Source of the DNA: Turritopsis dohrnii
Lineage: Eukaryota; Cnidaria; Hydrozoa; Anthoathecata; Oceaniidae
Assembly: GCA_027922465.2 (NCBI GenBank)
Contig: BQMF02000028.1
Location: 930,001-994,000, forward strand
Direction of reading: 5' to 3'
Length of the DNA stretch: 64,000 nucleotides
Below the pieces are notes generated by a model. It was not told the DNA's origin. It worked only from the letters and a program-made list of their open reading frames with translations, and did no database searches. A program made the translations under genes and the position numbers. This document shows positions 1-64,000 of this stretch, in pieces; position 1 is the stretch's first letter, and each line of letters starts with the position of its first letter.

Positions 1-264
1 GACGTATCATGTACACATGTATACTGATTACGTAACTTTAAGAAGTGTCTCTCGGCTTCTACCAGGTATTATGCGTATTGTGTTGGTCTCCCGAAAGAAA
101 CGCCACACTTAAATTACGTAACATTAAAAAAAGGGTCTGTCACGTCTGCGTGGTTTTACGACGAAAAGGGAAAAAATAAGAAGGATTTGACCGTGAAAAA
201 AAAAACAAATATATCACTCTCTAAAATAAAAGTGGGATGCACAACGCGGATTATTATAATAAGA
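1..264 (-). mobile_element. 5' terminal fragment of a composite non-autonomous Helitron
   Basis: Read on the minus strand, the element begins with TC at 264-263 after a flanking A (T at 265 on the plus strand), followed by the T-rich terminus also seen at the 5' ends of the elements ending at 14451 and 17540 and starting at 29620. Bases 100-264 closely match those copies (the stretch with aagggaaaaaataagaagg and the accccttt-free 'cactctctaaaataaaagtgg' region). The 3' part lies beyond the left edge of the window or is lost. It encodes nothing recognisable here. Confidence 0.75.
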
Positions 265-3173
265 TTTTATGATCTGATGACTCTGCCCAAATCTGGCTTC
301 GTTTGTGCATGCGTACAGGCTACGAGTCTACTGTCATGGTGAAAATGATTTTTCATTTGTAATGAGATGGTTTCAGTACAAACAGTTCAGTCAAACAGTT
401 AGTGTGACTTACTTTGTTAGGATTTGACATAATGACCTCCTGTTTCTCAAATAAAAGATAAAGTTAATTTACGTCAAGATCTTGTTTATTTGTGACTGAC
501 AAATTTTCAGCAAAGGCACTTCTTAGGCGATAAAGAGTAAACATCTAAAGCATTAAATGTTGGCTATACATAGCAATATAACTGTGAAAATACTATTTTT
601 GAAACCAAGACATCACAATAGTTATGTATGTAAGTTTGTCCCCATAATGCATTTCACCTATTTGTTGCTGTCCCATAAGTCATGTATACACTTGCGAAAT
701 AAAAGATGATTTTTTTCTTAGAAAGTCAACCAAATCAACTGTGGACCATCACGTTGTGGTTGTGGATTGTATTAAAGGTCAAAAAGGGGACTTATGTAAG
801 TTCCAGCAGTACATTGTGGGGACAAATGCACTGTGGGGACAAAATATTGTGTCCCACAATACAAATGATCTATTTAAGCATGAAATTGAAGTTGACATTG
901 AATAAAATGATAATAATTTTTTGTCCCACAAATAATGTGTGAATATGTTGTGCTTTCTGTGCGTGTTATGAGCCGCTGTGTTTTTCGAGCTTCTTTCAAC
1001 TATCCGAATTGTGGGGACAAATCAGACACACGCTAGGGCAAATAAACCTTACCACAAAAAAATAACTCAAAATCACATGTTTGGATTTCATTTCATTTCA
1101 CTCTGACGTTACCCTGGATCGAAACTAACCCTGACCATATAAACTTAATCCTGTATTGTCAACTATTTTAATTACCAACAGAATTCTTTAGAAACAGTAT
1201 GTAAAAACGGACAATGTTATATGAGCTGCAATAAAGCGCCACAAAGACTTAGTAAAGACTCTAATGAGGTACCCTGTCGGGGATAATTTCGTCGGTGTAA
1301 AGTGATGGAACTTCTGCCGAGTGAGGAATTTTCCGTGATGATTTGGTTTCCCCGAGGTCAAAGTTTCTTCGACGCACGATCTGCTCTGACTCAAAAACAC
1401 AATGATCATAAGCTGAAATTTAGGAAATGTTTACGCTGCTTCATACTATTCTTTAGAACTTTCCAATGAAAAAGTAAAATATAAAATTGATGAAGTATAT
1501 GAATTGAATTTCCGCTTAATTTGGTGGAACACTCACAAGCAATTTTTTATGTGTTGTACAGATAGGCAGTCTTCAAATCGGAGTTTAAAGAATTATAATT
1601 TTTCCCACACCATTAAAAGTTGATTATAAATAACAAAGTGTTTTCGATGCATTTGTGCATTCAGATATTAGTACTCATCTTTTTTCTATAGTTTAGTCAC
1701 GGTTATAAGTGTTTTACTGTAGAAACCGTCCAAGTGATAATTCAAGTAATCGTTTTGCTATCAATACGAATCTGCAGTTTTCAATACTTAGATGTTCTCA
1801 CTCTGCGCCGGCACCACCTTTATTGTATGAGTAGTAATCACATATCTATAACTTTTTTGAACAACCATTTTGACGATTTGGGCCAACGCTCAATGTATTA
1901 TCCTTAAGCATAAGTATTTATTGAGGAATACATTAGGAACATAAAAATATAACTTTGCATGATATTGTATATTAATATTAATATCTGAACACTGTTATTT
2001 CATTAAATTGATGAATTGAATTGACATAAAATGGTAACAAGATACGCAAAATAATTATTAAACAAAAAACGCGACTCTTAACAATCAAAATATGTCCAAA
2101 AATTAATTTAAGAATAAAGGAACCTGGACAGTATCAGTGTATAGCATTAAAATTAAACTATACAGACACAATACACAACTCATGAATGTCGAAATGAGAA
2201 GAATCAATAGACTTGACTGAGCAAAAACGACATATAGCTAGTTAGTGACACAATGAACATCGAACTCAGAAAATTAAATTTTGAAAATGTCTGTGTCTAT
2301 AGTCCACGCAAAATAAAAATTTATGCGATTAAACCATCTTTGAAATAGATTAGGAAGTAATTAATGGAAAATTTAAAGTATGAGGCAAAAGATCCAATAT
2401 TCAATCCAACCATTATATCCATGTTCTGCTCGTTTGAATAGATGCTATTTCGTGTTGCAAAAATAATCCAACAAGTACAAGGCATCGCTGAATTGTCATC
2501 AAGATTGTTACAAAGGATAAGTCTGTGAAACAAACGTGTTGGTTGAATATTGGAACAAATTTTATAACTTATAACTTATAATAAGGTCCATAAGGTGAAT
2601 AGACAATTAGACGAATAGACGATCGTCGATACATTCATGCCGAAAATGAATTCAAATGGAAGATATCAACACAAAGAGCATACTCTTTCCCTGAATAGTT
2701 CTGCAATTTCATTGGTTTAAAACTTAACAATCGCCGATTGCTTGACTTAAAGTAGAAAGCCTTTCTACTTTTCTACAGCTAAACTTTTCGTTAAAGCGAT
2801 AGAAGTTTTTTTTAACTGTGCAGGCGTCGCGGCGAAACTTCTGACGATTGTCATAAAAATCGTGTAGTGGAGATTCGCCTTGATAATTGACTACAAGTTC
2901 TCATTTAAAAGAAATTTTTGAGTGTAAAATTGATGGCTCCCTCAACTATGGCATAAACCTTTTCCCGAGTTTGTTTTTATAAGTCATATTCTGGCTGTAC
3001 GGGCCTCATCTCTGTGCTTATAACCACCGAAAATTTTCACCACTGCCATTTGTGAATGAGCTAGATCTATAACTTCATAATTGACAGATAACAAAAGTAC
3101 ATCAAAACAAATTCTTCAATGACACTACAGCCAGGATAAGGCATATAAAACCAACTCAAGAATAGTAAAAAAA
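265..3173. other. Stretch without a recognised gene
   Basis: I see no exon with convincing protein similarity. Open frames are short and A+T-driven. It contains the GTGGGGACAAA repeat cluster (separate entry). At about 2860-2890 there is a piece resembling one end of the small foldback element found at 26075-26101 (motif gtagtggagat). Otherwise it is plain A+T-rich DNA, probably intergenic or 3' flank of the minus-strand gene that follows. Confidence 0.5.
635..1022. repeat. Cluster of GTGGGGACAAA motifs in both orientations
   Basis: The motif TTTGTCCCCA or its complement GTGGGGACAAA occurs at about 635-645, 814-825, 830-842, 857-865 (as gtgtcccac), 919-928 and 1011-1022. Outer copies face each other, as expected for subterminal repeats of a small TIR transposon. 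Exact ends and a target duplication could not be defined. Confidence 0.4.
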
Positions 3174-6100
3174 TCATTTTCTGCAATTTTTCTTTTTCAA
3201 TCTGATCTTGTGTTGACGAACAAGGTCTTTAATGTTTGTCCAACTTCGACCCTCCAGTATCTTATTCAGCTCCAGAAGCTTTTGGCATTGTTGCTTACCA
3301 GGAAGAGTGTCGGATATGAGATGTTGATGACAAGCTTCCAAAACTATTTTTGTCTCTGCAGCAGACCAAGGCTTCAGGCTTACCAATTTTAGCAATCAAC
3401 ATCCTGGTTTCCGCAACATCATTGTTGGTTTGTTCTACAAATAGTAGATAATAGCAAAGATTTATATTTTTCCACTTTGAAAAAACCCTCATTTTGAATC
3501 AACAAAATTATTGCTAAAAAAACCTAATAGCTGTTGGATCATAAAACTTTATGATCATTAATATATCATTAATAAAAAAGTCAACATTGTTTTGCGGCAA
3601 ATTATAAATGGCGTAAATTACGAAAACGAGAATTGACTTTACGCAAATATGATGGCAACGAAGAGGACGATGTATAAAAAAAATAGTTGTAAGTGACAAG
3701 ATGTTGTTATTTATAAGAAATTTGCATTTTTAAAGAAAGTGTTTTTGCGTCTCCTGTTTATAAGTCGTATTGCCGTCGTATTTACGTAAGATCCTCTTTG
3801 GTGACATCTATCTAGTTGACGCCTATTTTCATGAAGGAATGACTCACCATTCCCAAGGTTATTCGCATCTCCTTGTTGTTCTTCCTCTTCGTTGTTATCG
3901 TTGTCTTCTTCAACAGATGGGATATCTAAATGAAAAATCGAATCTCATGAATTAAGACAAATTTTGGCACTTTTGCTATACTTAAAACAATGCATAGATA
4001 ATAAATAATACTAGAAATCATAAACAAAAGGCCCACCTACCATTCAGATTTATGTCATTCAATTTCTTTCCATGCAGATCTTTGCCTTTCCCGGAATCCA
4101 CTGCCATCAAGAGCCTACTAACTTTGGCTAGCTCAACAGTGGATTCTTGCAACCGGTAATACTCCTTGTGTACATCTAGGTTATGGCCTAAATGGTTCGC
4201 TAACCATTCCAACTCTTTTCTTTCCAAATCTACAATCTGTGCAACGGTTGCCTTGTCGCCCTCTTTTTCCTCTTACATGTACAAGATCAAGCCTATAAAT
4301 AAGTTATTTCATTTACGTAAAATAAAAATAAGGGGTTAACACAACACACTAGTATAATGGGAATTTTGAAAGTGGAAACACACTTTGTTCTTGCACCTGA
4401 ATTTTGGAACAAGCAAAAGGGTGTGAAAATTTCATTTCTGTTCCTGTGTAACACTAAGGTCCTCAATGTGTGCCTTTGTTGTGATGTTTCAAAAGTTTTG
4501 CAGAAATAAAAACTTTTCATGATCAAAAATATATAGAATTAATGAACGGGGATCCTTATAAGAGCGGGGGATGTCGGGCTATTTTTAAAAAAAATCCAGC
4601 AGGGGTTATTTGGAATCTGCATAATAGAACAAACACCCTTTTGTTTGCAATTTCCTCTTTCTTTCAATAATTGTAAATAGAAGTAATAATTACCGGTCAA
4701 CTAGTTTTCTTTCAAGGGGAGTCAAACTGTCTAGGATGTCATCGTGAATTACTTTACCAGAATCCCCTCTTCCAACAAAGCGTTTCAACAGTAAGCTCGA
4801 TACTTCGTTTCCCCTTCTTTTATTTAATACCGTCAACCGCGTAATGATTAATTCCGACAGTTCCCTCCATTTCTCAAGAGTTGGGCTTCTAAGCAACTCT
4901 GATGACATCAATGAAATTTGGCTGGTGCTGTATTTGCCTTTACCACTCAGAAGAAAAGAACCATACGTTTGGAGTAAAGGGTCCTTTTTCACAACTCCTT
5001 GAATCTCGTCTTTGTTCATTCCACGAAGAACAAATTCTTCCAACTCTATGCTTCCAATAACGTCAACCTACAGAAAATTCAGTAGCATTAGAACGTTTTC
5101 TAAAAGAGTACTTGGAAATATTGCTCAATGGGATCGGTTCCAGACAGCATGACATTTGTTATGTTAACAGCTGATTGCCAGTGAGCTTAAAACGCTTACT
5201 ACATTTCTAACTTGAAATCTGACTGTAACAAAAACTAGTCATAAAATCAAGAATCTCATCCTCTTTCTTCAACTGATATTCAGGGAGAATCTTGTGGACG
5301 TTTATAGTAAAATTCGATGGAAATATTGTCAAATATATGTGTTTCAAACATTCTTCAAGTCAGGGAAAGAATTCATAGCTACAAATAAGAAGTACCCACA
5401 CCTTGTTTGGATACAACAAAAGCTCCGACTGTCTAATAATGCTACCGTTTTCTTCAGCATCACCCAAATCGCTGATATTTGCACACTTCTTGGTATGGTG
5501 CCTCAACTGTGGAGCATGCAAAAAACCATAACAAAATTTGCATGGTAAAAACTCTGATGCGGGTACTTTAATGCCATTAGATCGCCAACAAAAAACAATC
5601 AATTCCCCACCAGTCTTCAAGGTTTTCACGTTATTGAAGAAATCTCCCTTAAGCCTTAGTTTTTTAAACCTTTCTTTTCTTTCAGCCCTGTTTTCCTTTT
5701 TATCTAAGGCTGATATATCTTTGATTTCTTTTTCATCCTTATGATGGTCCATTAGATGCCTTGCTATCTTGAGACACATTATCCCACAAAACAAGCATGA
5801 ATGTTTCCGATTATAAATCCGGAAGCCTTCTTTAGTTTTCTTTGTGTCCGGAACAAAAACTAAACGAAATAAAAATTAATTACTTTATTAGTCGAAGTAC
5901 GTTGACAAACTCATCCAAGTATAAGATTGATAAAATAGTATAGAACCTATTCAAAGCGTTATAACCCAAAAGTCAGCACCTTCTTATATTTACAAATTTC
6001 AGCCTGACAGTTTCCAGTGCATTGCCTGTTTAACGCAGGCAATATTAGGTTAATATGTTGACGAATCAACGAGTCAAAGAATCAAAAGCTCATTAATGAT

Positions 6101-7781
6101 TAGTATAAGGCTAAATTGAAAGGTAACGATGCTACCATGGAAACTAATTTCATTAAGATGCAATGAATTCAGTTCTTTATACTTCAAAATCCCTTTACAA
6201 TAAAATTTACCATCGTCATCGTGATAATCTTCTTCTTCTTCCGAACCATAAAATTCAAAAACCTCTGTTTTATCTTTTGCCTCGGGTTTCTTCTAAAAAA
6301 TAAAAATGTTGTTCATTGTTTACATGTTACTACAATAAGTTGAATAGAGAATAGAAAAATCACATACCCTGTAGTCTCTTTTAGTTTGGAAGTTACTCAA
6401 TGCTTACATTTTCAGAGGTATCTTCAGATTTGTTGTCCTCTTCTGTCTTTCCATCCCCTGCTACACTGTTTTCTCCGTCACGTTCTTCAGAAGACGCTGT
6501 TTCATCGCTAGAAACAGGGCTATAATTAACATCGTTATCATCGCTTACATCCTCCAGCTCATCAACATCGTCTGCTTCCGATAATTCATCATCCTTAAGT
6601 TAATTAATAATCATATTAATCGCATTGAAATGAATTATTGCACGTAGTCACATGTTCGAAATATGATTGACGTTGTTGCTTGTTGATTTGTATTCTCCCG
6701 CTGTTTGTAATTTCAAATTTCCCGGGTTATGAGTAAGTAACAGCAAAGGTGGCTTTTATTTATAAGTTTCCAAAGAGTACGTGCCAACCCATTTTTGCCC
6801 ATGATATGAGCACAGCTGAGGCGAGTTAACCTGCTTTATGAATGTGAGCCTCTCGGAAAGTAGGGAGCCAACGTGTTTTCAACCTACCTCTTATTCCCTC
6901 TAAGCCAGTCACTGCTTATGCTGCTATTAGAATTTAAGGATTTAACCCAAATTTCCCTTAACCATGTAATTACTAGTACTAAGTTTTTATTAAGGATGGC
7001 CACTGAGATCACCTAGCTAAACTCATACTTACTTTATCGGTCATGATGATTTCTGGGAAATCTCCAAACAAGCCAGAATCGTTACGAATCGACTATAAAT
7101 TGAAAGAAAATATATAAATCCTTTTCATTTGTCGTTATATTTAGCTATGTTATTTCTCCATTTTTATTTACCTCATCACAAAGTAATGAATGATCATGAA
7201 TATCCTAAAAGTGAAGATAGCAGAACTACAGATTTAATTTCTGTCAGAGTAGAACATCCATTTTGGCTACATGATTTAAGAAACAAATTATTAGTAAAAG
7301 GTTACTTGAGGAGACGGTGGCACTTCGTTAATATTTTCATAATCCATTTCTTCACAACTGCCCTATAAAGATTTCATATTTTCAACTACTAACGGCATGA
7401 TTAAGGGAACCTATACATTTTTCAAATAGTCCTTTCTATAGGAAGACCTCTGAGGTTTGGTGCTAGTCTTTTGGTATAGTGCCCGCTACCTGTCAGGTCA
7501 GGTTCAATCCCCTGGCTGAGTCATGCCAGCGACAATAGCAGTTCCAATCAATTTTTAGATCGATGTTTAAGATCAAATGTTTCTCTCAAAAACTGAGTAA
7601 GAAAAAAAATTACATATTGAACGAGATAAAATTTGAAGTTTTGTTGGACAAGTATGTGCATAAAATTCATGAGCGTCCTGTTATCACTGTCGGAAGAAGC
7701 CGTGTGAATCATGTGCAATAAAGGGAAAAGTATAGCTACCATGGATTGCAATACACCTTCGTTTTTCGATTTGTCCCCTTG
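3174..7781 (-). CDS. Multi-exon zinc-finger protein with recombinase-like C-terminal part (uncharacterised metazoan family)
   Basis: Exons were read on the minus strand from AG/GT signals and frame: 7614-7781 (least certain), 7306-7362, 7033-7092, 6408-6593, 6211-6292, 5402-5859, 4694-5067, 4041-4229, 3848-3925, and about 3434-3174. Phases agree across the first seven exons. Exon 6408-6593 is very acidic (Asp/Glu/Ser). Exon 5402-5859 has a C-x2-C then H-x4-H unit (CLFCG...RHLMDHH) and a second Cys/His cluster (LPCKFCYGF...LRHHTKKC). Exon 4694-5067 contains LNKRRGNEVSSLLL and SLTPLERKLVDR. Exon 4041-4229 contains LANHLGHNLDVHKEYYRL, which resembles the LGH...Y box of tyrosine recombinases and is, from memory, typical of an uncharacterised family in cnidarians, molluscs and fish. 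The last exon begins near KPWSAAETK, a helical module also seen in that family. Phase 2 at the end of 4694-5067 does not match phase 1 at the start of 4041-4229, so an exon between 4230 and 4693 is missing from the model or lost. A frame change near 3375-3385 in the last exon is either a frameshift or a misplaced acceptor. The start codon was not found. Function is unknown; DNA binding is inferred. Confidence 0.7.
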
Positions 7782-7880
7782 CTGCAAACAAAAAAAGACA
7801 AATTATTAACTATCAAAAAGAGACTGTCAAGATAAAATCCTGTGAAAAATTGCTTTATTTTAGGAAAAACTGATGGAAAC

Positions 7881-8701
7881 TCATCGTGACTGAACGACAG
7901 GATTTAGATTACAGTACGTTTCTAACTCATGTAAAGAATACAAACTAAAGTTGTAGAACAGATCTTTTCTTACTGCAATGGAAGATTCCAGCAGACTCAT
8001 TAATTTCTCATAGATTTCCTTTGCAGACGGGCGCTCATCTGGTGACCATTTTAAACATTCTTCAACCACGCTTGTTGCATTCAAAAACATATTGTCCTTA
8101 TTTGAATGTCGTGGTATAGCAGGACGCCATTTTTTATTTCTAACAGCATCTAAATGTTGGATTGCATTATGCCCCACCTTAATAGATTCATTCGGGAAGA
8201 ACATTTGAAATGTCATGATTCCATATGCGTACATATCAGACGCATTTGATTGGTTGGTGGATGAAAAGCAGATGTCACTTGAAATTAATTCTGGCGCAAG
8301 ATAGGATAAGGTAAAGACGGCTTCCTTCATTGTATCAGATGAACATGATGCCGATTGAAAAGTCTTATCTGAAATTTGATTGCCAACACTGATGTCGCTC
8401 AATTTAAAAATCCACTTATCGTTATCGCTTTTTGTTAACACATTTGATGGCTTTAAATCTCCGGTGATTACTTCGTTTGTATGTAAATACTGCAGAGCAC
8501 TGGATACATGGACCATGGCAGTATATTTATTTGTAAGCGGAAAGACGGCAGATTGCATGTTTCGAACCACCACTTTCTCACCCATATCGTTAACTACAAC
8601 TCCGCATAACTCTTGAATCTTGGTTGGATATTCGCCCAATAAAAGCATTCGCAAACTGCCCCTCTCCAATTCTGTTCAACATTTCGTACTGGTTTTCTTC
8701 A
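7881..8701 (-). pseudogene. Protein kinase domain, broken at its 5' end
   Basis: The open frame 8669-7881 encodes the C-lobe of a protein kinase and ends at TGA. Recognisable blocks are a catalytic-loop equivalent ITGDLKPSNV (His-Arg of HRD replaced by Thr-Gly, Asp kept), KLSDIS in place of DFG, YLAPEL (APE motif), SDMYAYGIMTF (subdomain IX) and KWSPDERPSA (subdomain XI). A glycine-rich loop (GEGQFANAFIG) is visible at about 8634-8666 in a different frame, followed by a stop, and the distance from it to the catalytic loop is much too short for a normal N-lobe with the Lys and helix C. So the gene has at least a frameshift and an internal loss. Upstream it runs straight into Helitron-derived sequence near 8735. 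With altered HRD and DFG motifs it may have been a pseudokinase even before decay. No specific kinase family can be named. Confidence 0.75.
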
Positions 8702-8734
8702 ATTTTTCCTCTTGGAATCTATTGCACAAATTTA

Positions 8735-9616
8735 GAACTTATCAAAGCTGTACGTGAAGTTTTACTACTTAATCTGTATAATACCCGATTCAAGAATTCA
8801 GAGCAAGAATTCAGTACTTGGCTGTTACAACTTGGTAACGGTGAACTTCCAACCAAACAAAACGAACCTGCTAGAGGTTCCATCGAAATTCCTGATTGTT
8901 GTGTTGTTCCTAAAGATACTTCAATTATATCTGTTATGTTCGATGGACTGGAGCCTCACCAATATGCTACCACAGCCATTCTGACACCGACAAATGAGCA
9001 ATCGTTGATCATTAATAATGAGGTGTTGGACAGACTGCCTGGAGATGTGGTTTGCTATTACAGTGCTGATGAAGTGGCGTGTGACGATGAAGAGGAGCAG
9101 CAAAACTATCCGGTTGATTATCTGAATAGTATTACACTATCCGGTATGCCTCCACATTGTTTGAAACTTAAAGTTGGGGCTATTATTATGCTTTTGAGGA
9201 ATCTGAACATCAGGAAAGGTCTCTGTAATGGCACCCGCTTGAGTGTTCGTGAATTGTCGCATAACTTTATTAAGGCTGAAGTTTTGACAGGGTCAGCAGT
9301 TGGGGAACTGATTTTTATACCTAGAGTACAATTGTCACCATCCGACACAGGTATGCCTTTTGTATTGAAGCACAGACAACTTCCTATTCGGTTGGCATAC
9401 TCTTTTACTATTAGCAAAAGCCAAGGTCAAACGTTTGATAAAATTGGTTTGTTTTTGCAGGAACCGTGTTTTTCCCATGGACAGTTGTATGTTGCCTGTT
9501 CAAGGGCAAAAGCATTTGGTAATGTTAAAATCAAAGTTGCCAGTACGAGTAAGCAAGGTTATAGTAATGGAAAGATGTATACTCAAAATGTTGTCTTTCC
9601 ACAGGTGTTGCTGTGA
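8735..9616 (+). pseudogene. Helitron helicase, C-terminal fragment
   Basis: The frame aligns with the C-terminal fifth of the complete Rep/helicase at 19308-23786: LLQLGNG / LLALGNG, TAILTPTNEQS, LSGMPPHCLKLKVGAIIMLLRNL, LCNGTRL, FTISKSQGQTF (helicase motif V/VI region), and HGQLYVACSRAKAFG. It ends at TGA after the conserved tail NVVFPQVLL. The Walker A and B motifs and the whole Rep domain are absent, so it cannot be an active transposase. The open frame continues upstream to about 8624, but those residues are antisense to the kinase and do not match Helitrons. Divergence from the full-length copy shows a separate lineage, not a recent duplicate. Confidence 0.9.
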
Positions 9617-10046
9617 ATGTTGTAATTGTCGTGGCCTATTCGGTTATATAACAAAATAGCATAAATACGTAGGTAGAGTAACAGTAACAGTAGAGTTTAC
9701 AGTTGATGTTTTTGTGGCTTCTTCTGTACGTCAGCCACTGTTTGATGTTGTGGCTTATTATAAGTGTATCCTAAACATTTGGTGTGGCCTCTGTTGAAAT
9801 TGTTGTTATTTGGCAACTTTGTACCTAAATGAACAGTCTGTATGTTTTGTTGTTTCTTTAGGTGGAGTACAAGTCCCATTGACTTACGTTCTCGCCGTGC
9901 ACTCCGTTACCATGAATTGTTCCTGAAGCAAACTTTGTGAACAATTCAGGAACCAAAAGTCAGGGCATGCTCCATATTATCTCTCCATGATTGTAACTTT
10001 TATTTTGTTTCATTTAGTGATATAAATAATAATTTGAAATTATAAT
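9617..10046 (+). other. Spacer between helicase fragment and micro-exon gene A
   Basis: No coding signal was seen. It probably holds the helicase 3' end and the promoter of gene A. A TATA-like stretch (gatataaataataa) lies about 25 bases before the proposed ATG at 10047. Confidence 0.35.
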
Positions 10047-11816
10047 ATGGGCGAACCAATGGATGTGTGTCGAGGTAACACATTAGTTTTTTTTAACTGT
10101 CTCGGAAAGGCATTAAGATACTAACAACAAATTAATTTTATTTCAGTGTTAGAAGATGGCGTGATTAGTAAAGGTAAATGGTTTTATTCAAATATAATCT
10201 TCTTTCATTTATACTATTTTGTCTATAATGATTCCTTTTGTTTTAAAGTAATTAGGATATTGAAAACAAATGAATTTCATTTCAGAGTTAGAAGAAGAAT
10301 TGCTAGGGGAAAAAAGTAAAAATTCTTTTCATATAACTTTTTTGTTTATTGATACTGTTGTAAGCATTTTTTTGTCATCTGCCAAACCCAGTTATTTGGA
10401 TTTCAATGAATTACATTTTAGTATGACTGCTTTTTTTGAAACAGAACATTCATTTTATCATTTTACCAATAAGTTGTTTTTCGTTTATACTTTTTTTTCT
10501 AGAAAATACAGAAAGAAGTAAGGATTGTTATAGAAATAACTCTGCTTTCTCTTGGAGTTTATCAGAACTACTTTTTAAACCTTTTTCTATTTAGATGCTT
10601 CTTCTACAGTAACAACAGTTACTTCTGATAGTAAAGGTCAATACACATTAATGTCTCCTTTCCATATGCAATAACCTTTATAACTTATATAGTACTTAGT
10701 CAATGTTGTATTTGCACTTTCTGTATGCTGCCATTATAGCATCTTCTTTTCCTCTATTTGATGTAGATATCAGCAAAGAACTTAAAAAGAGTAAGGATTG
10801 TTATTTTCGTTACATTTTTAGTTTCTATACACATAGTTCCTTTCAAGTGTATGAAATTTTTGTATGACAGCCACTTTTTAATTGTTTTATTATTATTTAG
10901 ATGAATCTTTACCAACAGCTGATAGTAAGAATTGATACACATTAATGTTGCATTGTTAGTGTCACATGTTTTAACCTTTACAATCACTTTATTGCATTAC
11001 ATTTAGTTGCATCAACATCATCATCGTCGTTGTGGTCGTCGTCAGTAGCTGGAAGTAAGCAATTTTTGGGTTCAATGAAAGATTTGTGAAGTAAATTCAT
11101 AATATTCTTATTCTTAATGTATTTCCAAGTTTAAAATTTTCATTTTCTTTGTCAGATTCTACAGCTAATGATGGTAGTGGTAAGGATTTCAATCAGAATT
11201 CATTTCAATTCCTTTTAAAATGCATTATTTGTAATCTGGGATGTGTGTATGAAGATTATTAACATAGTATTTTCCATCTTCTTCATATTTATTGATCTTT
11301 CATTACATCCATATGTCATCACTTTCTCAATCCTCTTTTCAATTTCATTTAGCTATTGCTACATCATCTAAAAAGGGTAATACCTCTTATGATTTTAAGC
11401 TAAACAAGACATTTGGCTGAGATTTGTGTCATAATTGCCTTTTGTTTTTGCTTTTTTATAGACTCTCAAGCCACAGAACGTATGTTTCTCATTATAGGTA
11501 TTATCAACTTTTACATGTACTTTTTTACTAACAGAATTTATTTCAATTAATTATAGTAGATAAATACAAAGACTTTATCGTATACCGACATACGCATCCC
11601 GGCCCCCGGTCTCAGGCTGCGTATCGGAAATGGAAGAGTCTCGGGGGTCGGGACCATCCACAGTTCAAGTGGACAAAAAATATTAAAAAAATACAAAAAC
11701 ATAAGACAAATAAACCACCAATTATGGGCCAAAGTAATGAAAAAGTAGTGTCTGAGAGCAGGCACTACACGGTCTATAACAATTTTGCACCTTCAGTTTT
11801 CAATTCATTAAAGTGA
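10047..11816 (+). CDS. Micro-exon gene A, putative Helitron accessory protein (about 185 aa)
   Basis: Proposed exons: 10047-10074 (ATG, 28 nt), 10147-10173 (27), 10286-10315 (30), 10503-10517 (15), 10595-10630 (36; an alternative donor gives 42), 10767-10790 (24), 10901-10924 (24), 11007-11054 (48), 11156-11179 (24), 11353-11376 (24), 11462-11479 (18) and 11557-11816 (ends TGA). Each internal exon is preceded by a pyrimidine tract plus AG and followed by GT, usually GTAAG or GTAAA. All are multiples of three and all introns are phase 1, so any exon may be skipped without breaking the frame. Internal exons encode short acidic or Ser/Thr-rich peptides such as LEEELLGEK, STVTTVTSD and ESLPTAD. 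The last exon is basic and aromatic, with YKDF, GPRSQAAYRKWKSLGG and FKWTKNIKK. It aligns without gaps to the last exon of gene B at 27374. No known domain was recognised, and the function is unknown. Confidence 0.65.
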
Positions 11817-12043
11817 CCTTAAAGCATTTTGAAGCTTTACACCTAAAAATAATCATAGTCCCTTAAATGCGTTGAAAACTGAAGGTGGGACGAAACTACC
11901 AAACATGAAATGTTAAGTCTCTTTGTTATTGGGCAAAACTAAACTTAAATGGCAATGACAAATTAAAGTTCATTAATTGTAAGGTAGTTTCATACAAACT
12001 GTTTATTGTTATAAATATTGAATAATTATAAATATGGAATATA

Positions 12044-14451
12044 CTAGTATCCCGGGTAAAAAATTTTTACCGAACTTAACTTTGAAAACATTAGGTCAAA
12101 TCTGCCATTACTGTGATACGTACGCGTCACTCGCCACCCATGTTCAGTATGCGTTGTGTCACAGAATTTAACTCGTGTAAAAGTTTCTTTTCAGGCATTA
12201 ATTTGTTATTACATTCAGAAGATTAAAAACAGAAACAAATAGCAACATGGCTCAGAATAATATATTTATACGCAGAAGAGAAGTAACTTTAATGTAAAAA
12301 AAATGGCAATATATAACACAGAACTGTTTACCCAGACATACGAAACCAAACATTGAATAACATTACAAAATGTGAATTGAAAACAAATTGATACCTTCCA
12401 ACTGTGTTTCTTTCGTGCGGAAGTTACATTATACAGCAACCATTAATGAATTTTTGAAATGATATATAGTCTGTTCTTCCCAAAACCATCAACGTCATGA
12501 TTAAAACCATGAGTTTCATTTCTTTATGCTTTTTTTGATTATTACCTAAAAAATTAATACTTCAATTGTAATACCGAAAACCTAATCATGCTATAAGAAT
12601 ATTGAAATAAACAACAACAACAACAACAACAAAAAATGGAATTCAACTACGCATTTATCCTAAAAACAATAACTCAAAACAACAAAACACCGTAATAGTA
12701 ATTGTAATACTGTAATACCGAAAACCTAATCATGCTATAAGAATATTGAAATAAACAACAACAACAAAAAGTGAAATTCAACTACGCATTTATCCTTAAA
12801 ACAAAAATTTACCCAGAAGATAAAAAGTCACAAATAAAATCATAAAATCAACCTATATACCCAGGTACGTAAACAATTACCATAACACAAAATAATGCAT
12901 AAACATTTCATTGCACAGTAATAACTAATGAACTTCTTACATACATAATCCATTCACATCTACCTTATGAATAATAATTAAAAACACAAACGTAATGACA
13001 GAATTTATATATCTAAAGAGTTTATAAAAAATTGAAAACAACCACATTTTTAATCTGAGTTAAAATCTCCTCTGGCTAATTCACAACAGTTAAACAACCC
13101 TTTATTCTTATTTATCCAGCATACCAACTGTGTTATAACTAAATAGATTTATACTATTTTAACTTTAGCTGAACTTCAAACAAAATGGGATACCTTTCAC
13201 TGCCAATTCACAGTAAACTAAACAGCATTGATCATCTTCTGTAGACATTTTCAAACACTTCTAAACTCTTTACTTCTATATTCATACCTGTAAACAAATT
13301 ACTAATACTTTATTTACTTTCCAGCACAAACATACATAGGCATTTATAAAACACTTTCGCTACCATTTTTTTTAAGTGAAATACATAAAACTGCTCTCTT
13401 CGTTTGGAAAAACTGCTAAACTTTCTGTATTTTCCAGTAGATTTTGTACTTTTTGGCAGGCAGACAAAAGCATCAAGCATCGATATAAATTAGATACAAT
13501 AGATACAATCAGACAGCATAACACATTCCCCACTTCCACAGTGTCATGAGAAATAAAAACATTCATAGCTGTAGGACCATTTTTAATGTAATAATAGCGC
13601 GCGTTACCAAAACATATTTCTCTCGGCTTCCTTTTCATCCAGCAGCTTATACACATACTAAACGACAGAATAACTGAGACATCCACTCAAAGCTAAATCA
13701 ATTAATCTTTCAAAACTAAATTAAAACCATTCCTTACTGTGTAAATAAACATGAAACTGCATTTCTCCACTGCACTTTCTTCTGTATAGCGATATTTGAT
13801 AACTAAAACGTAAACAAACATTTAAAAACCTGTTCTTTTATTAATCTAAAATATTAAACAATAAAAGTTCGTTCTGCACAGCCAATTTTTAAAAACTTCA
13901 CTGCACTTCTTCTGTATAAAAGTTTTATAATAATACCTTTTGTTCGTTCGATCTTTCTGCAGCTAATTTTTAAAAACTTCACTGCACTTCTTCTGTATAT
14001 CTAAATATGATTTTTCATTGTAAACAAACAAACGATAATAAAACGTTTTATAATAATAACAATACCTTCGTGCATACAAACCTGTGTTTCTTCGTCAGTT
14101 CTTTCGTCGATTTGCTGCCTAAAACAATCAAATTTAAATTAAAATATTCGTACACAAAAAGAAACACGTCTTGTTCACGAAATGATCGTTGACAAATTTC
14201 GAACGATTGACATTGCATTGCTCGCACTCCTCCAAAGACGTTTTTCAGCTGATTTCCAGTGCGCAAACCAAAAATAACAAAACGGAGGAGCATATACTAA
14301 TCGCGGAAAATGAAAAAAAGTGTCTCTCGTCTCTGCGTGGTTTTACGACAAAAAGGGAAAAAATAAGAAGGATTTGACCGTGAAAAAAAACCAAATATGT
14401 CACTCTCTAAAATAAAAGTGGTATGCACAAATGCGAATTAGTATAATAAGA
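12044..14451 (-). mobile_element. Composite non-autonomous Helitron, copy 1 of a head-to-tail triplet
   Basis: On the minus strand it starts with TC (14451-14450) and ends with CTAG (12047-12044), preceded by a 3' hairpin (ggtaaaaa/tttttacc at about 12056-12070). Plus-strand base 12043 is A, so the element is followed by T on its own strand, as for Helitron insertion between A and T. A second hairpin-like sequence, matching the 3' end of the 9.1-kb Helitron, lies internally at about 12125-12152. It contains an internal direct repeat of about 140 bp (about 12570-12700 and 12715-12820, with CAA runs). It also holds the short conserved ORF listed separately. Confidence 0.8.
14048..14293 (-). CDS. 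Short ORF conserved between composite Helitrons (possible captured exon)
   Basis: The 81-codon frame shares a nearly identical second half with the frame at 29790-30038 in another copy: DVFLFVYEYFNLNLIVLG, then SKSTKELTKKHRFVCTK. The first halves are also related (QC...F.....FRE / QC...F......LRE). The end of the conserved block is followed by CACAG-GTTTGT, which looks like a splice donor. No match to a known protein was recognised. Conservation between copies may simply reflect recent common ancestry of the elements, so coding status is uncertain. Confidence 0.3.
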   Translation of the reverse strand: MLLRFVIFGLRTGNQLKNVFGGVRAMQCQSFEICQRSFREQDVFLFVYEYFNLNLIVLGSKSTKELTKKHRFVCTKVLLLL

Positions 14452-17400
14452 CTAGTATCCCGGGTAAAAATTTTTTACGGGTTTTTACTTCTGAAAATGA
14501 CGTCTTATTATACTAATCCGGCGTCACTCGCCACCCATGTTCAACATGCGTCCAGTTCACGAAAAATAATTTTTTTTACCATTTTTAGTCAATGTGAGTT
14601 GAACCGAGAGAAAGGATTAGTCAATTAAATTCCCCCCAACATCAAAATAGTAATAACAATTGGAACATCGAAATTCTCCATATTCCCTCCTTTTGACCAA
14701 AACCATGTTTTTTATACCCCGAAGATGAAATGAAGAACACATACAAAACTATTTACCAACTATTTACCTAATGAAAAATTTTACCCTGGAGACACGAATT
14801 ATAACCAAACATTGCAACACTTAAAATGCCCTACTATTGACCGAAAACTATTTTGTTGATACACAGAAAATCCAAAGTAACTTCTTCGTAAAATTAATGC
14901 AAACCTATACACCAAAGAATCCAACATCACACTATTAAAAGAATGCGTATAAATGCATATGTGTATATCACTGGAACTGAACTGAATAAAGGTTTTGTAA
15001 AATTATTTTTTACCCGGAGGCGTGAAACAAACATTGCAGCAGTTAAAATGCCCTACTTCACACCAAAATCATGTTTTTACATGCAAAAGATTTAATGCAG
15101 AAACAAATGGCAATACAACAAAGAAATATATATTGTATACACAGAATAGAAGTAACTTTAGTGTAAAAAATCAATACATAAGAACACAAAAGCAAACATT
15201 GAATAACATATACGAAATGTGAATTGAAAACAAATCGGTACCTTCCAACCGTGTTTCTTTCGTGCCGAAGTTACATTGGACAGAATTTTTAAAATTGATA
15301 ATCTGTTCTTCACCAACCATCAACATCATGATCTAAACCATGAGTTTCATTTCTTTATTGTTATTGTATTTTTTATTATTAATCTTACCTAAAAGAACAA
15401 TTTTCAATTTCAATTGTATGATTATGCGGAAAACCTAATATATAATTGTCAAAACAAAAACAAAACAAAAACAAAAAGAAAATTCAAGTACGCATTTGAA
15501 ATAATAATTAAAAACACAAATTTAATGACAGAATTGGTATAGCTATAGATCGGATAGTCTATAAAATAAACCAATACTCTACTGGAGCTGAACAGAATAA
15601 AGACTTTCAACCTGGCATACACAACCAAACATCAAATTAATACAAATAATTGAAACAACGAAACACCCTATTTTGACCAAAACCATAATTTAATACCCAG
15701 AAGATATTAAAAACAACAAATACAAACATAATGCCAAACTTATATACCCAGCAGGCATAGTACGTAACAATTACCATAACACAAAATAATGAATGCCGAA
15801 ACATGAAAAACTGAAGAAAAATATACCCCAGCAATGCTTCTTTTTTGTAGTATTTTTGAAATGATATATAGTCTGTTCTTCCCAAAACCATCAACATCAT
15901 GACAAAAACCATGAGTTTCATTTCTTTAACAGTTTACGTGCTTTTTTATTATTAATGTTACCTAAAAAATATTTCAATTGTATAAAAATACAGAGAAAGA
16001 TAATCATGCTATGACATGGTTGAAATAAAAAAAGAAAACAAAAAGCAAAAAGAAAATTCACGTAGGTACTCATTTATCCTAAAAATAATTAATTACAAAC
16101 ACAAACAGAATTTGTAAAGCTTTAGATTGGAAAGTCTATAAAAGCAACCAATACTGTTAGTCAAAACATTAAATAAAAATAATTGAAACAATGAAATGCC
16201 ATACCAAAGCCATAATGTACCTAATACCAAAAAGATAAAAAGACAAAAACAGATAAAAACATAATGCAAAACTTATATACTCAGGCATAGTACGTAAACA
16301 ATTACCAAACACTAATCATGACAAAATATATATAATGCTTCTTTTGTTTGTAGCACAGTCATATCACATATTGTACAGCAATAATTAATGAATTTCTGAA
16401 ATATAATCCATTCCTCTGTTAACTAACCCTTGCAACATCATAATTTAACCATGTGCTTCATTTCTTTATGGTTTATATTCTTTTCTGACCTAAAAGAAAA
16501 AGATTTCAGTAAAGAACAGACACTCCACACTGCAACAACCATATTGAAGCAAACAAAAGCAAAACACATAAATGACAGACAGGCAGAGAGACAAACAACC
16601 AAACATCGTCAATAAAATAAAATATAAATATAATAAAAAGCAGACACATGGTTGAGATGAGATAAGACTGCATACTACGTTCCCCATTTCCACAGTCATG
16701 AGAACCATTCCTAATAAATAAATCTTCTTTGCTAACTAATGGCGTGCGTTACCAAAACAAATTTTTACTGCGCTCCCCCTTCGTTACTCCATCTCCTTTT
16801 CGCCTTCATCCAGCTTTCATCCAAACTTTCATGCAGCTTTCATCCAAAACGATTGAATTACGTTGACTCTTACACTCACACATTGATAATTCAAAACAAA
16901 CTTAAAATTGAAATTAAAACCATTCGTTAAACATAAACATTTTTTTTTCCGCATTTCTTCACTGCTCTTTCTTCTGTATAGCGATATTTGATAACTAAAA
17001 CGTAAACAAACGCATGTGTCACCTGTTAAAAAAAGCAATAAAATAAAATACTTTCGTACAGACCTGTTCGTTCGTTCTGCACAGCCAATTTTTAAAAAAT
17101 TCACTGCACTTCTTCTGTATTCTCACTATGCTTTCACATTGTAAACAAACAACTAATCACTTACACATGTGCTTTTATAAATCTAAAATACAATAACAAT
17201 ATAAGTTTAACAATAAACAGTTTCATAAGCAGCACGTATACAAACCTGTGTTTCTTCGTGAAAACAACTGCGATAATGATAATCGGTTATTAACGAACTT
17301 ATTTTTTGGAAATCGTCAACCAATCAAATTGGCGAAAAAATAATTTCTTGCGTTTTGATTGGTTTAAAAATTTAGACGTCACACTTAGATTACGTAACAT

Positions 17401-17540
17401 CAAAAAAAGTGTCTGTCGCTTCTACGTGGCTTTACGACGAAAAGGGAAAAAATAAGAAGGTTTTGACCGTGAAAAAAAAACAAATATATCACTCTCTAAA
17501 ATAAAAGTGGTATGCACAAATGCGAATTAGTATAATAAGA
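14452..17540 (-). mobile_element. Composite non-autonomous Helitron, copy 2 of the triplet
   Basis: The plus strand reads CTAG at 14452-14455, directly after the GA that ends copy 1, and finishes with GA at 17539-17540. On its own strand it therefore runs TC...CTAG. The 3' hairpin is at about 14463-14480 and the internal second hairpin (gtcactcgccacccatg) at about 14524-14540. It is the longest copy (3.1 kb) and has several internally repeated blocks built around AACATCATGATTNAAACCATGAG-like and ACCCAGAAGAT-like segments. No convincing coding capacity was seen. Confidence 0.78.
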
Positions 17541-18068
17541 TAGTATCTCGCGTAAAAGTTTTTTACGGCTTTAATTTCGAAAAGGATGTGTCGAAAATAG
17601 GTGATGAAAAATTAAATCACAAAATCGTGACTGGAAAGTGTTCCCATGTTGTAGAGCTCGAAAAGCTGATCAAAAAAGTGTATGGGATCGTTTCGCTACG
17701 ATCAACCGTTGTAGAGATATCGTCGATCAGACATTTTAATGACGTCATATCCGCAGTACCAAATAAAATTTTGACCCAAATGTTGCGTCACCCCATCACC
17801 CGTATCGCGGACCCTAAAAAACGTCAGTTATTCCTATTGGTTCTCGAGATATTTCCCCAAAAACGTCGCGTTCGATTGGGGATGCAATGCAATAAGATAA
17901 GATAAAAAAACTGACGTCACGCCGCGTGCTATTATACTAATCGTCAATTATCAATGGTCTAACGAAAAAATGACCACGATTAAGAAGATTTTGACCATTA
18001 AATAAACAAAAACACAACACTCTCTAAGTTAAATGTGTTGCACACGATTGCGAATTAGTATAAGTAGA
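17541..18068 (-). mobile_element. Short non-autonomous Helitron, copy 3 of the triplet
   Basis: The plus strand starts TAGTATCTCGCG (the expected first C of CTAG is missing) and ends AAGTAGA at 18068, followed by T. Its 3' hairpin is around 17550-17568. Its interior matches, in reverse orientation, the fragment at 28112-28562 (shared gtatcgcggaccctaaaaaacgtcag region), so it belongs to a second, shorter family whose 3' tail is the one also present on the composite elements. A 105-codon open frame inside (17588-17905) is not kept in the related copy and is not called. Confidence 0.7.
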
Positions 18069-18677
18069 TAGTTAATTGATTTCTTATGTGTCCTCGCATT
18101 GCAGACTATTTGCTTATCATTAGTTCATTTCTGTGTATCAATGAGTGAGTGTTGAACAAAGTTGCTCGAATTTCATTCTTTAATTTTGTTTCATTAAAAA
18201 CAAGACAACACACAGTTTTGTCAACTTATCAAATTATGTTTAATGAGAAATGATTTGAATGAAATAGATTTAGGGAAAATCGTTCATTGTCTTTAACTTA
18301 TATTTATTCAGATTATTTAGAGTTATAGTATTGGATTATTATATTGCGATTGAAGTCAACTTGGTCTTGGTAGTTCACAGAAAAAAAACATTATTGGCAG
18401 TATTGTATGGACAACCGTATCTGCTATAGTCTAGGAAGCATTGTCTAGGAAATTGTGAATGGAAGTTTAGTTTGTTTTGAGATATTGTCGGCTGCACATT
18501 TCTGTTTTAAATTCCATCTAATTTTTATAATTTTTTTTTAGATTCTTTTGGATTCTTTGGCTTCTCTTACGGATGCTATCATGTTCATCAATCCCTAAAA
18601 ATTCATTTTCCAGAAGATCCAATAATTCAAACTACGTTCAAAGATGCAATGTACTCGCTATTCACCGAGAATTGTTA
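18069..18677. other. Flank between Helitron triplet and the 9.1-kb Helitron
   Basis: No gene was recognised. It may include the remainder of the truncated Helitron that was split by insertion of the triplet at A12043/T18069. Confidence 0.4.
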
Positions 18678-19307
18678 TCTATATATTAATAGCCGATTCT
18701 CCGTTTGTCTGTTACGCAAAATGGTAGATTGAGGTGTGATTGTTTTCGTGTTTGTTTGTGTGATTAAAATCGGGGATCTGCAACGGAGAGATCGTGGAGA
18801 ACTTAAGCAAAGTAGGGGGGTATATAAATGTACAGCTCCTACCAAAGCAATGGCGATGACAGCATAAAATTGTAATGTTTTGAATTGAAATATATGTTAT
18901 CAAGTAATAGAAGAGAATTTTTCAATTAATACTTCTACAATACTTAATAATAACCCTGAATGAATCCCCTTTTAAGCAATTGCTAACCCCCGTTCAATGT
19001 CATGGCAATAGTTGGAAACTGATCAGGTTTGCTTTCAACCCTTTTGGTTCTTATTCCCGCGAAAAGAAAGTGAAGAAAGTTGAGAAAAAACGATCATTTT
19101 GTTTGTCTTTTGACAACAAAGGAAAGTTGTGTTTACTTTTTGTTTCTGTTGTCTGTATAGCTAGGTAAACAAAACACACCAGGCCTGTGTTTTTATTTTT
19201 GTGGTGATAAAAATTAGATATACATTCCTGTTATATTGTTCTTTTGAGTTTTTTCTCAACGAGTTACGAATTCTGATCATGACTATGCAGTCCCTCAAAG
19301 GTTTGTT

Positions 19308-22300
19308 TTGCCTAGATCGCAATTTGATAGAGATATTGTTGATTCACGGCAACATCAACATGATGAGAGGCAACAACAACCCCCTGCTGATGACCCTCAA
19401 CAACATCGTCACATTAGAAATGCTGCGCGACAAAGGAGATACCGTGGCAATCAAAGTGAAATTCGTGCTCAATTGAGAAGGGAGAGGGATGCACAAAATC
19501 AAAGGCAGCAACGGGCTAATGAGCAACCTGTACAGGCTGCTGCTCGACTTGAAGCACAAGCTCATCGACAACAGTTGCTTAGAGAAAATGAGCAACCCGA
19601 ACATGCTGCTGCTCAACGTGCAGCTAATGCTCAACAACACCAAAGAGCATATGTCCGAAACAGACGAGTGTGCAGGGCTCGCTTTTTAAATGATGCACGG
19701 ATTGATGTTGAAAACAATGGCCTACCTGACATTCATTCTTTAGGTGGATTTAACATTTTATGTGAACATTGTGGAGCTGTCAAATTCGACCGTGAAACTA
19801 ATTTTAAATGTTGCACAAATGGAAAGGTACAACTTCCAAATTTATTAGATTATCCGCCTGAGTTACGGAATCTTTTACTTGATGATTCTGCGCTGGGTAA
19901 ACATTTCCGTAAGTGTATTAGAGTTTATAATAATGCATTTAGTTTTGCTTCTCTGTCAGCTAATCTAAGTTCGCCCACAGGAAATGGGCCTCCATGTTTT
20001 AGGATATGTGGACAACTGCTACATAGGTATGGAGCACTGCATGCTAATGAAAACCAAGTGCCTATGTTTAGCCAGCTATCTATTATCGAAGCTGCTAATT
20101 CACTTGACATGCGTATGCAAAACCCTTCCAATGCGGATTGCAACAGAGACTTGATGGAGCAAATACAAGCGGTCATTAATAGAGTTTCACCTTATGCTGC
20201 AGCATATCGTAACTTGGCTCAGGTCGAACGAGAAGAAGAAGAAAGGGCATTTTTGGAAAATAGACCAACCTCTGTAGTGGGTATGTATATGCGAGAAGGT
20301 GAAGACAGGAGAAGAATCAATGCTCCACATCACAAAGAAGTTGCAGCAATTTTCGTAGGTAACGATGGTGCACCTCCTGCTGGTAGAAATATTGTAGTTT
20401 ATCCAAGAGATCAGCCCTTGCGTAATATTCCCTACACATCTACAAACATTGACTCCATGATGTATCCAATGATATTTCCTAGAGGCGATCCTGGATGGAG
20501 TCCGAACATGAATCACGTACAACAGCATGCAACTGAAAGGCGAAATAAAATTACACAGTTGCAGTATTATATTTATCGTATTGCCATTAGACGTGAATTT
20601 TCTGCTTTACATTTAGCTGGAAAACTATTTCAACAGTTTGTTGTTGACAGCTATGTCAAAGTGGAGGGAGCGAGACTCAACTTCATACGCCAGAACCAAG
20701 AACAATTACGGGCGGATAGCTACACAGGCTTGATGGACTATTTGGAGGAAGCTGCCCATGAACGAAACCTCCGTGCGGGTAATATCGTTGTATTGCCATC
20801 TACCTTTTCAGGTTCACCGAGAAATATGCACCAATTGTACCTAGATGCTATGGCATTAGTTTCAAAAAAAGGTAAACCAGATTTATTTTTAACTTTTACA
20901 TGCAATCCTAAATGGCCTGAAATTGTTCAAAATCTTTTGACTGGTCAAACTCCATCAGATAGGCCAGATCTGGTTACACAAGTATTCAAATTGAAGTTGG
21001 AAGCTCTTAAAAATGATATTATAAAAGATTCTGTTCTAGGTGTATCTGTAGCACAGGTGGATGTTATAGAATTTCAGAAAAGGGGGCTACCTCATGTGCA
21101 CATGCTGTTGCATCTTGGCAACGAATTTAAGTTACGCAATGCTGATGACATTGATTCATTGATATCAGCACGAATTCCAAATCGGGACCAAGAACCAGAA
21201 CTTTACGAAATCATCAAATCCTGCATGGTCCATGGTCCGTGTGGCCATTTGAATGTGTCTTCACCGTGTATGCAAGATGATAAGTGCAGTAAAAATTTTC
21301 CAAAGCAGTTCAACAATGGGACTGTTTTAAATGTGGACGGTTATCCTTTATATCACCGACCAGATGACGGAAGAACTGTTCGAATTCGGAATATGGATCT
21401 TGACAACAGATGGATCGTCCCATACAACCCTTTTCTCACCAAAAAGTACAATGCGCATTTAAACCTCGAGGCCTGTGTTTCCATTAAAAGCGTCAAGTAT
21501 TTGTACAAGTACATTTACAAAGGACACGATACTGCTCATATTGAAATCAATGAGCGTATCGATCACGACGAAATCAAAACCTTTTTAGATGCGAGGTATG
21601 TATCTGCTCCAGAAGCTGTGTGGCGTTTATGCTCTTTTCCAATGCACACTCTAAGTCATGCTATTTTACGACTTCCTGTTCACCTTCCAAATGAGCAGCT
21701 GATTTTTTTCAGAGAAGGACAGGAACAAGCAGCACTGGAAAGAGGACAAGAGCACACCAAGTTAACTGCTTGGTTCGAATTAAACCGTGTTGACGAACGG
21801 GCACGTCAATATTTATATCCTGATATCCCCCACCATTACGTGTTTCAAACACGACAACATAAGTGGGTGACACGGCAGCGTGGAGCAGAAAAAATTGTAA
21901 GTAGAATGTACAATGCTAGCATTCGGCAAGGTGAAAGGTATTTCTTACGTGTGCTGTTGTTACATGTTCCTGGTGCGACTTCCTTTGAATACCTTAGAAC
22001 TGTTAATGGGATTGTACATAGATCTTTTAGGGAAGCGTGTATTGCACTTGGACTATTGGATGACGATACTTTGTGGATACGAACCATGGAGGAACTTGCC
22101 GCATCAGCAACTCCCTCTAAAATTCGCAAAGCGTTCTCCTTTATTCTGATCCATGGAGAGCCAAGCAATCCAGCTGAATTGTGGGAAAGATTCCGTGCTC
22201 ACATGGTTGAAGATTTTTTGAGACACCAGCCGGAAGTACAAGCAGAGCAGTCAGCTCTTGGTAAAATTCAGGAAGTTCTTCAGCAATTTGGTAGGGCTGT

Positions 22301-23786
22301 TACTGACTTTGATTTACCTGGTTTGGCACAAGCTATTGCTGTTGATTTACCAAATGCTAATGAAATGAGGGAAGAGGCCATCAACATGAAGAACACGTTG
22401 AACGCTGACCAGCTTGCTGTTGCCGACGCAGTCCTTGATGCAGTGGCAACACACAAGAATAATAGTGCTAAAATTTTCTTCATTGATGGACCCGGTGGAA
22501 CAGGTAAAACTTTCACGTACAATTACATCATTCGTGAGGTTATAGGAAGAAACCTATCAGTAAGTACGTGTGCGTGGACTGGAATTGCAGCAACACTGTT
22601 ACAAAATGGTAAGACAGTCCATTCTCTTTTTAAATTACCTGTTCCTGTATTGGACAATTCAACGTGCAATGTCAAGCCTAATAGTAGGCACGCCGATTTT
22701 TTACGTAACCAGCATATTGTAATATTTGATGAGGCAAGTATGATTCCTAAGCATGCACTTGAGGCTATTGATAGAATGTTTAGAGATATCTGTAACAGTG
22801 ATGTGCCTTTTGCTGGAAAGGTTGTTCTTTTAGGTGGTGATTTTAGACAGACTCTTCCGGTTGTGAAAAGAGGCAGACCAGCTCAGATAGTGGAAGCATG
22901 CATAATAAGCTCTGTCTTGTGGCCAATAGTGCGAATCTTTCATCTGAATGTCAACATGAGAGCTGCTCCTGGGCAAAGCGAATTTGCGGAATTCCTACTT
23001 GCATTAGGTAACGGAGCGATACCGAAAAAAGTGGATGATCCATTTAAAGATTCCATTGAAATTCCGCATGAATGTGTTTTGCATGAAAATAATGATATCG
23101 TCCACTTTATTTTTAGTGATGCTGGAGGACAGCATATGTCGAGTCTTGTTATTCTGACACCGACCAATGACGAGGCTTTGGTGATTAACGAACGGATTCT
23201 GCAGAGAATGCCTGGTGAAATGGTCACATACTTTAGTGTAGATTCTGTTGTCTCTGATGAGCAAGAAGAGATTGATCTGTATCCTATGGAGTTCATCAAT
23301 TCGCTTACTCCTTCTGGAATGCCTCCACACCGGTTGAACTTGAAAGTCAACAGTATAGTGATGCTGCTGCGAAATTTATCATTGAAGGATGGTTTATGCA
23401 ACGGCACACGATTAGTCATCCGTAATCTCCGAGAGAATATCCTTGATTGTGAAGTGCTGACCGGTATCTCCGCTGGAAATCGGGTGCTCATTCCTAGAGT
23501 AACCCTGTGTCCGAATGATACCAACCTTCCGTTTCAGCTGAAGCGAACACAATTTCCTCTCCGTTTGTCCTATGCAATAACCATTAACAAAAGTCAAGGT
23601 CAGACTTTTGAACGGGTTGGTATTTATATGCAAAGGCCTTGCTTCAGTCACGGTCAACTGTATGTTGCATTTTCACGAACACGAAGCTTTGAAGCAGTGA
23701 AAGTAAAGGTTTGTAGAACTTTACAGCAAGGCTATGTTAGAGAGAGATGTTACACTAGAAATGTAGTCTATCAACAGGTATTATGA
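19308..23786 (+). CDS. Helitron Rep/helicase transposase (about 1490 aa)
   Basis: This is a single long ORF for the rolling-circle transposase that nicks, unwinds and transfers one strand of the element. Its N-terminal region is rich in Gln/Arg, with a Cys cluster (CEHCG...FKCC) near residues 150-170. The Rep nuclease has the HUH motif in FQKRGLPHVHMLL near residue 590 and the Tyr motif in YLYKYIYKG near residue 730. The SF1 Pif1-type helicase has Walker A GPGGTGKTF near 1060, Walker B FDEASM near 1140, GGDFRQTLP near 1175, TINKSQGQTF near 1425 and LYVAFSRTRS near 1450. All key residues are present and no frameshift is visible, so it could be functional. The codon at 19308 is TTG; the frame is open from 19248 with no ATG. 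The true start is therefore probably on an upstream spliced exon, with an acceptor such as TATGCAG just before 19291. The last sense codons CAG-GTA form a donor-like site. Confidence 0.95.
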   Translation: MPRSQFDRDIVDSRQHQHDERQQQPPADDPQQHRHIRNAARQRRYRGNQSEIRAQLRRERDAQNQRQQRANEQPVQAAARLEAQAHRQQLLRENEQPEHAAAQRAANAQQHQRAYVRNRRVCRARFLNDARIDVENNGLPDIHSLGGFNILCEHCGAVKFDRETNFKCCTNGKVQLPNLLDYPPELRNLLLDDSALGKHFRKCIRVYNNAFSFASLSANLSSPTGNGPPCFRICGQLLHRYGALHANENQVPMFSQLSIIEAANSLDMRMQNPSNADCNRDLMEQIQAVINRVSPYAAAYRNLAQVEREEEERAFLENRPTSVVGMYMREGEDRRRINAPHHKEVAAIFVGNDGAPPAGRNIVVYPRDQPLRNIPYTSTNIDSMMYPMIFPRGDPGWSPNMNHVQQHATERRNKITQLQYYIYRIAIRREFSALHLAGKLFQQFVVDSYVKVEGARLNFIRQNQEQLRADSYTGLMDYLEEAAHERNLRAGNIVVLPSTFSGSPRNMHQLYLDAMALVSKKGKPDLFLTFTCNPKWPEIVQNLLTGQTPSDRPDLVTQVFKLKLEALKNDIIKDSVLGVSVAQVDVIEFQKRGLPHVHMLLHLGNEFKLRNADDIDSLISARIPNRDQEPELYEIIKSCMVHGPCGHLNVSSPCMQDDKCSKNFPKQFNNGTVLNVDGYPLYHRPDDGRTVRIRNMDLDNRWIVPYNPFLTKKYNAHLNLEACVSIKSVKYLYKYIYKGHDTAHIEINERIDHDEIKTFLDARYVSAPEAVWRLCSFPMHTLSHAILRLPVHLPNEQLIFFREGQEQAALERGQEHTKLTAWFELNRVDERARQYLYPDIPHHYVFQTRQHKWVTRQRGAEKIVSRMYNASIRQGERYFLRVLLLHVPGATSFEYLRTVNGIVHRSFREACIALGLLDDDTLWIRTMEELAASATPSKIRKAFSFILIHGEPSNPAELWERFRAHMVEDFLRHQPEVQAEQSALGKIQEVLQQFGRAVTDFDLPGLAQAIAVDLPNANEMREEAINMKNTLNADQLAVADAVLDAVATHKNNSAKIFFIDGPGGTGKTFTYNYIIREVIGRNLSVSTCAWTGIAATLLQNGKTVHSLFKLPVPVLDNSTCNVKPNSRHADFLRNQHIVIFDEASMIPKHALEAIDRMFRDICNSDVPFAGKVVLLGGDFRQTLPVVKRGRPAQIVEACIISSVLWPIVRIFHLNVNMRAAPGQSEFAEFLLALGNGAIPKKVDDPFKDSIEIPHECVLHENNDIVHFIFSDAGGQHMSSLVILTPTNDEALVINERILQRMPGEMVTYFSVDSVVSDEQEEIDLYPMEFINSLTPSGMPPHRLNLKVNSIVMLLRNLSLKDGLCNGTRLVIRNLRENILDCEVLTGISAGNRVLIPRVTLCPNDTNLPFQLKRTQFPLRLSYAITINKSQGQTFERVGIYMQRPCFSHGQLYVAFSRTRSFEAVKVKVCRTLQQGYVRERCYTRNVVYQQVL

Positions 23787-23929
23787 ATATTTTTACCTTG
23801 CAAAAATATTTGTGCAATTGATATTAAATGTTTTGAATTGAAACTTTACGCAAGGTTAATGAGGAGGCATCACATTACATTACCTGGAAATTAAATTGGT
23901 ATACATTGAATTGAATAATACTGAAATTA

Positions 23930-24180
23930 AAGCAGTTTACATTGAAATGAATTACATTGAAATGAATTACAATGAATTGAATTACATTGAATTGAATTAC
24001 ATTGAATTGAATTGAATGAGTATAGCATTAGATTAGATGACCTAGAAATTAGATTAGTTTACATTAAACAGTAGATTGAATATGCCAAATGAACCTAGAA
24101 ATTAGATTAGTTTACATTAAACAGTAGATTAAATATGCCAAATGATTAGTATAAAGCATTAGATTAGATTACCTGAAACT
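23930..24180. repeat. Short tandem repeats downstream of the helicase
   Basis: Repeats of ATTGAATTGAATTAC type (15 bp) run from about 23935 to 24015. They are followed by two copies of a roughly 65-bp unit beginning acctagaaattagattag at about 24040 and 24094. They are non-coding and lie inside the 9.1-kb Helitron. Confidence 0.7.
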
Positions 24181-24207
24181 TTGAGTAGATTGAAGATTGA
24201 ATAGATT

Positions 24208-24360
24208 ATGGAAAAATATGGAAGCGGCATGGAGCTGGGTGGAGGAGGGTATGAAAGCGGCATGGAGCTGGGTGAAGGAGGGTATGAAAGCGGCATGGAG
24301 CCGGATGGAGGAGGGTATGAAAGCGGCATGGAGCCGGGTGGAGGAGGGTAGGCAAGCGGC
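24208..24360 (+). repeat. 33-bp minisatellite with open reading in more than one frame
   Basis: About four copies of a 33-bp unit (atggagcyggrtggaggagg followed by gtatgaaagcggc) occur in tandem. From ATG at 24208 one frame reads a Gly-rich repeat (GYESGMEPGGG type) to a TAG at about 24351. The overlapping frame reads EEGMKAAWS repeats. A unit length divisible by three keeps both frames open. It could be coding (Gly-rich tail or separate exon) or a plain minisatellite; I see no proof of expression. Confidence 0.6.
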
Positions 24361-24600
24361 AAAAAGCCGTTGTATGTGTGACATATTGTAATTTATTCTC
24401 TTTTTTTGAGATACTGATGTCATTGAAAAGGCAGTTTTATCATTGTTATACAGTAACATATGGCCATACATGTTGATCTGCATGGTTTCTTGGTTTCTTG
24501 GTATGAATGTTTCGCTTACAATTCTTTTCTTTTTTTAACCTGATAGACCATTACTATTTTTTGTACCTGCAGTTCTCTTAGATTTTCTTTTCTTTTTTAG

Positions 24601-24669
24601 ATAATGAGACAAAGCGTAAACCTCTACTCATAATTTGCATGTTGTGTAGCTTTGGATTGAGACACTTGG
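24601..24669 (+). other. Exon-like micro-exon candidate (69 nt)
   Basis: A pyrimidine tract plus AG (24599-24600) precedes, and GTAAGA follows, a 69-nt stretch that is open in phase 1 and hydrophobic (LLIICMLC). Length and phase match the micro-exons of genes A and B. However, gene B has its own ATG at 26845, and no partner exon was found upstream. Confidence 0.25.
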
Positions 24670-25133
24670 GTAAGAAATCTTTTGAAAATATTCCTCCTAA
24701 CTTGAGCCTTTGTTAACAAATTGAAAGTAGATTCAGTTAAATTTTTTCACAAGTTCATGTTGTGAGCACAACTTAATTTCCAAAACTTAATATGTTTAGA
24801 GTTTGCGTAGTGTCGTAGAATAGAAAATACATATCAGCTTAATGTGAAGAAAGATGAAATTTCGTCGCACTTGAGAGATTGGTCTATGTTTATTGAGATG
24901 ATAAAAAGTTAGGAAGTTAGACATGGCTGCATGTTCACAAGTGGTTTTGTTTATAATTCAGTGACATCCCCCACCCTTTTTTTAAAAGTTACCATTTCTT
25001 GCAAGTCCCAATGAGCATTGTTTATTTTACCTATCTATACGGTTTCTTCTGGAAGAATAGACTTAGTCAATCCCCTTTGGCTTGGGATAACCAGGAGTCG
25101 GTATAACAATCACATGTGTTTCATATATTCTTG

Positions 25134-26551
25134 CAGTCATTGAAATTCAATATAAAATACTTTGGCAATCAATTGCCGAGGGAAATGTCGAAAATTTGTG
25201 TTCACCTCGGCAGTACCTCGGCAATTCTATTTGCCGAAGCACAAGTAAAATTTTATTTGAGACACTTCGGCATTTCCTTCGGCAGCCCTCGGCATTTCCT
25301 TCGGCATGGTCGAAACACTTATCGAAAATGTAAAGTGTAATATTTATTGCTTTGGTTTGTTGTTTTCTGGATGTCTACTTTATCATAATAGATCAAAACA
25401 GAATAAAGATGCTATACTTAGAAAAAACTAAACAATAAAACTGTAAAAACACTTGCATGTACCACCAAATTAATGTTCTCTAATTTTCTTTCTTCCAAAA
25501 CAGAATGGTTTTAACGTTGTCAAAGTATATTTTAATGAATAGGACATCACTATGTTTCTTCTCGTTTATTAAAAAAATACAGAGAGTGTGTATAGCGTGA
25601 TCGAAATCACTGACAATTATTTGTTCTTATGAGTTTCTTATGAGTTCCCACGCATCGACTGTTTTCTTCTTAACCATGCTTGTTTAGTACATAAGCAAAA
25701 CTTTTCTCTATATTTTTTCGAAGACTTCTTTAAGCCGTATTTCCACTAGACGATTTTTAAGACGATCGTCTTAAATTTTCGCGACGACAAATGCGCAGAA
25801 GAGTAAAACTGATCGTCGCGGCGAAGATATTCTCTCGACGAAAAGTAGAAATGACTTTAACTTTTCGTCATGCGAACGACGATCGTCAAATTCTAAACCC
25901 AATGGCATGGCAGTAATTTCCAACTTTCCAACATAACCAGTTTCAAAGATGACTGACAATGTGGAAGACACACTACTGTTGATATCAATACTGTAAAAAT
26001 TAATATTCTTTTTCATTTTAAGAGTGATCTCCACTTGACGATTTTTTCGTCGCGAAAAAAATCGCTTCGCGCGAACTTTTTCGTCTAGTGGAGATCCGGC
26101 TATAAAGTATTCTTTACAGAAGACAATCTAGTGCCAGTTACAATTACAACCTGCACTAGATTCTTCTTTGTTTAAACTTGGCGTCATGTATAAAAAACGA
26201 TTATAAAGAAAAGTATAAATTATTCATATTTTTACTTCCCTATTGTTTTATAAGCGCTCTGATCGACGACATCAATTCCTTCGGAATGTTTTTTGAATGT
26301 GTGTAAAAGATTTAAAAAGACCAGCGGTTTAATAGATATAAGTGATTTTTTCACTATTAAAAACAATACAAACTCCCCGCATAAACATTTGTTTCCGGTC
26401 AAACATGTATAAACGATAAAAAAAATGTAAACGAAATAACTGAAAAAGTTTACCTCGGCAATAAAATTGCCGAGGAAATATGGAAAATGCCTCGATTACC
26501 TCGGCAAAAACCTCGGCATTTGCCGAGTGCCGAGGTGAATTTCAATGACTG
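25134..26551. mobile_element. 1.4-kb TIR transposon with CTCGGCA subterminal repeats
   Basis: There are perfect 16-bp TIRs, CAGTCATTGAAATTCA at 25134-25149 and its complement at 26536-26551, flanked by a 6-bp duplication TTCTTG (25128-25133 and 26552-26557). Many copies of CCGAGG/CTCGGCA lie within about 200 bp of each end, in both orientations, as expected for transposase-binding subterminal motifs. There is no transposase ORF, so it is non-autonomous. The CAG terminus is hAT-like, but the 6-bp duplication is atypical, so the superfamily is left open. It lies in the spacer between helicase and gene B of the 9.1-kb Helitron. Confidence 0.8.
25733..26101. mobile_element. Nested foldback MITE
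   Basis: Inverted ends are AGCCGTATTTCCACTAGACG at 25733-25752 and the complement of AGCCGGATCTCCACTAGACG at 26082-26101, with two mismatches. The inner right side has a second inverted copy (TCTCCACTTGACGA at about 26030), giving a compact foldback at 26028-26098. The interior has repeated CGTCGCG/GATCGTC motifs. The target duplication is unclear. It is nested in the element at 25134-26551. Confidence 0.6.
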
Positions 26552-26844
26552 TTCTTGAGAAAAACTAAGAGAAAAAAGAAGTAACTTTGTTCCACAGTTT
26601 TTCTTTATAAAAGTGTTTAAAGTGATTTCATATTTATCTGATTATAACTTGAACTATTGTCCAGTATCTTCTCTTTCTTTTAATTAGCATAAAACGTATT
26701 GGCTGTTAGATATCGCTTTTCTGTATCTCTTTCATGTAGCTTTAATACTTAGCACTTTTAGTCAACGTTCGTATTATCACATAGAAATGACATATTTACC
26801 GCATGTCCAAAAAAAGTATTCTTGACTATTTTTTATTTTTTCAG

Positions 26845-27558
26845 ATGGCAAACAACAACATTAACCAAAACCACAACAACAATATCCAAGCTGCACTTGC
26901 AGCATTGTGTAAGCACCTCACGATAATTCATTTTGTTATATGAATACTGTTTTCAAGTTCAATCTTTTACAATGTTTCATTAAATCTTTGTTTTCCTTTT
27001 AGTTCAAAATTTAAATAATCGAGGTATGTCCATTTCTTTTCACAAAATCTATGATTCTCTGTAAGAATGGTACTTTTTATTTCTATTTTTTTTATTTATA
27101 TCATGTTATTGTTGCTTACTTTTTTTTTTTATTATTTTTTTTTTTTTAGATATGGAGCAGCTTCTTGGTAAGTCGCTGCAGTAGTTGTTGCCTAATTTTT
27201 TGTACTTGATTTTCATGTGTAGATATGTCATTCTTAATTCATTCCATAATTTAGAAAATTTGAATCTCGAGGAACATGGCCGGGAGCCAGACCCAGAAAT
27301 CAGTAAGAATTCAATTAACCTTCTTATTATTATCATTCTTCAATTATTAACTAAGGATACTTTCATTTTATAGTTGGAGTCTACACGCGCTTCCTGCGGG
27401 AGCAGCTGGCCCGAGGAGGGCCAACAACCGATGCCGCCCTCGGCTCGTGGGTGCGGCATGGAGGGGTTTTTCTCCCGCCAGAAAGCACCCACAATAGGAG
27501 CCGGGGGAATGGCCGGGGACAGGGCCGAAATAATCGCAACAGGCCGCGGCCATATTAA
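26845..27558 (+). CDS. Micro-exon gene B, putative Helitron accessory protein (111 aa)
   Basis: Exons: 26845-26908 (ATG directly after TTTTTCAG; 64 nt), 27003-27023 (21), 27150-27167 (18), 27255-27302 (48) and 27374-27558 (ends TAA). Every intron is phase 1 and has good AG/GT signals, and the sum is exactly 111 codons. The N-terminus is Asn/Gln-rich (NNNINQNHNNN). The middle is acidic (NLNLEEHGREPDPE). The last exon has YTRFLREQLARGGPTTDAAL, then GSWVRHGG, and a basic Arg/Asn/Gly tail (RGNGRGQGRNNRNRPRPY), suggesting nucleic-acid binding by inference. The last exon is GC-rich compared with its surroundings. AATAAA follows at 27655. It lies inside the Helitron, 200 bases before the terminal hairpin, in the same position relative to the helicase as gene A. 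An acceptor abutting ATG implies an upstream 5' exon. No known family was recognised. Confidence 0.72.
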
Positions 27559-27654
27559 ATAACTTGCGCTTTGCGGTTTGGAAACTTGTGAAAGTTTTTG
27601 TAAATAATTGAATTTGTAAATAATTTAATTTGTTTGTAAATAATTGAATTTGTA

Positions 27655-27660
27655 AATAAA
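27655..27660 (+). terminator. Polyadenylation signal of gene B
   Basis: AATAAA lies 97 bases after the gene B stop codon, with a second TAAATAAAT-like copy just after it. Confidence 0.55.
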
Positions 27661-27731
27661 AAACGTTAAATAAATACTTCGATTCTTTTCTTGATTTTTT
27701 GTCAAGTCTTTGCATACTGCAGGTGGACATG

Positions 27732-27761
27732 GGCGGCGAGCGACGCCGCCTTGGCGGCTAG
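27732..27761 (+). promoter_or_regulatory. Helitron 3' terminal hairpin and CTAG end
   Basis: Stem GGCGGCG (27732-27738), loop AGCGA, stem CGCCGCC (27744-27750), then TTGGCGG and CTAG with host T at 27762. This is the transposition terminator of the 9.1-kb element. Confidence 0.75.
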
Positions 27762-28111
27762 TTTCCAAGAATACATGGATTAAACCATCAAAACGCATTG
27801 AGGACTGTTAACGAAGTGGATATACACTTTTGCAAAAGTGATTAAAAAAAGCCTTTATTTGGTTTATTTATTTATTTGTTTATGTTATCTTAGGATACTT
27901 TCTTGGTGTAGTATTGTCAACACTTTTTCATGTGAATTTATGTTTCTGCTGAACATTCTATGACATATTTTGCTCAACCATATAGCCAGCATTTTCGAAA
28001 TTAAAACCGGTAAAAAAAGTTTTTTCCCGGGTTATAACCATCCCATACATTTTTGATAAGTTTTTGGAGCCAATTCCTTAATTTAATTTAGTGATAAATT
28101 TTGTTGAATTT
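27762..28111. other. Spacer with a degenerate Helitron 3' end
   Basis: At about 27992-28035 there is TTTTCGAAATTAAAACCGGTAA followed by the T-run stem and CCCGGGTTAT. It resembles the 3' terminal hairpin of the short Helitron family but lacks CTAG. Nothing else was recognised. Confidence 0.5.
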
Positions 28112-28562
28112 TAAGGTCAAAACCTTCTCAATCGTGGTCATATCTTTCGTTAGGCCATGCGTTTTTTTACGATTATTATATAGTAGCAAGTGCCGTGATG
28201 TCAGTTTTTTATTCTATCACGGGGAATCATTGCATTGCATCCCTAATCGAACGCGACGTTTTTGGGGAAATATCTCAAGAACCAATAGGGATAACTGACG
28301 TTTTTTAGGGTCCGCGATACGGGTGATGGGATGACACAAAATTTGGGCCTAAATTTAATTTGGTATTGCGGCTATGACGTCATCGCAATCTTAAACCGAC
28401 GATATCTCTGTAACGGTTGGTCGTAGCGAAATGATCCCATACACTTTTGAGCTGCGATTCTATGATTTATTTTTTCGTCACGGGGTATGTACACGGGAAT
28501 GGTGGATTTGACCTATTGTTTTCGAAATTAAGTTTGGTAAAAAATTTTACCCGGGTTACTAG
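28112..28562 (+). mobile_element. 3' fragment of the short Helitron family
   Basis: It ends with hairpin ggtaaaa/ttttacc and CTAG at 28559-28562 before T. The body is the reverse-orientation relative of 17541-18000, sharing the segments around gtccgcgatacgggtgatggg and cgaacgcgacgtttttgggg. The 5' terminus is missing, so it is truncated on the left. Confidence 0.7.
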
Positions 28563-29122
28563 TAGTGATATATTAAACAGGTTTAACAATTTCAACTTCA
28601 ACATGATTTGCAAAGTTGATGGAGTCGCTTACTTATTTTATTCATTTATCTCTTCTGCATTCATGGCATTTGATGAAAGTAGAAGATTATCTTTCTTTTC
28701 TTAATGTTGATTGGGTTACTTGATTGAGTCATTAATGCTAACCTCTGAGATGGAGAGCAAAACATATTCTCCATATCAGAGGTTAGCATTAATGATGGCC
28801 TTTCATCCTTGTCTATAAAGTACGGAGGCAAAATCAAAAAAGTGCTGCTATTTATTAGTTAGGTGATCTAAAGCAGAGTAGTGAAAGAAAATCTGATCAG
28901 GTTTGGGAGTAAAATCTTTATAACAAAAGGATTTGACCAACATGTGTAAAAGCTGATATCATTCCGTGTTGAAGGAAAATCTGATTAAACTGTGAATGAA
29001 GGTAGAATTGTATTCCAAGTTTCGTGGAAAAAACAAAAAAAAAAAGAACTTCTGCGTGCGCGTAATGGAAATCTCCTTGAGCATTCAAAGCATTTCTATC
29101 GGCAACCAGTTACTACGATTAA
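28563..29122. other. Spacer; contains a strong hairpin, no recognised gene
   Basis: Apart from the hairpin at 28730-28794 nothing was identified. The open frame from 28992 runs into the MITE that follows and is not a convincing gene. Confidence 0.4.
28730..28794. repeat. 65-nt near-perfect hairpin
   Basis: Arms 28730-28755 and 28769-28794 pair over 26 bases with one mismatch, with a 13-nt loop. The size and shape resemble a microRNA precursor or a minimal foldback element. No target duplication was seen. Confidence 0.6.
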
Positions 29123-29524
29123 CCTTAAGGGAAGAAATTTTTGCGGAGAGAAACCCGATGAGGGTACCAAAAACTGTATGAAATACAAATTAGCAATAAC
29201 TAGTATTCGCACGGAATTTATTTTTGCGGGTCCTACTTTATTTCTTTCAATTTACGGAATAAAATTTTGCATATATCAAAATTTTGAGAATTATTTTTGA
29301 CGATGTGCGCTTTAAGATTTTGGTAATAAACAGTTCGTTTAGCAAATTTTTTTTTTGGATCACCTTATTTACGGATTTGTGCGGAATTTATTGTTGTGGA
29401 TGAACGAATTTTCTGCGTTTATTTTGGAACTTATTTTTGCGAAAAAGGATAAAATCGCAAAATTAGATTCCGCAAAAATTTCTTTTGCAACATTTTCTGC
29501 CCGCAAAACTTTCTCCCCTAAAGG
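29123..29524. mobile_element. 402-bp MITE with TAA target duplication
   Basis: Imperfect TIRs of about 30 bp (CCTTAAGGGAAGAAATTTTT against the complement of CCGCAAAACTTTCTCCCC) are flanked by TAA at 29120-29122 and 29525-29527. A 3-bp TWA duplication is typical of PIF/Harbinger MITEs. No transposase is encoded. Confidence 0.6.
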
Positions 29525-29619
29525 TAATCTGCTATCATGCTTTAAAGTGCTTTATCGTACGTTAAAGATGTTTTACCAGTAGCTGACTGTAATACCACAC
29601 TCTAGAATAAGCAAATTTA

Positions 29620-32073
29620 TCTTATTATAATAATCCGCGATTGTGCATACCACTTTTATTTTAGAGAGTGATAAATTTGTTTTTTTTTCACGGTCAAATC
29701 CTTCTTATTTTTTCCCTTTTCGTCGTAAAGCCACGCAGAGGTGAGAGCGTTTTTTTTTATTTTCCGCGATTAGTATATGCTCCTCCGTTTTGTTATTTTT
29801 GGTTTGCGCAGTGGAAATCAGCCGAAAAACGTCTTTGGAGGAGTGCGAGCAATGCAATGTTAATCGTTCGAAATTTGTCAACGATCATTTCGTGAGCAAG
29901 AAACTTCGCGAAGAAGACGTGTTTCTTTTTGTATACGAATATTTCAATTTAAATTTGATTGTTTTAGGCAGCAAATCGACGAAAGAACTGACGAAGAAAC
30001 ACAGGTTTGTATGCACGAAGGTATTGTTATTATTATAAAACGTTTTATTATCGTGTTTATTGCTAAACTTTTACTCGTATTAATAAAACAACACGGGTAG
30101 CAAGTGAGTTAGTTATTTGTTTACAATGAAAAATCATATTTAGATATACAGAAGAAGTGCAGTGAAGCTTTTAAAAGATAAGCTGCAGAAAGATCGAACG
30201 ATTAATAAAAGAACAGGCAGCAGCATGTGTTTAAGTGATTAGTTAGCGGGTAGCACACATGCGTAGGTAAATTTTTGAACAGATGTTTTTTTTTTTTTAT
30301 ATATAGGTTTTTTCAGATGAAAACCAAATGAAGAACGAGTGGAAGAAAGTCGTGCTGATTTTACAAATTTCTTTTTATAGTTATCAAATAGTTATGGGAG
30401 TGCAGCAGTACAGAAGTAGTGTAGATGAAGTTGACATTGGTGAAAATGGTTTTACTTTTTTTCGGTGGAAAATTGTTTTGATAATTTAATATACGTAAGT
30501 ACATGAGTCAAACGGATTTAATAAATACAGCGTTAAGATCATAAAGATGCAGCTCCTACACGAGCAGTTGCTGATTTGTTTTGGTAACGAACTGTTCCTT
30601 ATTTTATTTATTTCAAAATGGCTCCACAGTTATGAAGTTACGAAGAAAGCATTTTTATGTCTTTCACTGTATAAAAATGGTAGTGAAATTGCAGTAGAAA
30701 ACAAATAGAAAGTGTATGTTTACAATAAGAAAGTATGCTGGAAAGTTAATCGAGTGTTATTAATTTGTTTACAGGTATGAAATATAGAAAGTAAAAGAGT
30801 TTAGAAGTGTTTGATAATGGCTACAGAACATGATCAATATTGTTTACTGTCATGATGATTGATGTGAATTGGTATTGAAAGGTAAAGTTAAAATAGTATC
30901 TATTTAGTTAAAACACAGTTAGTATTAGTGGATAAATAAAGGATAAGAGGGATATTCACTGTTGTGTTTTGAATTTTCCAGCGCAGAGGAGGAGTTTTGA
31001 ACTGGAAATAAAAAATGGCTCCACAAATGTTTTCATATGTTAAAAATTTTTCAGCTATACTAATTCTGTCATTACGTTTGTGTTTTTAATTATTATTTTT
31101 AAGGTTAATATATTTTCAAAGTTTCTTTTACTTTGTTTTGTTTTTCTTTAGATTTCCTCATAGCATGATTAGGTTTTTTGTATATGTTTTTTGAATGTTT
31201 TCATCTGTTAAGTAGAAATGAAGCACATGATGGGTTATAATGTTGAGAGGGTTACTTAAGAGAAGAATGGATTATGTAATTTAAATGACTGTGCAATGAA
31301 ACTATCCTACAAAAAATAAAATAAATATTTTGTGTTATGGTAATCGTTTACGTACTATGCCTAGGTATATAACTTTGGCTGTATGATTTTATTTGTGACT
31401 TTTTATCTTCTGTGTAAATTTTTGTTTTTAGTTATTGTTTTTAGGATAAATGTGTACTTGAATTTCCTTTTTTTATTTTTTTTTTTTTATTTTTTTTTTA
31501 TTTTCAATATTACAATTGAAATATTATTCTTTTAGGCAATAACAAAAAAAGCACAAAGAAATGAAACTCATGGTTTTAATCATGATGTTGATGGTTTTGG
31601 GAAGAACTAAATATATCATTTCAAAAATTCATTAATGGTTGCAGTCCACTAGTAACTTTTGAACAAAAGAAAAAGTTGGAAGGTATCATTTTTGTAATAT
31701 TATTCAATGTTTGGTTTTGTATGTCTGGGTAAACGGTTCTGAGTTATATATTGCGTTTTTTTACATTAAAGTTACTTCTCTTCTGCGTATGAATATATAT
31801 TCTGAGCCATGTTGCTATTTGTTTCTGTTTTAAATTTTCTGTACGTAAGAAATGAATTAAAAAATTAATGCCTGAAAAGAAACTTTTGCAAGAGTTAAAT
31901 TCTGCGACACAACGCATACTGAACAAGGGTGGCAAGCGATGCCGCCTGGGATGTTTTTGAGTTGTGATTCTATGATTTATTTTTTCGCCATGGGGTACGT
32001 ACACGGGAATGGTGGATTTGACCTAATGTTTTCGAAGTTAAGTTCGGTAAAAAGTTTTTACCCGGGATACTAG
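29620..32073 (+). mobile_element. Composite non-autonomous Helitron, plus-strand copy
   Basis: It begins TCTTATTATAATAATCCGCG after A29619 and ends with hairpin ggtaaaaa/tttttacc plus CTAG (32070-32073) before T32074. It is 2454 bp. The internal bypassed hairpin (degenerate gggtggcaagcgatgccgcc) lies at about 31925-31946, some 125 bp before the true end. The right end sits in the last intron, or just past the last visible exon, of the minus-strand SET gene. Confidence 0.82.
29790..30038 (+). CDS. Short ORF conserved between composite Helitrons (second copy)
   Basis: This is the counterpart of 14048-14293. The conserved block starts around EECEQCNVNRSKF and ends LTKKHRFVCTK, with a donor-like CACAG-GTTTGT at about 30000-30010. 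An acceptor-like TTTGCGCAG lies at about 29801-29809. It may be one exon of a captured host gene; its identity was not recognised. Confidence 0.3.
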   Translation: MLFLVCAVEISRKTSLEECEQCNVNRSKFVNDHFVSKKLREEDVFLFVYEYFNLNLIVLGSKSTKELTKKHRFVCTKVLLLL

Positions 32074-32103
32074 TAACAACATAATTCACAATTGAACCAT
32101 TAC

Positions 32104-35100
32104 CTTCCTCCATTCAAGTTTTTTGACCCCATATGAATACCGAATTTCTCTCCCTTCTTCAATTTCTTTGTTCACAAACAAGTACAATTGGAATTTATCA
32201 CCATTTTTTATAACCCTCAAGTTACAATTTGGGTAAGGTGAATCATTCACAAAGCGCCCAAGCCTTGTCGGATGAAAAGTAGCATCAATACTAAAATTAA
32301 AATATTTATTGGTTTAAGGTTGCTTGCTACAATGATATGTAAGTAATGATACAAAAGCCCTATTCTTGTTTAAGTAAAAGACTTTAACAGTAAATGGTTA
32401 CCTAAGTACAATAAAGCAAACTCTCTCCTAGCTTCAAATGCTTTGTAAAGTTCCCAGTTCTACCAAATAAGGAGTCACTCGCAAAAAATTCTTGATTCAT
32501 ATCATTTATGTAACATTGTAATTTTTAAACTATTTTTGACTAGTAATTTACACCTATTTATATTTATATAGTAGTCTCTTAAGCATTGATCAGATGACTT
32601 CTACACAATATAACAACGTTGTATATAAAATTTTGTAAACCAGATAGGATGAAAGATAAAACACAGAGTAGCAGTGTAGTGTAGTAGTGTAGTATAAGCA
32701 TCTATTTATTTTAAATTTTTAACAAGAGCCAGATGGCACAAAACTGTAGCAGCAGACGTATACCCTGCGCTACTTACAGTTGATAATATGTACTGCTTAG
32801 TTTAATGACAGCACGCATAATGTAAATTTTCATAAAAAGTTTAATTAAAGTTTAAAGTTTTCGTCTGAATGAAAAAGGGCCTTTAAATGTTTTAGTAAAC
32901 ACCGTACAGCAACTATCAGTATATATCAGGCTTAATAAAACCACCTAAGAAACTTATTGTTTAAGCATAAAAGAAATGAAGTGATCGCATATGTAATTTG
33001 TAATTATGCATAAAAAGAGCAGTCATAAGAAAAAATGTGGAAAATATTTTAGAAAAATTTAAAAATTCTAGAATGCTTTTTGATAAATTTTCATAAAAAA
33101 GCATTCTAGGTTTAGACATTCTTGACTATGATTAAGGAGTCATAAACAGTTATCTAGGGAATATTGCTTTATTACACTATTAAAAACATCTTATCAAAAG
33201 AATTCATACCAATATTTGTTGTAAAAAAATAAAAATGATCCATAATGATCTGGATAACTTTTTTCTCTTTCTTCACCTTCTTCTAATGAGATAAAGTCTC
33301 CAGCATACTCAATTACAATTTCCCCAGCTTTGATAAGTTTGGTAGAAAAAATACCAACACCTGAAGACAGAAACATTCTTTTAGAAAAGATTCTATTATA
33401 GTTCAAATATCATTTTCAGTCATTGACTTACCAATCACATCATTCATGAAAAACTTCTCAAAGCCAGGAGGGTCTTCACCAATTTCACAGAAGTATCTTG
33501 CAATCTCATCAGGTGGTAGTTGGTTGGACTTACTACGTGTCTAAAAATGTTTGTTCATACTAGTCAATCTTCTTGACATGACTGACACGACAGGATTGGT
33601 GTTCAGAACATTGTGGGAAATGTCTAATACATTCATTTATGTCCAACTATATTTTTCTAACATTTTGATATAACAATGTACTGAATTTTGTTGATGCAAT
33701 GAGTATATATGATATTGATATTATTTTCATTTTTGACTGTTTTTAAGCCAAATCTTTCACACTTTTAATATTTTCACCAAGAAATGATGTTTCTATCTGA
33801 ATTAAAAATGATATAAAAAGGTATATATAAAAAGTTTGAAGACTTTTGTTGAAATATGTCATTCTTCTTTTAATATTTTTGTTTTTACATGTTTTTAATA
33901 TAATAGAGATTTGTTCATTAATTATAGACCGAGTAAGTACCTTAGTAAAAAAAAGCTAAATTATCAACATTAATTCAAAATCCTTAATCTTTCAAGACCA
34001 AAAAAAAAGGCTTACATAAGTTACATATATGGATAAAAACCTGTCTGTGTTGATATACATGTTCTTTTTATAAGAAAAATGTTTATAAGAAAATGAGCCT
34101 CAAAAAGTTAAAATCGTAAGAAAATCTCCAGCCTCAAAATTTCAAAATCATTCATTTTTCTAAAAGCATAATATCAGTGCTGCTCACTCAACAGGAAATG
34201 CGTTTTGAATAAAAAAACCAGCAAAAAACACAATAAATCAAGGCAGTCCACGCAGTAACACTTTAATTTCTCAAAAGTCTTTTAATGAGAGTACATGGAT
34301 AGAAAAATTTAGAAAATAAAAAAGAAAATCTTAGCCTCGATATTAGTCATTTTCTTAAGAAATTTGAGTCTCAGGTCATAAATGGTTTTCTTATAAAAAC
34401 ACAACGTGTATCTGGGAGAAAGAGCCACAAAACATGAAAGTCTTAAAATACTTGTTACATAAATGAAATTACTTTTGAAACTGAAACAAGGCAACTAATG
34501 CCACTGTGCATAAATACCATGATACCTAAGGTGGGATCAAATCAGCTGCAAAACTAAATCTCTGTCATATATACTAATAGTAAAATGCACATGCCTGTTA
34601 TTTCCTAACTGGTAAATGTTTTATTTTCTTATTTCTGAAGTCTAAATTTACAAAAAAAGTTTAAACATAACCAAACTAGATTGATACAAAAAAAAAAAGA
34701 AAAGAAAAGAAAGAAAAGAAAGTAAAAAAGGAACTGTGATGAAAAATACTTTTTCAATTTATTTTACAAATATATACTCATCATGTCTGCATTATCAAGA
34801 TGAGTTTGGATCAAAAGGATTATGCTTGTATATACATAAACTGTTGTAAACAAACTGGTGCATATACACACTTATGTTTTGCTTTTGATGCGATAATATA
34901 TACATGCTTTTTTATATAAGCATAACTCTTATAAACATACCAGGGTCAATTGTGATTTTTTAAGAATATCTTAAGCATACCCCTAGGGTGAAAATGTGAA
35001 TTTTTCCACGTTTTTTGATAAACTTTTATTACTACAGTATGTTTTTCGGCAAAACATGTATTCGGATTTACACTAGAGACTTTACTGATTAAAACAAAAT

Positions 35101-35646
35101 ATAGAAGCATGATTGAGCTCATTGGATGCGTATTAAAATGAGCATACTTTAAGCATATTATCACCCTGGTTTAAAGGTAAAATTTTAGCATACTTGACCC
35201 TGCCCCAAATTTGCCTATGCTTATAAAAAAAGTGTGTATATATATATATATATATCTATATACATAGATACGCAACAGTTTCTCTTGATGATTAGCTAGC
35301 ATATCAACTAAACTAAAATACATGTCATGAAAGTCAAGGCAAGGTAGAAAATGGTAGTGACCGATTGAAGTCTGATAAAAACAACCAGCTAAAAATTCTA
35401 AACCTCTCGTCTTGCTTTTTGAGAATCTCCCATTCTAGTTGTTGCTTTCTGGAGACAAACCTAATATATACATATAAAATTATTCATCAAACTGTTTGCT
35501 AAATTGCCTTATATAATCCAATGCTAGCTATATATATATATATACCACATCTCTAACAGTTGTTATAAAATTTATAATTCAAAATTATAACTTACAGCAG
35601 CTCTTCAAAGTCTTCAAATAATGACGAATGAGGATTTCTGCCCTTC
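32104..35646 (-). CDS. SET-domain protein, KMT5A-like, partial multi-exon gene
   Basis: Minus-strand exons are 35596-35646 (51 nt), 35404-35460 (57), 33432-33532 (101), 33210-33360 (151) and 32104-32290 (187). Phases agree through all junctions (2, 2, 1, 2, 0). The exon at 33210-33360 encodes the start of a SET fold: GVGIFSTKLIKAGEIVIEYA, then GDFIS and later GSFLFF. The codon across the next junction gives CIDAT, followed by RLGRFVNDSPYPNC and LFVNKEIEEGREIRYSYG. This order and spacing match the SET core of lysine methyltransferases of the KMT5A/SETD8 type. The usual NH of RxxNHS is ND and the usual YDYG is YSYG, so catalysis may be altered; similar changes are common, from memory, in uncharacterised invertebrate relatives. 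Upstream exons are charged and helical (QQLEWEILKKQDE). The first exon and true stop are not identified. The last donor at 32103 points towards the Helitron at 29620-32073. Confidence 0.75.
33068..33109. repeat. Perfect 14-bp-arm hairpin in an intron or flank of the SET gene
   Basis: CTAGAATGCTTTTT at 33068-33081 faces its exact complement at 33096-33109, with a 14-nt A+T loop. Function unknown. Confidence 0.5.
33533..35403 (-). other. Intron-sized gap of the SET gene
   Basis: No coding signal was recognised. It includes an A/G-rich simple tract at about 34688-34725 and a TA dinucleotide run at 35235-35255. The phase match between the exons on either side supports reading this as intron. Confidence 0.5.
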
Positions 35647-36085
35647 CTACAAGACTTTCCCTCGCGATAAGATTTTTTTTCGCGGCAAAATAAAAGAGGC
35701 AGGAAAATTTTGTCCCCATAGTGTTTGTGTGTGAAGTTCCCACAAGCTGTGCTTAGTTCTTCAACATTAACATATGAACAACGAAAAAAAAAGAATAGCT
35801 CTTCTACAAGAACATGTCTAAAAAAAGGTAAGCCCAGGTAGCATATATAGTGTATTTTACTCGTGATGAAATTTAAATAAAAAGCACTGGAAAGAAAATT
35901 CTTCATTCCAGTTCAGTTTACATGCACCTCCGCAAACTTTTCCAGACATCCCGTTTGGTCCGAAACGGTTAAGTCTTGGATTTAATGGAAATTAGTGCAC
36001 CGTCTCTCCCGGATTCTTATGGAAGTCTCCTCCGTGTGGGTGAGGAATATTCTTTTTATAGGTTTTAGGAAAATTCCAATCTTTA

Positions 36086-36355
36086 AGGCCAATTTCCATT
36101 CAAGAAAATATCCGCGTGGACGTAGGGAATCCACGTTCAGTGGTTTAGAGTGCATGCGTATTGGCTAATTCATCAGCGTAGTTATGTCCGCTCAGCGAGC
36201 AAAAATAAAGTTAAAAAATTTTAACTTTTTTTAAGCCCGCCGATGTCCGCTGATAATTTCTGCCAATCGTGTCTTTTGATTTCCATTTGCAGCTGTTTGG
36301 CCGCTTGGAAAATTCTACGTCCGCGCGGGCACAAGCATTGAATGGAAATCAGCCT
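36086..36355. mobile_element. 270-bp MITE with TTA target duplication
   Basis: TIRs are AGGCCAATTTCCATTCAA at 36086-36103 and the complement of TTGAATGGAAATCAGCCT at 36338-36355. They are flanked by TTA at 36083-36085 and 36356-36358, as in PIF/Harbinger MITEs. Internal inverted CCGCG...GGA motifs are present. No ORF. Confidence 0.75.
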
Positions 36356-37531
36356 TTACAGAATATGTATATAATTTTTGGACTCGCCTGGCAATCACCA
36401 AAATAAGATATGGAGAATAGATACGTAGCATTTATTTAATTCTCTCTATATAGTTATTCAGAATTTTTTTCAAGAATATTCACCACATCATATCATCATT
36501 ATACACCCTTTCATCTTCCTCTCAAATAAGAAATATGTGCAATTATTTCAGCTCGTGCATGAAACCCACCACAACTTTGTTGCTATAAGTGATGATGCTA
36601 CTTTTGTCCAACAACAAAATTGTTCAACTTTTTTCGTTTTATTTATCTTTTCAAAATATGCAACGCAAGTCAACACTGCAGTTGCTTATGGCGTCAAAGA
36701 ATTATTAAGAAAAACAAAAGAACAAAAAGTCAAAAGCCAGTTCGCTCATTTGCGCACCCACAGCGAATGAACTGGAAAACTGGTATTCGTTTCAAAACCG
36801 TTCTTCGTTTTTGTTTTTTGGTATTTTTCAAAAATACCTACAAAAGAGTGCCGTCTAATGGATTTTTATACTGAACAAGTTTCATTTTAAGCATGATCTC
36901 CGGCAAAACTTATGTCATCATGGTGCTCTAGGGATTGGATTAGTGATATTAAAATCCTCTCTCTTTTTTTTTTGCATCTTACTGTCCCCTTCAAACCCGA
37001 GCGTTTTTTCAAAAATACCTGCGAAAGAGTGTAATCTAATGGATTTTTATACTGAACAAGTTTCTTTTTCAGCACGATCTCCGGCAAAACGTTTTATGAT
37101 GTCATCATGATCCTTTAAGGGAATGCTCAGCAAATGTCAATTCGGCCCGCCTTGCCGGGATAAAGTGTTCACATAGAAAATTTTAATCCCGCCCACCGAG
37201 TTCTCGGCCAAACAAGGCGAGCTGGCCTGATTTCCATGTGGACACATTTTCGTTTATATAAGAATTTCTTAATAGGCGTAAGATCTCGGCCAAGCGGGCT
37301 AGCCCGCTTAACCGGGATAATTTTCTCCATGTGATCACCCTTTATAGTAAGATCATCCTGCACCTGTTCAGAAATCTTACAGTCATTAGCAGGAATACTT
37401 TTGCCTATCAAAGCATCTTGTTTCTTTTGTTGTTGTTTTTGTTGCGAAAGAGAATAATAGCAAAAAAATGATAATGACTCTCCTTGATATCGAACACAGT
37501 AAGATAGAAAATAAGATTAGACTTCTACTTT
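36356..37531. other. Gene-free stretch with a direct repeat
   Basis: No gene was recognised. The open frames here (for example 36537-36770) lack family resemblance. A G+C-rich block at 37135-37335 has CGGCC/GGCGAG motifs reminiscent of MITE ends, but no clean TIR pair was found. Confidence 0.4.
36829..37104 (+). repeat. Two direct copies of a roughly 90-bp unit
   Basis: Segment 36829-36916 (aaaataccta...ctccggcaaaact) recurs at 37012-37094 with small changes, separated by about 95 bp. It is followed in both cases by a TATGTCATCATG / GATGTCATCATG-like segment. Confidence 0.65.
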
Positions 37532-37652
37532 GTTGAAAAAATTCTCTGAAGGAAGTGTAGTATCTAGAGATTGTTGAAACATGGAACTTCTCTTGAAAAA
37601 TTGAGAAAAAAACAACAAAGAAACATTCAGTCGCTAATACAAAGTTATCTAA

Positions 37653-38434
37653 GAGCCTGATTATATGAGGCGAGTTGACCCGTTTGTAACCCGACTGCAG
37701 CTCGGTAGAAGAAAATCAGCTAGTTCAGCATTTTGGCAAATTCATGCAGAAATTATATTCCATATTATATGAGGCGAGTCAACCCGGCAAGGCGGGTTGG
37801 CTCGTTTTTCCAACCCGGGTTGGGTTGATTTGGCGGGTTGGCTCGCCTCATGTAATATCTCCAACCCGGAAGGCCGGGTTGGAAAATATAAATTTTGTAA
37901 CAGTGCATGCGCAGTACCACCAAAACATAAACAAATGATAAACATGGCGGATGTAAAATTCAAGTGGAGTGATGCAAAAATTGTTTCCAGTCGAAATCAT
38001 CATTATAAATGTAGTAGATTTTTATCCACCATTGTTCAGTTCTTTCCTTCTTTATACCAAGCAGACCGTTTCTTTCAGATGTTTCTTCTGCTATGTTTCA
38101 ATTTAATGATCAGTTTGCTGCGACGCAAAGCCACATAAGTCGAAATATTTTGAATCAATTGCTTCTTATGAAGCACGTACAAGGACAGAATACCATGCAT
38201 TTGAAATAACAGTCCAGTAAATATCACAATATTTGAAAATATCAATTCCAAAAGCTTTTTTTACACTATGCATCCGCCATTTTTTCTTAATATTTGCGCT
38301 TTCGTTTTGTCAACCCGGTGTTGACCCGGGACTGTCCCGGGTTGAATTTTTGTCATATAATATAAAAAAAGTTATCAATCCCAACCCGGCATGGCGGGAC
38401 AGAACTGGGTCAACCCGCCTCTATAATCAGGCTC
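37653..38434. mobile_element. 782-bp PIF/Harbinger-like MITE (unit 1 copy)
   Basis: The TIR of about 28 bp begins GAGCCTGATTATA (37653) and has its complement at the right end (38434). TAA duplications are at 37650-37652 and 38435-38437. G+C-rich palindromic subterminal motifs (CAACCCGG / CCGGGTTG) are repeated. An internal ATG at about 37944 opens a frame starting MADVKFKWSDAKI, which recalls the start of Myb/MADF-like proteins of Harbinger elements. It soon loses resemblance, so it is at best a relic. Confidence 0.8.
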
Positions 38435-38439
38435 TAATA

Positions 38440-39292
38440 CTTTAATCGGAGAAACTTTCGCGAGAGAAACTTTCGCGAGGTCAAAAATTCGCGAAATGTT
38501 TTGGATAAACTTTCGCGAATTGGAAAAGTCGCAAAATTTCGCGAGATAAACTTTCGCGAATGAAGAAATTGAAAAATTTTCGGGAGATAAACTTTTGCGA
38601 ATGAAGGAATTTTTTGAAATAATTTAGGACAGTTTTAAGGAAACAGGAATTTTCTAAGCAGAAAATTGACAAAATGCATGCATTTGAATCTGTATTTTTC
38701 GTTTACTACAAATAAAATGAAGATAAAATGAGTTCAAAAACTACAAAGATTGTTCGTCGTCAAGTTCGTTGAAAACGTCATCAAAAACATTTCTAGCACC
38801 TTCTGGTCCCCACTCCTCATCGTCGCCGTCATTGTCATACTCATACTAAAGAAACTGCGAATCGGAGATAATATACTGCAGGGAAAGGAATCAACTGATA
38901 TTGTCATTATCGACGACTGAAAAACATTTTTTACATAAATAATATTTGACAGCGTCTATTATATCTGTGTATCAAAATATGACTGATTTGTTACAAGAAA
39001 AAAAATGTTTTCAAGAAAATCAAATTGACAAATCTTTCCCTCCTTTATTATATACATAGGTTTTGAAATAGATCTCCGACATTTTGGTAGCTTTAAAATT
39101 TAAAAAATTGCAAAAAAAAATCGAAATTTTACTGGATAAACTTTCGCGATTTGGAAATAAGAGCAAAATTTTGCGAGATAAACTTTCGCGAATGAGTGAT
39201 TTTCAATTTTTCGCGGGATAAACTTTCGTGAAAAAGGGTGAAATTCGCGAAATTCGCGAAAGTTTCTCTCGTGAAAGTTTCTCCGATTAAAG
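38440..39292. mobile_element. 853-bp TIR element with TA target duplication
   Basis: TIRs are CTTTAATCGGAGAAACTTTC at 38440 and its complement ending at 39292, flanked by TA on both sides. The other duplication unit has the empty site with a single TA, which fixes the ends exactly. Subterminal copies of AACTTTCGCGA recur at both ends. No transposase is encoded. A TA duplication suggests Tc1/mariner mobilisation. Confidence 0.88.
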
Positions 39293-40537
39293 TAATAAGG
39301 AAAATACGTGTAGCTTCTTCTATCGGAAACATTTTTCTTCGTATTTTCTTACTTTCGATTTTGTTTGTTTTTCGTTTATTGGTTTTTCAAAATCAATGCA
39401 AAAATGACTGAAACTGATTTTCGGTAGCCTTACATATCGTTTGACCACTTCTTAATGCACGACTTCAGAAAATACTGTTTCTAATAATCTGATTCTAAAT
39501 ATTGGTCACAGCAACATCACACCATGGTTTTTGCAATTCCCCCTTTCCAAAGATCTAACTAAACACTAAAGATAATTTCTGTGATTCTTCTTCGATTTTT
39601 CGGACCAGAAATAGAACGTCTCGTCCTCATTATGAAAAAAAGTTATAGTCACGAAGGAAACATTTTTTAACCTTTTCCTTTCATATTGCCATTGTTTTAA
39701 ATTCGACAATTTCCAGCAGTTTGAATTGAATACAGCGGAATCTCGATAACTACAAAGCTCGAACTAATCCTCCCTCAACAAGTTTTAAGAAGAGAATAAA
39801 TGTTTGTCGAGCAGTTGAAGTTTGAGGCTCGCATTATCAAGAGCTTACTATACATTCATTATCCTAGGTTGACACGGTTTTTAAAATGGGATTCAAACAC
39901 TTTTCTTATTTCGTTGAATGAGAAAGACTGGTTTTGCGCTAAGCTCCTCAGATGCGATAAACAGCGCAAGATAGCAAAGCGTAGAAAACAATGGAAAGGA
40001 TCTCTCAATCATTTTTGAAAGCGTCTGCACAATCTTGCATGTTTACTGTTTTGTTTTCATTTTTCTCATAGTAGAAACACACAGGAAATCTGTAACGTAA
40101 CTAACTAGGGTTACGCGGTTTTTGAAAATTCGTGTTAATAAATTTAAAACGTAGCGTTAATTTCCAGGGTGTTAAAATGTTTCCTCCCAGATATAAAACT
40201 GTTTTATGAAAAGAGAGAGTGGGAAGAAGGCGTTGGTCCAAACTTCTCATGCTTTCATAGTGTTTTATGTACTTTATAAAAATGGTGGTGAAATTTTGAA
40301 TTTTAATGATGTGTCTATACTTCATTCCTCGACAATTACTAATAATGCTAAGCAGTAATATAGGAGAAAACAATATTGACATCTCGATCTTTAGTTCCAT
40401 TGAAATGTTCGATTTTCCTCTATTCAATTTTTTTCTGACATTAAAGTAGATGCGCTAGGTCGAATCACCACTAGGCGGATAATGTTGCAATGGAATAATG
40501 TATGCAATCTGATTGGCTTGTGTTTTGCTGGTCCATA

Positions 40538-40877
40538 AAGGCCAACCTCCACTCAACATATTTTGTACGTGCGGACAGACAACAATTAAATACGCATGCG
40601 CAAAAACCGTCACTGGGAACATCGTTTGTTTGAAAGTAGTGGTCTACTATCAAGCGACAGGGAAAGTTCTCAGAAAAATAATGAAGCAATCAGAACATTT
40701 TGAACCAATCAAAAGCGATTAAAAATTCCAAATATGGTACATGGTGTTGGCAACCATGTTTATTATTACTTTCTATTATCTAATGAATGTGTGCAGATCT
40801 TTCAATATCCACTCACGCGAATGCATACACTGGCTTAAACTTTTTCGTATAAAATTTGTTGAGTGGAGGTCGGCCTT
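40538..40877. mobile_element. 340-bp MITE with TA duplication (unit 1 copy)
   Basis: TIRs are AAGGCCAACCTCCACTCAAC at 40538 and the complement of TTGAGTGGAGGTCGGCCTT ending at 40877. TA flanks are at 40536-40537 and 40878-40879. Open frames inside are not convincing. Confidence 0.75.
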
Positions 40878-41780
40878 TAGAATCAGCCACTGTGACATTT
40901 TACACCTTGCAAAGATTTGGCTTTATGTTTTTAATTTGCAATAAACCACATTAATTAATTCTTTTTTCAATGACTCTTTAGCCAGCCGTGTTAACACACG
41001 TTTACACATTTCGCGGACACGCTGTTTTGCAGCGGTAGTTAGTTATATAACAAAAACCTATACGTTATTGTGCCCTCTAAACGGTATTAGATTTTCTTGC
41101 TCTTACAAAAATAGGTGCAAAAATGCAAAAGGATCTTTTCGCAACAAGGCAGCATTTCTTTTGCTTCAATAATCGGAAAAAATTGTCAATGACGGAGAAA
41201 TTTGATTTTGAAAAGCTTTTAGAAAAGGAAACTATGAAAGAGGAATATTAAGGGGGGAATTACTCTGTGAAACAATGTGCTTTCCGTGATTTTGGGTTGC
41301 TGTTTTCAGTGACTTAATAGCTTTCAATGAAATTGGACCGAATTTTGATAAAGAATTGATATCTAATATTTATTAGTATCCCAATTAGAAATTAAATTCC
41401 TGCGATAATTACATATGTGAAATTATGAATTTTTATGAATATAAAAATAACATTTCACCACATTGGGCTAGCATATCTACAATTATTGACAAAAAATATT
41501 GAGACACTCTTGGGATACTCTTAAAATCATACGTCAAATCCCCCGCCCATTCATAAGAATTCAATGTGATGTATGAGATACCTTCATGCAAGGCCTCAAA
41601 TCAGTGCAACTTCGAATTCTAGGCGAGATGGATCTTCATGATTTTTTGTGAAAGATAAAGTTGAAAAAATTCTCTGAAGGAAGTGTAGTATCTAGAGATT
41701 GTTGAAACATGGAACTTCTCTTGAAAAATTGAGAAAAAAACAACAAAGAAACATTCAGTCGCTAATACAAAGTTATCTAA

Positions 41781-42562
41781 GAGCCTGATTATATGAGGCG
41801 AGTTGACCCGTTTGTAACCCGACTGCAGCTCGGTAGAAGAAAATCAGCTAGTTCAGCATTTTGGCAAATTCATGCAGAAATTATATTCCATATTATATGA
41901 GGCGAGTCAACCCGGCAAGGCGGGTTGGCTCGTTTTTCCAACCCGGGTTGGGTTGATTTGGCGGGTTGGCTCGCCTCATGTAATATCTCCAACCCGGAAG
42001 GCCGGGTTGGAAAATATAAATTTTGTAACAGTGCATGCGCAGTACCACCAAAACATAAACAAATGATAAACATGGCGGATGTAAAATTCAAGTGGAGTGA
42101 TGCAAAAATTGTTTCCAGTCGAAATCATCATTATAAATGTAGTAGATTTTTATCCACCATTGTTCAGTTCTTTCCTTCTTTATACCAAGCAGACCGTTTC
42201 TTTCAGATGTTTCTTCTGCTATGTTTCAATTTAATGATCAGTTTGCTGGGACGCAGAGCCACATAAGTCGAAATATTTTGAATCAATTGCTTCTTATGAA
42301 GCACGTACAAGGACAGAATACCATGCATTTGAAATAACAGTCCAGTAAATATCACAATATTTGAAAATATCAATTCCAAAAGCTTTTTTTACACTTTGCA
42401 TCCGCCATTTTTTCTTAATATTCGCGCTTTCGTTTTGTCAACCCGGTGTTGACCCGGGACTGTCCCGGGTTGAATTTTTGTCATATAATGTAAAAAAAGT
42501 TATCAATCCCAACCCGGCGTGGCGGGACAGAACTGGGTCAACCCGCCTCTATAATCAGGCTC
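41781..42562. mobile_element. 782-bp PIF/Harbinger-like MITE (unit 2 copy)
   Basis: Same length, ends and TAA flanks as the copy at 37653-38434. It was duplicated together with its surroundings and is not an independent insertion. Confidence 0.8.
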
Positions 42563-43808
42563 TAATAATAAGGAAAATACGTGTAGCTTCTTCTATCGGA
42601 AACATTTTTCTTCGTATTTTCTTACTTTCGATTTTGTTTGTTTTTCGTTTATTCGTTTTTCAAAATCAATGCAAAAATGACTGAAACTGATTTTCGGTAG
42701 CCTTACATATCGTTTCACCACTTCTTAATGCACGACTTCAGAAAATACTGTTTCTAATAATCTGATTCTAAATATTGGTCACAGCAACATCATACCATGG
42801 TTTTTGCAATTCCCCCTTTCCAAAGATCTAACTAAACACTAAAGATAATTTCTGTGATTCTTCTTCGATTTTCGGACGAGAAATAGAACGTCTCGTCCTC
42901 ATTATGAAAAAAAGTTATAGTCACGAAGGAAACATTTTTTAACCTTTTCCTTTCATATTGCCATTGTTTTAAATTCGACAATTTCCAGCAGTTTGAATTG
43001 AATACAGCGGAATCTCGATAACTACAAAGCTCGAACTAATCCTCCCTCAACAAGTTTTAAGAAGAGAATAAATGTTTGTCGAGCAGTTGAAGTTTGAGGC
43101 TCGCATTATCAAGAGCTTACTATACATTCATTATCCTAGGTTGACACGGTTTTTAAAATGGGATTCAAACACTTTTCTTATTTCGTTGAATGAGAAAGAC
43201 TGGTTTTGCGCTAAGCTCCTCAGATGCGATAAACAGCGCAAGATAGCAAAGCGTAGAAAACAATGGAAGGATCTCTCAATCATTTTTGAAAGCGTCTGCA
43301 CAATCTTGCATGTTTACTGTTTTGTTTTCATTTTTCTCACAGTAGAAACACACAGGAAATCTGTAACGTAACTAACTAGGGTTACGCGGTTTTTGAAAAT
43401 TCGTGTTAATAAATTTAAAACGTAGCGTTAATTTCCAGGGTGTTAAAATGTTTCCTCCCAGATATAAAACTGTTTTATGAAAAGAGAGAGTGGGAAGAAG
43501 GCGTTGGTCCAAACTTCTCATGCTTTCATAGTGTTTTATGTACTTTATAAAAATGGTGGTGAAATTTTGAATTTTAATGATGTGTCTATACTTCATTCCT
43601 CGACAATTACTAATAATGCAAAGCAATAATATAGGAGAAAACAATATTGACATCTCGATCTTTAGTTCCATTGAAATGTTCGATTTTCCTCTATTCACTT
43701 TTTTTCTGACATTAAAGTAGATGCGCTAGGTCGAATCACCACTAGGCGGATAATGTTGCAATGGAATAATGTATGCAATCTGATTGGCTTGTGTTTTTCT
43801 GGTCCATA

Positions 43809-44148
43809 AAGGCCAACCTCCACTCAACATATTTTGTACGTGCGGACAGACGACAATTAAATACGCATGCGCAAAAACCGTCACTGGGAACATCGTTTGT
43901 TTGAAAGTAGTGGTCTACTATCAAGCGACAGGGAAAGCTCTCAGAAAAATAATGAAGCAATCAGAACATTTTGAACCAATCAAAAGCGATTAAAAATTCC
44001 AAATATGGTACATGGTGTTGGCAACCATGTTTATTATTACTTTCTATTATCTAATGAATGTGTGCAGATCTTTCAATATCCACTCACGCGAATGCATACA
44101 CTGGCTTAAAATTTTTCGTATAAAATTTGTTGAGTGGAGGTCGGCCTT
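43809..44148. mobile_element. 340-bp MITE with TA duplication (unit 2 copy)
   Basis: Counterpart of 40538-40877, same length, same TA flanks, a few substitutions. Confidence 0.75.
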
Positions 44149-44930
44149 TAGAATCAGCCACTGTGACATTTTACACCTTGCAAAGATTCGGCTTTATGTT
44201 TTTAATTTGCAATCAACCACATTAATTAATTCTTTTTTCAATGACTCTTTAGCCAGCCGTGTTAACACACGTTTACACATTTCGCAGACAGGCTGTTTTG
44301 CAGCGGTAGTTAGTTATATAACAAAAACCTATACGTTATTGTGCCCTCTAAACGGTATTAGATTTTCTTGCTCTTACAAAAATAGGTGCAAAAATGCAAA
44401 AGGATCTTTTCGCAACAAGGCAGCATTTCTTTTCCGTCAATAATCAGAAAATATTGTCAATGACAGAGAAATTTGATTTTGAAAAGCTTTTAGAAAAGGA
44501 AACTATGAAAGAGGAATATTAAGGGGGGAATTACTCTGTGAAACAATGTGCTTTCCGTGATTTTGGGTTGCTGTTTTCAGTGACTTAATAGCTTTCAATG
44601 AAATTGGACCGAATTTTGATAAAGAATTGATATCTAATATTTATTAGTATCCCAATTAGAAATTAAATTCCTGCGATAATTACATATGTGAAATTATGAA
44701 TTTTTATGAATATAAAAATAACATTTCACCACATTGGGCTAGCATATCTACAATTATTGACAAAAAATATTGAGACACTCTTCGGATACTCTTAAAATCA
44801 TACGTCAAATCCCCCGCCCATTCATAAGAATTCAATGTGATGTATGAGATACCTTCATGCAAGGCCTCAAATCAGTGCAACTTCGAATTCTAGACGAGAT
44901 GGATCTTCATGATTTTTTGTGAAAGATAAA

Positions 44931-46597
44931 GTTAGAATGAAACTGATAGGTAAAGTAATTTAAAGTCAAAAGAAAGTTGCAAGCGCAAATAGTCTCGAGC
45001 AGCTATTGCCGTGAATATCCTAAGTTGATAAAAGTAGTGTACATTAAAAGTCGGAGAGGTTTGTACGCATAAAATCCTGTAAGATACATGGATTGAAGCA
45101 ACATCGAGAATTTTCCCTCTAAAGGCATCATTTCCAATAACAATGCATCTCTTTTTCAATTGACTGACTTCTACGAGAGGAAATTCTTTAAGGTTCACTT
45201 TTCCGGAAGCCAGAAAAAATAGCTGGAAATCCGCGAAATTTTCTCGGTGAAAAGTTACTTAACTTAATATTTAACTAATATTTAACAACTTACGAATACT
45301 AAAATAGGAAAATAAAATAGTGCTCGCGACCTTTATGTACCTTAAAGGTAAATTGCACTTCGAAGTCAAAATATCATAAGCTTCGAAAATGTTATAACTT
45401 CCAAGGAAATATAAATGAACAATGATATGAAATTCCGCTTATTGTTGGGGAGATCATCAAAACCGTGTGAAGGGATCCTACCATCAGAAACAACTTTCTG
45501 TGAAATATTTCCAGGCATTACGACCAATATAAACACGTTGATAATCTGCCAAATTTGCAATCAACTAAAGCACTGTCTTCCCAAAACTTTGTTTCTTCTA
45601 ATTCAAAAGTGACCCCAGTCCTGGTTTCTAAATCAGAACTGCAAAAGTTGTTTAAACAGATTAAAACAACAGATAGAGGTGAACACAAGGTGAACACTAA
45701 TAAGTAAGTAAATGAGTCGGCTGAATCGTAAGAGACAAAAGGATGAAACTGGATAAAATAAGTTTCAATTATTTCCTTGGGTTAAATTTTTTAAATTTGG
45801 TGCTAAAGAGGAATATTTGTTTTGATAATGGCGGAAACGTTGATTGTGACAAATCCTTGTTTTTGAAGCCGTTTATCCTTTGTTAATAATATTTCATAGT
45901 TTTAACCTATCTTATACCTGTGCAAGCTTGTTCAATGTGTCATGGCAAAAGCAAAAAAAAAAAATAATAATAATAAACTTCATCTCCACTGCTTGGCTAT
46001 AATTGTTTACTTATTACGTAACACAGAAGTGAGAGTTTTAGTTAATGATATCTATTTATTCTATCTCAATATACTTGATGAACAATTCATTCAGATAACA
46101 AGGTTAACATTATAACATTAACAGATAACATTATTGGCATTTAAAACATGTGGGCCAACTCGAAATTTCAAAGATTTACGCGGGTGCTTTAATTTGGGAA
46201 TGCACTTAAAGGAAGTCGAAGGTAAAATCATGAAGTCTGTGTTCAAGAATTTTATGTATCAGACGTTTTGTAGCGTGAAGCAAACTGTGTTTATCTATAA
46301 CATAATGGCATATTTTATCAGCATTACATACACTTGGTATCTGAGACAATTTTTAAGAGAATAACTAACAAATAATGTCTGGTACAGCAGATCCATTACC
46401 AGTTTCCTAAAGTCAGTGTAAGCTCTTACATGGAAACAGAGGTTATAATAATAATAATAACAACAATAATAACGGTTTGTATTTCAGTTCCAAAGTTTTA
46501 CATTTGGCTAATTCTACTGAAATAGCGAAAGACTAGTGAATGTGCAATTGAGTGTAATTGACGTGTTGCGTCATAAAATCCGAAAAATATAAAAACA
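44931..46597. other. Gene-free A+T-rich stretch
   Basis: No exon was recognised with confidence. It contains an A-rich tract followed by AATAATAAT repeats near 45952-45976 and another AATAAT/AACAAT run near 46446-46472. Confidence 0.45.
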
Positions 46598-46650
46598 CTA
46601 GCCACCAAGGCGGCGTCAATCGTCGCCCATGTTTAACATGTGTTACCCAA
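46598..46650 (-). mobile_element. Isolated 3' terminus of the 9.1-kb Helitron family
   Basis: On the minus strand it reads ACATGGGCGACGATTGACGC then CGCCTTGGTGGCTAG, nearly the same as the end at 27728-27761, with CTAG at 46601-46598 followed by T. It confirms that hairpin as a genuine family end. The rest of this copy is missing or very short. Confidence 0.6.
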
Positions 46651-46669
46651 AAACAAAATTACGGAATTG

Positions 46670-47290
46670 GTCATGGGAAGTTTATTTTGTTTTTAATTGT
46701 TATCTTTAGGATAAATGCGTACTTGAATTTTCTTCTTGTTTTTTTCTTTCTTTTTCTTTCATTTTTTATTTCAATATCGTTATAGAATGATTAGGTTTTG
46801 GGTATTACAATTTAAGTAATAATTTTTTAGGTAATAATAGAAAAAGCATAAAGAAATGAAACTCATGGTTTTGGGAAGAACAGACTACATATCATTTCAA
46901 AAATTCATTAATGGTTGCAGTCGAGTAGTAACTTTGGAACAAAAGAAAAAGTTGGAAGGTATCAATTTGTTTTTTTGTAATGTTTGGTTTCGTATGTCTG
47001 CGTAAACAGTTCTGTGTTATATATTGACTTTTTTTTTCACATTAAAGTCACTTCTCTTCTGCGTATAAATATATTATTCTGAGCCATGTGGCTATTTGTT
47101 TCTGTTTTTAATCTTCTGAATGTAATAACAAATTAATGCCTGAAAAGAAGCTTTTACACGAGTTAAATTCTGTGACACAACGCATACTGAACATGGTTGG
47201 CGAGCAACGCGTACGTACCACGGGAATGGTGGATTTGACCTAATGTTTTCAAAGTTAGGTTTGGTAAAATGTTTTTACCAGGGATACTAG
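46670..47290 (+). mobile_element. 3' half of a composite Helitron
   Basis: Matches the 3' half of 29620-32073: the block from atttatccta-type sequence through ATGAAACTCATGGTTTTGGG, the internal hairpin (catactgaacatggttggcg) at about 47186-47205, and the terminal hairpin ggtaaaa/tttttacc with CTAG at 47287-47290 before T. It is 5'-truncated. Confidence 0.72.
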
Positions 47291-48534
47291 TCCTGTACAT
47301 AAATTTTTATCGTTAGATAACAAAACAGTTGAAGGAAGGACAAAGATATATTGTCAGCATCTCCAGGAATCTGTTTTATGTCTCTTTGGAAATATAACTC
47401 CACTTGTGGACCAAATAATGATATTGTAACAATTTTACCGTCCTGAAGGAAGTCTAGCTTGGTCTCGACATTGCGACAAACATTTTTGGCCATTTTTGTT
47501 GATTGGCATACGGAGCATTTAAAAATCATCTTATTGGTTGCTTCATTTTGACCATTTTTGTTACAGGATGTACAAAATTACCAAACTTTTATGGCGTGGA
47601 CATTTTCTGGTGGAAATTTCAACTTCTTTAGTTGGAGATTGTTTAAAACTGTTGTTTATGGTGTAATGTTAGCATCTTTTACCTGGGTGATTACCGTCGA
47701 CATGTTTGTAGTTAAATAAACCTCCGTATTTGATTTTCTGACCACTGCGTTCGCTACAAGCTATGTGCCATCATCATCAACTTCTTTAATTTTTGCACCC
47801 CAAAGAGCAATTTTAACAGTGCCAGTTTCATCATTGGCCTTCACTTCTTTTTTATCTAATGGCTCACTTTTGTATGGTAGCAGTACTGGTATGATTGGAC
47901 AGCCAGTAGATTGTATATGGACTTGAACTGATACTATATCTTTGTTATTACAGTTTTGCAAAAGTGATACTGGAACAACATCACTTTTTGTTTTACTTGA
48001 AAATGCACATGGCTTAAAATCTACGTTGGTTTGCTTCACTATGCACGAATCCGATATTGTTACTTCTCCTTCAAAACCTTTTCTACTAGATGTAAAGTCT
48101 TTTACTGGTGAACATTGCACAGCTTGTTGTTTGTCCACGGCTTCTTGAAATAATTTCTTCTTGGCAGGTGAGTAACACACAAATCGATGGTATTTATCAC
48201 CCTCTTGAATGATCCCATCAAAATATTCAATATTGGATTTTTTAGCTCGTTTCATTGGCGAAATAGAGTCTATGAATCCGGATACAGAAACTAGAAAAGA
48301 AATAATCTGTTAAAAGAAATCTCAAATACCAAGAAGCACAGTTATTTTTCGAACAAGCTTTGCACTCTTTATAATTCTGGCTTAAACAAAAATGTTTTAC
48401 TGGACGTCAAAAAAATATGTTTTCTTACCATTAAATACCGATCCATCACCACCACAATCATTTGTGGGTTGTTTCCTTTTCAAGCTTTCAGATGATGTTT
48501 GAGATTGGTCATTATTGCTATCATTAGCAGCCAT
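47291..48534 (-). pseudogene. RPA-like OB-fold protein, decayed
   Basis: Exon 1, 48534-48429, starts MAAND and ends in phase 1. Exon 2 starts at 48290 in phase 1 and runs in frame to a TAG at 47763-47761. It encodes NDETGTVKIALWGAKI, the strand-turn-strand signature of RPA70-type single-strand-DNA-binding OB folds. Directly after the TAG the same frame continues with LVANAVVRKSNTEVYLTTN, which is what such an OB fold should contain next. The TAG is therefore probably a premature stop within a once-continuous domain. Further on (47560-47330) there is a zinc-ribbon-like FCTSCNKNGQ...FKCSVCQ and a third OB-like segment. The last stop codon in this frame uses bases of the Helitron CTAG at 47287-47290. 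RPA-like genes are known Helitron passengers, but they also occur widely in animal genomes, and origin cannot be decided here. Confidence 0.6.
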
Positions 48535-49227
48535 TATCGTTCACGTACGAAATAAGTTTGACGAAATTAGTTAGTTTACTCAACTGAAAATCAAATCATT
48601 AATGGACCATGCTATGTGGAGTTATGCTACATATCATCATGAAACTGGTACCAAATATATTTTGGGTTTCCCTGTGTTGCATTGTTCCAATTTTAGAAAG
48701 TCATTAATGGACCATACTACGTGGAATTGTGCTACGTGGAATCGTGCTATGTGTCATCCAGAAACTGGTACAAAATGATAAACGCTGCTAATTGGTTAAG
48801 ATTCCCAAAGAGGCGATAAAATCATTTCGGAAAATCGTCGGGTGACTTTTCTGAAGAATCGGGTGTGTCTTTAGAAGTTAATTGTTGTTAAGATGTACGC
48901 TTTTCTTTCAAATAAACATAAGAACAGCTGAAATCGTGAAAGTAATAAGATATTATGATAACTACTTCACTGTATGTATTGATGGCTGAGTGGGTTGTAG
49001 AAGTTGTATTCATAAAATCCTGTACAGCAAATTTTCCCAATATTTAATTTAAATAGTTGACTCTCGAACTTCGCGCTACAGTTCAAACAAAAACTGAGGT
49101 CCCATCGAGAGTTTGATACCTGACCGTGTGTAGCTTGAACCACTGCGATAACGTAAATGAAAATTCTTAATCAAAATTTCTTTTAAATGTGTCAATCAAT
49201 TAAGATAATTTAAGAGCTCAAGACTGT
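48535..49227. other. Spacer with imperfect direct repeats
   Basis: Segment 48597-48655 (taatggaccatgctatgtgg...gaaactggta) recurs in changed form at 48702-48772, with the inner unit ctacgtggaattgtg partly tripled. No gene was seen. Confidence 0.5.
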
Positions 49228-49811
49228 GAAATGAAGTTTACAGTGGATGGAAAAAGGCAGTTAAGTATGCTTAAGGAAGTCATTGATTTAGAGATCAATA
49301 TGCTACTGAAAAAGTTATCATCTGGTGTTTAGCAATAAAAAATTCATGCTGCACATGCCGCCTTCTGTCATGAGGAAATTGACAAATACGCATATTTCAT
49401 GCGAACACTTCCTGGTATGGAAGAATACATTAAACCCCTAGACATGCTGATCAATGAAAAGCTCCTTCCAAATTTTTGGAATCCATTATCATTGAACAAA
49501 ATAGGATAACAAGTTATTATCTCCCTGTCAAGCACGGAGGACTAGGAATACCAATTCTTGCAGAAACATGTGACATTCACTACCAGCACTCAAAAGAAAT
49601 ATCACACACCGTTAAGTCGATGATATCATCGAACAGTAAACGAAACTTCCAGACCCTGAAATTGTCAAAACGAATTGTCAAACAAAAAAAGAATAAAGAT
49701 AGTGATGCAATAATGGTCACTATCCTTTCTGATCCTAAGATCAGATTTACTGTGCATCAGAGGAAGCAGGACAGACAAAACAAACAAGAATCGAGTACGA
49801 TTTTTTCTTAG
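49228..49811 (+). pseudogene. Retrotransposon reverse-transcriptase C-terminal relic
   Basis: Two frames read consecutively. 49335-49480 gives HAAFCHEEIDKYAYFMRTLP and LDMLINEKLLPNFW. 49476-49811 gives YYLPVKHGGLGIPILAE. The pattern of a conserved Y-x-x-R-T block and, after about 50 residues, LP-x3-GGLGI recalls the region after the RT domain in some invertebrate retrotransposons. Stops and a frame change show it is dead. The element family is not determined. Confidence 0.5.
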
Positions 49812-50779
49812 TTATTAGGAATGCGAACATGTAAAGGGCGGGTGAAACATGAAGTTTGAGTCAACATTCTAAGTTTCTCTTCTCTTGTTGTTTTTTCTCA
49901 AATCCTCTTCACTTTTATTTGGGTTATTTGGGTGTCCCAAATAATCATCTGTTTTTTTAATAGATACTATACTATTATTCACAAATATATAATATTAGAT
50001 AGTTACAAATGTAGCATTGATGAGTATTTGGCTGAATGCTTTAATTTCTTTGTTTAGTTCTCAAGTCTTATCATTGAAAGGAAGTTCTTGTAAAAGTGTT
50101 TTTTTTCTAAATAGCAGCTGATCACAGACGCTGTAGAAATCCTTATGCCTGCAATGTCATTTCATTGTAACTAAGTCGTGCTAATATGAAGGACCGTGTG
50201 TACCGAACAAAGAGCGTTGATGATTGGTCCATTTTATTAAAGCCACGGGAAGATTAGAAGGCCCGGAACAAACGACCTTATTTTTACAAAGAATCCTTCA
50301 TACTGTTCCACCCACTGAAACTTTTATATCGTGTGTGCTATGTTAAATATGTCAACATCTAGTGTTGCAAAAATCCTTTGCCTGTAAGGGCATTTATTAT
50401 TAACGATACATATTTCACACAATAAATGATAAAACTTTGGGGAAATATATAGTCGCATTTTTGCGAATCTTGTTATATCATTGGAAACCTTAATCTTAAG
50501 TGATTTCAAAAATATATATATTTAATCGAAAATTTTTATTAGTTTTTGTTTATTATGATACATTTGAGGGCATATTGAAATTTTGGCAGTTTTTGTTGAT
50601 TTTTGAAAGACGGGGGAAATATCTGAAAACACAGTAATTATACTTGTACTTAAGCAAGAACATTAACACATTTTGTATGATGTGAAAGTAATAAACAAAT
50701 CACATCAATCAAATCAAAGTCTAGATTACACTATAACAACATTACATTACAAAAGTGATTAACTATTCGCCATAATTAA
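49812..50779. other. Gene-free A+T-rich stretch
   Basis: No feature was recognised. Confidence 0.45.
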
Positions 50780-51245
50780 ATCCAAGTAGAAAAAACAACA
50801 TAAATAAAATAAGCAAAAGCTTTTCGATTTATTATGAAATCATCATCAGTGCTATGTAAAATTTCTATAAAAACATGTCAATAGGAATTCTGGTTTATAT
50901 ACAAAGTTTGTAAGTAATATGAAATTCACAAGGGATATAAATATATAAAACTAATCATTTAAAATACGCCTCTTGGGCTTCACGCACTCTAGTCTTTGTC
51001 AAAGCTTTCATAATAACTTTCCAAGTGAAGTTATGGTCGGGGAATTCCAAAAGATGATTTGCTGGTTCCGAATTATATTTCGGGTTATTGTGTTCTTTAA
51101 AACGTAGAGTGCGTAAAGCCCAAGAGGCGTATTTCATATTTTTAAAGAGGCCTGTATTAAATGAACAATTAGAAAATAATTTAATCCTTTTTAGAAATGG
51201 TTTCACATGAAGTATTTTAGTTAAATGATTAGTCTGATATATTTA
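50780..51245. mobile_element. Rearranged 3' end of a Penelope-like element
   Basis: 50780-51107 is the minus-strand 3' part: terminal repeat from 50780, then codons matching the C-terminal HLLEFPDHNFTWKV region. It has a deletion of the 3' UTR compared with 55505-55592. At 51107/51108 it switches to the plus strand and continues (51108-51245) with the segment homologous to 55479-55617. The result is a head-to-head junction inside one element remnant. Its terminal repeat continues at 53370 after the inserted Helitron. Confidence 0.75.
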
Positions 51246-53369
51246 CTAGTATCCCGGGTAAAGACTTTTTACCTAACTTAACTTCGAAAACATTAGGTCA
51301 AATCCACCATTCCCGTGTACATACCCCGTGGTCAAATCCACCATTCCCGTGTACATACCCCGTGACGAAAAAATAAATCATAGAATCGCAACTCAAAAAC
51401 ATCCCAGGTGGCGTCGCTCGCCACCCATGTTCAGTATGCGATGTGTCGCAAAATTTAAGTCGTGAAAAGTTCTTACAGGCATTAATTTTTTAATTCAATT
51501 CTTACATTCAAAATATTTAAAACAGAAACAAATAGCAACATGGCTCAGAATATATATTTATACGCAGAAGCGAAGAAACGTTCATAACAAAAAAGTGCAA
51601 TATTTAACACAGAACTGTTTACCCAGACATACTAAACCAAACATAACAAAATGTTCATTCAAAACAAATTGATACCTTCCAACTTTTTCTTTTGTTCCAA
51701 AGTTACTACTCGACTGCAACCATTAATGAATTTTTGAAATGATATAGTCTGTTCTTCCCAAAACAATCAACATCATGATTAAAACCATGAGTTTCATTTC
51801 TTAATGTTTTTCTATTATTGCCTAAAAGAATAATATTTCAATTGTAATACCGAAAATAAAAAAAAAGGAAAAAGAAACTAAAAAAAAAGGAAATTCAAGT
51901 GCGCATTTATCCTAAAAACAATAACTAAAAACACAAATTTACCCAGAAGATAAAAAGTAACAAATAGAAACATAATGCCAAACTATACACCCAGGCATAG
52001 TACCTAAACAATCATATACCATAACACAAAATAATGCATAAATTTTATAAAATGTAGACTGAAAAAAAATCCATCCAATAATCCTTCTTTTTTGTAGGAC
52101 ATAATTTAACCATGTGCTTCATTTCTTTAATGGTTATATACACTTTTTCTTTTCTGACCTAATAAAAGAAAATATTTTAGTTGAAGAACAGCTAAAATAA
52201 TCACATTCATTGCAACCATATTGAAGCAAACAAAAGCAAAAGACATAAAGTTGGCTGGAAGGCAGGCAGATAGACAAAGTACCAAGCATCTTAAATTGTA
52301 CAGGGAAATCTACTAAAAGGCAGACATGGTTGACGTTCCCCCCATTTCCACAGCCATGAGAACCATTTTTTATTGATTTGTAAATAAATAAATTACAGCA
52401 CGCGTTACCAAAACAAATTTTGTTCGTTCCGCGTTCCTTTTCATCCAACATCCAGTTTTCATCCAGCGAAGATATATACTAAATGATAGAATTATTTTGA
52501 CTCATATATCTTTTCAAAACTCAATTAATCAATCTTTCAAAACTAAATTAAAATGAAAACCATTCCTTACTGTGTAAGGGAACATCATTTTTTTCTGGAT
52601 TTCTTCACTGCACTCCACTTTCTTGTGTATAGCCATAACTAAAACGTAAACAAACATTTAAATACATAACTTACCTGTTCTTTTATTAATCTAAAATAGA
52701 ATAATAGCAGTAAAAGTTAAGCAATAAACGTTTTATAATAATACCTTCATGTACAGACCTGTTGTTCGTTCGTCAAACGATTAATGAAAATTAATTTTTT
52801 TCTGCATTTCTTCACTGCACTTTCTTCTATATAGCCACATCTGATAACTAAAACGAAGTAAACGAAAACTAAAACAAAGTAAAACGTTGAAACATGTGCT
52901 GGATGTATACTCGTTATTTGTTGTTCGTTTTCGTTTTCCACATAAAAAACATTTCAGTATGATTTTACATAATACATACATAAATAATACGTCAATACAT
53001 TTACTTACGTTCTTTTATTAATCTAAAATAGAAAAACAACAAAAGAAAAGCAAAAAGTTAAACAGTAAACGTTTTATAATAATACCTTCGTACAGACCTG
53101 TTCGTTCGTCAAACGATTAATGAAAATGGATTTCTTGTCAACGAACATTGTCGCTAAAGTTTTTCCGATTTCGGCAACCAATGAAAACGGCGAAAAGACG
53201 AGCACGTGTCAAAACAAATGATCGTTGGATTGCAGTGGAAGAGTTTCTTCACTGGCCGGACTGCCGCTATATGACCACGATTAAGAAGATTTTGACCATT
53301 AAAAAAACAAAAACAAAACACTTTCTAAATTAAAAGTGGTATGCACGATTGCGGATTAGTATAAGTAGA
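51246..53369 (-). mobile_element. Composite non-autonomous Helitron inserted in a PLE
   Basis: On the plus strand it runs from CTAG (51246-51249) to AAGTAGA (53369), between A51245 and T53370. The uninterrupted PLE sequence at 55600-55630 has the empty site A55617/T55618, so the insertion is exact with no target duplication. The terminal hairpin is at about 51257-51274 (imperfect). The internal second hairpin, ggtggcgtcgctcgccaccc, is at about 51411-51430. Confidence 0.9.
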
Positions 53370-55777
53370 TATCCCTTGTGAATTTCATATTACTTACAAA
53401 CTTTGTATATAAACCAGAATTCCTATTGACATGTTTTTATAATAATTTTACATAGCACTGATGATGATTTCATAATAAATTGAAAAGCTTTTGCTTATTT
53501 TATTTATGTTGCTTTTTCTACTTGGATACCATGAACTTTCAGATAAACTTCGAGATTCTACAGGTTTTCTACTACATAAAATCCTACTGAAAAATATAAC
53601 CAACAAATTAAGATTTGAAGATTAAACTCTTTCAAAACTAAAAACCACAAGATTACAACTCTAGTAAAACAAAACCACCCATAAAAGCATCAATATGTCC
53701 CATCGTACCAAATCCCTGAAAAACAACAATGAGTTTTGGGTTGGACCATAGTTTCATCGATAAACATAAATATGTTAAGAAAAATCTTGCTGCCCACATG
53801 GAAGTACTGGCAACAACACTTAATGACGAGGTTGAAGTTGACCAAATAGAAAACTTTCATGAATGCCTTCGAGCCTATACAGATATGCTTGCAAATAATA
53901 TATACACCACAAAGGATTTTACTTATCACAATTTAAGAAACTTAGTTAATGACGACAATACTGTTATTGTTAAAGGAGATAAAGATTCATGTGTTGTAGT
54001 AATGAATAAACTTGATTATTTGAAGAAAATGTCCGATATGAACCTATGAAGAAACCAGTGATTATACATTACAAGATTTGAAACGTTTCCAAGATTTTTT
54101 ATACCGAAATTTCAAGAACCACCCACAATATGAAAAAAATTATCCAACTGCTAATCAACCAGCAAGGTTTTATGGAACTGCCAAAACCCATAAATTTCAA
54201 AATTTTAAAAACATCACCGTTTCCGAATTGAAATTTCGACCTATCGTTGCTCAAACCGGCACTTGCCTCTACAACACTGCACAAGTAATATCTGATTATC
54301 TAAAGCCACTTTACGCGGACAATCCGTATATCATCAAACACTCAAGATTTTGCATCTATCATTCGTGATCAACCGCCATTATTACAAAATGAACAATATG
54401 TGTCATATGACGTTGAATCCCTTTTTACTAACGTCCCAATTAAAGATACTATTGATTTTATTTTGGAAGAAATTTACAAGAACAACAAATTGACACCAAT
54501 TTGTTCGAAATTAATCTTCAAACGTCTTTTGATGAAACTCACAACTGATAGCACTTTCAGCTTTCAAAACAAACTTTACAAACAAAAAGAAGGTTGTACC
54601 ATGGGAGGACCACTCTCAGTCACATTTGCAAACATTGCACTAACAAAGTTAGAAAAAGAAGTAGTTATACCAAACCAACCGAAATTTTACAAGAGATTTG
54701 TTGATGATGTTATCACATGCCGTAATATAGATGAACCTGACACCCAATTCGAACAGTTAAATATATATCATCCGAAAATAAAATTTACAATTGAAGAAAA
54801 TCCAAAGAAATTCTTAGATACATCAATCAACGTGGAAAATGGCATAGTCACAACTTTAGTATATCGCAAACCTAATAAATTACCTGCACACAGGAAATCA
54901 ATGGTACCGAAACGATATAAAAGAAATACAATCAATGGCGATTTGCATCGTGCACGAAGAATCTCTACAAATTTCAATAACGAAAATATGATGATATGTA
55001 AAAAGTTTGAAAATGCAGGTTATCCGAAAGGCTTCACCGAAAGTATAATTAAACAATTTGAACATAAATTGAATGCCAAAAACGATAATGAATCGATTAT
55101 TCCTGATTGGTTGTTCGCAGAACCTAAGAAAATTGTACCCATTGAAAACCCCTTTTGTGTACAAAATGAAGAATTGTGTAAAAGATTCTTGATAAAACTC
55201 AAACTGTTTACTAGAGATAATATAGATTTTCGAGTAATTTGGAAAGCTAAGAAAGTTCAATCTTTGTTCAATAACAAAGACCGGAATATGCATCCAGTGT
55301 GTGTCATTTATGAAGGGGTATGTAGTTGCTCGAAAAACTACATTGGTGAAACAAAACGGAACGCAGAAGTCCGTTTTAAAGAACACAATAACCGGAAATA
55401 TAATTCGGAACCAGCAAATCATCTTTTGGATTTCCCCGACCATAACTTCACTTGGAAAGTGAAGACTAACAAGACTAGAGTGCGTAAAGCCCAAGAGGCG
55501 TATTTTATTGTTTTAAAGAGGCCTGTTGTTAAATGAACAATGAGAAAATAATTTAATCCTTTTTAGAAATGGTATCACATGAAATATTTTAGTTAAATGA
55601 TTAGTTTTATATATTTATATCCCTTGTGAATTTCATATTACTTACAAACTTTGTATATAAACCAGAATTCCTATTGACATGTTTTTATAGAAATTTTACA
55701 TAGCACTGATGATGATTTCATAATAAATCGAAAAGGTTTTGCTTATTTTATTTATGTTTTTTTTTTTCTACTTGGAT
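53370..55777 (+). mobile_element. Penelope-like element with flanking pseudo-LTRs
   Basis: Nearly identical terminal repeats of about 158 bp lie at 53370-53527 and 55618-55777 (tatcccttgtgaatttcata to ctacttggat). Between them are RT and endonuclease coding frames. The left repeat also belongs to the upstream remnant at 50780-51245, giving the partial tandem arrangement typical of PLEs. Confidence 0.88.
53729..55536 (+). pseudogene. PLE reverse transcriptase and GIY-YIG endonuclease, frameshifted
   Basis: Three consecutive frames make up the protein: 53729-54049, 54078-54368 and 54400-55536. The RT shows ARFYGTAKTHK, SYDVESLFTNVPI, GCTMGGPLSVTFANI and the catalytic YKRFVDDVI. The linker contains LDTSINVENG and VYRKPN. 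The C-terminus has GVCSCSKNYIGETKRNAEVR followed by EH, the GIY-YIG endonuclease characteristic of Penelope/Poseidon-type elements. Frame changes near 54050-54078 and 54368-54400 make this copy inactive as it stands. The last 378 codons are duplicated intact in the inverted arm at 62859-63995. Confidence 0.9.
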
Positions 55778-56850
55778 TACATTACACTTTCATACATTTT
55801 AAACATCCACACTTTTTTTAATAAACAGCACTTTTATAAGCAACACTAGGCTGAAATCCGCTGAAAAATAAGCAAAACCTAAGCAACAAATGTGCCTGAA
55901 ATTCTTTTCTGAGAATCTATAACTGACATGAAATATGTTTCTACAAACAGGTTTTATGATAATGTAACTTTGCTTTAAACTTCTCCAACGTTTTAAGTTA
56001 TAAGTTAACGTTTTTGTTATAATTTCATGCTTGAAATTGAAATGGATATGAAAGGTATTCCTTCTAATCACACGCAGCTTTCGAACTATCTTATAGCTCA
56101 GTAAATTTTTCGTGGTCTTTTAGTTCATTCTCAAACATTTTATCTCCCTTTTCGTCAGTTTCGCTGTCCTCATTCAGCGCTTAAAATAACGGCCCGTCAC
56201 CGGACAATGTCCTGCGAATATGGATGCTTGGTCGGCCAGAAGTTCGTTCCTAGTGACCATATGTCCGGTGGTATAATGTAGGTGATCGTTTTTTCGCCAA
56301 CAGTGTGATTATATATTCATGTTTATTTTTGATTTAATACTTTATCAAGACACTTCATCTTCAATAAAACATAACTGTTTCCGAAATTAATTTTGTACGT
56401 AGCAAATGATTCTATTTTCAAAAGAGTATTTTTAGAAATCGCTTGAGAATAAAGTGTTCGAATCAATGCACAAAGCATGTAAACAACGGATATGTACATA
56501 TGTTTCTTCCTTTTAAATCGATATTGTTGTTATTATTGATCGTAAGAAAGATTTTTTGTATTAATATTACTTATTCATTTCAAGGAAAGCAAGCAATCAT
56601 CGTGATTGTAAGCATATTTTGATAAAATTACATCGCTACTATTCCATCGCGATATGCTAATTCGAACGCTGCAATTTAATTTCCAGTCTCTTAATCATAT
56701 TCGTTTGAATGAACATAATAGCTCAACTTTTTTTCTTTCACTTTCGTTTGCATTTGTTTTGAAGTAAAATTTACGGTGTGAGAACAAAATAGAACGAATG
56801 AGCCAGAGAACAACAGTATAAAGTTGTTATAATTCATTGCAGAAGAGAAA
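55778..56850. other. Unique part of the palindrome arm, 5' of the hAT-derived relic
   Basis: No gene was recognised. It contains the empty TTTAAA site (55974-55979) used by the transposon in the other arm. It is probably the promoter side of the following gene relic. Its counterpart is 59000-59810. Confidence 0.5.
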
Positions 56851-57874
56851 ATGGCTAAAAGAGTAAGTGAGAATGATGATTTAGAAGAAATCTCCGCCAA
56901 AAAAATACAGAGTAACATCCATGCTTTTGTTGGTGGTAGCAGGACAGGTAAAGATGCAAACGAAGAAAAAAAACGCCAAAGGAGCACACCGACAAACCGC
57001 GAATACTCCAAGCTAAAACCGCAGAGAACTGGAAATTGACGACATTATTGGTTTATGATGCCTCAGCTTGGTTGGAAGTCAATTTAGATGAGAAAAATAA
57101 AGGGCAGGTTAAATCACTAAGTTGCTCCCTATGTCGCAAATATGAAGCTGAAATTTCTTCGTTACCTAATTTCAATTATGTTTGGTCACGGCATGGTTGT
57201 ATTCGATTGAAGCATTCAGCACCTCTGGCTCATGCTTCAACAGAACCACACAAGCGAGCCTACAACATGTATTTAAAAGGCAAGGGACTTGGGGTAAGAG
57301 ACCTTTCAAGTAGGTCAGAAGCGTTATACAGTGAAGGACAAACATCTTTGGTTCGAGGGTTTAACGTGGCAAACATGGTTAATTTTGAAAAGAACAAGAA
57401 GAAGTTTGAGATAGCGTATTTTATTGCGAAGGAAGAGCTTCCTCTGACAAAGTATAAACAAATATGTTTATTAGAAGCAAAACACGGTGTTGATTTAGGG
57501 ACAAGTTACATCAACGATACGACATGTGGGATTATGATCGATTTCATTTCTGATAGCTTAATAAAGCATTTACATGATAAATTGAACAAATCAAACTTCT
57601 TCAGTGTGTTGATGGTTCAACGGATGCCAGCATCAAAGAGAAAGAAGCCATATTCTTCGCCACCTTCAATCCTACTCCAACAGGAAGTCAACAGGTTGCG
57701 GTAGAAATTAATTACGTGGATCTTGCCGATCTTGTGACAGCTGACGCTATTGGATTAGTTAACGCTCTGCAATTTTCTGTTGAGAGTGTGGTTGGCATTT
57801 GCGATTGGCGCATGAAAATCGTAGGATACGGATCGGATGGTGCATCTGTGGCAAAAAGAAGGTGTGGCTACATT
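56851..57874 (+). pseudogene. hAT-transposase-derived protein (C17orf113/ZNF862-like), left copy
   Basis: ATG at 56851 opens MAKRVSENDDLEEISAKK. The reading shifts frame near 57000 into AENWK...YDASAWLEVN and a Cys-x2-Cys segment (LSCSLCRKY). It then continues to 57600 and shifts again at the block reading DGSTDASIKEKEAIFF, IGLVNALQFSVE and VGYGSDGASV. This order, and the DGSTD...GYGSDGAS blocks, are from memory typical of the widespread hAT-derived DUF4371-type proteins. The gene is cut off by the palindrome centre just after SDGASVA. Both frameshifts are present in the other arm and so predate the inversion. Confidence 0.7.
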
Positions 57875-57897
57875 ATTACAAAGAGATTGTTACACAA
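57875..57897. other. Palindrome centre (23-bp spacer)
   Basis: Unpaired bases attacaaagagattgttacac plus flanking A/T lie between the two arms. Confidence 0.85.
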
Positions 57898-58922
57898 AAT
57901 GTAGCCACACCTTCTTTTTTGCCACAGATGCACCATCCGATCCGTATCCTACGATTTTCATGCGCCAATCGCAAATGCCAACCACACTCTCAACAGAAAA
58001 TTGCAGAGCGTTAACTAATCCAATAGCGTCAGCTGTCACAAGATCGGCAAGATCCACGTAATTAATTTCTACCTCAACCTGTTGACTTCCTGTTGGAGTA
58101 GGATTGAAGGTGGCGAAGAATATGGCTTCTTTCTCTTTGATGCTGGCATCCGTTGAACCATCAACACACTGAAGAAGTTTGATTTGTTCAATTTATCATG
58201 TAAATGCTTTATTAAGCTATCAGAAATGAAATCGATCATAATCCCACATGTCGTATCGTTGATGTAACTTGTCCCTAAATCAACACCGTGTTTTGCTTCT
58301 AATAAACATATTTGTTTATACTTTGTCAGAGGAAGCTCTTCCTTCGCAATAAAATACGCTATCTCAAACTTCTTCTTGTTCTTTTCAAAATTAACCATGT
58401 TTGCCACGTTAAACCCTCGAACCAAAGATGTTTGTCCTTCACTGTATAACGCTTCCGACCTACTTGAAAGGTCTCTTACCCCAAGTCCCTTGCCTTTTAA
58501 ATACATGTTGTAGGCTCGCTTGTGTGGTTCTGTTGAAGCATGAGCCAGAGGTGCTGAATGCTTCAATCGAATACAACCATGCCGTGACCAAACATAATTG
58601 AAATTAGGTAACGAAGAAATTTCAGCTTCATATTTGCGACATAGGGAGCAACTTAGTGATTTAACCTGCCCTTTATTTTTCTCATCTAAATTGACTTCCA
58701 ACCAAGCTGAGGCATCATAAACCAATAATGTCGTCAATTTCCAGTTCTCTGCGGTTTTAGCTTGGAGTATTCGCGGTTTGTCGGTGTGCTCCTTTGGCGT
58801 TTTTTTTCTTCGTTTGCATCTTTACCTGTCCTGCTACCACCAACAAAAGCATGGATGTTACTCTGTATTTTTTTGGCGGAGATTTCTTCTAAATCATCAT
58901 TCTCACTTACTCTTTTAGCCAT
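57898..58922 (-). pseudogene. hAT-transposase-derived protein, right (inverted) copy
   Basis: Mirror copy of 56851-57874 with the same start, frameshifts and truncation at the centre. One visible difference is gag for gcg next to the stop near 58073. Confidence 0.7.
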
Positions 58923-59987
58923 TTTCTCTTCTGCAATGAATTATAACAACTTTATACTGTTGTTCTCTGGCTCATTCGTTCTATTTTGTTCTCACACCTG
59001 TGCGTGCGCGTAAATTTTACTTCAAAACAAATGCAAACGAAAGTGAAAGAAAAAAAGTTGAGCTATTATGTTCATTCAAACGAATATGATTAAGAGACTG
59101 GAAATTAAATTGCAGCGTTCGAATTAGCATATCGCGATGGAATAGTAGCGATGTAATTTTATCAAAATATGCTTACAATCACGATGATTGCTTGCTTTCC
59201 TTGAAATGAATAAGTAATATTAATACAAAAAATCTTTCTTACGATCAATAATAACAACAATATCGATTTAAAAGGAAGAAACATATGTACATATCCGTTG
59301 TTTACATGCTTTGTGCATTGATTCGAACACTTTATTCTCAAGCGATTTCTAAAAATACTCTTTTGAAAATAGAATCATTTGCTACGTACAAAATTAATTT
59401 CGGAAACAGTTATGTTTTATTGAAGATGAAGTGTCTTGATAAAGTATTAAATCAAAAATAAACATGAATATATAATCACACTGTTGGCGAAAAAACGATC
59501 ACCTACATTATACCACCGGACATATGGTCACTAGGAACGAACTTCTGGCCGACCAAGCATCCATATTCGCAGGACATTGTCCGGTGACGGGCCGTTATTT
59601 TAAGCGCTGAATGAGGACAGCGAAACTGACGAAAAGGGAGATAAAATGTTTGAGAATGAACTAAAAGACCACGAAAAATTTACTGAGCTATAAGATAGTT
59701 CGAAAGCTGCGTGTGATTAGAAGGAATACCTTTCATATCCATTTCAATTTCAAGCATGAAATTATAACAAAAACGTTAACTTATAACTTAAAACGTTGGA
59801 GAAGTTTAAAGATAATCAACGAAGCTAAAAGAAGCGAGGATCCTCATTTTTAAAAACTGCTGACTTGCAAATTTTACCGTGATTTCACTCACCAAAATCA
59901 TATTAATATCTACAACAAGGAATCCTTCGTCATTAGTTAAACCAGAGACGGCTGGGAGAAAGATAGAAAAAATCAAAATAAACAAAA

Positions 59988-60406
59988 TGGCGGACGAGGA
60001 CGGGACCGCTTCTCCTGTAAGAAAGAAGAAAAAGGTCTCAGCAAAAAAATATAGAATACATGTGGGTGAAGGTGACGAGGCTTTGGCTTTAACAGAGCGC
60101 TTTCTGTTTTTTAAAAACTCGATGAGCTTCCCTAACACATTGTCATGTTTAAAATTTATTATGGACAACATTGAGTTGTCGGAAGGACAAACTCACAGTA
60201 GAGAGGCTAGAAATAATATGACTAAAATCATTCTTTATACGATTTACTGTCCGTGTTTAGATATGGATATGTTGCAGGGTGGCATAGATTGTTTTATATA
60301 TGTATCCTGCTGTAACGCTTTCATAAGTTCTTATTCAAAAATGAAAAAAAGTATATATATAGCTATAGAGAAGAGAAGAGCACTCCGTCTGGGTCCTGTG
60401 TCTTGA
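59988..60406 (+). CDS. Unrecognised ORF in the 2.6-kb transposon (139 codons from ATG)
   Basis: ATG at 59988 is in a favourable context (caaaATGGCG). It begins MADEDGTASPVRKKKKVSAK with a basic, nuclear-localisation-like run, then a hydrophobic/helical segment, and stops at TGA 60404-60406. The frame is open upstream to 59879 without strong coding character. It could be the first exon of a transposase or of a captured gene; no family was recognised. Confidence 0.4.
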
Positions 60407-61195
60407 TTTTTTTTAAATTAGGGGAAACATGTTTATGAATAGTCGCGAAAAATCAAAGCAATCTATGCCAATCAACCTGCTCCTTTATGAAAATATTCCT
60501 GCATCCAAAACGATATTTCAGGGGATGATGATAGAACTCACAAAGTTGTTTCAGAACTCTTTTTACAGTTTTTGGAAATTTTGTTTCCTTGGGCAGATAT
60601 TTCAATTTAAAATGTTCAAATTATGTAGCGCATAATTATGATGTAATAAGATAGTATTTTGTTAGTGTGTATAACTTCTGAATTAGTAAATATTGTGACT
60701 TCATTCTTCTATAAATCAACTCAGAGTGGAAGCCTTTACTTCATAGTAACTTACAACGATGTAATATTAATCATATCTAAAGTTATTGCAATAAAAAGTG
60801 TAAGTTATACTATCTTATTACATCATAAATATGCATTGCATAAATTAAATATATATAAGATTTTAAAAACGAAATATCTCAGAAACTATAAATAATTGAA
60901 ATACTGAAAAGAGACTTGTTAAACAACTTTTTCAGCTCTATCATATTTGTAAATTATCATTTTGGACGCAGGAATCCCTTTAATAGATTTCACCCTATTC
61001 CCTGTGTCACACTATCTTTTATTTAAAAATTGACAACAACAGAATACTTCTTCATTTTAAAATAAATGTTGCTGTTAAGTTAACACAGGCAGTACATAGG
61101 TTGGAGAACAATGTAGACTATTTTCTTTTTGTCTTATATTTCATGTTACGGTACCTATATTATATTTATATATGTGACGGTTTGAGGGAAAATCA
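60407..61195. other. Non-coding interior of the 2.6-kb transposon
   Basis: A+T-rich, no recognised feature. Confidence 0.4.
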
Positions 61196-61413
61196 TAACA
61201 AGTGATATTACTGATAAATTAATCAGTAATTTATCAGAACTTTATCAGTAATAATCAGTAATACTGATAAATAATCAGTAATTCGTTCGATTTATCAGTA
61301 ATTTGTTCCATGAATCAGTAATTCATTCGATTTATCAGTAATTCGTTCGATGAATCAGTAATATTGATAAATTACTGATTCTTTATCAGTATTTACCAAT
61401 TATTTTATCAGTG
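61196..61413. repeat. ATCAGTAAT-type satellite array
   Basis: At least 14 copies of (T)ATCAGTAAT or its complement lie within 220 bp. The middle has a higher-order unit of alternating TTATCAGTAATTCGTTCGA and GAATCAGTAATTCATTCGAT. Some units are inverted (ATTACTGATTC), giving local palindromes. It lies inside the 2.6-kb transposon. Confidence 0.75.
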
Positions 61414-61421
61414 GATATTTG

Positions 61422-62416
61422 AAGGAAAGTCTACCATCACACTACCAACCCAGCTGTCTATCCTCTTTTTCACTGTAGTAGTAGGTGGTGATGACTGATG
61501 TGTGGATGATACCTTAAATTTGCAACAAGTTATTTTTTGTGTTCTCCTGCAGTTCTCTAAGCAGTTAAAAATAATATTTGTAACTTGATTTATATTCGAG
61601 GGGGTGAGAATCAACAAAAAATTTCAACAAAATTATGTAACATCTGCCATCTCAGAACGAAAATGAAATTTCAGTGTTGTTCTTGTTGATTACCACTCAT
61701 GTTACTCATGTTCTTTTTTGGTATATAACCTTTTGGTTAAAAATGAGGAAAAAAATATTACATGCTGAATTGTTATGTCCTAGCGAAATATACATTGTTC
61801 TGTTGATTTAAAAGTACAAATCTCAAATGTACACAAATGTCGAAATCAAATGTTTGCTTTTTCTTCCTAGGGTCTGGCCTTTTCAGTGAAAAAAGAAGTT
61901 AGGAAGCCCCGGTCATACTTTTATGTTACAATGCTTCAGTCATAAGAGGACTGTTAAGTTAACAAGGCACACCCCTGCTTTCATAAGAGGAAAGTGTGGT
62001 GATAATTCAATAGTTTTAGCTACACCATATAGCATAGAATCCAAAATATTGATAAATGAAATACAGAAAATTTCTTCTAAACCAGTCTGGAGAGAATGTA
62101 AATTCCACGCCATTCTGTGAAAAAGTCATATAGAAATTGAAAATCTTTGCCGGAGATATCTTGAATACAGGCAATATTTTCACATGGCTTGCTTTCTAAA
62201 TCAAATCAAAAGTTTGAATTTTTCGCCTGTGTTTACATTCCATCGACTATATACACAATAATAGGAAAACAATCAACCCGCCGAATGCTATTACATTAAA
62301 ACTTGTAGAAGACTGTACATAGTAATAGTATACGGACGTGATAGTACATTTCTTATGCATGCGTGAATTTACCGCTGTTCATCTATCACAAGCTCTATAT
62401 ATCTTCGTTGATTAAC
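61422..62416. other. 3' part of the 2.6-kb transposon, no recognised gene
   Basis: Open frames such as 61923-62120 are short and lack resemblance to known proteins. Confidence 0.4.
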
Positions 62417-62618
62417 TTTAAAGCAAAGTTACATTATCATAAAACCTGTTTGTAGAAACATATTTCATGTCAGTTATAGATTCTCAGAAAAGAATTTCAG
62501 GCACATTTGTTGCTTAGGTTTTGCTTATTTTTCAGCGGATTTCAGCCTAGTGTTGCTTATAAAAGTGCTGTTTATTAAAAAAAGTGTGGATGTTTAAAAT
62601 GTATGAAAGTGTAATGTA

Positions 62619-64000
62619 ATCCAAGTAGAAAAAAAAAACATAAATAAAATAAGCAAAACCTTTTCGATTTATTATGAAATCATCATCAGTGCTATGTAAA
62701 ATTTCTATAAAAACATGTCAATAGGAATTCTGGTTTATATACAAAGTTTGTAAGTAATATGAAATTCACAAGGGATATAAATATATAAAACTAATCATTT
62801 AACTAAAATATTTCATGTGATACCATTTCTAAAAAGGATTAAATTATTTTCTCATTGTTCATTTAACAACAGGCCTCTTTAAAACAATAAAATACGCCTC
62901 TTGGGCTTTACGCACTCTAGTCTTGTTAGTCTTCACTTTCCAAGTGAAGTTATGGTCGGGGAAATCCAAAAGATGATTTGCTGGTTCCGAATTATATTTC
63001 CGGTTATTGTGTTCTTTAAAACGGACTTCTGCGTTCCGTTTTGTTTCACCAATGTAGTTTTTCGAGCAACTACATACCCCTTCATAAATGACACACACTG
63101 GATGCATATTCCGGTCTTTGTTATTGAACAAAGATTGAACTTTCTTAGCTTTCCAAATTACTCGAAAATCTATATTATCTCTAGTAAACAGTTTGAGTTT
63201 TATCAAGAATCTTTTACACAATTCTTCATTTTGTACACAAAAGGGGTTTTCAATGGGTACAATTTTCTTAGGTTCTGCGAACAACCAATCAGGAATAATC
63301 GATTCATTATCGTTTTTGGCATTCAATTTATGTTCAAATTGTTTAATTATACTTTCGGTGAAGCCTTTCGGATAACCTGCATTTTCAAACTTTTTACATA
63401 TCATCATATTTTCGTTATTGAAATTTGTAGAGATTCTTCGTGCACGATGCAAATCGCCATTGATTGTATTTCTTTTATATCGTTTCGGTACCATTGATTT
63501 CCTGTGTGCAGGTAATTTATTAGGTTTGCGATATACTAAAGTTGTGACTATGCCATTTTCCACGTTGATTGATGTATCTAAGAATTTCTTTGGATTTTCT
63601 TCAATTGTAAATTTTATTTTCGGATGATATATATTTAACTGTTCGAATTGGGTGTCAGGTTCATCTATATTACGGCATGTGATAACATCATCAACAAATC
63701 TCTTGTAAAATTTCGGTTGGTTTGGTATAACTACTTCTTTTTCTAACTTTGTTAGTGCAATGTTTGCAAATGTGACTGAGAGTGGTCCTCCCATGGTACA
63801 ACCTTCTTTTTGTTTGTAAAGTTTGTTTTGAAAGCTGAAAGTGCTATCAGTTGTGAGTTTCATCAAAAGACGTTTGAAGATTAATTTCGAACAAATTGGT
63901 GTCAATTTGTTGTTCTTGTAAATTTCTTCCAAAATAAAATCAATAGTATCTTTAATTGGGACGTTAGTAAAAAGGGATTCAACGTCATATGACACATATT
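62619..64000 (-). mobile_element. Penelope-like element, inverted copy, cut by window end
   Basis: The terminal repeat at 62619-62778 is followed by the 3' UTR and coding region, the mirror image of 54395-55777. It shares the same PLE/flank junction (cttggattacattacac), so it was duplicated with the arm and did not insert independently. Confidence 0.9.
62859..63995 (-). CDS. PLE RT/GIY-YIG C-terminal 378 codons, inverted copy
   Basis: Encodes the same residues as 54400-55536, from SYDVESLFTNVPI through the catalytic FVDD and the GIY-YIG segment to the stop. Identity with the other copy appears complete at the protein level, pointing to a recent duplication or gene conversion between arms. 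The N-terminal part lies outside the window. Confidence 0.88.
   Translation of the reverse strand: MSYDVESLFTNVPIKDTIDFILEEIYKNNKLTPICSKLIFKRLLMKLTTDSTFSFQNKLYKQKEGCTMGGPLSVTFANIALTKLEKEVVIPNQPKFYKRFVDDVITCRNIDEPDTQFEQLNIYHPKIKFTIEENPKKFLDTSINVENGIVTTLVYRKPNKLPAHRKSMVPKRYKRNTINGDLHRARRISTNFNNENMMICKKFENAGYPKGFTESIIKQFEHKLNAKNDNESIIPDWLFAEPKKIVPIENPFCVQNEELCKRFLIKLKLFTRDNIDFRVIWKAKKVQSLFNNKDRNMHPVCVIYEGVCSCSKNYIGETKRNAEVRFKEHNNRKYNSEPANHLLDFPDHNFTWKVKTNKTRVRKAQEAYFIVLKRPVVK

Follow-up and report, generated by a model that had tools for sequence, protein, structure and literature searches.

Two small multi-exon genes, referred to here as gene A and gene B, were found behind the RepHel genes of two Helitrons in a 64,000 nt stretch of the Turritopsis dohrnii genome (the window), and we propose, with a probability of about 0.6, that they belong to one fast-evolving family of Helitron second genes, most likely encoding a nucleic-acid-binding cofactor of RepHel. 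Helitrons are described mostly by RepHel, with additions in some lineages such as RPA, an OTU protease, an AP endonuclease and zinc fingers (PMC6431247, PMC4289320). The A/B family is apparently undescribed, and none of the papers listed in the literature searches describes such a Helitron gene in its title or displayed abstract.

Structure of genes A and B

Gene A is located on the plus strand at positions 10047-11816 and consists of 12 exons: exon 1 with the start codon (10047..10074), exons 2 to 7 (10147..10173, 10286..10315, 10503..10517, 10595..10636, 10767..10790 and 10901..10924), exon 8 (11007..11054, for which an exon-chain search favoured acceptor 11046), exons 9 to 11 (11156..11179, 11353..11376 and 11462..11479), and exon 12 (11560..11816), which encodes the core domain and a C-terminal motif. 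Gene B is located on the same strand at 26845-27558, with five exons at 26845..26908, 27003..27023, 27150..27167, 27255..27302 and 27374..27558, the last encoding the conserved core domain and an RG-rich tail. All introns of both genes are GT-AG and phase 1, and the internal exons are 15-48 bases long and always a multiple of 3, in agreement with the gene models put forward in an earlier note on this DNA. The acceptor of the last exon of gene A reads TAG|AT at 11560 in seven other gene A copies; the window copy has an additional AG 3 bases upstream, and 11557 is possible as an acceptor in this copy too. The ATG of gene B directly follows an AG acceptor, which makes an upstream untranslated exon likely, and a splice from the end of RepHel into exon 1 may be possible.

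Chance does not easily build exon chains like these. Using dynamic programming, gene A scored 55.9 and gene B 32.6, versus best scores of 25.1 and 21.8, respectively, in 300 order-1 resampled sequences, and the best score in 132 runs over other stretches of the window was 17.0, with the splice matrices used in this scoring being untrained. The best-scoring chains differed from the models in one acceptor for gene A and in the upstream exons for gene B, and a stricter run gave partial chains only. Codon usage gave a clear signal for gene B (53.0 in the right frame, next 35.9) and a weak one for gene A (15.4 versus 13.7 for the next frame, which is on the reverse strand).

An alternative arrangement with the domain fused to RepHel was rejected, since two text patterns for the A/B motif found it in none of the 120 RepHel relatives listed, 82 of which reach the C-terminus (66 of these ending within 10 residues of it), and since the reading frame of gene A is closed by a stop 12 bases before the ATG, with no AG in between. 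Also rejected was the idea that the C-terminal end of gene A, where a 101-base inverted match is located, is merely part of a palindromic insert, because 27 of the 30 best-scoring A loci retain the sequence FAPSVFNS; this sequence was not seen in those parts of the distant A loci L096-L100 that were read. The gene A region of the window contains repeated exon-intron units, and a loose scan of six A loci showed that the style of tiny exons persists and that the content of the N-terminal exons differs.

The elements carrying genes A and B

Helitron B is a complete element on the plus strand (18678..27761), which starts with 5′ TCTATATATTAATAG, the TC being at 18678, and ends with a GC hairpin (27732-27750) and CTAG (27758-27761), flanked by A and T and with no target duplication seen by eye. 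Its RepHel is encoded by an ORF of 1512 codons (19248..23786, plus strand) with Helitron_like_N (E 1.4e-60) and PIF1 helicase (E 1.2e-57) domains, and no coding feature lies between gene B and the hairpin. A foreign insertion at 25136..26553 (approximate limits), the inverted ends of which were read in the sequence, lies between RepHel B and gene B and accounts for their longer spacing in the window copy; for five of six other B1 copies, DNA similarity to the window begins at around position 26552. The 5′ end of Helitron B recurs in two further loci (L060 and L061), four insertions with the same 3′ end show CTAG followed by T (L038, L039, L043 and L044), and in L047 and L058 the 3′ end is joined to the 5′ start in head-to-tail junctions CTAG|TCTATATATTAATA, as expected of rolling-circle elements. 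Among the named RepHel relatives, those from hydrozoans rank highest in identity (Clytia 70%, Hydractinia 62%, Hydra 60%), another relative has 78% identity, and relatives from other animals come after the hydrozoan ones.

The A element of the window is a 3′ remnant, in which RepHel is kept only as a helicase C-terminus (8755..9616, plus strand). The description of both Helitrons as helicase-bearing is hence accurate for B, with its Rep and Pif1 domains, and holds for A only as far as this C-terminus, and the two elements are related rather than independent, as had been suggested, since their helicase C-termini are 51% identical. In a related A-family copy (L063), a longer RepHel is encoded by two open stretches, although the accessory exon of this copy is disrupted after the core. 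A strict scan of the window for a hairpin followed by CTRR detected the end of Helitron B only, with none found for the A element, and a related tandem unit (L095) has a junction-like GGGCGGCTA|TCTTATTATACTAAT lacking a canonical CTRR. Locus L062 (C46) has approximately 98-99% DNA identity to window positions 2261-11975, and copies on C46 were thus not considered independent of the window.

Copies in the genome and their linkage to RepHel

The T. dohrnii assembly searched comprises 436 Mb in 891 contigs. As protein, the last exon of gene B matched at least 150 places (best 150 of 199 candidates) and that of gene A also at least 150 (best 150 of 658 candidates), with the latter matching at least 40 places as DNA (best 40 of 140 candidates), and further Helitrons carrying the domain are present in the window's own genome. 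By hand count, stop codons fell within the match in 11/150 listed B places and 24/150 listed A places. Among the 30 best-scoring B loci (including that of the window), 25 retain all five exons, the splice sites and the reading frame; these loci form three subfamilies, and the Asn run of gene B varies in length by threes. The remaining five had lost the frame (L033) or a donor (L036), lacked the 5′ part (L041 and L053) or contained a stop (L054).

The helicase C-terminus of RepHel B was found at a minimum of 150 places (best 150 of 1882 candidates), and 92/150 of these listed RepHels are followed within 6 kb by a same-strand B gene from the list, at a median spacing of 2151.5 bases and with 77/92 being 1.9-2.4 kb apart. 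Conversely, 93/150 listed B places are preceded within 6 kb by a RepHel from the list. Within 10 kb of the listed B-type RepHels there were 95 downstream same-strand pairs with gene B, versus one downstream on the opposite strand and one upstream on the same strand, and moving the B places by +50, +100 or -50 kb left 1, 0 and 1 linked pairs, respectively, which argues against the B domain being an ordinary host family located away from Helitrons. The other 58/150 listed B-type RepHels were without a listed B gene within 6 kb, perhaps in part due to the lengths of the lists. No listed A gene was found downstream on the same strand within 10 kb of the 150 listed B-type RepHels, with six pairs of a listed A gene and a listed B-type RepHel lying nearby in other arrangements. 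The accessory type therefore matches the RepHel type in the lists compared, which contain the best-scoring places only.

We also sampled every 15th entry of the A and B lists, and read a slice 2.6-3.4 kb upstream of each. A same-strand RepHel was present for 5/10 B copies and 5/10 A copies, the five A cases matching the A-type helicase at about 92-95%, and the other ten slices contained an opposite-strand RepHel (one A copy) or none (nine copies); the linkage of gene A is thus that of a sample of 10 copies. Three loci (L060, L061 and L063) combine RepHel and accessory gene in a single stretch, with the RepHel of L060 and L063 spread over several frames. Single units from two short tandem runs, with a spacing of 3383 and 3902 bp, have no evident RepHel, which suggests that a RepHel in cis is dispensable for the spread of the accessory gene. 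Together, the copies, the kept exons and frames and the linkage support the proposal that these are real second genes of Helitrons.

Predicted protein features and possible function

The last exons encode basic sequences (charge +13 for A, +8 for B), consistent with the basic C-terminus noted earlier, and are preceded by acidic N-terminal parts (-7 and -6, respectively). Both AlphaFold models contain two helices, one spanning residues 2-12 or 13 and the other residues 19-27; confidence is fair for B within its first 30 residues and weak for A (mean pLDDT 54.9). Sequence searches of Pfam and PDB with A and B gave no significant family, and a fold search of PDB with the B model gave no significant structural match; a likeness between the core and HMG-box or YABBY helices was considered and had no support from Pfam. 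Searches of a protein database which includes hydrozoan RepHels gave no relative of A or B outside the genome at E ≤ 10. Nothing was found in viral contigs when scanned with the last exons of A and B, the B helicase, the RepHel alignment or the domain alignment. With the helicase alignment, 20 viral-contig loci and one locus in a bacterial genome were detected, which are presumed to be Pif1-type helicases. RepHel tblastn searches in phages yielded no more than weak matches, and those listed, five in number, all fall in the helicase part. The best E-value in PHROGs was only 0.025, and Rfam gave no useful match.

We propose that the accessory gene, which follows RepHel at a distance of approximately 2 kb, in the same orientation and toward the 3′ terminal hairpin, would be dispersed together with its element through rolling-circle transposition and would encode a small protein with an acidic or Asn-rich low-complexity N-terminus made from frame-neutral tiny exons, followed by a core of two helices (Y-x2-F ... 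G-P ... W-x3-G-G) and then by a basic tail rich in K or in RG. This protein may assist its own RepHel in rolling-circle transfer by binding to the terminal hairpin or to the single strand that is displaced; we expect a similar role for the RPA-like proteins of other Helitrons. We infer both the binding of nucleic acid and the step of action. A cofactor role of this kind, to which we would give somewhat less than even odds, is favoured because it fits the charge, the location and the pairing of types.

Alternatively, the accessory gene may not be part of the transposition machinery, and may encode a counter-defence or regulatory factor which blunts host silencing or controls the expression of the element itself. 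This is viable since it fits the fast change of the gene and its possible exchange: accessory genes diverge faster than RepHel, similar helicases are found with different accessory subfamilies (C17, C306, C284 and C564), the N-terminal tiny-exon content differs among the six A loci scanned, and units from the two tandem runs retain the gene despite having no evident RepHel. However, the core is conserved, with dN/dS <1 in 35/36 pairs of nine A-family last exons (0.20-0.87, with one pair at 1.03), and the accessory type follows that of RepHel in the lists compared, as would be expected of a partner of RepHel. A counter-defence factor is therefore considered unlikely, and a nucleic-acid-binding cofactor of RepHel seems the likelier of the two.

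Comparison of C17 with the A element of the window gave a dS of 0.056 for the helicase slice and of 0.98 for the accessory exon (Fisher test on synonymous changes, 3e-11), and helicase and accessory gene also differed for C306 (4e-4), C284 (1e-6) and C564 (9e-4), but not for C231 and C31. For gene B, 5/7 helicase-accessory pairs differed at p < 0.05, mostly mildly and without correction. Such differences could result from exchange, from homogenisation of the helicase or from a higher substitution rate of the accessory exon, as the comparison with introns below may indicate, and the similar helicases with strongly diverged accessory genes hint at the exchange of a cassette. It is possible, if tentative, that a constant RepHel backbone is combined with a second gene swapped between elements, in which case the specificity of the protein may be for its own hairpin or directed against silencing, and short elements with the gene only may supply it in trans. 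The swapping of accessory genes would resemble that in phages. Part of this picture is also that the frame-neutral tiny exons duplicate and turn over.

Relation between gene A and gene B

The pattern reported to be shared by the last exons of genes A and B is literally present, with 10 identities in 36 aligned residues, and the alignment is gapless and in the same intron phase as described; its start is one codon off from the acceptor, given the conserved position 11560. The alignment score of 34 was not reached in any of 20,000 anchored shuffles. Comparison of profiles from 12 A and 6 B members, which were selected by us, gave P 7.3e-5 and a score of 23.9, versus ≤17.3 in 100 column shuffles, and the hhalign probability was 62%. 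In a 14-member alignment, also of members selected by us, the columns F, G, P, W, G and G are invariant. Two loci (L096 and L097) are intermediates which combine an A-like core with a B-like RG-rich tail. Both genes have the core Y-x2-F-[IL]-x7-GP ... W-x3-GG in the last exon, preceded by phase-1 tiny exons and located behind RepHel, and based on these comparisons genes A and B are likely to be homologous.

The ten shared positions may instead represent convergence on a short helical motif in two unrelated accessory genes, as the best ungapped A-B score was reached in 20/5000 shuffles when unanchored, most A members score poorly with the B profile, and the tails and the acceptor register differ between A and B. 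The common location in the element, the common phase-1 tiny-exon architecture, the profile P-value and the intermediates with an A-like core and RG tail all speak against this, and make two separate origins distinctly unlikely.

Sequence divergence of gene B and its possible origin

Between the B subfamilies, dN/dS was 0.14-0.34 for ten representatives, with too few changes for such estimates within subfamilies. Part of these low ratios is due to an unusually high dS, and selection is therefore less certain than the ratio suggests. Between B1 and B2, intron identity (about 0.89-0.92) is higher than coding identity (about 0.84-0.85), with dN (about 0.10-0.13) near the intron divergence, and dN is below the intron divergence in comparisons against B3. 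Coding similarity does not exceed intron similarity because synonymous sites diverge fast in gene B, above all in the GC-rich last exon, which could be caused by biased mutation or by exon exchange. This result makes a family of functional second genes slightly less likely, and slightly raises the likelihood that the gene is a passenger.

Such a passenger, a host gene captured once by an ancestral Helitron, would fit the presence of introns, which suggest a cellular origin, the frequent capture of gene fragments described for Helitrons (PMC6431247), and the B1-B2 comparison, but it should decay, whereas most of the best B copies, which come from three subfamilies, have stayed intact, it accompanies two RepHel types of only 51% identity, and no cellular relative was found in the Pfam, PDB or protein searches, so that we consider it improbable and the weakest of the alternatives.

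Comparison with known systems

The maintenance of an additional gene behind two divergent types of RepHel would imply that the model of transposition by RepHel is incomplete for such Helitrons. The A/B protein is a concrete candidate for binding the single-strand intermediate or the terminal hairpin, and the A/B genes may offer a natural experiment on how transposons exchange genes.

The many tiny exons with a length that is a multiple of 3 are reminiscent of the schistosome micro-exon genes, which are host genes; the likeness is in exon style alone, and their products differ from those of A and B. A closer parallel in function may be the gene for an RPA-like single-strand-binding protein described in plant, cnidarian and fish Helitrons (PMC6431247, PMC4683698), as it also represents a second, non-RepHel function carried with RepHel, similar to the role proposed here. 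Unlike these, A and B have no RPA or OB-fold match in Pfam at E ≤ 10, and differ in domain, size and tiny-exon architecture. Extra domains are likewise found in Helentrons and Helitrons with OTU, AP endonuclease or zinc-finger sequences (PMC6431247, PMC4289320); none of these domains had a significant match in A or B, and no OTU or endonuclease family was detected in RepHel B, A, B or 14 domain members. Finally, the capA, capB and capC genes of fungal Helitrons resemble A and B in being genes of unknown function beside RepHel, and are set apart by their description, which portrays them as captured and mostly species-specific (PMC4289320), whereas A and B would form one family accompanying two RepHel types.

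Tandem copies and surrounding repeats

Tandem runs of A-family genes, the genomic copies of the second Helitron gene (gene A), were found in the T. dohrnii genome on contig C11 (about 1465896–1473942, spacing 3902 bases), on contig C28 (about 178680–185688, spacing 3383 bases) and on contig C257 (about 196298–233444, spacing about 9250 bases). In the one unit read from each of the short runs on C11 and C28, no clear RepHel (the Rep and PIF1 helicase protein of Helitrons) was found, with the C28 unit giving a weak match to the last residues of RepHel only. Next to gene A, the truncated helicase A directly adjoins the start of a protein kinase reading frame (7881–8675, minus strand), and these neighbours recur in a 98–99% identical copy on contig C46, which has about 138 bases more at the junction.

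Numerous repeat copies lie at 117–265, 12043–18070, 28099–32075 and 46687–53371, some of which share one hairpin-like motif or TCTTATTATACTAAT-like ends, and these copies are perhaps non-autonomous A-type Helitrons. A stretch at 46597–46632, 89% like the 3′ end of the complete Helitron B, lies near spliced reading frames that have decayed and include a zinc-ribbon-like segment (46597–48560, minus strand; Zn_ribbon_6, E 0.0038, below the family cut-off), and the region is possibly what is left of a Helitron that carried an RPA-like gene. By eye, the decayed frames appear RPA-like.

In the region 54395–64000, inverted repeats measuring 1372, 1083 and 803 bases show 100% complementarity in every case, and the outer arm extends to the end of the window. 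The arrangement is either a palindrome of very recent origin or an artefact of the assembly. A reverse transcriptase reading frame is present at 54304–55536 (plus strand; RVT_1, E 1.6e-5, below the family cut-off), and the C-terminal end of this frame resembles a GIY-YIG endonuclease, as in Penelope-like elements.
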